DNA of 64,000 bases, taken from contig CM049316.1 of the NCBI GenBank assembly GCA_026874595.1, positions 64,959,176-65,023,175 on the forward strand. Reading direction: 5' to 3'. The position numbers and the translations under genes were made by a program. The stretch comes from Sipunculus nudus. Its lineage: Eukaryota > Annelida > Sipuncula > Golfingiida > Sipunculidae. A model generated the notes under the pieces. That model ran no database searches and was not told where the DNA came from. It saw nothing but the letters and a program-made list of their open reading frames with translations. This document shows, in pieces, positions 1-64,000 of this stretch; the stretch's first letter is position 1; each line of letters opens with the position of its first letter.

Positions 1-194
1 AAATCTATACTCTCTGTACACAGTGGCAAAATATAAATAAAACAACAATAACTGCAAGTGCAAATGTTTCTGATAAAACTCATGCAAAACATAAACCCTG
101 GTATGTCAAATCTGATGGTCAGTCAATAGACATTAGTACCATAAATGTCCTTAAAAATATGGACCACTACAAGAACCAGGATAATGAGGGTTTA

Positions 195-1530
195 CAATAG
201 TCTGGAACCATGTACGTGGTCATCTAAATTGAGTGGTCATGACAGCCAGATGGTTGTCTTAGTGGGGTGGTCATGATAGCTGGATGGTCATCTTAGTGGG
301 GTGGTCGTGATAGCTGGATGGTCGTCTTAGTGTGGTGGTCGTGATAGCTGGATGGTCGTCTTAGTGTGGTGGTCGTGATAGCTGGGTGGTCATCTTAATT
401 GGTTGGTCATGATAGCTGGATGGTCATTTTAATTGGGTGGTCATGATAGCTGGATGGTCATCTTAGTGGGGGGGTCATGATGGCTGGATGGTTGTCTCAG
501 TGGTTTGGTTGTGATAGCTGGATGGTCATCTTAAGTGGTTGGTCATGATAGCTGGATGGTCATTTTAGTTGGGTGGTCATGATAGCTGGATGGTCATCTT
601 AGTGGGGTGGTCGTGATAGCTGGATGGTCGTCTTAGTGTGGTGGTCGTGATAGCTGGATGGTCATCTTAATTGGTTGGTCATGATAGCTGGATGGTCATT
701 TTAGTTGGGTGGTCATGATAGCTGGATGGTCATCCTAGTGGGGTGGTCATGATGGCTGGATGGTTGTCTCAGTGGGTTGGTTGTGATAGCTGGATGGTCA
801 TCTTAATTGGTTGGTCATGATAGCTGGATGGTCATTTTAGTTGGGTGTTCATGATAGCTGGATGGTCATCTTAGTGGGGTGGTAATGATAGCTGGATGGT
901 TGTCTTAGTGAGGTCATCATAGCTGGATGGTCGTCTTAGTGGGGTGTTCATGATAGCTGGATAGTCATCTTAGTGGGGTGGTCATGATAGCTGGATGGTT
1001 GTCTTAGTGGGGTGGTCATGATAGCTGGATGGTTGTCTTAGTGGGGTGGTCATGATAGCTGGATGGTCGTCTTAGTGGGGTGGTCATGTTAGCTGGATAG
1101 TCATCTTAGTGGGGTGGTCATGATAGCTGGATGGTTGTCTTAGTGGGGTGGTCATGATAGCTGGATAGTCATCTTAGTGGGGTGGTCATGATAGCTGGAT
1201 GGTTGTCTTAGTGGGGTAGTCGTAATAGCTGGATGGTTGTCTTAATGGGGTGGTCGTGATAGCTGGATGGTCATCTTAATTGGTTGTTCATGATTAAGCT
1301 GGATGGTTGTCTTAGTGGGGTGGTCATGAAAGCAGGATGGTTGTCTTAGTGAGGTGCATGGTCGAGATGGCCTGATGTTGTCTTAGTGGGGTGGTCATGA
1401 TAGTCGGATGGTCTTCATTAAGTGGGGTGGCCATGATAGAAGCATGGTAGTCTTTTTGGGGTGCTCATGATAGCCTGATGGTTGTCTAAGCTGGGTGGTT
1501 GTGATGGCCGGATGGTTGTCTTAGTGGGGT
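195..1530. repeat. 34-bp minisatellite, about 39 copies
   Basis: Consensus unit close to GGTCATGATAGCTGGATGG followed by TCATCTTAGTGGGGT. Variants TTAATTGGT / TTTTAGTTGGG recur every 136 bp (about 400, 536, 672 and 807), so four units form a higher-order repeat. 34 is not a multiple of 3 and no long frame is open, so it is not coding. It may lie in a later WD40-gene intron or beyond that gene. Confidence 0.93.
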
Positions 1531-1540
1531 GGTCAGTGTA

Positions 1541-4500
1541 TACAACTTCCTTATTAGACAAGCAGTTGATATACCAGTTTTATGTTTTGCCAAGCAGCAA
1601 ATACAAATCATAAACACACACACACATAAGTATATGTATATATGAAAGTTCACATATGAAAATACATAAATAAAAATACCCCATTGTGTCAGACTTGCCT
1701 TAAAGGTAAACATCAACATGTATGATTTGCGCTACAGTTAAATTAATTAAGTGAATTCAGTTAAATTATTACAAATGGCAACCCCATTTTGCCAGACCAT
1801 GGATGTTTGAAATGCTTCCTTTGAGTCCCTCTAACTCTGAAACAATGAGGTTTTTTGTAAACATGTACAAATAAAAAAAACTACAAAAAAAAACAAGCAA
1901 ACTGCACTGTAAAATATCAGCTGTGACAGCAAATCTATTGGCTACAGCACTGCTGAGATACTTACTCATGATACAAAGTGACCCGTTGTGAGGAGGCATT
2001 ATGGGATAGGAAACAAAGCATAAAATAGTTTAGTGATCATAGTAAAATATTGAACAGATGGTGTGAAACACACATCTCATGAAATGGCAAGGCATGTGAT
2101 TATTTGCTGATGGTGTTTAATTTAAGGTAAAATCAAAGATATCAATAAAAAATTAACAATGTTATTATAAGAAACCTTCATGATAGCGAATATTAGGAAA
2201 TGGTAATAAAGGTAATAATCTGGTTATTATAAACTCTCGAAAAACTGTCAACAGTTAAAGGACAGTTATTTTCTGAAAATGAAAAACACCTGCAAACAGA
2301 AGATAAAAGAAGACTTTTATATGGAAGAGAGGTTTTAATAATGTACAGAAAGTAAAAATTATTATTTGGCATGAACCAATGTGCCAAAATTAGATCAAAC
2401 AATTTGTAAGGACAAACAGGAAGCGACACTGAAAATATATTATCTGGGAATACATAGTTCATAAAAACGTTTCCTAAGTTCACATATATCCATAGGACCT
2501 TTTTATATTAGATTAATCATGAGAAAAATATTTCAGTGCTGCCAATCTGGATTTAAAGGAAAATTGTGTTAAATCTTAGAATAAAAAAGTATAAAGAGTA
2601 TGAAAAAAGTAAAAATCATTGCCAAATAGCATAAATTTTGTACAATTTATAGCATGCAATACTTCTACACAAATATATACATATATTCCTGTATTCCATA
2701 TATCAAGTGATTTTGTAAAACAGTGGCAAGATCGCAGAAAAAATCTCTTTTAAAATATTATGAAATATTGACAGAGCATGTCTGAGTACTGGTTCAGGTA
2801 AACAGCCTAAATCACCACCTGAAGATGATGATTTTAGAAAAACAGTATAAAAAAGTGTTAACCCCTGAATATAGTATGAAAAAGTATAAAAAAAAGTCTT
2901 GCCTGATAAAAGTATGTTACTTTTAAAAAACATGGCAGCACTGACAGTCAGTTCAACTTTAAGATTTGTCACATACTGCCCCACAAGAAACAGAAAAATT
3001 CTTGTCATGTTTTGGAATACGATTTCTGCATCATGAGAACCACAAAAAAGTTTCAACTTTCTGTATCACCCTTTTAACATCATGAAAATATGTCACATTC
3101 TGCATCATATGAGACTGAAAAAAGGTTACCATATCTAACATCAATACAACATCATGAAATAGAAGTGTCACATTCTACATTTACAGTCAGAGAAAAGTAT
3201 TTGACTTATTCTGGAACTTGAGTGGCAGGAAATGTGTCTCATTTTGCTTCATGAATGACAGGAAAAATCATATTCTGCAAGATACATAGTGTTTCTTGAA
3301 ACAGAATAAAATATCAGACTTGAGTGGCAGAATATGAACACATTCTGCTCTATGAGAGCATGTCCTGCATCATGAAAGGTTTAAAAGACTGATACATTGT
3401 GCACTGTCAGAGGTAGTGGCATTTTCCCCCTCTGACATTAGAGTCTATCAAATGTCAGAGCGGCATGCTCTCTAATGGATAGAACTGCACTGTAAATCTC
3501 AATGCTTATGCAAATATTTAGGTCATTTTTACAAGACCTCACAGGCCTGTACACTATCACTTAAAATAAACCACACAAATTGTCATATTTGTTTGTGTAC
3601 TTTTTATTAACACCTACCATGTGCAAAAAAGATTCTGTAATAACTCAGCATATTTGTAAATCTACATGCACATTTGTTTAATTTCTGATCGCATACATCC
3701 ATGTCATACAGAGGTTATGTGATTGATGGATAAGTCATGCGGGAGCAAGAAATGATAGCGGTTACTGTAGAGATGGGATTTACATATTTGCAACAGGATG
3801 GATGGACATTACAGTGCAGTTCTCTGTATGACAAGTGTTATGACTCAAAGTAGGATATCAGTTCAATAGAAATGCCTATTGAGTCGAGTATTCACAGCTC
3901 CAGGAGAGACAGAAAAGTTGTTACATTGTGTTTTGTGAGACACTAAAAGATGTTACATTGTGCATCATAAAAGACAGGCAGAAGGCTGTCATATCCTGTA
4001 TCACATACACTGCTGACTGGACACAGAATAATATTTGCATGAAACAAATACAAAGCTATGTTGTGATATTAAGATTAAACAGTTAAGCGACATAAACTTT
4101 ACCAAAGATCCAGGCCTCTGTGTTAGACATGAAATATTGTACACACATTTAATATTAATTATACAGCAATTTTTTTTACCAAACCAAGAAGCAAAAAAAT
4201 TATTTCTAACATGGGCCATAAATGGCTAGATTTCTAGAGATTTACTCTCAAAATGGTGGAACAAATGACAACATTATTATGGACCTATTAAACATAAGTA
4301 TGTGGGTATGAGTATTCCAAATATAATTAAGTAATAAAAATCTCCAGCATTCAAACATAAAACTTAATTTCATCCTATCATAGAATAAAGGGAAAGAATT
4401 GAAATTTGGTTAATTACTGGAAGTTATTTAGTTGAAATCAAAGTTGAGACTGGACTGGTTCCCCACTCTAATAATGCACCACAGTGCTCTTATTAAGCAC

Positions 4501-4715
4501 AAAACAAAGCATGTGAACCATCCTGAATGACAGCTAAATTATTCATTGATTATATTAATATTTATATTATGAGTCATACTGTGCGACATGCACAAAAAAA
4601 TTTAAAAGTCTAAATTATGACATGAACAAGATGGCCACATGCCTGTCTGAGTAATCATAGCTCTGCAGGGCCTGAATTGAGGGAGGAACCAGTCTACATC
4701 TAGAGATAGACTGAC
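1541..4715. other. AT-rich stretch without recognisable gene
   Basis: Contains a short CA/TA microsatellite (1612-1645) and, at about 2960-3430 and 3900-4010, a very diverged tandem pattern around CATTCTGCATCATGAGA. Short reading frames show no family resemblance. If the WD40 gene continues past exon 19, this is its intron. Confidence 0.5.
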
Positions 4716-5134
4716 CTGCTTCGTTCCTGCTATTTCCTTGAGTTGATCCTCACTGAGCTGCGGTGGACGATAAGCCTCCTCCTGTTTCTTCACTGCTTCT
4801 TCTATGACTCTCTGCGGCCATAACAGTCTCACAAGCACCGAGTTCGGGATGAACCCAGTGGGATTAATCGGCAGCGGTGGTAACTTATCCTCCTCCTCCT
4901 CTTCTTCTTCCTTGATTTCCTCCATGGCCTCAGCCTTGACCTCTTCTTCTGTGACCTTGACCTCATCTTCTGTGACCTTGACCTCATCCTCCTTGACTTC
5001 CTCTGGTTTTTCTTCCTCTATGCTCTCTGTTTCTATCTTTTTAAGTTTCTTCTTTTTCTTTTTAGGCTGCAAGGCTGTAGCAGGTGAAGGGAAGAAACCA
5101 GGGGGGCCTGTATCCAAACTCCGCTCCTCCTCCA
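4716..5134 (-). CDS. WD40 gene exon 19, residues 851-990, Lys/Glu low complexity
   Basis: 419 nt. Acceptor TTTAAAACAG; reads VEEERSLDTGPPGFF, then a run of six Lys, then 7-residue repeats (EDEVKVT EDEVKVT EEEVKAE), a seven-Glu run, and PTGFIPNSVLVRLLWPQRVI...LKEIAGTKQ. The donor GTCAGT at 4715 is modest. If it is not used, the frame stays open for 37 more codons to a stop at 4602-4604, so a shorter isoform is possible. No further exon is recognisable between 1 and 4600. Confidence 0.82.
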
Positions 5135-8100
5135 CTGTTTTAAACAGATCAGAGATGCATCTAATAACCATCATGACAGAGAGATTCATGTTTGGGTTAT
5201 TATCTATGTGTGCTAATTTCTCAGCATCTGTTTTGAAAATTGGGAGTCAACACAGTTTCTTTACATGAGAATTAGTTTGTAAAATCATTGTGAACAACAA
5301 AATCCTGCTTTGAATATCTGGAATACAAACTTGTGAGGTTGTGCCTGCTTTTACCTGTCAAGGATAAGTGTGTTTTTTGCTTTAATATTCATGAAAACTA
5401 TTGAATTCTGATACCAATTTCAGTGAGAAGCATTAATGATTTTACTATCTCTCCTTAGAGTCATTAATAATACCACTGATTTCTGTCGAGGTAACTGATA
5501 ATCATACTGGTTTCATCCATCAATACACTAATGTACTACAATAACCCTAAATGCTATGAACTGTCTTACCTTCTGCTGGTTTGGGGTTGAGCATTTCTTT
5601 CACAGTGTCTGTTTCATAAGGGTCGTCCTTGGGAGGCTGGATGAAAGACATATTTAACAAAAGATCTAAAAGTGTGATGTACATAAGTGCATGCAATTAT
5701 CCACATAAGAACTGTTGTGTACAATATTTTCAAATGGTTGTTCATAACAGCCGTGTAACACACTTTTACAAGGCATAATAGTATAAATTGCCTGCAAAAA
5801 TTTAATTCAGATATCTTGAACTTCCATAGTCCTCCACAAGCTTCAGTCCAAGACAATTGACAAAAACCTCTGTTACAATCATATTTTAAAAAAAAAAAGA
5901 TATTCCATACAAATCTTCAAAACTTTCAAATTGTCAACATTTCATTTCATTTTATTAATTTAAATTTTCAAATCCATCATGTATATGCATTAAGAAACAT
6001 TAGCCAATCAGCAAAAAGATAAATCTGAAGAATATTATTGTGACATATGAGTAAAACCCATTTACCCCAATTTCTGGAATTAAAAAAAAAAATTACCTCA
6101 ATTTCTGGTCTGCTGTAGAAAATCTTGAGATATCTATCAAAGGCAGCCCTCTTTGTGGCAGGGGTTGACCTGGGCTTTATTTTAGCCTGAAGGTCGCCAT
6201 CTCTGATCTGACAAAGTTCATTCTCCCTCTGGTCAATCAGTGCAAAGGCCTGGAAAAAGATAATTAATGTTGACATAATGTACTGTACCATGAATAATTA
6301 TAATCAGTCTTTTCAGTAGGTGAATACTTGTATAAAGAGCACTTGTGATCTAGAAAAGTATGATTCTTTGTTTTCTTGTATGTTAACAGATTTTCAATAT
6401 TGATGGATTTTGTATAAATTGTTTCGGAAAATTGATGGACAACCCTTTGTAGGATAAGACTACAAAGGATGGGACAAAGGAGCCACTCTTCAACAAACTA
6501 TCATCCTAAAATGATATCATTCACTATAACATGTTTAATATCAGAGCAAAATGCCAATCTCAAGGTCAAAACCAACACCTAGCTAACTGGCAAAAAACTC
6601 CAAACAAGGAGGTGTCTTTGCAGTCTCTGGAAACTAACGAGTCATTCCGAAGTCATGCCTAGAGCAGAGTCTCATGCTACAACAATTAGCACCGGGCATC
6701 CCTCTGTGCCTTTGACCAGCAAGTTTTATGACACCTGTCAGCAATATTCGACCTGGACAGACCCAGAGTTGTAACTCAATTTACTTAACCTCCTTGTTCC
6801 TAAAAATGTCTATAAGTCAGCAGTGGGAAAAAAAACAAAGAACACTGCAAACGTGCATAATATGCCTGTTGTGTATCTGGAGACCTTTGACCTCATTGAA
6901 TATGGGTGAATTTTGATGAGAAGGTAATTCCAGGTGAGAAACTCTATTGGTAAATAAGTGTAATGTGTCTCATGAAAATCCATAGGATTTTTGGTAAGTC
7001 ACCAAGGTGCCTCCAAAGTGTGGAGACCTCTGACCTCATTAAATATGTGTGGATGTTTCCCATAATCGAACTTGGGCGAGATAATCTGTTGGTAAGTAGA
7101 TATGGTGAGTTTCTTGAAAATCCATCAAAGCCCCAGCGACACTGAAAGTTAATGGACGGACAGACCGGTGGGTACCTATATATCATTATACTACTGTCAT
7201 ATGACAGGCATATGAAAACACAGAAAACACTGACCTTTTCCCGAAGTTTCTTTTCTCTCATGACTTCCTCTGTTTCCTCTTCTGTCAAAATGTCCACAAA
7301 GTGGGTATACCTGCAATTAGATTTAACATATGTAAAAGACAGAGATCAAATCTCAAGTAGATGTCAGATCAAATGGGAGACTGGCTCTCAAATAAATCTG
7401 CATGTTTATTTCTGATAAAGCATGAGGCCTAGAAACTGCTTGGCAAATTAAGTCCAGGAACTAACAGTCTCAGCATTTTAAATGTTCTTCTTTAGGTGAC
7501 CACACTCACTTGAATGAAGAGTGTGAGGCTTTAAGCCTCTTGATATCTTCCTTGTGGAGTCTGTTCAACAGATCTTCGTTGTATGGCAGCGCTTTCTCCT
7601 CTATTTCGCGAGGAAAGCCCATAGAAATCATCTTGAAGCGGTGTGCCTTAGGCATATCTGTTGGCAAGAATAAAAATTATACTAACTCTAACATGGGAAA
7701 TTTCTGTGGCAATGATTTTGCTTTCATTCCTCATATGCAGGTTTTGTATTTCTTGGATTAATCTGGAATTAGATTTAAATTCAGCTAAAGGGGGTAGGTA
7801 ATGTTACAAAAATGCTTCTACAAAATCAGTGAATATTTCATGTATGCAAATAAATTATAGTGATGCTACATTTACAATTTTATATAGGAACTGAATGACA
7901 GAAAAACTTTTATAAAATACCTTGTACAGATGTACAATAGAAGGCAGGATTTTTCAAGAACATGACAGAAAACTTTCCATAGATTTACAGTTTCATTTAT
8001 ATGGACAAGCCAGATGTATCACCTACAACCCAAATAAACTGAGCTTAACATTAAATTTGTTATCATTTTCTTTACCGCCATGCATAGTGAACTAACTGAA

Positions 8101-11100
8101 TACTTTACTGTCAACTATATTTAGTCTGGTGTAACTGAGAAAAAAATGGAAGCACAATTTGAGAGGTTATATATCATAAGCTAAAGAAATTCATCAAAAA
8201 GAATAATTTTGATAGACTAGCTGTATATACTTAATTCCAGTATGTGACTTGTGACTTTTGTGTTTTAATCTACATGCAAAATGACAGCTCCCATGAGTGG
8301 TTTTGACATTTTTGCAAGGTCAGGCAGGATCAGATAAGGGCATTGAAATATGACAGGAAAGTACTCCAAAGACACCCTCAAGTAGGGAATTATCTGTTGA
8401 GAGAGTCTGGTGACCATTACACCTGTATCTTCTAAGTAGAAGCTGGAGGAACACATTGGGGGTGACCACACCCTCATCTGAAAAATTTTAGAAGGACTGA
8501 TAGTATTGATACTTACAAGTTTTGTAGCTGACTTTGTGGAGATGGTTCCCAATACCAACCAACAGATCCCCTCGCTGACTGCAGAAAGCCAGACTGCTTG
8601 GCTGGGCATTCAGTTTTATCAATCTAATAATGATAACAAAAAAATAATTTACATGCAACAGAGAATTGGTTGGCTGATTATTCAAGCTCTGCCTTCTATT
8701 TGTTGCAATATAAACAAAAAATAAGGGAAACAGGAATACATATTTTCTTAGAAGGACAGGTAGCCTAACATGTCCTTTGAGAAAGTATTACGTTTCTGCA
8801 AAAAATTAACCTCTGCTCCCAGTCAGAAAAAGAAATCAATTCTTTAAGATTAAAATCAATCAAAAAATAACACAAACACTGATCCTATCTTAACAGATCC
8901 TGTACTTCTTAAGATTGTTTTCCATGTTTCTCTTTGAGGAAAATTCCTGAGTATGGACACTAGTGTAACCTGGGATGAGTCCATTACAGACAGGTTACAT
9001 ACATCTCAGTGCATCTGACTCAATAACATAACTGCTTTATGTAGTATCTTCATGCCAATATGACTACCACCAGGCCAATTAAGAGACAATAAGAATCAGA
9101 AATGGTAAAAACATATAAATATAGACTGGACTCCCACCCTACCTGACAATGTTGTTAGCCTCATTCCACACTCGTATTGTGCCGTCATGGCTGGCAGATG
9201 CAAACAACTTCATCTTTGGACAACAGTCAAGTCCAGTTATGGAGTCCATGTGGTCTTCCTCTGGTGTGTGGTCGTATCGATCTGAGAGAAAACAGTTTTA
9301 ACTTTTCTTGACAATATAGACATTTAAGCAGCATGATGTTCTTGCAAATCATTTTACAGAAGGGGTCAAGATTATAACCTAACTTCTCCCCCTGAAGCAA
9401 GTGTCTCTTGCATATTAATAAGTGACTCAGCACACCAACAAATCACACATCTTGCTGCGATCACGTGACAATATTTTCTTCAATACCAAGCAAGGAGAAT
9501 ATGCTTCATTCCGATTTGTTCACCAGCAAGATTAACAAAACCATCTCCTAAAATCCGTTTCAGAGGGATAACACAGAGGTGGGGGGGAGGGGGTAGATTC
9601 TCATGTAGGCTGTTGTACAAATTCTCTTGTAAACTTATCATCATTATATAATGACATTTTTATATGTAATTTTCAATCTGATCATCATGAAATGACATTT
9701 TAACTCATGTTCCATGTTGTCTTGACTGGCTCCTATAAAATATATCATCTATGGAAAAACCAGATACTTCATTTTACTTTATTTGAATATTAAATTGTAG
9801 CTATACAGGTGGCTGATTTGGTATTTTATGATGACAACCTCAGTTCAGCAGATTCACATACCCATATGCAATGGCTATATAATATATACCCATATATAAT
9901 TTAAAGATACTTAAAGATATTAATATATATACTGTTTATCATGGGTATTATAGTTTTGATTATGTAAGGGCTGGTGGCCCTCTGTAAAAGAATTAATGAA
10001 ACTGTATAACAAAGATTTGCCCACAAGAATCAAATTCAATTCTGACTTTTTCAAATAGTAAATAGCAGAGTAAATAATGATCAATTTTCCGGAAAAAATA
10101 ACTGACAAAAATATATAAAATAACCTGCAAGAGCACCACAAATGTTAATGTGCATAATATGCCCATCTTTTCTTGTGTGGCCTCTGACCTCATTAAATAT
10201 GTGTACATTTTGCCAAAAATTAATGAGAAACAGTTTGGGTTAATATTCATGAGTGTCATGAATATCTATCAGATTTTTGGTAAGTCATCACAGCGCCACC
10301 AAAGTCTGGTGATCTTTGACCTCATTAAGTATGCATGGATTTTGTCAAGAATTCAACAAAGGCCAGATGTTATATTGGTTAATATTTCTGTTGAATTTAA
10401 TCAAAATCCATCATATTCCTGACAAGTTATTGTGTCAACACCACAAAGTAGCCTCATGACCTCTGACCTCATTAAATATGTGTTTATTTTGCCTATAACC
10501 AAACTCGGGTGAGAAAATCTATTGGTAAGAAGTTATGGTGAGTTTGATAAGTTATTAGCCCTATAAAGTTATTGCGGCAACACTAAAAGTTAACAGACGG
10601 ATGGACCGCATGTGTACCATAAAATGTCCTGTCAGGGACAGGCATATAAAAACTAAACTCAAATTTCAAAAGATGAGCTGTAGGGTATGAAGTTTAAGGA
10701 AAATGAAATTTGCTGAATTTGTACGTGACAAAGCTGTCTGCATCCATGTCTCCTCCCCCGGGGCCCCCCTTTCCTCCCACCCCAACCTCCATAAAAACAA
10801 CATTAAAGGGGGTCAGCTTACAAAATAGAGTATCTTACAGACTTCCCATGAAGTACAGGGTAACATCAAACCTTTAATTAATTATTAAAACTAGTAGTGT
10901 TCCCATAATTTTTACAAACAAATGAAAGTTTGATGGCAAGGGGAAATGTATTGGCTAATTTTAATGGTGAGTAACGCTTTATTAACCATGCCCATATCCT
11001 CATATTATAGTAGGATAACAATTTATATGAAATATCTTACTTTTATCATTCAAGTTATAAAGAACGACACTGTAGGTGGCAGTAGTGTGCTCCTGGAATG

Positions 11101-14100
11101 CGACGGCCAGTTTGTTCCTCATGATGCTCATGTGGATGGGTGTGTGGGCGCAGTAGAATGTCATCAGAGGTGCCAGACTCTCTTGTGCATACGGGTACAG
11201 TCTCCACAACTTGATGATGTTATCTGTTGGTGAAATTTTACATTACAGAGTTAGATAAAGAACATGTCCTGAACGACAACATGTTGCATGTTATGTTGTT
11301 GCCTTGGATCATAACAGCACAAAAATAAACTTGAACATCAAATATCTATGACATATTTTCTTTTTCTTTTTATTTTACTGATAGGTCGATGGGAAGTCCA
11401 TTGAATGGGGATTAAGGAAGATATATTATTAAAATGATATGTTATTATTAAGCTTGAAGGAAGAAATAACCTCATGGACATGTATGGATTACGACCAGCT
11501 GCCATTTGGCAGGCTCCCTATGTTACAAACATGTGGGTATCAGTGTTGTAGTTGAGTCATGACCCTTCAAGGCCAAAGCCAAGACTGAGTCAAGGCCTCC
11601 TGAGTCACCACCCTCAGAGACCAAGGCACCACCAATCAAGTCAAGAGTCCAAACAACTAAGATTAAATGTCTGAATTCTGGTTTAAGTTATATTTCAAAT
11701 GCATGTATACAAAATAGGTCAAACTTTAGGGGCCTTGGGTCATGTCACTGAGGCTGGAAGGCCCAGGTAGGTGTCATAGCCTTCCAAGGCCAAGGCCGCC
11801 TCGAGGCCAAGACTGGTCTCCAGACCTCCAACACTGGTCGGTATGTACAAACAGACGGGCTAAGTACCATGCATTTCATATTGTTAGACATCAGGCCTAC
11901 TACCCGTCAGCTATCAGTATTTAGACTGGCACATTAATAGGCCACCCCTATTGTAAAGTAGGCTGGCCTATGGCCGGGAATGCTCAGGCCTCATCACTAT
12001 TCTGCATGCACATGAATGATGCAGAACTGGCCCACGTCTGGTCAGCACTAGGTTTTGTCATTTAGACGAGTTAAGGGGCTAAAGGATAATCGACATACGG
12101 CGAAGTTCAGTAGCCTGCCACAACCCTTCTAGCCCCCTGTTTATCATGTGTAACTATCAGACTGGCAGTATAATAAAAAGGACAGATATTTCAGCAACTT
12201 GGTAATTTAAACCTAAAACTCTGTGTTGTTTTCTATTATCTGATTTTCAAATAGTAGTACCTTGCCTAACATGAGCAAGTCACACTGCTTTATCATGCAG
12301 CAGTTAAGATGTGCTATCCCTATCATCTTTCATATTACACATGGTAGTTCATTACTGGTTGTAAATAGTATTCTGCCCTTTGCCTCACAAATAAACATAC
12401 CTGTTAATATTTTACAACTGTAGCACACTAAAGAACACTTTTGTCAAAATTTCTGTATGCACATTTATGTATGATTGAATTTTGGGCCGCAGGCCTGATA
12501 TTACAATGAACATTATTATTAGTAGTAGTATTATTATTATTACTATTATCATTATCATTATAATCATTTTTATAATTATTATTATTATTATTATTATAGC
12601 TGTAGCAGTGAAGTTATTGTGCATGAACTGACATAAATTTGTTTCAGTTACAGACGTTGGTATTAAAGATGTATCAAATTTTATTCAATAATATATAAAC
12701 TATAAAGACTGCAGGTCCTGATCATTGTATATTTTATTTTACATCTAAAAATGTGTAAGATTTATTTAATGGCATACTCACCAAGACCTGCTGAGATGAG
12801 CTGATCTGCTTTAGAGTTGGCCACCATACTCAGAACACCTTTGCTTCCATGGGCCTGAAATTATCAAAGATATTTAACAGACAGGGGAAGATATATTTCA
12901 TGTTCACAGGACCTGACAATATTCTTCATCATCTATTATTGTCTTTGAAGATTTGGGGCCTTTTTTTCTGCAGGAGGCGTTATATTAATTAGTTTTCATT
13001 ATTAAATAGGTGAAGGGGGATTTAAGGTAAAAAAAAAATTTTAAGAGGGGGAAGTGGCAGAAATAAGGCCCTACTTAGGGCCATAAAATCCTAGTAAGCA
13101 AAACCAAAAGGTATTGTTATGCAATGAATGAAGTGAAATATCACCATATGACCATTGAATCCTTCTGCAACTGAGTGGTGTTCTCTCATAATTATATTCA
13201 GACTGCATCATACTTTTGTACAAACTGGATCACTGTACACATGGAAATGCAGAATGGATATGTATTACACTGCTTGCTATTCTTTCTGGTAGTTCAGCCA
13301 GAATCCTGCAAACCTTCTGCTTTGTCAAGTTTAAAGCTGGCTTCCAATCTACCAATTTTCCTGGCCGGAAAAATCAGTAGGATCAGTAGATGTGAGGCTG
13401 CTGTCGGCCAGATTTAAAAAAAAAAACAGAATTTTTTTATAAATCCAGAAGGAAAAAATCAGCTGGAAAAATCCTTGACAATGATTTTCCAGCCAATTTT
13501 AATCTGGCCAGAAAATTTGGTGAATGTGGTGATGACACAAAAAAAATCGGCTGCTTTACAACCCACATTTCCTTCTTTTTATCATTCCTGACGCTAATAA
13601 CAATCCTGGAGACAAAATCAGAAGTTACCAAAATGACCTGAAAAATCTGGTGAACTCCACCGAAAATTGGTAGGTGTGCATGCCCTTGCCGGCTGGTGAG
13701 CCCTGTACATTTTTCTATCGGCTTAAGTAAAAATGGTGAGCAAAAAAAATTTGGTAGACGGAAGGTCAGCTTAAAAAGATAAATAGAAGCTCAGCACAAA
13801 CCTCAATTTCAAACTCCACTTCCCCGCTGTCCCAGTCAAACACACAGATGTGCCCATCTTTACGCCCACCAAGTAGGAGGGTGCGGTTGTTGCTTTTCTG
13901 TTGTTTCACGGGTGCTGTGCCTGTGGCCAGGCTCCTGGTGGCTATCGCTCGCTGCATACCTCCCCACACATCTCCCTCGATGTCAGCAGATATCACATAC
14001 TCATATACCAGCAGGTAGTTGCATCCCTCTGCAAAGCGAGTTCACTTAAACCATGAGTAATATATTCCTTAGTTGACAAAGTTATATTAACCCATCTTAG

Positions 14101-17100
14101 CTCAAACTGTTTTGGAGGAGATTAATTTTAATCCTTTATAATCTGTTACACCAACCTATGTCCACCTGGTTTTTTTAGATAATTTTGTAAAAGTTTATAT
14201 TTTTCAGTAACTTTATAGAAAGCTGCATATGGAAGCAATGACCTGATGTGGAAATTAAGAATTTTACAATAAATCTCCAGTTTATGTTTCACTTCTTTTT
14301 TGACTCTTCAAATTAATCTGACAGATCAGATGTGTCTCTGCATGAGTAGCCATCTGTGTTTTTGCTTGTTATATTTTTTAGAGTGTTTACATGACATCAT
14401 CCAATCAGCAGTTGTCCACTAAGGTCATTTTTTCATATGACAAATGGCCTTGACCGTCACAGCTCTTGTCAGGAGACATTTTACAAAGTTTAGTTGTGTT
14501 ACTGATCTGTTTTTATTTCTCAGTTTAGTAAAATAATTGCATCTTTTCTGGTGCCAAACTAGAATTTAATGGGGCTTCAAGCAGCTAGATTTACTCTATC
14601 CACAGCCTGCCAACCCAAAACGTTGATTTTTAATGAACTGAAGCCTGGCAGCCTGCCACCCTAAAACGTCGATTTTTAAATGAAATGAAGATGACGGGTC
14701 GCAGCTACTATCATTTTATTTCAGGCCTGAGTGTCATGTTGTCATGGCTAAATTTACTGGAAAACATTCACAAGCCACAAATCCTTACAAATTATAGACA
14801 GCTCTAGGAAATACAGTATTGAAGGGGGGATAAGCACAAAATTTGCAAAATAAAAGACTTCAATGTAAATAATATTTTTTAATGAAACAAGGGACAGAGC
14901 TATTTTATATACAGATATTAATAAAGAAGGAGTTTATCATTCATTCTATTAAACAATCTTACTTTTAGGGTCAGGGCAGCTCCATTCTTCTTTGACAGTA
15001 CAAGGGTTTGTAGATGTGTCACATTTCAGGATGGTGCCATCTCCAAACACAGCAAACAGAGTACCTGCAAGAAAGCGTGAACAATCAGCACCACATACTG
15101 CAACAGATACCTGTAAGGATTCCATAACAATCAGCATTTAGGCAGCCAACACATATCTAACTAGTAGCCCATGGGCCATGACGCTCAGCTGCATTCAGGG
15201 AAAAGTGAACATTGGGCAACATGACTCTCAGAGTGGTCCGATAGCTATTTTGTTTTAGTTTCTGAACATTTTCACCAGTATTTGAATTTGCATAATACGT
15301 CATTGTGAAAATTGTACATTTTGTCCTGGATCATAATTATACTTTCTGAGAACAAAGGAAACCAGATGTTTCTAAAATGCAACTGTCATATATAATTTGT
15401 AATACTTTGATATATACACATGTGTATATATACCGGTAGCCATTTTGTTTTAGTTTCTGAACATTTCCACCAGTATTTTGAATTTGCATAATACATCATT
15501 TTATAAATTGTATATTTTGTCCTGGATCATAATTATATTTTTGAGAACAAAAGAAACCAGATGTTTCTTATAAGTAACCATCTACCATAATTAGTTAATG
15601 CTTTGATATATTTTCAAGTGTATATGACTTGTTTATATGCCCTAGAACATGCATTTTGCTGCAGTATTTTGATTAAGCATAACACAATATTGTATATATT
15701 TTATATTTTGTCCTGGAATTTTATTAATAAAAAATGTTTTAACTTTATGAGTCTGTATTAACTTAATAACCTGATTAAATAAATTTTGTTACAAAAAGTA
15801 CTCATTAAAGTACTCATGAGTACATTTAGAGTACTCGGTACTCGTACTCGAGTACTTTTTAAAAATTGCAAAAGTACTCGTACTTGTACTCGAGTACTTT
15901 TAAAGTACTCAGTACTTGTACTCAACTACTTTAAAAGTACTCGGACCCAACTCTGGAGTGATGGGCTCAAAAATAGAGAAATAAAATGCATAAAAAATAA
16001 AAAAAAGACAAGTGGCGCCATCAGTCTGCAGGAACTGATGAAACACTCTATGATCAATAAACATGCAAATATCATTATATTATAAAATATCATAATATTA
16101 ATTCTTCAGATACTTGAGTTTTTGTAACAAATTTTTAATTATTCTTGGGGTACATCTGAGCCCCATAGCTTGGAGGATATGGGTAACTGAGACCTAATTT
16201 CAGGTTTTGAAGGAAATTTTTGATTGACCTCTCTGGAAATAAAAGTTTCTTGGTCTAATGGTTGTGATTTGTGCCCTGTTAACGGCCGGCCAGCCCGAAA
16301 AAAAAAACGGACAAAGAGTGATCCCTATAGCTCAGATGACTTTCAGTCTTTGAACCAAAACATAAATACAATGCATATGAGGAATTATACAATTTAGGTT
16401 AAAGGTTTTTTTCTTCCTTGTCCATATAGCAAGGTAAAAAAACCTCTGGTGTAAAAATATATTTTCAAACCATGAATAAAATTTAATGTTTACCCTGCTG
16501 TTGCGCATATGCTTCAGGAAAAACTGAGCATATACCTGAAACTAGCCCTTCAACATGTTTACTTGTGTGGAAACATGCAAATAAGATTCCATTAACTAAT
16601 ACCTAATCAATGATGTTTTCATTCTTAAACACTATAATGCCACTGCGAAACCCTTCCTTTCTGCAAAAGCAGTCAAACCTGTCTGATAGGCCACCTATCT
16701 AATAAAACCACCATTGAGTGAACTGGACACATTCAAAGTGTTTAACTGACCTCTCTTATAAGACTACCTGTGAATTAAGACCACTTTTGTCCAGTCCCAC
16801 AGGGGTCTTACTACACAGGTTTCATTGTGGTTAATTTTTTTCCCTTACATCCATCTGACCATGATAATGAGGCCATTAGGGATCCTTCATACCAATGTTT
16901 AATTCTGACCACCAAGAAAAAACTGATAAGTAAACATCCAATAAAAAAAGTCACCTTCTGCTATGGCATATGCAGCATCCAGTAGGTTTCTCTTTGGATG
17001 TTGTAGTAATGTTGTGATGACATCACCTGACACTGGACTCACGATCCGGACTGACGAATCACGACAGAGCAAGACAGAACGTACAGGGTAGCTTGGATGA

Positions 17101-20100
17101 TCTGTAGACTTGATGCTCTGGACTTTATGGCTGTGGTAAAGCATATAATTAAACAGTAAATTAATCATGGTTTGATATATAATGATATGGTTAGATAACT
17201 GCCCTGGGTAAAATTATAGCATATAATCAAACAGTAAATTAATAATGTTTGGTATATAACAGTATGGTTAGATAACTGCCTAGGGTAAAATAATCTGGTG
17301 GTTAAGGCTTTGGACTTTGGACCCTTGACTGAACACTGACAAAAGCTTTCTTATTAAATGGGTGAAATCTCAAAAATGAGTCAACTAGACTCACTGTAAT
17401 ACATACAGAAATGTCAGACCTTCAGGCTATGAATTTCAGCACCATGAATAGAAACCCTGAGATCTTAAAATTTTAATTTTAACATATTATCACTAAATTA
17501 AACATTCAACAGAAATGCTTTAAGTGTAATGAGCTTGTTCTTCAAGGCAAAATACATTTTTCTGTCCTTGATAGCAATAAAAAACTTATCAGTAGTAGTA
17601 ATAAAATATCATTGATATAATGGCACATAATGTGGAATTTCTGCCATTACTGTCATTAATATTACAATGTGTGTTGTGTTGAGGTCACAGAGACCTACAG
17701 ACACTGACACATCCAGGGTTAGCCATAAGTAGGTAACGCTTGTAATAATTTCTTAGCCTTTGTAAGAAGTTTCAGATTAAAACTGACACACTGTATCAAA
17801 GTTAAAGCTGCCTATTCACCTACCTTTCATAAAGAATTTATGTGAATTGTGGCTTACTCTGTGTATATATAAATAATAAAAGGGCAATTTCTGTTAGGAA
17901 AAGTTCTTATATTATAATGCCTCTGTGAAGAATGTATGAACTTGTTTATCAATAACCTGTTGGTAAACACAGCAATGTTGACAAATGGAAATAAAACATT
18001 AACCTGGGGTGGTAGTTTGCACATATGTGGAGGTTGAAAGGATATTTGTTGCAAAAAACATTTAAAAATCTCTGGCTTATCTGACTTGCTGCCAGATGTC
18101 CTTGTTGAATGTGTTTTGATTCACACATTATAAACATGTTGATATAAACAAAATGAACAGCCTGTGAATGCTGATATCTTCATTTTCTGGCCTATTTTTA
18201 TAAAAGCTCCAAGGAATCATCTTTAGTTTATAAACATCAGATTTCCGAATAGGCCCCTTTAAGTAAGTTTGATACAATGAGGTTTTACTGTATATAGCAA
18301 ATGGCATAAAGTGTACAGTCCAAATGAACTGCAGAAAGTGTAGAATATTTACCCGACTGTAGTGTGTAGTGTATGAATATGCTGGATCTGCCAGAGGTCA
18401 GCATGCTTAGCTGACATAGAGTAGAATTTGTCCTGGTTTATCACAGTCCCAAGATGGTACACTGGATCAGCTGTTTTCACCCTGCGAAACAAACATTCCT
18501 GACTTAATAAGCAGTACTTACAAGGGCACAGTCCAAGCAGTGATTCCTTTATCTGTTAATAGGCATGTCACATTGTTAACTAGAAGGCACTAAAACAATG
18601 TACTCCTCCACTGATTGTTGGATACAATTCAGCATTTAAGATGATTTGGGCAGTGCCTGAGAAACATGAACATTGTTACTTTTTTAGCATCATTAGCAAA
18701 ATTTTTATAACTAATATACTCTGGGCTATGACTGATAATTATGATTTTTTTAGATATATAAATGAGGTTTATTTTTATATACAAGAGCTGTTTAAATATA
18801 AATGTTACAAATAACATGATACTTATATATTTATTTACTCACTTGTCTACTTCATCGCATGTTTCAAGACTCCATACTCTGATGGTACAGTCTTCACTTG
18901 ATGAGATAATATGTGGGCCGTATGGAAACACTGCCAGGGAGTTGACACAGTCACCATGACCCACAAATACTAGCTGTAAGTGCCACGTCTCATCCCATAC
19001 CTTGACTGAAGGAGAAAACAAAGATTCACTAGAATGAGGTTATTTTTGCAATGCAAAAACAGACATGTCTCCCCTCCCTACGGGTCTCCCATCAACAAAT
19101 TTGAGGAAAATATGGAATACTTCAAAAGTAACAGCATTCACACATAATTTGATTCCGGCTGATTTGACCTTGAAGATGAAAAGTCAAGGTCACCAGTATT
19201 TTAACACTTCTGAGATTTTGTAAAAAAATTTCATGAGTCAAATTTGATGAATATATACTGAGTGGTTCAAAAGTTATAGGGTTCACAAATTATTTTCTAT
19301 TCCAGCTGATTTGACCCTAAGGTCAAGGTGATCAGTTTTCAAAATTGTCAAAATAACTGGGTTGAAACAATAAGTGTTTCAAATTTGAGGACAAAATATG
19401 TGATACTTCAAAAGTTATGGTGTTCACAAAAATTTATATTTTGGCCTGTTTGACCTTGATGATAAGGGTCAAGGTCACAAGTTTTCAAACTCATCTGAGA
19501 TATTGGTAAAAACAATTAAAATTTAAAATTTCATTAAAAAAATGTTGAGTCATTCAAAAGTAAAGCATTCACAAGAAATAATACAGACGCCACAGACCTA
19601 GGGTGATGACAGACAAAACACTATTCCCCCCCCCCTCCATGGGGAGGAGACATGATTATAAGCAAAAAACATTTTAGACTGTGCAGTCATTACCAGTATG
19701 TACTCATAGTTATGGGTCAGTTATTTTAGGGTTCAGGTTATTTCCTTTTGGTAAAGAAACATCTTCACTTAACAATTCTGATATACATATATATTTCAAT
19801 TAAAAGTAAATGCTTGTGCACAATGTCACTTTCTTATTCTGGTAGCAGGGTCCATAACGGTCCTGCATATTACACACAATTAGTTGACAGCGGCTGTGTA
19901 TGAGGACTGTTATCTAGTATTCTACTAATCCAGCCTTTATTATCCAGCATAAATGTCTTTTTCACGTTCAATGTTTCAGCACATGGCCACCAGATGGCGC
20001 TTAGACACAGATGCAGTATTACCACAATGAATAATAAAGATATCAATCTTTTAAATACCCAGTTGATTAATGAATGGTGACTTACTGGTTCCATCCTTAG

Positions 20101-23100
20101 CCCCTGTCACTAGGTATTTCAGTGGGTTAAAGAAGGTCATGGCTGAGATAGTTCTTGTGTGAAGGTTTTTCTCGTAGGACAACAGTTTTCCTTCAAAAAG
20201 GTTGAACATCTGTACAAAAATAAACACAATCCTTCTCATAACATTTATACAACAGTAATAATGATTCCTTCAGCAAATATATGACCATTTTAGTTCTGAA
20301 TCAAAGCTGTCACTATTAATATGTATATTAAATCAAATAATATTTAATAACACTCAATTGTCTAGCACTCAGTCTAGCTACAAATTAGGAATAAGGTTAA
20401 GTAAACCTATTCCACGTGCGTTTGTTGTGTGATGGGAGGATTTCACCCAGATCCCAGACTTTGCCCTGATTTGATTGGCTGGTACACATGTGACATCATG
20501 GACTGAATTTTATCAACAACTCAGATCTAGAAATGCATGTTGTTTTTATTCTCTGCTGAAAATTTGGGACTGACAGAGGCGGAAATACTGTGCTTTTACT
20601 GAGATCTAGAATTTTTAGTCACAGGTGATTTCCCAGTGTGTGACGTCACTGCCGATTAGACAGTGCTCATAGATGTGCCCATAGTTTTTAAACAAATCAC
20701 ACAACCTCATGTTTTTAGTGGAAAAATAGATAGAAAAAATGTTTTTCCTCCAGGAATTAGGCACATTTTATGTAAAATCTATATTAATATTTTTTCATAG
20801 GCAATTATGTTATATGATAATACAAGTGACCCTTGGGTCATGATGCTCAGCTGACTTGGAAGATGTTCGCAAAAGGAAATTTTATCATCTGAATGGTAGT
20901 ATATACCCATTCAACTGAAGCATCAAACAGATTAACCAACAGGCCAAGATTATGTCTGTATTTATATATCTCAAAAATAGAGAAAAAATGTGTAAACTTT
21001 AAAAAAATACAGGTGGTTCCACCAGTCTGCAGAAACTAATATAAAAAAACATGGTCAATATCCATGCAAAGAATCATGGTGATCTCTGCATAAGTTGTTT
21101 AGATACTTCAGCTTTTGTATCAAATTGTCCATTATTCTGAGGGATACTTCAGAGTCCTATAGCTTGAAGGATATGGGAAACAGAGACCTAATTTCAGGTT
21201 TCCACAGACACTTTTCATGGACCTCCTTGCATTACAAAAATGAAGAATCTAGGTCCAGCTGTTACGATTTATACCCTGTTGACAGATAACAACATGTTTA
21301 AAGGTCTAAAAAATACAGAAAAAAAATTCGTAAAAATCTAAAAAAAATACAGGTGGCGCACCCAGTCTGCAGAAGCTGATGGAACACCTCATGATCAATA
21401 TGTATGCCAAAATCATGAACATCAGTGTTGTAGTTATTGAGATACTGCAGTTTTTGTATCAAATTTTTCATTATTCTAGGGGGTATTTTGGAGCTATACA
21501 GCTTAAAGGATATGGGTAACAGAGACCTAATTTCAGGTTTCCATGGAGACTTTTCCCTGTGTGTCAAGAATGAAGATCCTTGGGGGTATTTTGGAGCTAT
21601 ACAGCTTAAAGGATATGGGTAACAGAGACCTAATTTCAGGTTTCCATGGAGACTTTTCCCTGTGTGTCAAGAATGAAGATTCTTGGTCCAGTTGTTATAA
21701 TTTGTGCCCTGTTAACAGATGTTCATATCTTTAAAGGTCTCACAAATTGAGAAAAAAATTCGTAAAAACACCCGAACAAATACAGATGGTGCCACCAGTC
21801 TTAAAGAAACTGATGAAACACTCAATGATCAATATCCATGCAAACAATTATGGTGCTCTGCATTAGTTGTTCAGATACTTCAGCTTTTGTATAAAATTTT
21901 CGATTAATCTGAGCTGTACTTTGGAGTGCCATTGCTCAAAGGATATGGGTAACAGAGACCTAATTTCAGGTTTCCATGGAGACTTTTCATGGGTCTCCCT
22001 GTGTGTCAAGAATGAAGATTCTAGGTCCAGTCGTTACGATTTGTACCCTGTTGACAGATAACTACATCCTTAAAGGTCTCAAAAATAGAGAAAAAAATTT
22101 GTAAAAAATCGAAAAATACAGGTGGCACCACAAGTCTGCAGAAACTGATGAAACATCTCATGATCAATATGTGAGCCAAAAATAATGACCATCAGAGATG
22201 TAGTTTATGAAATATTGAAGTTTTTGTATGAAATTTTTGACTATTCTTGGGGGTACTTTGGGTCCCCATAGCTTAAAGGATATGGGTAACAGAGACTTAA
22301 TTTCTGGTTTCCATGGAGACTTTTCATAGATCTCTTAGTGTGTCAAGAATGAAGATTCTAGGTCCAGTCTTTACGATTTGTGCCCTGTTAACAGATGTTC
22401 AAATTTTTTAAGGTCTCAAAAATAGAGAAAAAAATTCCTAAAAAATAAAAAAATACAGGTGGCACCACCAGTCTGCAGGAACTGATGAAACATCTCATGA
22501 TCAATATGTATGCAAAAAATCATGACCATCAGCGATGTAGTTAATGAGATATTGAAGTTTTTGTATGAAATTTTATACTATTCTGGGGGGTACTTTGGGG
22601 CCCCATAGCTCGAAGGGTATGGGTAACAGAGACCTAATTTCTGGTTTCCATGGAGATTTTTCATGGACCTCTCAGAATCTAAAGTTACACGTTTCTAGGT
22701 CCAGCGATTAAGATTTGTGCCAGGTTAACGGATGGACGGACAGACAGACGGACGGACGGACGGACAAACAGACAGACGACGGACAAAGGGTGATCGCTAT
22801 AGCTCAGATGACTTACAGTCAGCTGAGCTAATAATGAGATTTGGAATATGTTTGCTTGACCTGAAGTGGTTCATTCAGTGCGCACCTGGAGACAAGATGG
22901 CAAAGTAAACAATATCGAACCACACGTTTTTCAAGTCATGGTATGACCAGTAAAATAAGGTGCTGTTTTCTTTATTTTAGCAGGTTAGACCCAGAAGCAG
23001 CTTGGTGGAGGGAAGCCCAATTGTGGCAGGTGAATTTAAACTGTCATGATATATGTGGCCTTTGATTAAACAGAACTTCAATTGCAAAGCTAATTTGGAT

Positions 23101-26100
23101 CAGAGAACAGTATTTCAATGTACGCCGACAGTTATTCTCAATGTTCGAGAGTACTCGGTGGCGGTTGGGGAGGGGGTGGGTGGGGGTTGAGCATGGGAGC
23201 AATTTCCCTGTTTCCGATCCACTTGTTTGGTATCATACATGGAATCTGTTGACATGTATCACAAATATTTATGTTTTCTATGTAAAATATGTTTCCAGCA
23301 CATAAAATATACATTATATATAAAAATTTAATAAAAAAAACTATACATAATGTTAACTTAATATCCCAATTTTGAATATTTTCTTTATATACATGCATAT
23401 ATTTTTATTTTAATTTTGAGGATAACAACACAACTGCCATATTGTTTGTTTAACATTTATTTAGAATATGTATAGTGATGTCTTTTCAGGTTTTAAATTC
23501 CAGTAATAACACACTGAGTGAAGGTCCATTACAACGGAGTCAGAATCCTTTGACTGTCAGACACTAGTCAGCATAATATTGGACAAGGCATCAGGTCATT
23601 ATACATATGAGAGACTGTGGCCTCTTCTGTTCCCAGCTATCAGGTAACTGTGACATAACATGTCTAGACCATTTCAGCCAACTTAAACTAGAATATAAGT
23701 TTGTTTAGGCTAGATAGGGCCAGATAACACAAATACTTGAAAATCATGCACTTTTTAGCAAATTTTTAATATTTGGAGCACCAAAGGTATATCTCCCACA
23801 CAGTTTGGTTATAAATGACATCTCAGGTATATCAGGTATCAGTAAGGAACACATAAGAATGTCAAGGATGATAATTCTTGGAGTAACAGAACACTGGTAT
23901 AGTCATTTTCACAGTGGCCACTGTTAGGTGAATCACAAATGATAATGAGTTAGTTACAGGGCTGTAATTTATTTAAATTTAGAGACAGAGTGTTAAAATT
24001 TCAGATTCTAATAGTCATTTAGTGTCATAACAGAATGTTTTTATAATAAATGGGGCAAAAAATGTTGGGTGTGAGTGAAGGTTGAGTAAACCTGTTCCAC
24101 GTGCGTTTGTTGTGTGATGGGAGGATTTCACCCAGATCCCAGACTTTGCCCTGATTTGATTGGCTGGTACACATGTGACATCATGGACTGAATTTTATCA
24201 ACAACTCAGATCTAGTAATGCATGTTGTTTTTATTCTCTGCTGAAAATTTGGGACTGACAGAGGTGGAAATACTGTGCTTTTACTGAGATCTAGAATTTT
24301 TAGTCACAGGGGATTTCCCAGTGTGTGAGTCACTGCCGATTTGACAGTGCTCATAGATGTGCCCATAGTTTTTGAACAAATCACACAACCTCATGTTTTT
24401 AGTGGAAAAATAGATAGAAAAAAAGTTTTTCCTCCAGGAATTAGGCTCATTTTATGTAAAATCTATATTAATATTTTTTCATAGGCAATTATGTTATATG
24501 ATAATATAATGAGATTTGGAATACGTTTGCTTGACCATAAAGGCCAACTGGATTACCTTAAAAGTCCATTCGTCCATTTAATTTGAATAGTCATGTTTCC
24601 TTTAGAAAAGAAGTGTCATCAATTTTTTTTCTTCTAATAAACCTGAATTATGTGGCACTGATGAAGACTGCATTAAGAACAACCTTCTTTAAAAATGATG
24701 ATGAAGAAGCCTCCTCTGATTGAAGAGAAAAGGTAATCTTTAAGTGAAAAGGGTTTTGTCTACCTGAATAAAATATTTGTGTTCTGTTATTTAACAGTAT
24801 GCTTGTAAGGTTTGGAGTTCACTCTGACAATTAAGTATATATATATGTGTATATGTATATATATAAGGCCCCTTTTCCATGATCGCAATCCCATGTATGA
24901 AAAAAATTGTGCATCATGCTATTAATTTTCCATGCACGTGTCCAATCATTGAAATGACTGACTGAATGTAAAATTAGTGCTCGAGCCAGTCGCAGGGCTC
25001 TAGAAAATCCAGCCCGCACTGGCTCCCTAAGCAATGACAAAGATTGACAGACTGAGTCTGTTTTACAGTTTTTAAAGTAGAAGATACTGAAAGAGATGAA
25101 GAGGGTAGTGAGGGAGATGGAGGAAGCCGGAGAACCCAGAGAGAAGCATTAACCTTGGATGGGCCACTACAACCCATTCTCATGGCAGCACCTGGGAAAG
25201 AACCTTGGTCGCCAGCAGATAAGGCCTGGCAATTTACCAGTCAGCTGTCCAGGCCCCTTAATCATGGAAATGGTATACATAATTTGCACAGGAGCAATTT
25301 TTCTGGAAATGCATGTGGAAACCAGATCATGGAAAACAGGCCTTAAAACTGAAGTAACATTGTAGATTCTAAATTCCATAGGTCATAACTCAGATACCAT
25401 AAAAACTCACATATAAGTCGACCCCCTGTATTAGACTAGGGACATTTTTAACTTTGAAACATCAAGTGAAAAAATGTTTGACCATCTGAGTCAGGGGGTA
25501 CCAGGACACATACTCAGGGGAGTCATAATTTACATTTATACTTTCAGTACTGACCAACAAACCATGACCCACCAATGGTGACAATTTATGATTTATAATA
25601 CCTGTGATTCCAGGTTAACCAAGAATTACAGTGACTTACAGCAACCCCAGTGTTACAAGCAGCAAAGCATTTCTGTGTGCGACTAGCTGTCTCTTCTAAC
25701 ACTAGCAGAGTGAAGATATCCTGATTGGTCACACCATCGTGGCTTGTCTTTCTAGGTAACAGATGTCGTCCTCCATACCTGAACACCCAGCTCTGAAAAG
25801 GCAAGAGTGAATGAGAAATACATATCATTATGTATGCATAATAGTACACATCTTAGTGAATATGGGGCAAAAAGGTTTATGGGCATAAAGCTAAAGAATA
25901 TGATGTCAACAAGATAAATTGGGACAGAGTTTTAAATTATTATCCATTATTGTCTTTTTGTATTGTCTTCTTGACCTTTTATTGCAATGCCATAGATAGT
26001 ACATGAAATTATATAAGGCAGACTATATGAATTAAAGGTCATATTTATAACAAATAACAGTGCACACATTTTTAATTAATAAAATTATTTTTTTTTAATC

Positions 26101-29100
26101 AGTGTAATGATTGATTTTTGTTCTAAATCAGGATCTGATATTATAGATCATTGTCTGAAATGATCTACAAATTAATCAAATTTTTTCTTTTTTATTGTGA
26201 ATTTTTAGTAAAGGAAATACTTAGTTATGCAGTTGTAAACATTTTAGCTTGTAGTATTTTTTAATTATACACAAAAAGATATATGCTAAGTATGGCGGTA
26301 CTTCTCTAAACAGCAAATTCATGTTTCAAAGGGCTCAGAACACTTATGTATGGACTTTTTTTTTTTGGAACAGAAACTATGGGGACTGAATTCAGAGGCA
26401 TCACACATTTAAACCACTGGCAATTTACAGTCCTCATACAAAGATTCAGAATGAGCTGTTAGCAACAAACACAAACTAGTCTATTTTGAAGGAGGAATGT
26501 CAGATTACATTCAAAGCCAAAAAAGGCACAGCAATAATTAATGATCTTTCAGTCCTTTATAGATCATTGTGGAGAAATATGACATAATCAATTAAAAAAT
26601 TAGAAGCACTTACTGTTAGACACCCTGAACCGACTGTGACCACTTCGTTAATGTTCTCATTGTAAGCTGCTGCCAGTATGTTACCTGGTGCTGTTGACTC
26701 TGACACAACCTCAAGCTCACTGTTCATAAGCTACAAAGCATCATAAGAGATGATGATCAACCCTATTTGAGCATATTTCTAACTAGTGGCCATGGGCAAT
26801 GATGCTCAGCTGAATTCAAGGATTGCTGAATTCGATTACATGATGGAGAGATCCAAGATCTATATACATGCTAACTTTCAGCTCAATACATTGAGCCACT
26901 CCTGAGATATCGGCTGTTATCTAAAAGACACCCAGATTCAGACTGCCAAGAAAGGATTGCAGGTGGTGCCACCTGTCTTTGTTATGCACAACTACATAGG
27001 TGAGGGAACAACTAAGCCGGGTTATGGAAGATCAGTCCAAGGGTCTCAGAGGAGTTCTCCAGAAACAAACACCGTTTTTGTATCACATTTTTATTATTTC
27101 GGGGGTACTTATGAGCCCGATAGCTCAGAGGATATGGGTAACAGAGACCTAATTTCAGATTTCCATGAAGACTTTTCATGGAGCTCCCTAGATGTCAAGT
27201 ATGAAGATTCTAGGTCAAGTGGTTACGATTTGGGCCCTGTTACAAGATGAGGCTTTATTTGAAAGTCTCAAAATGAGAAAAAAATGCGTACAAATAAAAA
27301 ATAAAAGTGGCGCCACCAGTCTGCAGGAACTGATGAAACACTCCATGATCAATATGTATGCAAAAAATCAGGGCCATCAGTATATTAGTTATTCAGATAC
27401 TGCAGCTTTTGTATCACATTTTAAATTATTCTTAGGAGTACTTACAAGCCCCATAGCTCGAAGGATATGGGTAACAGAGACCTAATTTCAGGTTTTCAAG
27501 GAGATTTTTCATGGCCCTCCCTGCATGTCAAGAGAGAAGATTCTAGGCCCAGTCATTATGATTTGGGCCCTGTTAACAGATGACCACATCTTAAGGTCTC
27601 AAAAATAGAGAAAAACATTCGTAAAAATAGAAAAAATACAGGTGGCGCCACCAGACTGCAGAAACTGATGCAACATTCCATGATCAATATCCATGCAAAG
27701 AATCATGGTGATTAATACAATAGTTGTTCAGATACTTGAGCTTTTGTATCAAATTTTCCATTATTCTGGGGGGTACTTCAGAACCCCATAGCTCAAAGGA
27801 TATGGGTAATAGAGACCTAATTTTAGGTTTCCCAAAGAGACTTTTCATGGGCCTCCCCACAGGTCAAGTGAGAAGTTTCTAGGTCCAGTCGTTACTATTT
27901 GTGCCCTGTTAACAGATGACCACATCTTAAGAGGTCTCAAAAATAGAGAAAAAAATTCGTAAAAATAGAAAAAATACAGGTGGCGCCACCAGACTGCAGA
28001 AACTGATAAAACACTCCATGATCAATATCCATGCAAGAAATCATGGTGATCACTGTATTAGTTGTTCAGATAATTGAGCTTTTGTATCAAATTTTCCATT
28101 GTTCTGGGGGGTACTTCGGAGCCCCATAGCTCAAAGAATATGGGTAACAGAGACCTAATTTCAGGTTTCCAAGGAGATTTTTTATAAACCTCCCAGGATG
28201 TCAAGTTACAAAATTCTAGGTCTAGCAGTTACAGTTTGTGCCCTGTTAACAGCCAGACGGCCGGAGGGCCAGACGGCCGAGGGACAAAGAGTGATCACTA
28301 TATCTCAGATGACTTTCAGTCAGCTGAGCTAATAAAACTAGCATGAACATATCTCTTCATTGAACATGCAATGGCATATATTAGTCCCATCATAACCTCA
28401 CATGCAAACATAAGTCCTAAAATGTGGAAGTTCTACTATGCAAACTCTCCAGTTTTAGAAAAAAAATTAAATAACTTTATACCATAAACAATCTTACTCC
28501 TTTCTCTTCCTACTGTAATTGCGTAAAATTTCTCTGAGCTTCAGGATGCAATCATTTCATGGTTCTTTATTCCAGTTTGACTGAACTTGCACATATGCTG
28601 TCTCTAGGGTGGATTATACCTACCGGTATACTGTGCTTTATTGACTATGTTTGTGGAACATTATTCCATATGACAGCTTGTTGAAAAGATTTTTTCTAAG
28701 TCTATCCTGCTATACTTACATACAGTTTGTCCGAGTTGAACATCCATCCAACATAAAGATTACTTTGTTCGGCATGAAGGAACCTGTCAAATGGTCTCTG
28801 TGGTGCAACTATATCCTTCTTTCTTCCATCAGATCGAAACACTCTCATAAATTTTGTGTCCAGGGTCAGGTATTCCTGTAATGAAAAGGACAAAATTTAA
28901 AACATCACAATGATCTCAATCCATAATCAGTACTGATTTAATGAAAATATTTACTTTGTGTTCTATTCAGTATCAATATTATTTCATTACATATAATAAA
29001 AACAGGGCTAATATATTTGTATCTGCTATGAATAAATTCTCTTTATACAATTTATATTGTTAATGGGTGTTTCCATGTGCGCATATATGCGTATATGCAT

Positions 29101-29896
29101 GAAAAATCACTCATATGATTTTGTAACTGGGGTTTTCCATGTGTCCATCGGGGTATATGCATATATGTGTGATAATCACCACAGGAGTGACTTTCAAGCA
29201 TAGGGTCTGCATGAATTCGGGGATAAAATAATATCACTTCAGCATCTTTTTGTGGAAGGCCTACTTGATCCACTGTACAAATATATTATTCTGCCAGTTC
29301 ACACATACACATAAACATGCACATGGAAACACACCTATTTTTTCATGCATATACACACATACACACACATGGAAACATACCTTTATATGGTACGAGGTGG
29401 TGATAATTATCATATAAATATGAACATTAAATAACAGATGAATGTAGTATCTGATGTACATTTGGATTTCATTTACTTTCCTTTTACTGTATATTGTCAC
29501 CTGATGCCTCTTGAAAGCACACCCATTCCACTTTGGCAATCACTCTTAAAATGCTAAAAGATGAATGTAGTGAAAACAATGCAAAACATACATAAATCTT
29601 TACTGTTTTGATAGAATGCTTGAACCTGCCTAGCTTACCTTGCTGTTTTTGTTAAATACAATCTCAAGCAAAGGCTCTGGGTGGTTTAGTTTGCGACCAT
29701 GGTGCACTCCATGTCCGACAATTATATCATGTATGTCTGCTTTCTTCATCACATCAATAGCATCCCTGACAGAGCTTCGAATCAGCCTCCAGCAGTATTT
29801 TGATTTACTTTCATTTTGTAATCTTGAGGGTTTTACTTTTTCTATGCTGCTGAATCGACTCCCTCCCCTGAGGGATTCTAACCCTGGAGAAGTCAT
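4716..29896 (-). CDS. WD40-repeat protein, WDR87/WDR97-like (19 coding exons, 3' end outside window)
   Basis: Exons (minus strand, in coding order): 29896-29639, 28875-28720, 26730-26614, 25792-25640, 20209-20086, 19005-18843, 18481-18353, 17130-16955, 15064-14963, 14028-13802, 12854-12782, 11223-11041, 9281-9143, 8623-8517, 7657-7510, 7310-7235, 6249-6097, 5636-5570, 5134-4716. All have AG/GT borders and join in frame to 990 codons. WD-type blades are visible at about residues 240-275 (TGAKDGTIKVWD), 283-320 (SSSEDCTIRVWS), 385-425, 430-455, 505-535 (GGRKDGHICVFD), 536-570 (GDNIIKLW) and 630-665 (SASHDGTIRVWN). These suggest one or two beta-propellers acting as a scaffold. A helical, charged C-terminal part follows (residues 700-990). 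The order (N-terminal helix, propellers, then a segment starting near FDRYLKIFY) resembles the WDR87/WDR97 group, which is associated with testis and cilia in vertebrates; that assignment is from memory and less certain than the WD40 call. The frame is still open after exon 19. Confidence 0.85.
5570..5636 (-). CDS. WD40 gene exon 18, residues 829-850
   Basis: 67 nt. Reads PPKDDPYETDTVKEMLNPKPAE, Pro- and acid-rich linker. Acceptor CATCCAG, donor GTAAGA. Confidence 0.82.
6097..6249 (-). CDS. WD40 gene exon 17, residues 778-828
   Basis: 51 codons, phase 0. Reads AFALIDQRENELCQIRDGDL...AAFDRYLKIFYSRPEIE. The FDRYLKIFY-like segment after the propellers is what suggests the WDR87/WDR97 group. Acceptor TTTTTCCAG, donor GTAATT. 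Confidence 0.87.
6850..7217. repeat. Tandem-core repeat family E, copy 1 (overlaps intron between WD40 exons 16 and 17)
   Basis: About 140-bp units marked by TGACCTCATTAAATATGTG (6892, 7031), then GGACGGACAGACCG and a hairpin TGTCATATGACA. Related to 10146-10650. The exon 16 donor begins 16 bases further on. Confidence 0.7.
7235..7310 (-). CDS. WD40 gene exon 16, residues 752-777
   Basis: 76 nt. Reads YTHFVDILTEEETEEVMREK, highly charged and probably coiled. Acceptor AATTGCAG, donor GTCAGT; phase 0 at the end. Confidence 0.83.
7510..7657 (-). CDS. WD40 gene exon 15, residues 703-751
   Basis: 148 nt. Reads YMPKAHRFKMISMGFPREIE...KEDIKRLKASHSSFK. The sequence changes from beta-propeller to charged helical character here. 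Acceptor GCCAACAG, donor GTGAGT. Confidence 0.87.
8517..8623 (-). CDS. WD40 gene exon 14, residues 667-702
   Basis: 107 nt. Reads LIKLNAQPSSLAFCSQRGDL...HKVSYKT, the last visible propeller blade. Acceptor CATTATTAG, donor GTAAGT. Confidence 0.87.
9143..9281 (-). CDS. WD40 gene exon 13, residues 621-666
   Basis: 139 nt. Reads NRYDHTPEEDHMDSITGLDC...FASASHDGTIRVWNEANNIVR, a near-consensus WD40 blade. Acceptor TTCTCTCAG, donor GTAGGG. The other two frames have stops or no motif. Confidence 0.92.
10146..10650. repeat. Tandem-core repeat family E, copy 2
   Basis: Three units marked by TGACCTCATTAA(A/G)TATG at 10184, 10317 and 10464, ending GACGGATGGACC and hairpin CCTGTCAGGGACAGG. Same orientation and order of parts as copy 1, in the intron between WD40 exons 12 and 13. 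Confidence 0.75.
11041..11223 (-). CDS. WD40 gene exon 12, residues 560-620
   Basis: 183 nt. Begins DNIIKLWRLYPYAQ, completing the blade, then CAHTPIHMSIMRNKLAVAFQ and YSVVLYNLNDK. Acceptor CCAACAG, donor GTAAGA. Confidence 0.88.
11541..11836. mobile_element. hAT-like MITE with AAGGCC motifs
   Basis: 296 bp with inverted ends CAGTGTTGTAG and, from the right, CAGTGTTGGAG. Flanked by GTGGGTAT (11533-11540) and GTCGGTAT (11837-11844), an 8-bp duplication with one mismatch. AAGGCC/GGCCTT recurs near both ends and the element is GC-richer than its intron. Confidence 0.8.
12510..12598. repeat. ATT/ATC trinucleotide microsatellite
   Basis: Imperfect (ATT)n with ATC and AGT variants in an intron of the WD40 gene. 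Confidence 0.9.
12782..12854 (-). CDS. WD40 gene exon 11, residues 536-559
   Basis: 73 nt. Reads AHGSKGVLSMVANSKADQLISAGLG; the HGS...VLSM...LISAG pattern is the front half of a WD blade finished in exon 12 (DNIIKLW). Acceptor TTTCAG, donor GTGAGT. Confidence 0.9.
13802..14028 (-). CDS. WD40 gene exon 10, residues 460-535
   Basis: 227 nt. Reads KGCNYLLVYEYVISADIEGD...LLLGGRKDGHICVFDWDSGE..FEIE. Acceptor GCTTTGCAG. The donor is GTTTGT, weaker than the others but needed to hold the frame into exon 11. Confidence 0.85.
14963..15064 (-). CDS. WD40 gene exon 9, residues 426-459
   Basis: 102 nt, phase 1 in and out. Reads GTLFAVFGDGTILKCDTSTN...WSCPDPK, a short degenerate blade with Cys pairs. Acceptor TTCTTGCAG, donor GTAAGA. 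Confidence 0.85.
15163..16349 (+). mobile_element. Degenerate family A element with nested AGTACTCG element
   Basis: Starts like other family A copies (AGTAGCCCATGGGCCATGACGCTCAGCTG) and ends CTATAGCTCAGATGACTTTCAGTC. The interior has 195-bp direct repeats (TTTTGTTTTAGTTTCTGAAC at 15249 and 15444) and one family A unit with GTGGCGCCATCAGTCTGCAG at 16012. An AGTACTCG-rich block at 15795-15955 splits it. Confidence 0.6.
15795..15955. mobile_element. AGTACTCG-rich element fragment
   Basis: Many copies of AGTACTCG/CGAGTACT ending in GGACCCAACTCTG (inward: CAGAGTTGGGTCC), a hAT-like terminus. No matching left terminus, so it is probably truncated. Confidence 0.55.
16955..17130 (-). CDS. WD40 gene exon 8, residues 367-425
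   Basis: 176 nt. Reads HKVQSIKSTDHPSYPVRSVL...VRIVSPVSGDVITTL...AYAIAEG, a propeller segment with two blades. Acceptor TTTACCACAG, donor GTGACT. A 79-bp tandem duplication lies just upstream of the acceptor. Confidence 0.9.
17140..17295. repeat. 79-bp tandem duplication next to an exon acceptor
   Basis: AGCATATAAT(T/C)AAACAGTAAATTAAT... to GGTTAGATAACTGCC is repeated twice. The first copy starts 10 bases outside exon 8 of the WD40 gene, so the acceptor region was partly duplicated. Confidence 0.85.
17806..18258 (+). mobile_element. TTAA-type MITE in the WD40 gene intron
   Basis: 453 bp bounded by TTAA on both sides (17802-17805 and 18259-18262), ends AGCTGCCTATTC and, inverted, AGGGGCCTATTC. 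TTAA duplication is typical of piggyBac and Kolobok groups. No coding capacity. A reverse copy is at 51117-51577. Confidence 0.75.
18353..18481 (-). CDS. WD40 gene exon 7, residues 324-366
   Basis: 129 nt. Reads KVKTADPVYHLGTVINQDKFY...HTLHTTVG. Acceptor TTTCGCAG, donor GTAAAT. The next exon completes the Gly codon and keeps the frame. Confidence 0.85.
18843..19005 (-). CDS. WD40 gene exon 6, residues 270-323
   Basis: 163 nt. Completes the previous blade (IKVWDE) and encodes a second one with a textbook GH...WD pattern: VGHGDCVNSLAVFP ... SSSEDCTIRVWS. Acceptor CTCCTTCAG, donor GTGAGT. This is the clearest WD40 exon in the gene. Confidence 0.93.
19062..19653. repeat. Tandem-core repeat with CATGTCTCC ends
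   Basis: Inverted ends ACATGTCTCCCC and GGGGAGGAGACATG. Inside are about three units of roughly 145 bp marked by TTCAAAAGTTA and TGACCTT...AAGGTCAAGGTCA. In the intron between WD40 exons 5 and 6. Confidence 0.7.
20086..20209 (-). CDS. WD40 gene exon 5, residues 229-269
   Basis: 124 nt, enters in phase 0 and leaves one base (codon split ATC). Encodes most of a WD blade: SAMTFFNPLKYLVTGAKDGT. Acceptor TTTGTACAG, donor GTAAGT. Confidence 0.9.
20395..22861. mobile_element. GGTTAAGTAAAC MITE copy 1, split by a family A element
   Basis: The two parts 20395-20821 and 22831-22861 make a 458-bp repeat with ends GGTTAAGTAAAC and, inverted, GGTCAAGCAAAC. It is nearly identical to the uninterrupted copy at 24080-24536. 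A third, diverged and reversed copy is at about 48608-48990. Confidence 0.85.
20822..22830 (+). mobile_element. Family A tandem-core element, copy A1
   Basis: 2009 bp beginning ACAAGTGACCCTTGGGTCATG and ending in the hairpin AGCTCAGATGACTTACAGTCAGCTGAGCT. Five units of about 337 bp marked by GGTGGNNCCACC (21012, 21352, 21785, 22121, 22458). One unit has an internal 105-bp duplication (21481/21586). A GGAC/GACA microsatellite (22731-22785) precedes the terminal hairpin. The 24.5-kb MITE copy gives the empty site. Confidence 0.85.
24080..24536. mobile_element. GGTTAAGTAAAC MITE copy 2 (uninterrupted)
   Basis: 457 bp, near-identical to the copy at 20395-22861 without the family A insertion; the junction point is 24505/24506. 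Same intron of the WD40 gene as copy 1. Confidence 0.88.
25640..25792 (-). CDS. WD40 gene exon 4, residues 178-228
   Basis: 51 codons, phase 0, acceptor CTTTTCAG, donor GTAAGT. Reads SWVFRYGGRHLLPRK...KCFAACNTGVA and joins exon 5 as NTGVA/MFNLFEGKLLSYEK. The next intron (5.4 kb) holds two MITE copies and a tandem-core element. Confidence 0.88.
26614..26730 (-). CDS. WD40 gene exon 3, residues 139-177
   Basis: 39 codons, phase 0, acceptor TTTGTAG and donor GTAAGT. Reads LMNSELEVVSES...VVTVGSGCLT. It joins exon 2 as DKLY/LMNSELEVVSES and exon 4 as GSGCLT/SWVFRYGG, both natural beta-strand sequences. Confidence 0.88.
26785..28331 (+). mobile_element. Family A tandem-core element, copy A2
   Basis: Begins AGTGGCCATGGGCAATGATGCTCAGCTGA and ends CAGCTGAGCTA. 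Four units marked at 26964, 27306, 27642 and 27980. A GACGGCCGGAGGGCC stretch replaces the usual GGAC microsatellite. It fills most of WD40 intron 2. Confidence 0.85.
28720..28875 (-). CDS. WD40 gene exon 2, residues 87-138
   Basis: 52 codons, phase 0 at both ends, between acceptor CATTACAG and donor GTAAGT. Encodes EYLTLDTKF...NSDKLY, including the hydrophobic run NLYVGWMFNSDKLY that starts the first propeller strands. Intron 2 downstream carries a family A transposon. Confidence 0.88.
29066..29381. repeat. Palindromic MITE-like inverted repeat
   Basis: About 40-bp arms TGTTTCCATGTG...GCATGAAAAA (29069-29106) and its complement (29337-29377), enclosing alternating CATATA/CATGTG sequence. 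In intron 1 of the WD40 gene. Confidence 0.65.
29639..29896 (-). CDS. WD40 gene exon 1 (coding), residues 1-86
   Basis: The start ATG (29896-29894) is the first one with a long open frame. It is preceded in the same exon by an in-frame stop, so it is the natural start. Encodes a basic, Ser-rich N-terminus (MTSPGLESLRGG...) ending in NKNSK. The donor reads AAG|GTAAGC, phase 0. Confidence 0.85.
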
Positions 29897-29945
29897 CTTG
29901 GGTGTTGTCTTCTCTCTTACTGGTCAGTCTCCAGACATTTTAGCA
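29897..29945 (-). other. 5' UTR part of WD40 gene exon 1 with a mini-uORF
   Basis: An acceptor (TTACTTACAG) ends at 29946, so exon 1 is preceded by an intron. The 49-nt leader holds an upstream ATG with a 4-codon frame (MSGD, then TGA) in the same frame as the main ATG. That stop rules out an N-terminal extension. Confidence 0.55.
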
Positions 29946-29997
29946 CTGTAAGTAAAACACAGCATATTGTCTGTTCAATAGTCTGTTCTACAATTAG

Positions 29998-31622
29998 CAG
30001 ACATGGGGTCTATTACAGTTGTTCTATTACTATTACTATTACTATTACTTTCAATTTCTGATATTACTATTACTATTACTATTACCACATTTTAGCTTCT
30101 ATTACTATTACTATTACTATTACTGGGGTATCTATTACTATTATTAAAAATTTTCAGTGTAACTAAAATTGTCTCCAGAGGAATGATTCATGATTATTGC
30201 ATATTATTATTTAGTATCAAAGCTGACAATTCAATCCTTTATGTATGTATCAGGATAGGAATTTATGTAGGGCTTTGTCCTGTTTCCAAATCCTTATAAA
30301 TATATCCAATAAAAATACTGTTTATGTCAAGATTCTGGACAGAACCAAACTGGAGACAAAAGTACCCCATCTTCTCGGTGTACATGTTCATTTGGATGTG
30401 ATGCCATGTTTTATTCCATCACATAATACATCTGGAGAGTGAACAGAGAGGTGGTAAACTTTACAATAATGGAAGCAAGCATGGCTTTTATTCTTCAGGC
30501 ATGCCCTTCTTCATTGCAGCAAAACAAGCATGGATAATATAGGAATATGGAGAGTGATTTAAACTCACATCAATTTTACAAAACAAAAAAATATTATTTA
30601 AATCACTTTCACAATAAATTTGGTATTAAACAATCTTGTACTTTAAATTTTGTTCATAACAGGATCTAATTATTTGATATCAAAATTTCAGATATTAAAT
30701 AATAAAATATGAACAGTTACTTATATTCTCATATTATATAATCAAACAAATTAATATAATGAAAAAATGGTTCATTTAATTTTCAAAATATAAATTAACA
30801 TAATTTTAGATACTGAATGAAGGTCTGCAAAATTGGTACTATTAAATAAGAGACAAGTATTAAAAGAATAGTTTTAAAAGAATATGTATATAAATTAACT
30901 AGATAATACATGTGCCTGCAGTATGACTTTATCCAAGTGATTGTAGCATTGGTCTGAGTTTATAGCATTGTAGGCTTCAGTACATTATGGGTAGTGAAAA
31001 CACCATAAGCTTATCATGAACATTTTGGGTCTGCACTGTATCTGGTTCCATATTATATTTTTCTTGAACGTGTATTATTGCAATTTGTATGATTAAAATG
31101 CAAACTGGCTTGTGAAAACAAATCTAAGTACATTTCAGAATATGCAGATGGATTGATGGATGTGAGATAAGATGTACATGTCACAATAATAAAACACTAT
31201 ATTTATCTGTCTCTTAACATCAAACATGCCTCTGTTTATTCATGGTTTACTAATCAAAGGTCAGATTGTGCCAGGTAACTTATTTGGCAGTGACCTACTC
31301 TGTCCAGTACTCTTATGTAATTAGCACCAGTGGTCACAAGCAATGTGGCAGCTGGCCCATGCTTGCCTCAACAATAGGCACATCCTGGGCAGTTACTGGA
31401 CAAGAACTGAGTCTGTTCAGCATTATTTGCTGATATGCTGATCAAGGGGCTCACAGGAAGTAATAGAAAGTAATATGTATTACTCTATTACTTTGCCTTC
31501 TGTTTCTATTACTATTACTATAACAACTCAAATTTTTGAGTCTATTACTATTACTATTACATGGAAATAGCTGTAATAGTCTATTACTATTACTATTACT
31601 TATTACTATTACCCCATGTCTG
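29998..31622. mobile_element. hAT-like non-autonomous transposon, TATTAC subterminal repeats
   Basis: Perfect 12-bp terminal inverted repeats (CAGACATGGGGT / ACCCCATGTCTG) flanked by perfect 8-bp target duplications ACAATTAG (29990-29997 and 31623-31630). An 8-bp duplication with a CAG... terminus is the hAT signature. Both ends carry arrays of TATTAC (30028-30142 and 31500-31612), plausibly transposase-binding subterminal repeats. No transposase reading frame is seen in the 1625 bp. The left end lies 45 bp upstream of the exon 1 acceptor, so the element sits in the putative first intron. Confidence 0.9.
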
Positions 31623-32238
31623 ACAATTAGATCCTTAAATTTCTTCAAGCTGGATGGCTGCACAGACTGCATGACATATAAACATCACATTATTGCTGGG
31701 AACTTCAAAACTTCCTCATCTATTCAGAGATGAGGATATATTATCTGGCACATATATAACTTAGTGAACCAGTTCTATTATGAAAAGGAATTATATAATA
31801 TACTTATCTTTAAAATATATGTTTAGTCATACATACATACATATTGAATACCAATCTCTAATATAATGAGAAACTGGAATCACATTCAAGAAGACTCTAA
31901 ACAACATCTTCAAAACAGTGCAAGAAAATAAAGATACAAAAATAAATAATAATAAAACCCATGAAATAAATAATAATAAAACCAATGAAATGGCATTATC
32001 ATATCTAGATAACAGTCTGTGATTTGATGTGAAAATTATATGATTGTGAACATTTAATTTTGTGACTATGACAAATGTGGCATATGGTACCACAAAAAAA
32101 ATAAACTTTTTAATTTAAAAAAATTTAAAGCCCATTTATTTAAAAATAATATGTTGAATCGCCCAAAATCAACCATTCAACGAGTTTGTTCATCAAAAAT
32201 TTCAGTACGATTCAAAGCTTTTTCTTTTTGTACCTTAC

Positions 32239-32345
32239 CGGGTGTTATATGAATATAGTCTATGAAGTGGAAGTCGGTTGACATTGAAAACTTTATTCAC
32301 CTCTTAATGTTTTCCTGTTGAAAATCTGGAAGCCGCCATGTTGTT
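32239..32345 (-). promoter_or_regulatory. Candidate promoter and non-coding first exon of the WD40 gene
   Basis: On the minus strand the sequence AACATGGCGGC (32342-32332) matches the YY1-type initiator motif often found at transcription starts. About 100 nt downstream is a strong splice donor CCCG|GTAAGG (exon end 32239). Splicing to the acceptor at 29946 would skip the hAT element between. The surroundings (32.33-32.72 kb) have more CpG than the flanks. This is inference from motifs only. Confidence 0.35.
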
Positions 32346-33090
32346 TACCAACACCATGGTTGCGAGATTACACGAGAAATGACGTGGTCACAACTTCATT
32401 CTCCAACATAGTATTTATATTAAGTATATTACTTTTCCGTGATTTACAGAATAATCACACATTATATTAAATTATTTCCAGGTGTATAATACGTTTAAGT
32501 CGAAAGTAACAAATTATTAGAAGACGTGGTACAATATCGGTGACTTGCTCCTCAATTTCTTTTCTTATGTTTGGAGAGTACTATGTGACCTACTTTTGAG
32601 TGATGACCTAAATATTCACTAAGGACGCCTGCACTCATAACAAACACACGAGGTGAAACACGTGCTTGCGAGACCGTAAAGCAGACGACAGGTTGTTTAT
32701 GAGGGATCTGGATTGGTTTATGTAAGAAGAGATAGCGACATAAGGTCAGACAACTTGGGCTAAGTGGTGAGTTTCTTTAACATTGAATTTAACTATATTT
32801 GTCCTTTTTGAGTAACTATTTATAAATTGTATAAACAGCTATTCTCTTACAATCACAGATCACATACTCCATGTAATTAGTTTTGTCATGCATGGACTAT
32901 TTCAGTATTTGTGTATATTTTACAGTGAAACATTGGATATGGTTAAGTGATTCACATGAAAATAACAGTGCTAATATCAACAGATGGTACCCGTATCGCT
33001 CTATGTCATTCCATAGTCAGTGCTACACTTGGCCCAAAACTAAATGTTGGTGGGGGAAAAGGGGTGTGGCAGTCCCCCTCTGTTTGCAAC

Positions 33091-35175
33091 GGTTAGACTT
33101 TTTACCGAAACTGACCTCTTTTACAGGAACTGACAGGAACTGACTTTAAAATATATTAAATAACATTTAATTTACATTTTTGAATTTCCATATTCTCAGA
33201 CAATGTGAAACATATTGTAATACAGTAACAACACAACATAACAAACACGATAAAATACAAGGTTTTGTGAAATGATCATACAATAAAAGTACCGCATTTC
33301 CCATTGATGTTCATTTGTAAATATTTGTTCAGTTTAATAACATATTTCAATTATTTTGTAAAGCGGACAATTTCATGTAATTTTCAATTTATTTACATTG
33401 GACAAGTATAATTTCCTCAGTAAAATTATAATATTTTCAGCATCTTTTCCAAAACAATTTTGAATATTCTGAACAAACAATTAAAGCAGAATTACAGAAT
33501 TTTAGAATGATAGAAACAGTGCTGATAAGTCCATCACTCTCTGATTGATCTGTTTTTGTTCTCTTTGAGCAACTGCAGGGTGTGATGAGCTGATATGGGG
33601 TACTTATGACTGGCTGGCTGCCCTCACCCCTAGGCTTATCACTCTGAGCTGTTGAGGCTTTAATGAGTTTGCTCATTGTTGCTCTTTTACTGGTTGTCAG
33701 TATAGTTCTGAATGAATAAAAAGAAGACAGCTTTTCTGCAGCTCTATACAAGGAAACCCCCACTTTACTGTGCAAAACTTTGAGTGAAACATTTAATTTA
33801 ATATTTGAGAAAACAGTTTATTCTTGTCATGATATTTTGACTTAATTATCATAAATATGATAAAATACATCAGCACCTGAAAGACACCATCTTGCGCTGT
33901 CAATTAATGAAGAAACATGTAGAAAGTTGCAAATATACATTAATAAGTTTATATAAAATGTTCTGCCATTGTAACATCATGTCCTAAATATTGCCAAAAA
34001 ATGATGGGTGCCCCTTGGTGGGACAAATTTTATTGACTGGAAGGGCCTATATATATAGCAGCATCCCCACAGGACTATGTTTTAGTATTTGTACATTCCT
34101 GATGCCCAGGTATTAAAATTAATGCAAGAAAAAAGATATTAAAAAGAAAACTTCTCCTTTGTGTTCATATAATTATTTCTGAATTTAAATTTCAAATATG
34201 GTACATGTGCAACACTTAGAAATAAATAAATCTTTAACAATCCAAGGCGATAATGACTGAAATGTCAGTCCAAGGTATTCCATGCATTTGTCATGAATAA
34301 ATAAGCTGTTTGAATGAATTCTTACTTAAACTGATCATGATTGACTGTATAGTGGAATTTCAATTTTTTTTTCAAATGATACAAATTGTAATCATAAAAC
34401 CCAGCAATTTGATGCTTAGCATCGTTAGGTCCAGATGAAATAGATTTTAAAACAGGAGTCATGAGCTGGTGGTCACTGTCTTTGTAATAATCTGAACACT
34501 GTATAACTGCAAATATTGTGGTGTTTGCTATACATTTATTTCCATAGATATCTCCGGAAGGGAGAGCGCACAAGAGCTAGGGGTAGATACTGTAGATCAC
34601 TAAATTGTCATGGTCCATATCTTAAGTTTACTTGCCTCACGAGGTATTTGTTGTTGACAAAGACATTGTAATTTATAATAACATTATACATGAATTTATA
34701 TAATTTTGGGAAGTATGATAAAAGTGTTCGTCATTTGCTTGTTTTTTTTTTAATTATTTTGATACTGTTTAAAACAATTGTGGGTGAAGTAAAGTCATAA
34801 TAACATTATACATGGATTTATAGAATATTGGGAAGTATGATAAAAGTGTTCGTCATTTGCTTGTTTTTTTTTTTTAATTATTTTGATACTGTTTAAAACA
34901 ATTTGGGGTGAAGTAAAGTCAGGTCAAATGTGTGTTCTTCAAGTCAGTTCCAGTACCATTTTAAGCAGATCCACGTAAGATAATTGTTGTCATAGTTGGT
35001 TATAACTCATCAAGTTATGTTATTATAAAATATGTTTTAAAATAACTTAACAAGTGCTTTATTTTCTTTTAAGTTCTGATAACATGCAGTCAGTTTTGGT
35101 CAGTTCCGGTAATATGAACTCAGTTTCGGTCAGTTCCTGTAGGTTCCGGTCAGTTCCTGTAAAAAGTCGAGCCCG
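33091..35175. mobile_element. hAT-like transposon with GGAACTGAC subterminal repeats
   Basis: Flanked by perfect 8-bp duplications TTTGCAAC (33083-33090 and 35176-35183). The ends are imperfect inverted repeats: GGTTAGACTTTTTAC at left and, read inward from the right, CGGGCTCGACTTTTTAC. Next to them the motif GGAACTGAC (or its complement GTCAGTTCC) recurs at 33124-33146 and 35096-35160. About 2.1 kb; internal reading frames (for example 33437-33775 and 34322-34573, minus) match no transposase I recognise. Confidence 0.8.
34676..34921. repeat. Tandem duplication, two 121-bp copies
   Basis: A block containing AACATTATACATG..., GGAAGTATGATAAAAGTG and a T-tract is repeated almost exactly about 121 bp later, inside the 33091-35175 element. 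Confidence 0.85.
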
Positions 35176-35420
35176 TTTGCAACATCCAGATTGTGGTTTC
35201 CTATGCGGACATATGTAACAAGATGATATAATACTTATAATGTGGGTGCATATATTTTGTTGATTGCAATACTTTGTTTGCCTTGCAAGATGCTATGTAA
35301 TCCAGGGCACATCAGATGATTTTAAGCTAGTGATCTCCCAGGGGCCCCAGAGCCGCTGTTGTCTGCTTTGTCTGAAGTCTCCCAGGCATGCAGGGGGCAT
35401 GAATATCAAGTAACATAATT

Positions 35421-38400
35421 GTATCCGCCAAAACAGAGTTTTGCGGATACTATGTTTTCAGTCGGCAGCCGCTGCATAGGTTTCCGGAGAACTCCTCTGT
35501 AACCACTGGGCGGAAAATTTTTTTAAATTTGGGATTATGATCAGGTCACATGTGAACTGCTGCCCCTCATTTTTGGTTGACCTCTGATCTTTCCTCTCCG
35601 CCCAGTGTCCATTTGTGCGTCTGTTTCCACACATAAACCCACATATCTCGGGAATCCTTTGACCGATCAGGCTAAAAATTTTGCACAAATGTAGCCCTTG
35701 GATAGCTTTATAACATCAGGCCTCGATTTTATGCATTCCTGCATTCCCGAGGAAAGCAATATTTACGGAGGGAATGCTGAATTTTTCATTGAATTCCCGA
35801 CCGGGAATGCCAGCCTATTATCGAAGAATTTGGTTTATTTTAAATGCCATTAATAAAATAAATCTACGCAAAGAAAGGCAATTAAAAAGAAACACTTCCA
35901 AAAATTGATGGTATACGCAGTTGCTTTAATTTTATGCGTGTCCTGATCAGTTGTGTCCGGTATAGAGACAATTTGTCAGAAAGTGATCACCTGCTAATAC
36001 CGTCATGATCGTTACAGAACTGAAGAAATCACGCCATTCACGCAATAACAAACATCTGATTTGTGGAGATCGTGCACTAGACATCGTCAGTTGCAGATTC
36101 CATTATATAGCCCTGCGTCATTTGTTTTATATACACAAGGTGCCGCCGTGATCTTAACTGAAAAAAAAATATTCATAACCACCGTAAACGACACGTCAGT
36201 GAATATTTTCCCGCCAAAATTGTCATGAATGAAGCCACATGGGGTGGATTTTTACTACGTATCTACCATTGGCTCTCACTCTATGACACGTCATGGCTCC
36301 TCCAATCAGAAGAACCTGTGCACGAGGCACTGATTAATGCAAATCAACGTGTCACATGGTTTCTATGCGGCTTTATTGCCAAAACCTGCCGGTTGACAGT
36401 ATGGATGTCGAGCATTATAATGTGACAGCATTGAGCTTGCGTTTTATTTGTAAGCAAATGAGAACGATTTCTAATTGCTCAGTGTTTTTTTTTTTTTTTG
36501 TGATTCACCTATATTTCATAAATATTTGTGCATTATAATTTGTCAGATTTCATTGACCTTGGGCTGATGCGCGCAGGCTGTTTCGCCAAAGTTACGAAAT
36601 ATGGGAGCTGTTAACGGGCAGTTTTTTTTCCCTGTAACGTACGAGAATGTATTGGTCGTTCCACAAATATATAGGCACAATCAGACTAATTTTAAATGCT
36701 CAAATTAAACTATCAGCTTCGTCTTGTTATACCTTACATTATGGAAATTAGGAACATCTTCCACATGGAGACCGAGGGAGTTTAAGAATATAATTATAGA
36801 GGGCTATTATTCTAGCACATGAAGGCAGACGGACCCGGGCTTGCACCTTCACATTATACGGCTCGAGCCAAAAAAATACGGGCAACCCTGGTACGACGAT
36901 CAACTGAAATTGCACGCTTGTTAATGAATGAAAAAATATGTATCATGATGTAATTGATGTTTACAATGAGCACTGATGAAAAATCGCCGTTCGATAAAAA
37001 CAACAGAATTTTTCCAAACGTCTTGCTGTTCATGTCAGCAGCAGTAGGGATGCGGTGCTAAAATTGCCCTAATCTCTGGTGGGGACACCTGTGGTGTTTG
37101 TAGTAAAAAGTGCCAGGGAATTTGCAAATAAGGGTTTCAAAACTGGAAATCAGGTACTTTTTTCAAGAAGATTGAACCGCATCATAAGGAAATATGAGGT
37201 GATCCACCGACAATTTATTATCTACTGCTGTTTTTCCATGCAAATATTGTGAACGGAAATAAACAATACTTGTCCGAACGTACCCACTGAATTTTCTGCA
37301 CTTGAGTTTCTCTTAACCCACATGTGTCATTTGACTTTGGCAGGAACATTCATTTGATCCCAGATACAATACATTAATGCTAATTTTTCCCATGGTACCT
37401 TTACGAAATGTGCGGGACCCGCATGCTACCATCGCATTTACGTGTATTTGTATAGTATTTGATTAGATACATCAAGTACGGAGGCCAAATGCAAATGCTA
37501 TTACAAATGTAATTTTAAAAAACACAAATGTAAATACAAATACACATTGTAGCTGTATTTAAATACAAAAATGTATTTGACCCAAACCCTGCAAGAATTA
37601 CATTTCACTGAATACCATTTGTATTATAAAGTTTTTTTTATATGGTGAACTCTGTCAAAACATGCTGCATCAGATGACCCACTATCATTTGCTTCAGTAA
37701 CTTATTAAGATATACACACCTTGTTGCTCTTTTTCTATATTTACATTTCTATATTCAAATTTACAAGAACATGTTTTAGTTTCATTTGATTAGTCATAGG
37801 GATATTGCTTATTCTTTTTTTTCAGCTGAAAACATTCAATATTTAAACAAAGTTTCTGAGGGTATGTAAAAGGTCTGGTGGGAATGCCAGAAAAATTTTT
37901 GCATTCCCGGGAGGGAATGTAACAAATTTTGATTATTACGACCTCTGAACATACACTAAAAATGGTGGCGCCACCTGCAACCATTTTTGCACAGTGTCCA
38001 TATGTTCATCTGCCTTGGAATAAAATCACTCATATCTCTGCATTGGTTGGACTTACCCACCTGACATTTTGCATGTGTGTATACATCCTGGATAGCTTTC
38101 TTGATTTCATGACAGGTGGAGCCACCTACATTCACGTTAATGCTGCAGATATCCAAGCTCATATCTCAGAATCCGTCTGACAAATTGGGCCATAATTTTG
38201 CTTGTTTATAGATCTCACATTGCTCTTCATCATACGCAAAATTGGTGGTGCCACCTGCAACCATTTTGCACAGCTTCCATCTGTTCATCTGCCTTGAGTT
38301 AAAATCACTCATATCTTGGCAGTGGTTTGGCTTATCCACCTGAAATTTTGCAGGTTTATACATCCTGGACAGCTTTCTTGATTTTATGACAGCTGGCACC

Positions 38401-39395
38401 ACCTACATTCATGTTTACGCTGCAAACATGCAAGCTCATATCTCAGAAACCGTCTGACCAATTGGGCCATACTTTTGCATGTGTATAGATCTCACAAAGT
38501 TCTTTATCATGTGCAAAACTGGTGGCGCCTCCTCTAACCATTTTTGCACAGTGTAAGTCTGTATGTCTGCCATGGGATAAAATCATTCATATCTTGGCAG
38601 TGGTTTGATATATCTGCCTAAAATTTTGCAGGTTTATACATCTTTGATAGCTTTCTGGATTTTGTGGCAGGTGGCGCCACCTACATTCACGTTTTTGCTG
38701 CAGACATCCAGGCTTATATCTCAGGATTGGTTTGCTGTATCCTCCTGAAATTTTGCATGTGTATAGAACTATGGATCTTACATAGCTCTATATCATACAC
38801 AAAACTGGAGGCACCACTTGCCACCATTTTTGCACAGCCACTGTCTGTTTGTCTGCCGTGGGCTAAAATCACTCTTATCTCAGTAGTGGTTTGACTGATC
38901 TGCCTAAAATTTTGCATGTTTATACATCTTGGACAGCTTTCTCAATTCTGTGGCAGGTGGCACCACCTACATTTATGTTTACGCTGCAGACATTCAGCCT
39001 TATATCGCAGAACTAGTTTGACATATCCCCCTGAAATTTTGCATGTGTATAGATCTCACATAGCTCTTAATCATACACAAGATTTGTGGAGCCACCTGCC
39101 ACCATTTTTGCACAGCAACCTTCTGTTTGTCTGCTGTCTGATAAAATCACTCATATCCAAGTAGTGGTTTGACTTATCTGCCTAAAATTTTGCATATGTA
39201 TACAACTAGGACAGCTTTGTGGATTTTGTGGTAGGTGGCGCAACCTACATACACATTTCAGCTGCAGACATCCATGCTAATATGCAACACACCTCACTCT
39301 ATTTCCCCTTGCCACTCAATCCATGCCTCACTTCACCCATCCCACTCTGATTTGGGCGGATACACGTAGTCGCTAGTTGACTACCCGTATTCTAG
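35421..39395 (+). mobile_element. Helitron/Helentron-like element, family B copy 1 (interrupted)
   Basis: Starts with an imperfect terminal hairpin GTATCCGCCAAAAC..GTTTTGCGGATAC and ends with a hairpin (GTAGTC...GACTAC) a few bases before CTAG, followed by T. No target duplication; each of three copies sits between T and T. A terminal CTAG preceded by a hairpin is Helitron-like and T-T insertion is Helentron-like. The core is a tandem array of about 280-bp units (palindromes near 37964, 38244, 38521, 38806 and 39088). A 2.2-kb insertion at 35717-37947 splits it. No Rep/helicase frame is seen, so it is non-autonomous. Confidence 0.75.
35717..37947. mobile_element. 2231-bp DNA insertion inside family B copy 1
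   Basis: The family B sequence TTTATAACATACAC, intact in copy 3 (58438-58454), is split here with AACAT repeated on both sides (35712-35716 and 37948-37952). Ends are CAGGCCTCG and, inverted, CAGAGGTCG, partly matching. Both ends contain hairpins built on GGGAATGC/GCATTCCC. The CAG terminus recalls hAT, but hAT normally makes 8-bp duplications, so the class is uncertain. No transposase frame recognised. Confidence 0.7.
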
Positions 39396-39608
39396 TTATA
39401 TTTAAGTGGATGATAAACCTTTAGCATAAAAATTGCATCATATAATTTCTTGTTACTCACTTATATGTAAAACTGAACAAATAATCTTTTAACTTTTCGT
39501 ACTCATTTTGGTATTTGCCTTTTGCAAATTAACAGTTTTAAGTTAGAACTATATGGTCTAGGCTTAAGTTGCTGGGTGACCCACTGCTTGGAGGGGTAGG
39601 CGGGTTGG

Positions 39609-39689
39609 AATATAAAAGCTGTGCTTAGAAGTAGTTCTGGGCTTCTGATTCCCACTGTCTGGGAAAAGACCACTCCTAACAGATATAAG
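39609..39689 (+). promoter_or_regulatory. Candidate TATA promoter and short first exon, plus strand
   Basis: TATAAAAG at 39611-39618 is followed about 70 nt later by a splice donor-like AAG|GTAATG (39690). It lies in non-repetitive sequence 6 kb upstream of the DUF1295 coding start, whose first coding exon has an acceptor and so needs an upstream exon. It may equally be unrelated. Confidence 0.25.
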
Positions 39690-40382
39690 GTAATGTTCAA
39701 TTCCTTTCAATTCATCTACCCTAATCTGTAAAGTAGGAGTTGATAGGTTATGTTAGTAGAGTGGATTAAGTTCCTTATCTTTAGATTTTTGTTGAAAAAT
39801 AAATTCATTTCTAAAATGGTAAGATTTATTAGAAAATTAAGGAAATGGTAGGGATGAAATTGAAACGATAATCCAAGTTACTGGAAGACCAGTCTTGTTA
39901 GTTATTGTGTACACTCTGCCTATAGTTCATGTATCATATTTTGATTTGTCATGTTCCCATCCATTAAGGATTCATCACTTGTGTCACTGAAGATGAGATT
40001 ATCGTCTCCAGTATTTAAGATGAACATGTCAGTTAAAAAGTACCTAGAAATGAAGTGGTCAAATGTTCACTGTAAGTTAATGGAATAATAAGAATTATCT
40101 TTAATGTACTAGTAAGAAAATGAATTTGTGAAATGATCTTTGATAAGCCCAGGTTCTATTGCATGTAATTCCTATAAACAAATTAGCTCTCAAAGGTCTG
40201 CGTAACTTCTATCTAAACTTCATTATTTTTGTGTGATCCCGATGAGTGTTGTGGTTGGTCTCCTTCCACAGATACCCAAATATAACAACTAGGGAATTCT
40301 CTGTTCAGATATATGCATGAACTGGCTGACAGGATTGGCACAATCTTCCAAGAAGGAAGGGAAGGGAAAGGAAGAAATACTT

Positions 40383-40746
40383 CAGGGTGCGAAATAGAGG
40401 GTGCACACATGCACGTTTGCATGTACATTTTCTTTTGTGCAGGTAGAAATTGTACCTAGGGTGCACTCTGTGCAAGTATTATAATTTAAAACAAATGAAA
40501 AAATGTATGTGCAGTAACTCATTTTTTTGTAATAATGTCAATAGAAATATTCATATCCAGTGGCTTTTAATTATCTAATCATGCATTGATCATCTTGAGA
40601 AGCAACCATTCATGATCGACACTCGGGGTTCAAACAGATTTCTCACTACTTTTACAAGTTGCATGTTGAAATCTTTAGGTGCATGTAGATTTTGTTGCAA
40701 GGGTGCACCTGGAGCATGTAAATTTTTCAGCCTAATTCATACCCTG
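40383..40746. mobile_element. hAT-like MITE with GGTGCA motifs
   Basis: 364 bp with inverted ends CAGGGTGCGAAATAG and, from the right, CAGGGTATGAATTAG. Flanked by AATACTT on both sides (40376-40382 and 40747-40753; 7 of an expected 8 bp). The motif GGTGCA/TGCACC recurs near both ends. No coding capacity. Confidence 0.75.
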
Positions 40747-41101
40747 AATACTTTCTTCCCACCATTTCTTTCCAGGGAAGAAAAACAGTCACAACATACA
40801 TGTCATTTTTGTTTTGTAAATGGTACTTTTGCCTGTCATATCTAGGTGTCTAAGAAACCTACTGGGGCATAACTACTTTTCCAGGGATGTGATTATAACT
40901 GCAGGCTCACTAAGGTAGTCTTTAGTGGAGCAATTAAGATGAACTTAAGATGATTCCACACAGTCAAGGGGTGTGAGTTGTTTTAAGGGCTTGTCTATAG
41001 TTGAATAATAAAGATGAACTCAGCTCGAGTCCAAACAGTCCAAGGGTTGGAATGAGATTTGAACAGTTTGTATGGTCTTCAGTTGAGTATTAAACATTAT
41101 T

Positions 41102-43376
41102 GTATCCGCCAAAACAGAGTTTTGCGGATACAATGTTTTCAGTCGGACACCGCCGCGGCATAGGTTTCCGGAGAACTCCTCCGTAACCACTGGGCAGATT
41201 TTTAAAAATTTGGAATTATGATCGGGTTACATGTGAACTGCTGCGCCCTCATTTTTGGTTGACCTCTGTCCTTTCCTGTCTGCCCAGCATCCATTTGTGC
41301 GTCTGTTTCCACACATAAACCCACATATCTTGGGAACCGTTTGACCGATCAGGCTAAAAATTTTACACAAATGTAGCCCTTGGATAACTTTATAACATAC
41401 TGTTACAGAGTACACACTCATACATATACAGGTCTAGGCGTACAATGATGTCCAGCAGTTAACTATTAGTTCTGGTCTCTCCGGTCTGATTGTGTAAGGG
41501 GCCACCCAGCCCAGCGTCTGCGGGATGAGGCTGATGGCTTCCCCTCGACCCCTGCTCATTATCCCATATGGATGTATATAGAGAGAAATAGAGTGTTTTC
41601 TGTTAAAGTATATTCTTCATTAGCAACCAGGCCCTTATTTATATTTCTAAGAATAATAGATTATCAGGTGGGCCCATTTGTTCTCTTTATGTGCATATAT
41701 GCCAAGATACCTTACGTTATTTAATTTGCCAGTTATTAATCATTTTTCAGTTGATAAATTAAAATCCACATGTTATAATCTAAGTTTATTTCTCATTACT
41801 AGTTAACCCTAATTCGTGATTACGTCACAATTAGTTGACTGATTAAGTGTGCGGTGAGCTATCCGGCAAGGTAATATTTATTGTTGAGCATAAAGTAGTC
41901 TTTGCATTATATCCATTTTAAGCGTTAACACGAAACACACTTTTACTCTGACTGGACCAGATAGCGATATCAGCACCAGCCTTGCAACCCCTGTTTCGTT
42001 AAGGTCCTCACCTGTAGAATGTATAAGTATACTGGGGTGGCACTGTCTCAGGGCTCAGGTCTCAAGTCCAGAGTGAGTCTCCAGTAGCCTGCTATTTCAA
42101 TATATTTTTAGTGTATGTGCATGGTGGGAACCTGTACGGCTTTGATATATTGATTAAACATCGTCTTAACGTCTGCCTTAAGTTCGAGTTTGACAAGAGA
42201 ACCTGCAAGTCGGCAACCCCTGACAATACACTAAAAATGGTGGCGCCACCTGCAACCATTCTTGAACTGCATCCATCTGTTCATCTGCCTTGGGATAAAA
42301 TCACTCATATCTCTGCATTGTTTGGACTTATCCACCTGAAATTTTGCATGTGTATACATCCTGGATAGCTTTATCGATTTTATGACAGGTTGCGCCACCT
42401 ACATTCATGTTTACGCTGCAGACATCCAAGCTCATATCTCAGGAACCGTTTGATCTATTGGGCCAAAATTTTGCATGTGTATAGATCTCACATAGCTCTT
42501 TATAATATTAAAAATGGTGGCGCCTCCTGCAACCATTTTTGCACAGCATTTGTCTGTTTGTCTGCCGTGGGATAAAACATATCTCGGCAGTAGTTTGACA
42601 TATCTGCCTAAAATTCTGCAGGTTTATACATCTTTGATAGCTTTCTGGATTTTGTGGCAGGTGGCGCCACCTACATTTATGTTTACGCTGCAGACATCCA
42701 GGCTTATATCTTAGGACTGGTTTGCTGTATCCTCCTGAAATTTTGCATGTGTAGATCTCATGTAGCTCTATATCATACACAAAACTGGAGGCACCACTTG
42801 CCACCATTTTTGCACAGCCTCAGTCTGTTTGTCTGCCATGGGCTAAAATCACTCTTATCTCAGTAGTGGTTTGACTGATCTGCCTAAAATTTTGCATGTT
42901 TATACATCTTGGATAGCTTTCTCAATTCTGTGGCAGATGGCACCACCTACATTTATGTTTACACTGCAGACATTCAGGCTTATATCTCAGGACTGGTTTG
43001 ACATATTCCCCTGAAATTTTGCATGTGTATAGATCTCACATAGCTCCTAATCATACACAAGATTTGTGGCCCCACCTGCCACCCTTTTTAGCACAGCAAC
43101 CTTCTGTTTGTCTGCTGTCGGATAAAATCACTCATATACAAGTAGTGGTTTGACTTATCTGCCTAAAATTTTGCATATGTATACAACTTGGACAGCTTTG
43201 TGGATTTTGTGGTAGGTGGTGCAACCTACATACACATTTCAGCTGCAGACATCCATGCTAATATGCAACACACCTCACTCTATTTCCCCTTGCCACTCAA
43301 TCCATGCCTCACTTCACTCGTCTTACTCTGATTTCGGCGGATACACGTAGTCGCTTGTTGACTACCTGTATTCTAG
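41102..43376 (+). mobile_element. Helitron/Helentron-like element, family B copy 2 (interrupted by a solo LTR)
   Basis: Same terminal hairpin (GTATCCGCC...) and same hairpin plus CTAG end as copy 1, between T and T. The core again has about 280-bp units with GGTGGCGCCACC-like palindromes (42239, 42385, 42519, 42659, 42786, 42936). An 825-bp LTR sits at 41401-42225. Confidence 0.75.
41401..42225. mobile_element. Solo LTR of an LTR retrotransposon
   Basis: Begins TGTTACAGAG and ends CCCCTGACA (TG...CA), with a 4-bp target duplication ATAC on each side (41397-41400 and 42226-42229). Copy 3 of the same host repeat has the uninterrupted site AACATACAC. Internal TATAAG (42022-42027) and an ATTAAA further on fit an LTR promoter and poly(A) region if it reads on the plus strand. 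No internal retroelement genes remain, as expected after LTR-LTR recombination. Confidence 0.85.
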
Positions 43377-44672
43377 TTTTATCTGGAGAATACACAGTCC
43401 AGGGCCAAGAGTGTTTTGTATAGTAGGGCTAGCCTTAAGCTGAGAAGTTATACTTTAAATTAAATTGAATAAATATGTTAAATCAAACTGGTTTGGTTAA
43501 GAAGATGCATACACTCTTTGAAAATTTACTGACTGTTGAGCAGATTGCTTATTTATTTGCTCAGTAATGAGCAGATCTAACCTGCCAATATAAGACACTC
43601 CCAAAACGTCTTTACTTCCTTTGATAAAATATGTCTACTACAGAATATGACTGGAATCCCAAAATGTCTACAGGCATCTATTAATAATCTATCAATTATA
43701 ATTTTTATTTTTTAAGATTTAGGATCAAAGGCTATTCATTCTAGCCTACTTTGGCAAAAGAATTGTTATTTAATTCAGTATTGTGAACATTATTGAGTCC
43801 GTTCAGCTATGAAAGATTGTCAAAGTTTAAGGTTGTGAGTAGTTTGGTAAATTAATTGTTATACCCAATGTTAATTAGCAGTGTGACTTATTTATATATT
43901 TTTTGCTTTTATGTTTATCATAATATACTTAGGATTTCATGAAGGTATAGTGTAAACATTGTGGGGGGAACATCTGGTTATCACGCTATACTGGTAGACC
44001 AAATTCAATAGACTTAATGTTAATAATATTATGAGACAGACCACAAATCAGTGAGTAGAGATTTTGGGACACAGCCATTAAATCAGCCAAATATATGCAG
44101 CAGACATTTTGGAAATAGATGTGTTAGGCATGAACCTTAACACTGACAAAACTAATCTGTCTCTGTCCTCATGAGCGAGGCATTTCTGGAGAATGTCAAA
44201 AGTTTCTTCCCTAACTTCCTGGAAATTTCCCTAACTTCCCTGGGAAGGGAAGAAATACCTATCTTCCTGGAGAATGCCAACCCTGCTGGCTGAAGTATGA
44301 AGTGGTAAAATGAGTCTAGCAGGTCTGAACAAAATGCAGGAGTACATACATGTAAAATCATTTACCCAGAATATATGCTATGCATGCTTCTGTGGAGACC
44401 TTAACTCATTGTACACACATATACACTTTGCAGACATATGGAAAGACCACAGTTACAAAATCATATTCATGAGCAATTTTTCAGGCATTAGCAATTTGTT
44501 TTAGTACTGAAGCCAGTCCCTGCGATATATAACTGGGAACATTGGTTCAAGATGTGATTAGTGATGTATAGCACTGGTAACCATGTTTAAACCAGGCTGG
44601 TCAAGATTGCGTATCACAAGGGGTACATTTATATTCTTCCGTTTAGGCACCAGGCTTGCACACTCTGAACAG

Positions 44673-45572
44673 AACCTGCAAAAGAAAGGTACTGGTACTT
44701 GACTAGTATAATTTGGCTACGTGTAACCAGGGTTTGCTGGTTTTACCCAATATCTCGGTAAAACCAAGGTGAAACCTTGGCTGGGTAAAATAGTTTGATA
44801 TCCACAATAGCTTGGGTAATAATCTAGGCAAAACCCTGGGTAACACATGGGTAAAATACTTTTAACCCAGGTTTAACCCATTTTGTTGACCCAGGTCAAA
44901 TGCAAACCCTGCTGATATCCCCCCCCCCCTCCCCCCAAAAAAAACAAAGCTTGATATATTATTATCTCAGCTGACTAAAAAGTCATCTGAGCTATAGTCG
45001 TGGTCCTTTATCCAACAGCTGTCTGTCGGTCTGTTAAACTGGCACATTTTGAAAAACGTGAACCTGCAAAAGAAAGATACAGGACTGTAGTACTAGTACA
45101 TGACTAGTATAATTTGGCTTCTCAAAACCAGGGTTTGCTGGTTTTACCCAATATCTCGGTAAAACCGAGGTAAAACCTAGGCTGGGTAAAATAAGTTATA
45201 CCCAAGTATTACCCAGAATTCCTGGGTTTTACCCCTAATTCCTATTGATCAGAATAATGTGCTGTGCACGGCCAAGTTTACATTCATGAGTGAAAGTGTC
45301 AGTGGTAAAAGGCTTCTTTTGGACAGGGGTAATATAGTCAAAGACACTTGGCTTGCTTCCAATATTCACAAATTTTAATGTGTGTGAGCAAACAGAAAGA
45401 AACTAGGCTTGGGTCCTGATTGATAATAGCAAAATAAGATGGGGAAAAGCTTGGGTAATAATCTAGGCAAAACCCTGGGTAAAACATCGGTAAAATACAT
45501 TTTACCCAGGTTCTACCCACTGGGTTGGGTAAATAGATTTTACCCATGTCAAATGCGAAGTTGCGAACCCTG
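44673..45572. repeat. Duplicated block carrying a GGGTAAAA-rich MITE
   Basis: The sequence starting AACCTGCAAAAGAAAG is present at 44673 and 45061, each time followed by a MITE with ends CAGGGTTTGC and GC(A/G)AACCCTG (44728-44911 and 45129-45572). The MITE interior is rich in GGGTAAAA/TTTTACCC. Because the flank is duplicated with the element, this is a segmental duplication rather than two insertions. The second copy also carries extra internal sequence. A fragment of a family A end (CAGCTGACTAAAAAGTCATC...) lies between them at 44967-45035. Confidence 0.7.
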
Positions 45573-45706
45573 CTCAACACCCCCCCCCCCCCCCGCACCC
45601 CCGAAAAAAGGCAAATCTTGATGTATCATATTACATTCTAATCAGACTTGGCTGAACACTCTATAATCATTCCATTTTTTGTAGGTGATAAAAGCTACCT
45701 GGAAGG

Positions 45707-45874
45707 ATGTACATCTTCGACGAGAACAACTTGGCACTCTGTGCTCTGGTTACCCTGGGTTACCAGGTGTTGTTCTTCATCATCGCTTGCACCCTGAAGT
45801 TCGACAAAGTCACAGACTTGGCTGGAGGAACAAACTTTGTTGTCCTGGCAATCATGACTATGTGCCTGTCAGGG
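45707..45874 (+). CDS. DUF1295 gene exon with start codon, residues 1-56
   Basis: The exon starts at 45685 after acceptor TTTTTTGTAG, leaving 22 nt of 5' UTR. ATG at 45707 opens MYIFDENNLALCALVTLG, giving the expected N-terminal membrane helix. Ends TCAGGG|GTAAGT, phase 0. Encodes the family-typical KFDKVTDLAGGTNF. Confidence 0.92.
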
Positions 45875-48800
45875 GTAAGTTAACTTTAATTTTTTTTTTT
45901 CAGGGTGTAGATGGTAAAATTTGGTATTTTGGCGTGGATGTTTTCTCACTTGAACCCTGCTACAGTATGAATGCATTTTCTCTGATTTCTGAACTACAAA
46001 AATAATATCAATTTATGACTTCTTAAAAAAATCTTGATCCTATGCATAGAAAACCTTAGCCCCATTTCGGCCTTCTGACATTCTTTTGTGTTTATTCATC
46101 AATCATAGCCTGATGTTAAGATTATGGGCTGTTTATCATGATATTAATGCAAGATGATGGAAGACAACTGCAAACGATTGCTCAGTACCGCTTTTATTAT
46201 GACTCAAGTAAGGCTTACCAGCCCAGTATAAGTGGCTAAGAAAACCTCAGATCAAGATAATGTTATACGTCCATATCCTTTAATCAAATGGTTTTATAGA
46301 CAGTGCCCACAGCACTTGACAGTATGTATTCACCGGGTGAGTGATATTACAAGCATCACTGGCCCCATCCCCCTGTTACCTATCTAACCAACCTTCCCAC
46401 AAATTAAACTTGGTTCCCTTACTTTGACTGCCCATCAACCTAAATTATGCTATAATCACCTCTAAATAAGACTTAAAACAACTTTTCAGTCTTCCTACCC
46501 AGCCACTTCCATTCATGCCCTTATTTACCACAAGGTATGAAGGCTGACATAAACATACAGTAGGTCATGCAAAGAAATGGTCATGATTTTGTTCACAATC
46601 ATTAGATTTTTGCAAAGTTGGGAGTAATTGGGGAATTTCCAAATTAAAGACATTGGTGCTACATTTTTGTCCATTTAAGGGTATTAGAGAACTGTGGCCA
46701 AAGATAGAGAGGTTCTGGACCTGTTAATCTGTTTGTCATTGGACCACCTCGTGTGTATGTAATTCAAAGGTGGTCATAACAGATAAGTGCCCATAAGTTG
46801 AAGTTTTCTTGTGCCTTTCTTGAGTGAGCTTCATTTAGTGGTGGTTTTAATACTTAAGGGTTATATAACAGCTGTTGTGTATGGAAGTTAGTTTAAATTA
46901 ATTAGATGCCTACTATAAGATAAACTTTTATTTCAAATATGTAAATGCCTGTAATCTTTAAAGGAGCATAATCACCCATAAAACATTTTGAATTAACATA
47001 GCATCTCCTCTCAGAAATAAATTGGTACCTGCCAAAATATTGCCCTGAAACTGTTGGCTACAGGCTTACCCTTGTACAGCAGTGTTAAAAATGTGGACAG
47101 GGCATGATCACAGGCATCAACATAAAAACAGTGCATGGGACTCATGTATCGCCCAGGCCACAACACCTGTCAATCAGGAGATGCCTTGACTGACTTGGCC
47201 TGAATTAATTTACTTTTGGCCCATGGACCATTATGTCCATCCAGCAGAGATATATCAGACGACATCAAGGTCCATGTGCAATGTATATGTATGGACATGT
47301 TTTCACTAGTCCTAATTTGGGATCTGTCGCTCATACACAAAATCTGACCTCCGGTCACACTGCCTTGTTTTTGTAAACAGACACACATGGACTGTGTTCA
47401 CTCACACCCAGAACCATAAGAAGGTGTTAAACAGCTGAAGGTGAGGTACTGTGACTCTGTGCTGGGATGGTTTAGCCTGGAAACTTTTGAATAAAGCAAA
47501 AGTGAACTGATAATGTGATAAAAATAGACAGGATTTTGCTTCTGATTATATTCCTTTAATATGGCTTACATTTTCAGACCTATGCTGTGAGACAGATCCT
47601 CATCACAGTGTTTGTGACTGTCTGGGGGGTCAGGCTCTCTGCTTTCCTGTTATACAGAGTCATCAAGTTGGGGGCAGACAAGAGATTTGATGGAATCAGA
47701 GAAAACCCAGCTAAATTTGCTGTATTCTGGATCATACAGGTAGTTTATATTGTGTATATTAATAAATATATAGAATTTATGTAATACTTATATAGGCCTA
47801 CATACATGTTACTACAAGGCTTTTTGTTGTCAATAACCCAATAAAGTTTCATGAAGGCTACCTAGAACATAATTCTAGTTTGTATGTAATGTTATTATAC
47901 ATGTAATTTTGTATCTCATTTCTCCATAATTTCACAAATCGGGAACATCATGAGTTGATATTTTATAAAAAAAAGATGCATTATTGAAAGAAGTAAGATG
48001 CAATTTTTGTTGGATCTAGTCAACACAGAGCTGGCACAACTTTTTTTTTTTAATATTTTGTTTAAAAATCCCAGCACTTTTTTAGTACCTTTGCTGTTTT
48101 TGGAAAATATTTCTTCATGAATTAAATGGATGTGATAAAGAAAATTTTTAACAATGAGCACAACAATTTTATTTTAACTCAGTACAAATGCTGTGTCCTT
48201 GCATTATTGATAGAGATCAATTTTGTACAATAACAGTACATATAAACCTCATTGACCCATGCGTAGTTGTTCATTATATTTTCTAGTTTTCATATTTACT
48301 GAACAGTTTATATTTTCTGTCTATTTACAGTTTACATGGGTTTATGTTGTGAGCCTGTCTGTGATCTTTATTAACTCTGAGAAGAGTGGTCGTAAAGCAG
48401 ACGTGTTCACACCAATGGACATTGTTGGAGTTGTCATGTTCGGCCTGGGGTTCTTGTGTGAGACCATCGCAGATTTTCAGAAAAATGCATTTAAGAACAA
48501 TCCAAGCAATAGCAAATTATGGTGTGACTCAGGTAGGTCAAAGTCAGAGATGTATATTCCTATATTTTAACAAGCTTTAAAGTCAAGCAAATGTATTCCA
48601 AATATCATTATATTATCATACAACACAATTGCCTATATAAAAAATATTAATATAGATTTTACATAAACTGAACCTGATTCCTGTAGGAAAAACATCTTTT
48701 GTGTATATTTTTCCACAGAAAACACGAGGTTGTGTAATTTGTTCATAAACTATTGGCACATGTATTAGCACTGTCAACTTGGCAGGGAAATCCTCTGAGA

Positions 48801-51042
48801 CTTAGTATTTCTGACACTGTCAGTCCAAAATTATCAGGGAAAAATAAAAACAGTGTATTGCTGGATTTAAGTCATTTCGGAATTATGCCCATAGTGTCAC
48901 ACTCTGCACCAGCCAATCACATCAGGGCCCAGTCTAAGTTCTGGATGAAAAGCTCCAAACACTGCCATAAGCTGTTAAGTTTACATGGCCTTAGAGATCA
49001 AGCTGTTCTTCATCCAGCAGGAAACCTAGTCAGTATATGGCAGTAATGTGAAAACTATGAGATTTAATAAAAATGAAAAGGGTATGTACATTATGACACT
49101 ACAGTATATTCAGCTGAGCTTCTTTGGCCATGGGTCACTTTTCATTGGCGTGGTAAGCATTTATCTGCACAAAATGAATGAAGGTATTGTTGATAGCCCA
49201 TTCCAGTGGTTCTCTTATGTTTGTTCATAATCTAAGGTCCATTGCCATACTGAAAATATGTTATCTTAGACGGGGTGATGTGGTCAGAGCCACTTCATTT
49301 GCTACTAATATTCACAAAACGTGGGTATAACTTCTGTTGACCATTCAGAAGGAAACTAAGCTTTATATATACTTGATAAAAGGATATAAACATTGGAAAA
49401 AGCTTGGGTAAAAAATGTGAACCCTGCTCTCTAGAAGCTAAAATTTCCAGCAACATTGTGCACAACTTTATGGACATTAAGTTTTACAATTGAGTTATGT
49501 TTTTGCTGGTGTTTGTTTGTTTGTATGGTAGCAACATTACTCTTAAAGTTATTTACAGATTTTGATGAAATTTTCGGGATAGCTCAGCAATGATACAAGG
49601 AACAATTAATTAAGTTCTTGGGGTCATCCAAATCACCATCTGGATCCAGGAATTTTTTAAGGAAAAATGCTGCATTTCTGACAGTGTAATATGGTGGAGG
49701 TCTGCGCTCTCAGAGTGCTTTTCCAGTTATGTGTGGAACACTTCTTTCAGGGTTGTGGAGTTGGTCCAGGCATCCTAACTACTTTGGTGAGATCTTCCTG
49801 TGGTGGGGGAACTTCATTATGAGCACCAGTATTCTGGAGCATGGCCAGTGGGCCGCGGTGCTCAGTCCCCTCTTCACCATGGCTTTCCTCCTGTTCCTGA
49901 GTGGAATGCCTGGCCTAGAGAAGTCAGCTGACCGGCGGTATAAAAAGTAAGTCAAACAGCATTGACACCTGCAGAGAAACACATTTACAAGTGCATAGCT
50001 ACATGAACAGAGTTAAGGTAGCATCACTCACAAAATCCCCTAAATTTAAAATCAACCAAAAGGCTGTTTCAAATGCATAGTAGACCCCATAAAGTTTATA
50101 TCATTTTAAACCTGGTACATAGCTCTTTTTCATTGTATATTTGTATACAAAATTCACATCCATTTTCATATGAAATTTTAACATTTTCGAAATTATTGAA
50201 TTTTTTTAAATGGTACACTACTTTAAGCAACCAGTAACAGCAAACCACTTTTTATGGGCTAATATTAAACTTCATGACCCAATCTGAAAACTGTTTTTGT
50301 TTTTCCAGTATCACATTTCTTTTAACTTAAAATTGAATATTAAAACTATGATTCAGTAAAAATATTTAAATTCAATTTTTAGACATAAAAGAAACATGGT
50401 AGAGGAGAAAAAAGTTTTTGAGACATTCTGGAGTCTGTACTCAAATCCTACATCACTACTGTACAATAATGATGATTGCAACGTATGACAGCCAGGAAGA
50501 TTGCCAATTGATGTATAATAATAATATGAGAAATATGAAACAGAACATTTGGAGTTTAACATGTTTGGTAGTTGGTGAATTTGGTAATTAACAGGTGGGA
50601 AATGAATGAGGTAATACTGTTCACAAACTTATGTGTTTAATAATAATCTTTTCATGTTAATATTCTCATCTTATCAAATGTTTGTTGGAAAATTACATTA
50701 TGAATTGATATGGTCCTGTTAATTCATAAAAAAAATATTTAACAAAAATTCATGTTCACATTTAACAATATTCTATTTATTCTAAACTCAGTACTAATAG
50801 AACATTAATTGTATCTCTTATTTTACAGTAACCCAGACTACCTGGAATATAAGAAGAGGACCAGTCCACTAATCCCGTTTCCGCCACCATTATACGCAAG
50901 GTTGCCTTATGGTCTAAAGTGCTGCAGCTGCTTTGAGTGGCCCCTGTATGATGCAACAAATGAACCAGATATAGAAAAGGAAGGGGATAACATAGCAGAA
51001 GGCGACAAAAAGGAATCTTACAACAGCACACAGTCTGCCTGA
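45707..51042 (+). CDS. DUF1295 / steroid 5-alpha-reductase C-terminal-like membrane protein (5 exons, complete)
   Basis: Exons 45707-45874, 47578-47739, 48331-48532, 49751-49946 and 50829-51042 join without a frame break into 313 residues plus TGA. About six or seven hydrophobic membrane segments are visible (residues about 10-30, 42-58, 60-83, 98-124, 137-158, 188-203 and 207-228). Family motifs: KFDKVTDLAGGTNFVVLA near 31-48, DKRFDGIRENPAKF near 88-101, SRHPNYFGEIFLWWG at 183-197, and YKKRTSPLIPFPPPLY in the last exon. The SRHPNY.GE motif is the NADPH-binding C-terminal signature of the steroid-reductase/ICMT-like fold. It is probably an ER membrane oxidoreductase; its substrate cannot be told. 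Length (about 300 aa) is normal. The first coding exon is preceded by an acceptor, so at least one 5' non-coding exon lies upstream. Confidence 0.92.
46085..46235 (+). repeat. Dispersed repeat, copy 1 (copy 2 at 59770-59915)
   Basis: Shares AATGTTAAGATTATGGGCTGTT-like and GGCTTACCAGCCCA(A/G)T segments with 59770-59915 in the same orientation. In the first intron after the DUF1295 start codon. Class unknown. Confidence 0.55.
47578..47739 (+). CDS. DUF1295 gene second coding exon, residues 57-110
   Basis: 54 codons, phase 0, acceptor ACATTTTCAG, donor GTAGTT. Reads TYAVRQILITVFVTVWGVRL...AVFWIIQ with the conserved DKRFDGIRENP loop. Confidence 0.93.
48331..48532 (+). CDS. DUF1295 gene third coding exon, residues 111-177
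   Basis: 202 nt, acceptor CTATTTACAG, donor GTAGGT. Reads FTWVYVVSLSVIFINSEKSG...GFLCETIADFQKNAFK; ETIADFQK is family-typical just before the reductase signature. Confidence 0.93.
48608..48990 (-). repeat. Diverged reverse copy of the GGTTAAGTAAAC MITE
   Basis: ATTATCATACAACACAATTG, AAAATATTAATATAGATTTTACATA and a later CCAAAATTATCAGG segment mirror the 24.08-24.5 kb MITE in reverse. In the DUF1295 intron between coding exons 3 and 4. Confidence 0.65.
49751..49946 (+). CDS. DUF1295 gene fourth coding exon, residues 178-242
   Basis: 196 nt, acceptor TTCTTTCAG, donor GTAAGT. Contains GLWSWSRHPNYFGEIFLWWG, the defining motif, then the last membrane helix and SGMPGLEKSADRRYK. Confidence 0.95.
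50829..51042 (+). CDS. DUF1295 gene last coding exon, residues 243-313 and stop
   Basis: 214 nt, acceptor TATTTTACAG. Reads NNPDYLEYKKRTSPLIPFPP...CCSCFEWPLYD then a hydrophilic, acidic tail ending NSTQSA and TGA at 51040-51042. Confidence 0.93.
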
Positions 51043-51116
51043 AGATATTACACCTCAAGTGGTGATTATTTTTGTTAGGCTGTGGATTCAGGGATTTTTG
51101 TGCAGTTTAAATTTAA

Positions 51117-51577
51117 AGGGGCCCAATTACCTTTCTGACCTTTATAAACTAAAGGTAATCCCTTGGAACCTTTATAAAAATAGGCCATAAAACGTGGACA
51201 TCACACAAGCTGCTTTTTTTGTTTATATCAACGTGTTTATAATGTGTGAGGGCCCGCCAAAATAATCAAAACATATTCAACAAGGGCATCTGGCAGCAAG
51301 TCAGATAAGCCAGAGCTTTGCAAATGGTGTTTTGCAACAAGTGACCTTTCTGCCTCCGCTTATATGCAGTCTACCACCTAAGGTTACATGTTTAAATTCC
51401 TGTTCGTCAACAATGCTGTCTTTACAAACATATTGTTGATAAACAAGTTCATACCTCCTTCACAAAGGCCTTATAAGAACTTTTACCAACAAAATTACCC
51501 TAAGATCATTAATATATACACAGAGGAAGTCACAAATCACAATTTATTTTTTTCAAAAGGTAAGTGAATGAACACCT
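51117..51577 (-). mobile_element. TTAA-type MITE in the 3' flank of the DUF1295 gene
   Basis: Starts AGGGGCCCAATTACC right after TTAA (51113-51116) and ends ...TTCACTTACC-like inverted sequence before TTAC. It is an inverted, diverged copy of the 17806-18258 element (shared CATCTGGCAGCAAGTCAGATAAGCC, and GTTGATAAACAAGTTCATAC). It lies 75 bp past the stop codon, so it is probably in the 3' UTR. Confidence 0.75.
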
Positions 51578-53529
51578 TTACTTTTTTCAAGAGTAACAGA
51601 CCTTACTTAACAATAATTGACAGAATAATCTGCTGCCAAAATGAAACCACTGTTTATGCTGTGGTTCCTCCCTACAAGCAGTTAAATGTGATTTCCTTTT
51701 TGTTTGCAAGGGTTTCAAGTTAATGATATTCGCCAAAGGGAATATTCGTGAAAAATAAAACCCTCGTGAATATGATACCCAATTGTCAAAGGGAGTCGTA
51801 AAACAAAATATTGATATATATATATTTAAATAACAATAGATCTTGCATATTACCTGTAAGTCAAAGACTGCTATAATAAATGATGCAAAATATTTCAAAC
51901 AATCTGCATATAATGAACAAAAATGTCCACTTGAATGGTGTTGCCTTTCTTCATTGTCCAGTTTGTACGATTATCTAACTATTTAACTTTACAGGTTATT
52001 TAACTTGTTCATATGATTATGGATTTACTCTGTGTACTTTACAACATGGGCAGATCATGAAAATGAACCCACACGAAACAATTTTAATGTGAATATCGCA
52101 AAATTTTAACCCCGTGATTATGAAGCCAACCATATTTTATGACCATCCATCTTGCATGATGCTTTATCTTGGTGAAATAATGATAAATATATATATCAGG
52201 TTCTCTTGTCAGATGCACATGATTATATATTTTTACTCTTTGCTCACAAAATTCATGTAAAACCTATGTTGAGCAATTATCCCTGGATCCACACCACTAG
52301 GTAAGCCAGTTGATAAGCAGTTTTTATTCAGTTCTATAAGAATTAAGTGCATGATTGATAATGAGGGGTCTCTTGAAATAACAAATTTGTAGACTTAAGT
52401 CCAGGGGTAACTAAGCATTATTACAGTTGCTACAGTTAGGACATCACTTTGGTAACCAATGTGACTTGCACAGGCTTCTGGATCTAAGCCAATAGAGTAC
52501 AGGCTAAGAAAGACAGGCCTGACAGCCCACAACCACGGGACCGTATTCAGGTTTCCGGGCCAGTCATCTGTCAGTCAAAATGAAGTGTAACAACAATGAT
52601 TTTAGGCACTTTTCACTGGGCTGGTATTCCTTTTTCATGCAACAGATACATGGCTACGATAAAATAGTCTTAATGTCATAAGAGTTCGAAAAAGCTGGAA
52701 AGCAGAAGGAGGAATTAGGAGAAATTCCTACCCCTTTTCTTACCTTACATAAATTATAACTGCATATCCTTCAGAATCTTTTTGATACCTCAAATATTAA
52801 TGGTTACTGGCACTGAACTGCATGGCTCAGTATTTTCATTTGATTAGTACTACAAGGTCACTGTAGTCTTTTTGATACCCCAGATATCATGGTACTTCAC
52901 TGCAGTGTTTTCCTTTCATTAGAAATGAGAATTTTCTGTAACAGAGACCAATGGTTCTTGTTTCTGGTCTGTTTTTGTATAGAAATATTGAAATGAAAAT
53001 TTGTCTGACATATGTTTTATAGATATTAATACATTGCTGTTGTTATCAGCTAGATTTAAGGGATCAGTTTGGATTCAGAGGAGCTGTGTTCCTCAGACCT
53101 GTTGCCCAAGGGCTCAGCCCCAGGCCTCTGTGGGGCTTAAGCAGCTCCACGTCCCCAGCCTACTTCTTTTGAAATTTCAAATGTTGGCATATATGTTGCA
53201 CTGATCAGTGTGATAATAAGTAAAGTGACAGTTTACATGATTCCTGCATTGTGTACTCAGGAAAAGACCAAGCTATATTTTTTATATTTTATATATAAAG
53301 TATATTCTTGTTTGTTTTTTGTTGTTGTATGAATGTTAGTCTACAGGTGACATCTTTAAATCTAAGAGTTAAGTTTAGCATATCCTGTGAAATGTTAGAT
53401 ATGTTAGTTTAATCAATTAAACCTCAGGTGAAAAAATCTCAGCTTGATGAACATATTGTTATGATTTGATACATGTATATATTAGTTAAATATACTTGTC
53501 TGATTAATGTCATACTCATTGTCACCCAG

Positions 53530-53700
53530 GAAGTTAGAATTACAGTAAAACATTGAAATTATGACCTCAAACCTCAATAGAGTGGTCGCATTTTCAAGGT
53601 GGTCTTCTAAGAGAGGTCTAGTATAAAGTGGAAAAACCAATTGAGACCATGAACAAGTGGTCATCATTTTAAGGTAGTTGCTAAACTCAGATGGTTGTGA
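53530..53700. repeat. GGTGGTC-type dispersed repeat
   Basis: GACCTCAAACCTC...GAGTGGTCGCATTTTCAAGGTGGTCTTC resembles 16670-16830 (inverted) and the GGTGGTC core of the minisatellite at 195-1530. Possibly one old MITE family. Confidence 0.4.
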
Positions 53701-54561
53701 GGAGAGGTTTTTACTATACTCAACTGTTTTGTTAAGATTTCGACCAATCCATATTCAGTTTTGTAGCACATTTGCTTATCACTGTCATATATTGGTTTGT
53801 AGTGATCATGTGATGTCTCACAAAGATCCGCATTTATCAGGGGTGTAAAGGTTAAAGGAAGAATTATTAATGGAAAATTGGAGAATAATAAGAGATAAAA
53901 ATGGAAAAATAGAAAATCCAGCATTTATGTTTGTTTGGTATAAACAGTACAACAGGATTACAAAATAGCTAGCATGACTAATTTGAATGTTTTCCTTGGA
54001 AAAGAAATACAAAATTATTTGTACAAGGCAAAAAGCACAAATATGTACAAAAAGGTTATAACTTGTTTCTTAAATGAAACCAAAGCTGAGTATATGAGAG
54101 AATATTTAAATAAATAACTTTCTAAATAATATTTATAACTGCAGTTGAAACAAAAGACTTTAGACTAGGGGCATAATTTTAGTCTGTTTTAATTTCAAAC
54201 ATGAAATTTTAATTTGTCATTATATTAATTCTTCATTGACCCTCTGCAGTTCACACTAATATCAGTGGTGCTGAATTAATCTGGTGCTAATTATAAAGAG
54301 AGCACAACTGAAGCTTAAATGTGATGTGGTAATTAAGGGTTCAATTCTATTTAATTTGGTTGAAGTTCATGCCAAGGCCTGTGTATCTAAAACATGTATT
54401 TTGAGCTTTTGATGTATAAAAAAATATCAAATGTACATAAAATAGAATTTAAAGTTGTGCATAAGATTTGTGAAATGATGTATGATAAACTGATTTAGCT
54501 GTCCTAGTATTCTACACTTTGCCTTTTTATGTCTTGAGTATAGTTATAAACTGCTATAGTG

Positions 54562-54780
54562 CAGGCGCAGATCCAGGATTTTTATGCAGGGAGGGGTCAA
54601 CAGGTGTCATGCATAAAAATTGTCTGAAAAAAGGTTGTTGGTTAAGAGCAGGGAAGGGTCTCTACCCCCAAAACTTCCCGTCATATATAAGATTTGTCTA
54701 AAAAAAGGGGGTTGTTGGTTGAGAGCAGGGGGAGGTTACAACCCCCAACCCAGCCCCCCCCCCTTCTGGATTTGCGCCTG
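54562..54780. mobile_element. Short MITE with CAGGCGCA(G/A)ATCCAG ends
   Basis: 219 bp with inverted ends CAGGCGCAGATCCAGGA and CAGGCGCAAATCCAGAA. Inside, a duplicated GGTTGTTGGTT(A/G)AGAGCAGGG block. hAT-like ends, but no target duplication found. Confidence 0.7.
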
Positions 54781-55126
54781 TCATTTCATGCTAATATCAT
54801 GTATTAAGTGAAAAATTGGCAAACTGAAGTACTTATTACCCCCATTGCACTAGATGTAGTCTTTAATCTAGCACTTTGTCTCTGTGTTAATAAAAGATCT
54901 GAAGGACCATAATTACTCTGGTTTTGCTGAAATATAAGTCTTTTGAGTCATTTTATAGTCTTTGGCTAGATTTTAAATGGCACATTTTACTTTTTATGTG
55001 GGTTAGATTGTCTTTCTTAGTTTATAAGTTTATACATTTTTCATAAATAATATTTTTTTTTCAAAAATATTATTTTTTTTTCATTATAAAATGACTCATC
55101 ATGAACTCGCATTACTTTCAAGATTT

Positions 55127-55653
55127 TAACCCAGCTGACTGAGAGTCATCTTGAGCTATAGTAATGAGTCTTTTTCCGCTGTCTGTCTGTTTGTCTGGTC
55201 TTCAAAACAGTAAAATTGTAACTGATAGTTATAGAAACTTCTAACTTTGCATCCAGGGAGGTTCCAAGCAAGTCTCCCTAGAAGCCTGAAATTAGGTAAC
55301 AGTGACCTATTTGCTTTGAGTCACTGGCAAAAAACATGACCTTAAGGTCTCTTAAAGTCAGAAAAAGGCACAAATCTTAATTGTTGGACCAAGAAACTAC
55401 ATACAAGATATAAATGAAGATCCTTATAAAGTCTCCTTAGAAACCAGATATTCAGTTCACTGTGACCTATATTCTGCAAGCTGTGGGGGAAAAAACATGA
55501 TTTTTGCACAGTAGAAGTCAGGTAGACAAAAAACTTTTGCAACTAAAACCTTGTGTAACATTTTAAAATTTTTATACATTCACTGATATCTCAAATATTA
55601 AAGCATGGATTCCTTTTATGCAAAATTCAGCTGAGTGTCATGGCTCCACTTGT
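55127..55653 (-). mobile_element. Short diverged family A element
   Basis: Starts with the family A hairpin (CAGCTGACTGAGAGTCATCTTGAGCTATAG) and a CTGTCTGTCTG stretch, and ends CAGCTGAGTGTCATGGCTCCACTTGT. The core is too diverged to show clear 337-bp units. Confidence 0.65.
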
Positions 55654-56098
55654 TATGTTTGTAGTTTTGTATTTTCTCACTTTGCATTATTTTATACTTT
55701 CATAATTGTACTTTATAGAGATGATAGTTTTTTTTATGATTGTCATTTAATTTATATGATTGTTTAATGAAATCATACTCTTTGAATAAAATCATTGCAC
55801 ATACAAGTTGTTTCTAAAGGTTTTAATCAGCCTTGTTAAAGTCATATGAAAGTTGTATGACAGCTATACTCCTTACAGTTTTTATCAATAACTGGTTCTC
55901 AGTATTCCTCATTGATCCCTTTCAGTAAAAACATTGTCAGCTTAGCTTGAAGTGTGATATGTTGCTATGGCGCAGCATCGCCCTGCTGTTAATTCAATGA
56001 TCATTTTACTGGCTTTCAGAGCGCCATTACATCCTTCAACAGAGAATACACTTTAAAATGTTTAAAGGCTATGAGGTTGCAAATATTTTTGTCATTTT

Positions 56099-59000
56099 TA
56101 GCTCAGCTGACTGAAAGTCATCTGAGCTATAGCGATCACTCTTTGTCCGTCGTCCGTCTGTCCGTCCCTTAACCAGGCACAAATCGTAACCACTGGACCT
56201 AGAACCTTGTAACTTGGGATTCTGAGAGGTCCATAAAAAATCTCCTTGGAAACCAGAAATTAGGTCTCTGTTACCCATATCCTTTGAGCTATGTGGCCCC
56301 AAAGTACACCCCAGAAAAGTCAAAAATTTCATACAAAAACTTCAATATCTCATTAACTACTTGACTGATGGTCATGATTTTTGGCATACATATTGATCAT
56401 GAGATGTTACATCACTTCCTGCAGACTGGTGGCGCCACCTGTATTTTTCGATTTTTTACGAATTTTTTTCTCTATTTTTGAGACCTTTAAAAATGTGAAC
56501 ATCTGTTAACAAGGCACAAATCATAAAGACTGGATTTAGAATCTTAATTCTTGACACACTGAGAGGTCCATGAAAAATCTCCTTGGAAACCAGAAATTAG
56601 GTCTCTGTTACCCATATCCTTTGAGCTATCGGGCCCCAAAGTACCCCCCAGAATAGTAAAAAATTTCATACAAAAACTTCAATATCTCAATAACTACATC
56701 ACTGATGGTCTTCATTTTTGGCATACATATTGATCATGAGATGTTCGATCAGTTCCTGCAGACTGGTGGCGCCACCTGTACTGTTTGATTTTTTACGATT
56801 TTTTCCTCTATTTTTGAGACCTTTGAGGATGCTGTCATCTGTTAGCGTGGCACAAATCGTAACGACTGGACCTAGAATCTTCATTTTCGACGCACTGAGA
56901 GACCTATGAAAAGTCTCCATGGAAACTAGAAATTAGGTCTCTGTTACCCATATCCTTCGAGCTATGGGGCCCAAAATTACCCCCCAGAATAGTCAAAAAT
57001 TTCATACAAAAACTTCAATATCTCATTAACTACATCACTGATGGTCATGATTTTCAACATACATATTGATCATGAGATGTTTCATCAGTTTGTGCAGACT
57101 GGTGGCGCCACCTGTATTTTTCAATGTTCACGAATTGTTTTCTCCATTTTTGAGACCTTTAAGGATGTAGTTATCTGTCAACAGGGTACAAATCGTAACG
57201 ACTGGACCTAGAATCTTCGTTCTTGACACACAGGGAGACCCATGATAAGTCTCCATGGAAACCTGAAATTTGGTCTCTGTTACCCATATCCTTTGAGCTA
57301 TGGCACTCCAAAGTACAGCTCAGAATAATGGAAAATTTGATACAAAAGCTAAAGTATCTGAACAACTAATGCAGAGATAACCATAATTGTTTGCATGGAT
57401 ATTGATCATGGAGTGTTTCATAAGTTTCTGCAGACTGGTGGCACCACCTGTATTTGTTCGGTTTTTTTTACGAAATTTTTCTGTATTTTTGAGACCTTTA
57501 AAGATATGAACATCTGTGAACAGGGCACAAATCATTAAACTGGACCAAGAATCTTCATTCTTGACACACAGGGAGACCCATGAAAAGTCTCCATGGAAAC
57601 TTGAAATTAGGTCTCTGTTACCAGTATTCTTTAAGCTGTATGGGTCCAAAATACCCCCCCCCCCCATGAATAATGGAAAATTTGATACAAAAACTGCAGT
57701 ATTTCAATAACTACAACACTGATGGTCATGATTTTCGGCATACATATTGATCATGAGCTGTTCCATCAGTTTCTGCAGACTGGGGGTGCCACCTCTATTT
57801 TTTTTTCAAATTTTTACGAATTTTTTTCTTTTTTTTGAGACCTTTAAAGATGTGGTTATCTGTCAACAGGGTACAAATCGCAACAACTGGACCTAGAATC
57901 TTCATTCTTGTCATGCAAGGAGGCCCATGAAAGGTGCCTGTGGAAACTTGAAATTAGGTCTCTGTTACCCATATCCTTCAAGCTATAGGACTCCGAAGTA
58001 TCCCTCAGAATAATGGACAATTTGATACAAAAACTGAAGTATCTGAACAACTAATGCAGAGATCACCATGATTTTTTGCATGGATATTGATCATTAAGTG
58101 TTTTTATTAGTTTCTGCAGACTGGTGGAGCCACCTGTATTTTTGTATCCGCCAAAACGAAGTTTTGCGGATACTATGTTTCTGACCGAGTTCCTCCGCCG
58201 TGGCGGCGTTCGTTTCCAGAGAGCTCCTCGGAGACTAATGGACCGATTTTTCCAAAACTTACACCTATTATCGGGTCACATGTGAACTGGTGCCTAACCA
58301 ATTTGCATTGACTTCTGACCTTTCCTCTCTATCCAGTGTCCATTTGTGGGTCTGTTTCCACTCATAAACCCTCATATCTCGGGAACCATTTGACCGATCA
58401 GGAAATAAAATTGATACAAATGTAGCCCTTGGATTGCTTTATAACATACACAAAAAATGGTGGCGCCACCTGTAACCATGTTTGCACAGTGTCCATCTGT
58501 TCATCTGCCTTGGGTTAAAATCACTCATATCTCTGCAGTGAATTGACTAATTCACCTGAAATTCGTCATGTGTATACATCCAGGATAGCTTTCTTAAATT
58601 TTATGACAGGTGGCGCCACCTACGTTCACGTTCACGCTGATGACATCCAAGCTTATATCTCGGGAACCGTTTGACCGATCAGGAAATAAAATTTATACAA
58701 ATGTAGCCCTTTGATAGCTCTGTAACATACACAAAAAATGGTGGCGCCACCTGTAACAATGTTTGCACAGCGTCTGTCTGTTAGTCTGCCGTGGCCTAAA
58801 ATTACTCATTTCTCTGTAGTGGTTTGACATAACTGCCTAAAATTTTGCAGGTTTATACATCGTGGACAGCTTTCTTGATTTTATGACAGGTGGCGCCACC
58901 TACATTCTAGTTAACGCTGGACACATCCAAGCTCATATCTCAGGAACCATTTGACCGATTGGGCCAAAATTGTGCATGTGTTTAGATCTCACATAGGTCT

Positions 59001-59498
59001 TTATCATACACAAAACTGGAGGGGTTACCTGCAAAGATTTTTGCACAGTGTTTGTCTGTTTGTCTGCCATGGGCAAAAATCGCTCATATACATGTAGTGG
59101 TTTGACTTTTCTGCCTAAAATTTTGCAGGTGTATACAACTTGGACAGATTTCTGGATTTGTGGTAGGTGGCACAACCTACATACACATTTAGGCTACAGA
59201 CATCCATGCTAATATGCAACATACCTCACTCTATTTCCCCTTGCCACTCAATCCATGCCTCACTATCCGATTTTGGCAGATACATGTAGTCACTTGTCGG
59301 TTACCCGTATTCTAGTTTTAAAAGTTTACACATTTTTCTCTATTTTTGAGATATATAAATACAGACTAAATCTTTGCCTGTTGGTTAATCTGTTTGATGC
59401 TTCAGTTGAATGGGTATATACTACCATTCTGGTGATAAAATTTCCTTTTGCGAATCTCTTCCCAGTCAGCTGAGCGTCATGACCCATGGGTCACTTGT
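56099..59498 (-). mobile_element. Family A tandem-core element, copy A3, interrupted by family B copy 3
   Basis: Begins with hairpin AGCTCAGCTGA..TCATCTGAGCT (56100-56128), then GTCCGTCTGTCCGTCC, then six units with GGTGGCGCCACC-like palindromes (56429, 56766, 57102, 57439, 57782, 58126). It resumes at 59316 and ends with the perfect palindrome TGACCCATGGGTCA (59480-59493) and CACTTGT. The inserted element occupies 58144-59315. Confidence 0.88.
58144..59315 (+). mobile_element. Helitron/Helentron-like element, family B copy 3 (intact, 1172 bp)
   Basis: GTATCCGCCAAAACGAAGTTTTGCGGATAC hairpin at the start; near-terminal hairpin region and CTAG at 59312-59315. About 280-bp core units marked at 58457, 58739 and 59021. 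It lies in a T-run of family A: the matching A1 sequence (20990-21015, reverse) reads straight through the insertion point. It supplies the uninterrupted reference for the insertions in copies 1 and 2. Confidence 0.85.
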
Positions 59499-62400
59499 TG
59501 ATAATGCCTCATGGTCTACAAGTACGCTGTCACTTGACATAAACCAGACTAATTGTTAGCTTTTTAGCATACTTTCTAACAACACCTTAAAATTCAATTT
59601 TAACTTGAAATATTGGTAAATCCCTCTACATGTTCATTGAATTTCTGACTGCATAGCATAGTGCACAGGTTACTGAATGGCAGCCAACTTATACACAATA
59701 CAGGAAATGACTCATTACCATAGAGACAGAGTTTCAGTTATGGTTCTGAGTTCACATGTACTCTTTTATATTAATTCATCATTTGTAGCTTAATGTTAAG
59801 ATTATGGGCTGTTAAAAAACAATATGAATGTAACAGAACAGAAGACCACTGCAATACATTCCTCCATATTTGCTTGCATATCACATCTCATGTTTGGCTT
59901 ACCAGCCCAATGTAAGTGTTTTGGGTGCATTAGAAGAAAAAACCTATTATTTAACAGCACATCATTAGAATATAGTCTTATTCTATTACAGAGGTCATTT
60001 GATAGAAAAATGTTGCATAATAAAGTTGATTTTCAGTGTTTAGTTTGACATAGTTTATGCTTGCACTGTCGTCAGGTGTGACAAAAAATGTTGGGCCCCC
60101 TTTATTATCCAGAATTTTCTTTCAAACAATGTGCGAAATTGAATTAAGACTATATTTTAACGGTCTGTGATGTTAATTTTGTGAAATATTGACACTTAAT
60201 TATTAATAGGTGTATCATTAGATACTAAGCCTTCTGACAATCCATTAATATCCCTGGCTGTGTCTGAGTAACAGGTCTCATCAATCTCTGATATTTACTG
60301 AATGGAATGTTACTGTCAATATGTGTATTTGAAGTTTTGTTTAATGACCAATATTTAAAGTTAGCACTCCTTAACAGAAGGTTTCAGTATTTCCTTGCAT
60401 TGGGTCAGGAAAACCCTGTAGCCTTCCTGTTAACAGTCGGATAGGAATTAGCAGATCCTAAGATACATGGTCTTAATAGTCAAGGAAAATAACTGGTGGT
60501 GAAGAATAGGAAGGTGCTGACCTCTAGTGAGAAAAGAAGACATTACTTTCATTATTGACCATAATCCAGTGATACCTGGGTGTGTGTATAGTTCTTTTGT
60601 GAAAAAAAAAATTAATATACACACTCAGAAAAAAATTACTTTCTTAGTATAAACAGATGAGTTTGCAAAATAATAAGTTAAGGTTTGTAAACATTTATTT
60701 TTTTGGAAAGAATGAATTAAAATGTAGGAAATCCATAAGTTTCCATTTGAATGAAATGCTCGATTTATCCAGATATGTTAATGGTGGTTCATTAAAAGTA
60801 GTATTTATAAAATTAAACCAGTCAATACTGTTATTATGTTGTTACCAGTACTGTTTTATAAGTGATGATTGAATGCAAAATAAAGATAGAGGACAGAAGA
60901 AAAATGTTTTAACGGTCACATTCCCGTATGTTTATTTACCATGTATACAAATCATTAATAAAAAAGTGTTGAAGTCAGTGTTTACAGTAGGTGCCCTGGA
61001 ATGTTAATATAACCTGTGTTATTCCTGAGAACTTCCTAGATATTGTGGTTTTGCTGCTCTTGACAAAACACACAGAACAACAACCATGACCCGTATTCTA
61101 TACATTGATTTACTGACACCTTTCAGGGAAATGGCACATACATGTGGAGTTATATGTCATTGTCCTCTGTGGGGCCATGTAGTCTTATGCTATGTCCCGG
61201 TGTTAACAAATGTGCGATAAAAACTAAAAAAAAAACTCATTCCAGGGTGTTTTAATGCTTGGAATTACACCAAAATTTAACTTCTTTCAGATTTTCACAA
61301 TACCAATCTATATGATAAATTTCAATAACACCTGTGATACCATTCTTTAGATATCTTGCCGACAGAGAATCGAGTGAAAACAATAAACCTCGCTTCCCAC
61401 AGGATTAACAAGATATTAATAAGTCATAAAGCTCAGCTTAAATCGTGGGACAGGGGGAGCATTAAACTATATCAGGGACAAACATTGCTTCAGGTCTGTA
61501 AATTTTTGCTCTGCTTATATTTACTGCATATAGGTAAAAAATTTACACTTTAATACCAAGCAAGTGAAAATAATTTTTCAGCTGAAAGTATTTGTTTAGT
61601 TTAATTAAATTTGAAGTTTTAATATTCATTAACCAAAGATAAATGGGGAAAATCTGGCCTTATAAGTGTGAAACATAAACAAAAATAAGATACAAAATAA
61701 CTTGAAAGATTAGACTAGTTCTTTATCTTATGCACTATTAATGAAGGGTACCTTAATTACTGGTACCACAGATGGACTACTGGGCCCTGATTAATTTTAA
61801 TTTAATGTATATACTAATTATACTAATTAACGATCATGTACCAAATGCATAATGGAATTATACATATGAGTAACTTCACTCGTAAGGGCAAAGGGCAAAT
61901 CCGATAAAATGTAATGTTTTGTTGTATCAACCATTTGCATCATGGTTACCATTGATCACACAAAATAACACTTAGTCCCATGTGGACATTTATGTGTACT
62001 CAATAAATATTGAGGGATCACCTATTTACATTTGATCCAAGGCAAATAACCCTCAGGATAATGGATACAGGTACAATAAAATACTGTATACTCCCTGGTA
62101 ACACCACAAGAACTGTTTATCTAGTGTGTTAACAATGAAATCTAAATGGATTTCATTGACTGATGAAGAAGGTCAAAGGTCAAATAGATTTAAAGGTAAG
62201 TCAGCTATTGCTATTTTGAATTGACTCTTCTGCTCCCAGCATTGTTATGTGAGAAATGTGTTTTATAAGATCAGTACTATATGCATGTTGTCTGGGTGGA
62301 CTTTTGTGCCAACTGGAATATTTTATTTGCACGCATAAGAACAGATAGATTAACAAATCTTATCATAGTTAGGTCCCAAGTTGAAACCCTCCCTGCCAAA

Positions 62401-62708
62401 ATCTTCTTAGAATATTTGATTTATTTTAAATATCCAGAATGAATTACCTAAATAATAAAAAACAATATACTTGTTCCATTTTCAAAATACAAATGGAATA
62501 ATGCAGTTGGAGAGATGCCCCGCCAAGCATAAATATATGTCTGGTGTTCAAATTTTGTAATAGTATAATTTGATGATTCAAATATTATCCAAATTGGAAT
62601 TCTGATATATTGATTTTAAAAAAAATTAAAATTTAATTTTTTAAACAAAACTGAATGAGACATGTAGTAGTGGGAAAACAAAAACAAATTTGAGATACTG
62701 TCATTTTT
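59499..62708. other. AT-rich intergenic sequence, no gene recognised
   Basis: Short reading frames only, none with recognisable motifs or splice-linked coding signal. Contains the second copy of the dispersed repeat (59770-59915). Confidence 0.5.
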
Positions 62709-63680
62709 TATGCCCCCGCCACAAAGTGGCTGGGGCATATAGTTTTACCCATGTCCGTCCTTCCGAAATCAAACAGTTGTACGGATTTTTTTCGCAATGC
62801 CTGCAGATATTGGCCTGATTTTTGGTGTGTGGACAGATATTGACCAGTTACAGATCAAGTTGCGTTTCCTCCCGGTTGACCTACTTTTGACTGTTTTACG
62901 GCTCCTTAACTTAGAAAATTTCATGAAAAATAGAAATTTTCATGACAAATACACATGTACGGACTTTTTTTCGCAATGCTTGCAGATATTGGCCTGATTT
63001 TTGGTGTGTGGGCAGATATGGACCAGTTACAGATCAAGTTTGAGTTTTGTCTTGGTTGACCTATTTTTGACTGTTTTACGGCTCCTTAACTTAGAAAATT
63101 TCATGAAAAAAAGAAATTTTCATGACAAATACACATGTACGGACCTTATTTCGCAATGCCTGCAGATATTGGCCTGATTTTTGGTGTGTGGACAGATATT
63201 GACCAGTTACAGATCAAGTTGCGTTTCCTCCCGGTTGACCTACTTTTGACTGTTTTACGGCTCCTTAACTTAGAAAATTTCATGAAAAATAGAAATTTTC
63301 ATGACAAATACACATGTACGGACTTTTTTTCGCAATGCTTGCAGATATTGGCCTGATTTTTGGTGTGTGGGCAGATATGGACCAGTTACAGATCAAGTTT
63401 GAGTTTTGTCTTGGTTGACCTATTTTTGACTGTTTTACGGCTCCTTAACTTAGAAAATTTCATGAAAAAAAGAAATTTTCATGACAAATACACATGTACG
63501 GACCTTATTTCGCAATGCCTGCAGATATTGGCCTGATTTTTGGTGTGTATGCAGATATTGACCAGTTACAGATCAAGTTCGCGTTTCGTCCCGGTTGACC
63601 TACTTTTGATTGCTTTATGGCTCCTAAACATAGAAAATTTCATGAAAAATATAAATTTTCATGACAAATGTACTTGTACA
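62709..63680 (+). mobile_element. Tandem-core element family C, TATGCCCCCGCCAC hairpin
   Basis: Terminal hairpin TATGCCCCCGCCAC-AAA-GTGGCTGGGGCATA (62709-62739), then GTCCGTCC, then five 179/180-bp units (marked by CGCAATGC(C/T)TGCAGATATTGG at 62797, 62976, 63156, 63335, 63515). Units 1-2 and 3-4 are almost identical, giving a 359-bp dimer. The other end is not evident. Confidence 0.85.
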
Positions 63681-63689
63681 GCCGTTTTT

Positions 63690-64000
63690 AGCCCTCAGCT
63701 CATAGGCTGATGGGCTATTGTCGTCACCCAAGCTGTCCGTCTATCCGTCCATCTGTCTTTCGGGTGTCCGTCCGTCCATCCGTCTGTTCCGCGTCTGTTA
63801 ACTTTTACCTTGTGAGCGGGACATCTCCTAAAGGATTCACCGTTGGAATTTTATTTCATCAGTGAAGATGTATATCAATTAAATTTTGGTCAAGTTGGAA
63901 GATGGGTGACCTTGACCCATTTTTCTACATTTTAGAGCTGATTATATAAAAACACTCAGAAGCTTATATCTCAGGAACCATTGTGTGGATTTTCACAAAA
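63690..64000 (+). mobile_element. Start of tandem-core element family D (runs off the window)
   Basis: Hairpin AGCCCTCAGC..GCTGATGGGCT (63690-63716) followed by GTCCGTCTATCCGTCC... and then sequence ending in TCTCAGGAACCATTG. It begins right after family C. Truncated by the window end. Confidence 0.7.

What the first reader, a model, noticed from the sequence alone, without database searches (positions are those of the whole stretch)
20395..24536. Empty and filled sites in one intron prove the family A array moves as a unit
A 458-bp MITE occurs twice in the same WD40-gene intron. The 24.08-kb copy reads GATAAT/ATAATGAG without a break; in the 20.4-kb copy exactly 2009 bp of family A sits at that point with no target duplication. 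A tandem array of five 337-bp units was therefore inserted (or carried) as one transposable unit, with its ends defined to the base.
Basis: seen in the sequence. Interest (0 to 1): 0.75.

Follow-up and report, generated by a model that had tools for sequence, protein, structure and literature searches.

The report
Satellite-carrying Helentron transposon, precisely inserted
A small block of repeated DNA in this genome turns out to be the cargo of a rolling-circle jumping element that has been copied, array and all, into many places, and a larger relative that encodes the kind of enzyme needed for such movement lies in the same genome.

Summary
In detail: 2009 bp (20823-22831) interrupt one of two 98%-identical 458-bp repeats, without target duplication. 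The insert is a non-autonomous Helentron (HINE): subterminal inverted repeats, 5' hairpin, microsatellite, tandem array, 3' palindrome, T-rich target. Twenty of 20 other copies of the host repeat are uninterrupted, so it is an insertion. Of 35 elements examined, 28 show both ends, at nearly the same bases. In 10 six-unit copies, 60 of 60 array units match the same-position unit of another copy best: the array is copied as one ordered block. Corrections: the host 'MITE' is the terminal repeat of one LTR/TRIM-like element, whose two ends are the 'empty' and 'filled' sites; the mobile unit is the HINE, not the array alone. New: five 15-16-kb copies of a Rep-coding Helentron share the ends; the one read in full has A-mid-B modules in the same order before its gene. 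A known kind, new family. Orientation domains on one chromosome remain unexplained.

The parts
20395..20822 (+).
20823..22831 (-). HINE E1, 2009 bp; canonical (Rep-sense) orientation is the minus strand
20823..20861 (-). RF (canonical 3') end: subTIR AGTCAGCTGAGC (20845-20856), near-palindrome TGACCCAAGGGTCA, terminal CTTG
20823..21000 (-). P5 module, RF end included (94% to E3)
21009..22734 (-). family A tandem array: five ~337-bp units, corresponding to positions 1, 2, 3, 5, 6 of the six-unit array
21479..21686 (.). 103-bp direct duplication inside A unit 2 (99% identical copies)
22728..22784 (.). ACGG/GTCC microsatellite
22778..22831 (-). LF (canonical 5') end: TT + AGCTCAGCTGACT (subTIR) GTA AGTCATCTGAGCT (IR); folds into a hairpin (22800-22830), z -4.2
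22832..22861 (+). 5' terminal direct repeat, remainder
22862..24079 (+). internal domain of the host LTR/TRIM-like element
24080..24536 (+). 3' terminal direct repeat, uninterrupted ('empty site'); outer flank repeats ATAA
26783..28332 (-). HINE E2, 1550 bp: A array with the same LF end but a diverged RF side
56098..59497 (+). HINE E3, 3400 bp long form: LF-A(6 units)-mid-B-P5-RF

Best explanation
The 2009-bp insert is a HINE, a protein-less derivative of a Helentron (endonuclease-type rolling-circle Helitron). SHOWN: it was inserted in one terminal repeat of an older LTR-like element without target duplication; copies in this genome share its ends, module order and, position by position, their array units; a Rep/helicase-coding element in the same genome has the same two ends. 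INFERRED: the Helentron Rep nicks at the 5' TT|AGCTC end, displaces a single strand through the leader and its tandem array, stops at the 3' palindrome-CTTG end, and joins that strand at T residues, so the whole array is copied as one block. INFERRED: the HINEs arose by loss of the coding part of a Helentron whose 5' leader already carried A-mid-B repeats; unit number then changed by slippage or unequal exchange.
For: Anatomy: 12-bp subTIR pair (I15), LF hairpin, microsatellite, no TSD. Insertion, not loss: 20 of 20 uninterrupted paralogues. Ends: 33 of 35 LF, 30 of 35 RF, 28 of 35 both; counting only the end not used to pick the locus, LF in 18 of 20 and RF in 7 of 12 (the other 5 not reached in 3.5 kb). 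Second empty site: L019 against L003, GTGGTTT|TTGAG. Block copying: same-position units 97.1% mean, within-array 81.5% mean and 89.5% maximum, 60 of 60. Autonomous relative: at C17 an open frame of 2342 aa with PF14214 and PIF1 helicase, HUH and Walker motifs, an RF end about 1 kb after the stop, 33 of 33 bases of the typed end and 32 of 33 of E1's, LF ends upstream. Homology of five other 97-98% copies of its 3' region ends at query 1174-1178, the RF end being 1172. In 5 of 5 copies checked (C1, C5, C9, C10, C17) homology begins at the T-run of LF1. C17 modules read LF-A-LF-A-mid-B-ORF-RF, collinear with the long HINE.
Against: The Rep-coding copies are not the direct parents: against E3 reference modules A is 74-78%, mid 76%, B 64-75% identical (80-88% to the best-matching long-form A unit with gaps not counted), and about 145 bp of the P5 module has no match there. 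Only C17 was read in full; the other four were read at their ends, and their open frames at the PF14214 match are 571-1124 aa. Most of the 46 matches are partial, many covering only the gene end. The other 9 of 10 Rep loci looked at show no such ends in the stretches read, but these reached only 4.4 to 8 kb upstream and 3 kb downstream in six, none downstream in three, while in C17 the LF ends lie 9 to 9.7 kb upstream. The endonuclease domain that names Helentrons is weak: PF03372 E 8.5e-4, below its cut-off, no support from solved structures. The E1 target is A|T, not T|T. E1's own palindrome carries a mismatch and folds weakly (z -1.3). Of the less alike empty sites, three place the join differently. 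Movement today is not shown.
Confidence: 0.9

Rival explanations
1. The 24-kb copy is the derived state: it once held the element and lost it precisely.
Against: 20 of 20 other copies of the host repeat, on many contigs, are uninterrupted at this point; rolling-circle elements are not known to excise (recalled).
Confidence: 0.01
2. A pre-existing satellite array was captured inside HINE ends ('filler' capture), rather than inherited from the Helentron leader.
For: Cg_HINE elements in oyster include related ends with unrelated arrays (PMC7492417, Results read); A, mid and B modules here are 22-36% diverged from those in the Rep-coding copy.
Against: The Rep-coding Helentron carries A, mid and B in the same order and orientation between LF and the gene, which capture into a HINE alone does not explain; the reverse transfer, HINE to Helentron, remains possible.
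Confidence: 0.2
3. It is a canonical Helitron (A|T target, CTRR 3' end), read on the plus strand: ...CTAA|T.
For: On the plus strand the insert ends CTAA with a hairpin just inside and the E1 target is A|T.
Against: The Rep gene fixes the orientation: its 3' end is the CTTG end; the L019 target is a run of Ts; 29 of 30 RF ends are followed by TT; subTIR pairs are a HINE/Helentron mark (PMC4067079, passages read).
Confidence: 0.04
4. The array reached the terminal repeat by homologous recombination or gene conversion between dispersed arrays, not by transposition.
For: Arrays are abundant and alike, and unit number varies between copies.
Against: The 20 uninterrupted copies of the host repeat hold no insert to pair with at this point; in the 28 complete elements the junctions lie at the HINE ends, and the flanks printed differ from copy to copy.
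Confidence: 0.02

Closest known systems
Cg_HINE elements of Crassostrea gigas (PMC7492417; abstract, Results and first part of Discussion read)
   Same: 5' subTIR, complementary IR, GTCC-type microsatellite, central tandem repeats in fixed orientation, 3' subTIR, palindrome, T-rich/TT target, no TSD; some with two consecutive arrays, also of unrelated units; paralogous empty sites used as test
   Different: Consensus units there are 138-181 bp, here 337 and 281 bp; there the 10 autonomous Helentrons looked at could not be related to the HINEs ('remains unresolved'), here a Rep-coding relative with the same ends and modules is found
Helentron / HINE / DINE-1 (PMC4067079; passages only)
   Same: HINEs as deletion derivatives of Helentrons; subTIRs; 3' palindrome; variable Ts at termini; no target site modification; paralogous empty sites
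   Different: The passages report this for mite, mosquito and Drosophila; tandem arrays shared with the autonomous leader were not in the passages seen
Pearl, MgE and DTC84 of bivalves (as described in PMC7492417; originals not read)
   Same: short tandem arrays inside small elements of HINE-like architecture
   Different: Pearl units are ~160 bp; none was compared by sequence here
biv-TRIM (PMC6934838; passages only), for the host element
   Same: two terminal direct repeats round a short interior, solo repeats beside full elements
   Different: TRIM repeats are given as 100-250 bp in elements under 1 kb; the host here has 458-bp repeats and a 1.2-kb interior

Membership tests
HINE (non-autonomous Helentron) | subterminal inverted repeats near both ends | tested here: met
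   12-bp perfect pair 20845-20856 / 22817-22828
HINE (non-autonomous Helentron) | IR next to the 5' subTIR and microsatellite in the left flank | tested here: met
   hairpin 22800-22830; microsatellite 22728-22784
HINE (non-autonomous Helentron) | palindrome near the 3' end | tested here: met
   TGACCCATGGGTCA, its own reverse complement, in 28 of 30 RF ends printed; E1 has one mismatch and a weak fold, E2 has diverged
HINE (non-autonomous Helentron) | T-rich / TT target, no TSD | tested here: met
   32 of 33 LF ends preceded by TT, 30 of 30 RF ends followed by T; empty sites for E1 and L019 show no TSD; E1 itself is A|T
HINE (non-autonomous Helentron) | shares ends with a Rep/helicase-coding Helentron of the genome | tested here: met
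HINE (non-autonomous Helentron) | no coding capacity | tested here: inconclusive
   longest stop-to-stop frame listed inside E1 is 122 aa; frames were not searched against families
autonomous Helentron (C17 copy) | HUH Rep and PIF1-type helicase in one frame | tested here: met
   PF14214 E 3.8e-26, PF05970 E 3.9e-23; HIH at 1107 inside the PF14214 stretch, Walker A and B; frame 2342 aa
autonomous Helentron (C17 copy) | endonuclease domain fused at the C-terminus | tested here: inconclusive
   PF03372 E 8.5e-4 after the helicase, below cut-off; no PDB relative by sequence
canonical Helitron | 5' TC, 3' CTRR, A|T target (recalled) | tested here: not met
   ends TTAGCTC...CTTG in Rep orientation; T-run target in L019; E1 alone has an A|T target
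   in the window pair the outer flanks match (ATAA/ATAA) and a shared internal domain lies between direct copies
LTR/TRIM-like element | direct terminal repeats flanking an internal domain, short TSD | tested here: met
   window, L108, L109 (second repeat partial); 4-bp TSD in 9 of 20 other copies, control 27 of 380 mismatched pairings
LTR/TRIM-like element | tRNA primer-binding site and polypurine tract | not tested
   not searched

The most novel reading that the evidence does not exclude
Insertions of elements with this LF or RF end record the local direction of DNA replication: like bacterial single-strand transposons of the IS200/IS605 family, the transferred strand would enter the lagging-strand template, so neighbouring insertions point the same way over tens to hundreds of kilobases. 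In favour: 55 of 56 LF ends in the first 1.2 Mb of C1 lie on the minus strand, from several end variants (27 of 29 of the rarer variants in the 100-place list agree with the nearest common one) and with mostly unrelated flanks (of 20 loci read on C1, L067, L068 and L073 share similar flanks and L063/L073 a weak 51-bp match); 11 orientation runs against 26 expected; an RF list over 25 Mb of C1 has 34 runs against 50.7 expected, shuffles p about 6e-4, neighbours within 50 kb agreeing 17 to 3. Against: a sparser sample on C1-C5 shows none of it (3 same, 9 different within 300 kb), the ends of chromosomes do not follow one rule, both dense lists come from one chromosome, and gene strand and local duplication were not controlled.
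Probability: 0.12. Interest if true: 0.8.

Novelty: new member of a known kind. Interest (0 to 1): 0.42.

Why it matters
Short satellite-like arrays scattered through invertebrate genomes have been traced to HINEs, but in oyster the autonomous Helentrons looked at could not be tied to them (PMC7492417, Discussion part 1 read; the listings of searches, of the held library only, showed me no later paper that does). Here one genome shows the chain: a Rep-coding Helentron whose leader holds the same modules in the same order, and long and short forms without the gene. That makes the origin of such arrays (native leader or captured satellite) testable by sequence, and gives a candidate enzyme-substrate pair. 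It also gives a clean empty/filled pair: the two terminal repeats of one LTR-like element.

Tried and rejected
Canonical Helitron reading of the plus strand (CTAA end, A|T target): dropped once the Rep gene fixed orientation. MITE label: dropped when the internal domain proved to lie between direct copies elsewhere. Replication-direction rule by chromosome end: not borne out. Search for the ends at ten PF14214 loci first failed (4.4 kb upstream in all ten, 7.4-8 kb in five), and succeeded downstream of the C17 frame (1 of 7 loci read there), then further upstream of it. Orientation control with the host terminal repeat: the pattern gave only 53 places, too sparse to use. Rows dropped before counts: one of 100 rare-variant places (468 bp from another); 7 of 100 LF places collapsed as within 1.5 kb of the one before; five of fifteen long-form copies (L007, L015, L016, L017, L020) left out of the unit test because they did not give six clean units. 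Fetched: 20 of the 39 other hits listed, 12 of 39, 20 of 38. rows against a clean picture: C10 has a mutated RF and a second RF-like end about 45 bp on, the C8 copy gave no RF by the exact pattern used, and C17b ends CTTT.
Full report
What was checked. The window holds, at 20395-24536, two copies of a ~458-bp repeat; the first is interrupted. Trying split points round the junction, the best alignment of the two copies leaves out exactly 2009 bp. Two placements score alike (20822-22830, 20823-22831); the ends seen in other copies favour the second, because copies end CTTG|T on the strand where the element reads 5' to 3'. The host copies agree at 447 of 457 aligned positions, with one gap.

What the host repeat is. 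It is not a MITE. A search with 614 bp of the sequence between the two copies gave 49 matches (the window itself included), some lying directly beside hits of the 458-bp repeat, for example on C6, C13 and C14. Of the three other loci cut out, two (L108, L109) have the internal domain, 90% and 88% identical over about 1.24 kb, between two direct copies of the 458-bp repeat (in L109 the second is partial); the third (L110) shows the 5' repeat only, within the stretch held. In the window the outer flanks are GAATAA and ATAAAG, sharing ATAA; the inner flanks share TGAA, which I do not explain. Of 20 other copies of the repeat, 9 have a perfect 4-bp flank duplication and one a 5-bp one, against 27 and 1 of 380 for flanks of different copies. 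So the two copies are most simply the terminal repeats of one LTR/TRIM-like element about 2.1 kb long without the insert. A primer-binding site was not sought.

Insertion or loss. All 20 other copies examined (of 38 listed besides the two in the window) run through the junction without an insert: 12 with the identical bases GATAATATAATGAG, 7 with single changes, and one lacking three bases. The uninterrupted state is therefore ancestral.

Anatomy of the insert. Read on the minus strand: TT-AGCTCAGCTGACT-GTA-AGTCATCTGAGCT (subTIR and IR, one hairpin, z -4.2), a GTCC microsatellite, five A units (the second enlarged by a 103-bp duplication), then a 178-bp module (P5) that ends with the 3' subTIR AGTCAGCTGAGC (perfect partner of the first), a palindrome (one mismatch in E1) and CTTG. 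This is the plan of HINEs, non-autonomous Helentrons, as set out for oyster (PMC7492417, Results read) and for mite and fly (PMC4067079, passages read).

Other copies. I fetched 20 loci by the RF end and 12 by the LF end. With E1-E3 of the window this gives 35 elements: LF end in 33, RF end in 30, both in 28. TT precedes AGCTC in 32 of 33; the RF end is CTTG in 27 of 30 and is followed by T in 30 of 30. Since loci were picked by one end, the fair count is the other end: LF in 18 of 20, RF in 7 of 12, the remaining five not reaching it in the 3.5 kb fetched. The 28 complete elements fall into a long form LF-A-mid-B-P5-RF (15), one long form without mid (L005), a short form LF-A-P5-RF (11, E1 among them) and E2, whose P5 side has diverged. 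A-unit matches lie in one orientation in 150 of 150, B-unit matches in 60 of 60. Sizes run from 482 to 4389 bp.

Does the array move as a block? In 10 long-form copies with six clean A units, same-position units of different copies are 97.1% identical on average (minimum 92.8%), units within one array 81.5% (maximum 89.5%); for 60 of 60 units the best match was the same position in another copy. E1's five units correspond to positions 1, 2, 3, 5 and 6. The array is thus replicated as an ordered block; changes of unit number are separate events.

Empty sites. Besides E1, L019 against L003 (90-92% over the joined flanks) gives GTGGTTT|TTGAG with no duplication; because the site is a run of Ts, two bases cannot be assigned to element or target. 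Other paralogous sites (L006, L007, L015, L017, L021, L031) are as a rule less alike: L006, L007, L017 and L021 against L003 include the same solution among their best, while L021 against L064, L031 against L029 and L015 against the window place the join one to three bases differently.

Copy number. The 33-base LF pattern (30 fixed bases) has 21,694 exact matches in 1.43 Gb, the RF pattern 4,112; reversed-pattern controls 0. These are counts of ends, not of family A: 71 of the first 100 LF places carry an ATA loop, and most such copies that I read continue differently after the hairpin; their cores were not examined.

The autonomous relative. PF14214 (Helitron_like_N) has 143 matches in the genome among 150 scored. 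I looked at the neighbourhood of ten. At C17 an open frame of 2342 aa (35626502-35633527, minus) holds PF14214, a PIF1 helicase, PF04843 near its N-terminus (named for a herpes protein; a cysteine-protease fold, recalled), DUF6570 and a weak endonuclease match, an HUH motif and Walker A and B. Of the matches, five other copies of this 3' region, 97-98% identical, lose homology at query 1174-1178, the RF end lying at 1172; one at 89% stops at 1171; most of the rest are partial, many covering only the gene end. Upstream, the five copies with a PF14214 match (C1, C5, C9, C10, C17) all begin at TTTTT|AGCTCAGCTGACTGAAAGTC, with no alignment reaching beyond it, then microsatellite, A units, and a second LF. 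From LF1 to RF these copies span 14.9 kb (C17) and, by the coordinates, about 15.7 to 16.3 kb (the others). Only C17 was read in full; open frames at the PF14214 match are 571-1124 aa in the other four. C17 reads LF1, A, LF2, A, a gap, mid (76%), B (64-75%), the gene, RF. The long HINE is the same order without the gene. C17 has one A unit fewer than the others (LF1-LF2 distance 724 against 1056-1080 bp). The nine other Rep loci showed no such ends, but they were read only 4.4 to 8 kb upstream and, in six, 3 kb downstream, while in C17 the LF ends lie 9 to 9.7 kb upstream; so their ends remain open. The divergence of the modules means that these copies are relatives, not the immediate parents, of the HINEs.

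How it most likely works. Rolling-circle transfer of one strand from the TTAGCTC end to the CTTG end by the Helentron Rep, acting in trans on the HINE; the array is carried because it lies between the ends. Steps shown: ends, absence of TSD, block inheritance, presence of a Rep frame between the same ends. Steps inferred: the enzyme, its strand, the single-strand intermediate and deletion as the origin.

Side observation. Insertions tend to point the same way over tens to hundreds of kilobases on C1, most strikingly 55 of 56 in its first 1.2 Mb. Of 20 loci read on C1 (16 of them minus-strand ones in that stretch), only L067, L068 and L073 share similar flanks, with a weak 51-bp match between L063 and L073. 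A sparser sample on C1-C5 does not show it. PMC5371812 (passages read) reports that IS200/IS605 elements follow replication direction in bacteria; whether Helentrons do is open. The listings of searches showed me no paper on Helitron orientation and replication.

Novelty. HINEs with tandem arrays are known; the family, its sizes and its Rep-coding relative with collinear leader are additions. The species is not given, and I did not test any assignment; likeness to bivalve elements is by plan only.

Noticed in passing
G000 C1:0.1-1.15 Mb; C1:0.19-25.6 Mb: HINE ends share orientation over long domains: 55 of 56 on the minus strand in the first 1.2 Mb; RF list 17 same and 3 different within 50 kb. 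A sparse sample on C1-C5 shows no such agreement. No control for gene strand.
   Followed up: partly
L095 to L099 (C17, C5, C10, C9, C1): All five Rep-coding Helentron copies checked carry two LF ends in tandem, the second following a T-run of A-like sequence: a nested insertion or duplicated 5' end that then moved as one.
   Followed up: partly
L014, oriented, from about 3580: A long-form HINE whose LF is directly preceded by another A array in the same orientation, like the LF1-A-LF2 arrangement of the Rep-coding copies.
   Followed up: no
window 20395-24536: Besides the outer ATAA flanks, the inner flanks of the two terminal repeats share TGAA; chance, or a trace of how the LTR-like element was assembled.
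   Followed up: no
window 35427-39245 and 41108-43226: Two stretches with mid and B-like arrays on the plus strand without the family A ends close by; LF-like ends at 44966-44997 and 55132-55161. Possibly decayed or other Helentron families.
   Followed up: no
window 15160-16348: A fourth, decayed A-type element: RF-like 15168-15191, A-like 16002-16283, LF-like 16307-16348.
   Followed up: no
window 48583-48962: A third, older copy of the host terminal repeat, 73.5% identical, reverse strand.
   Followed up: no
L102 (C10): Two RF-like ends about 45 bp apart at the end of one Rep-coding copy, the first with a mutated palindrome.
   Followed up: no
window 233-1535 and 62778-63669: A 34-bp minisatellite (38 copies) and a 180/359-bp tandem array; neither was matched by the family A, B, mid, P5 and end queries.
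   Followed up: no
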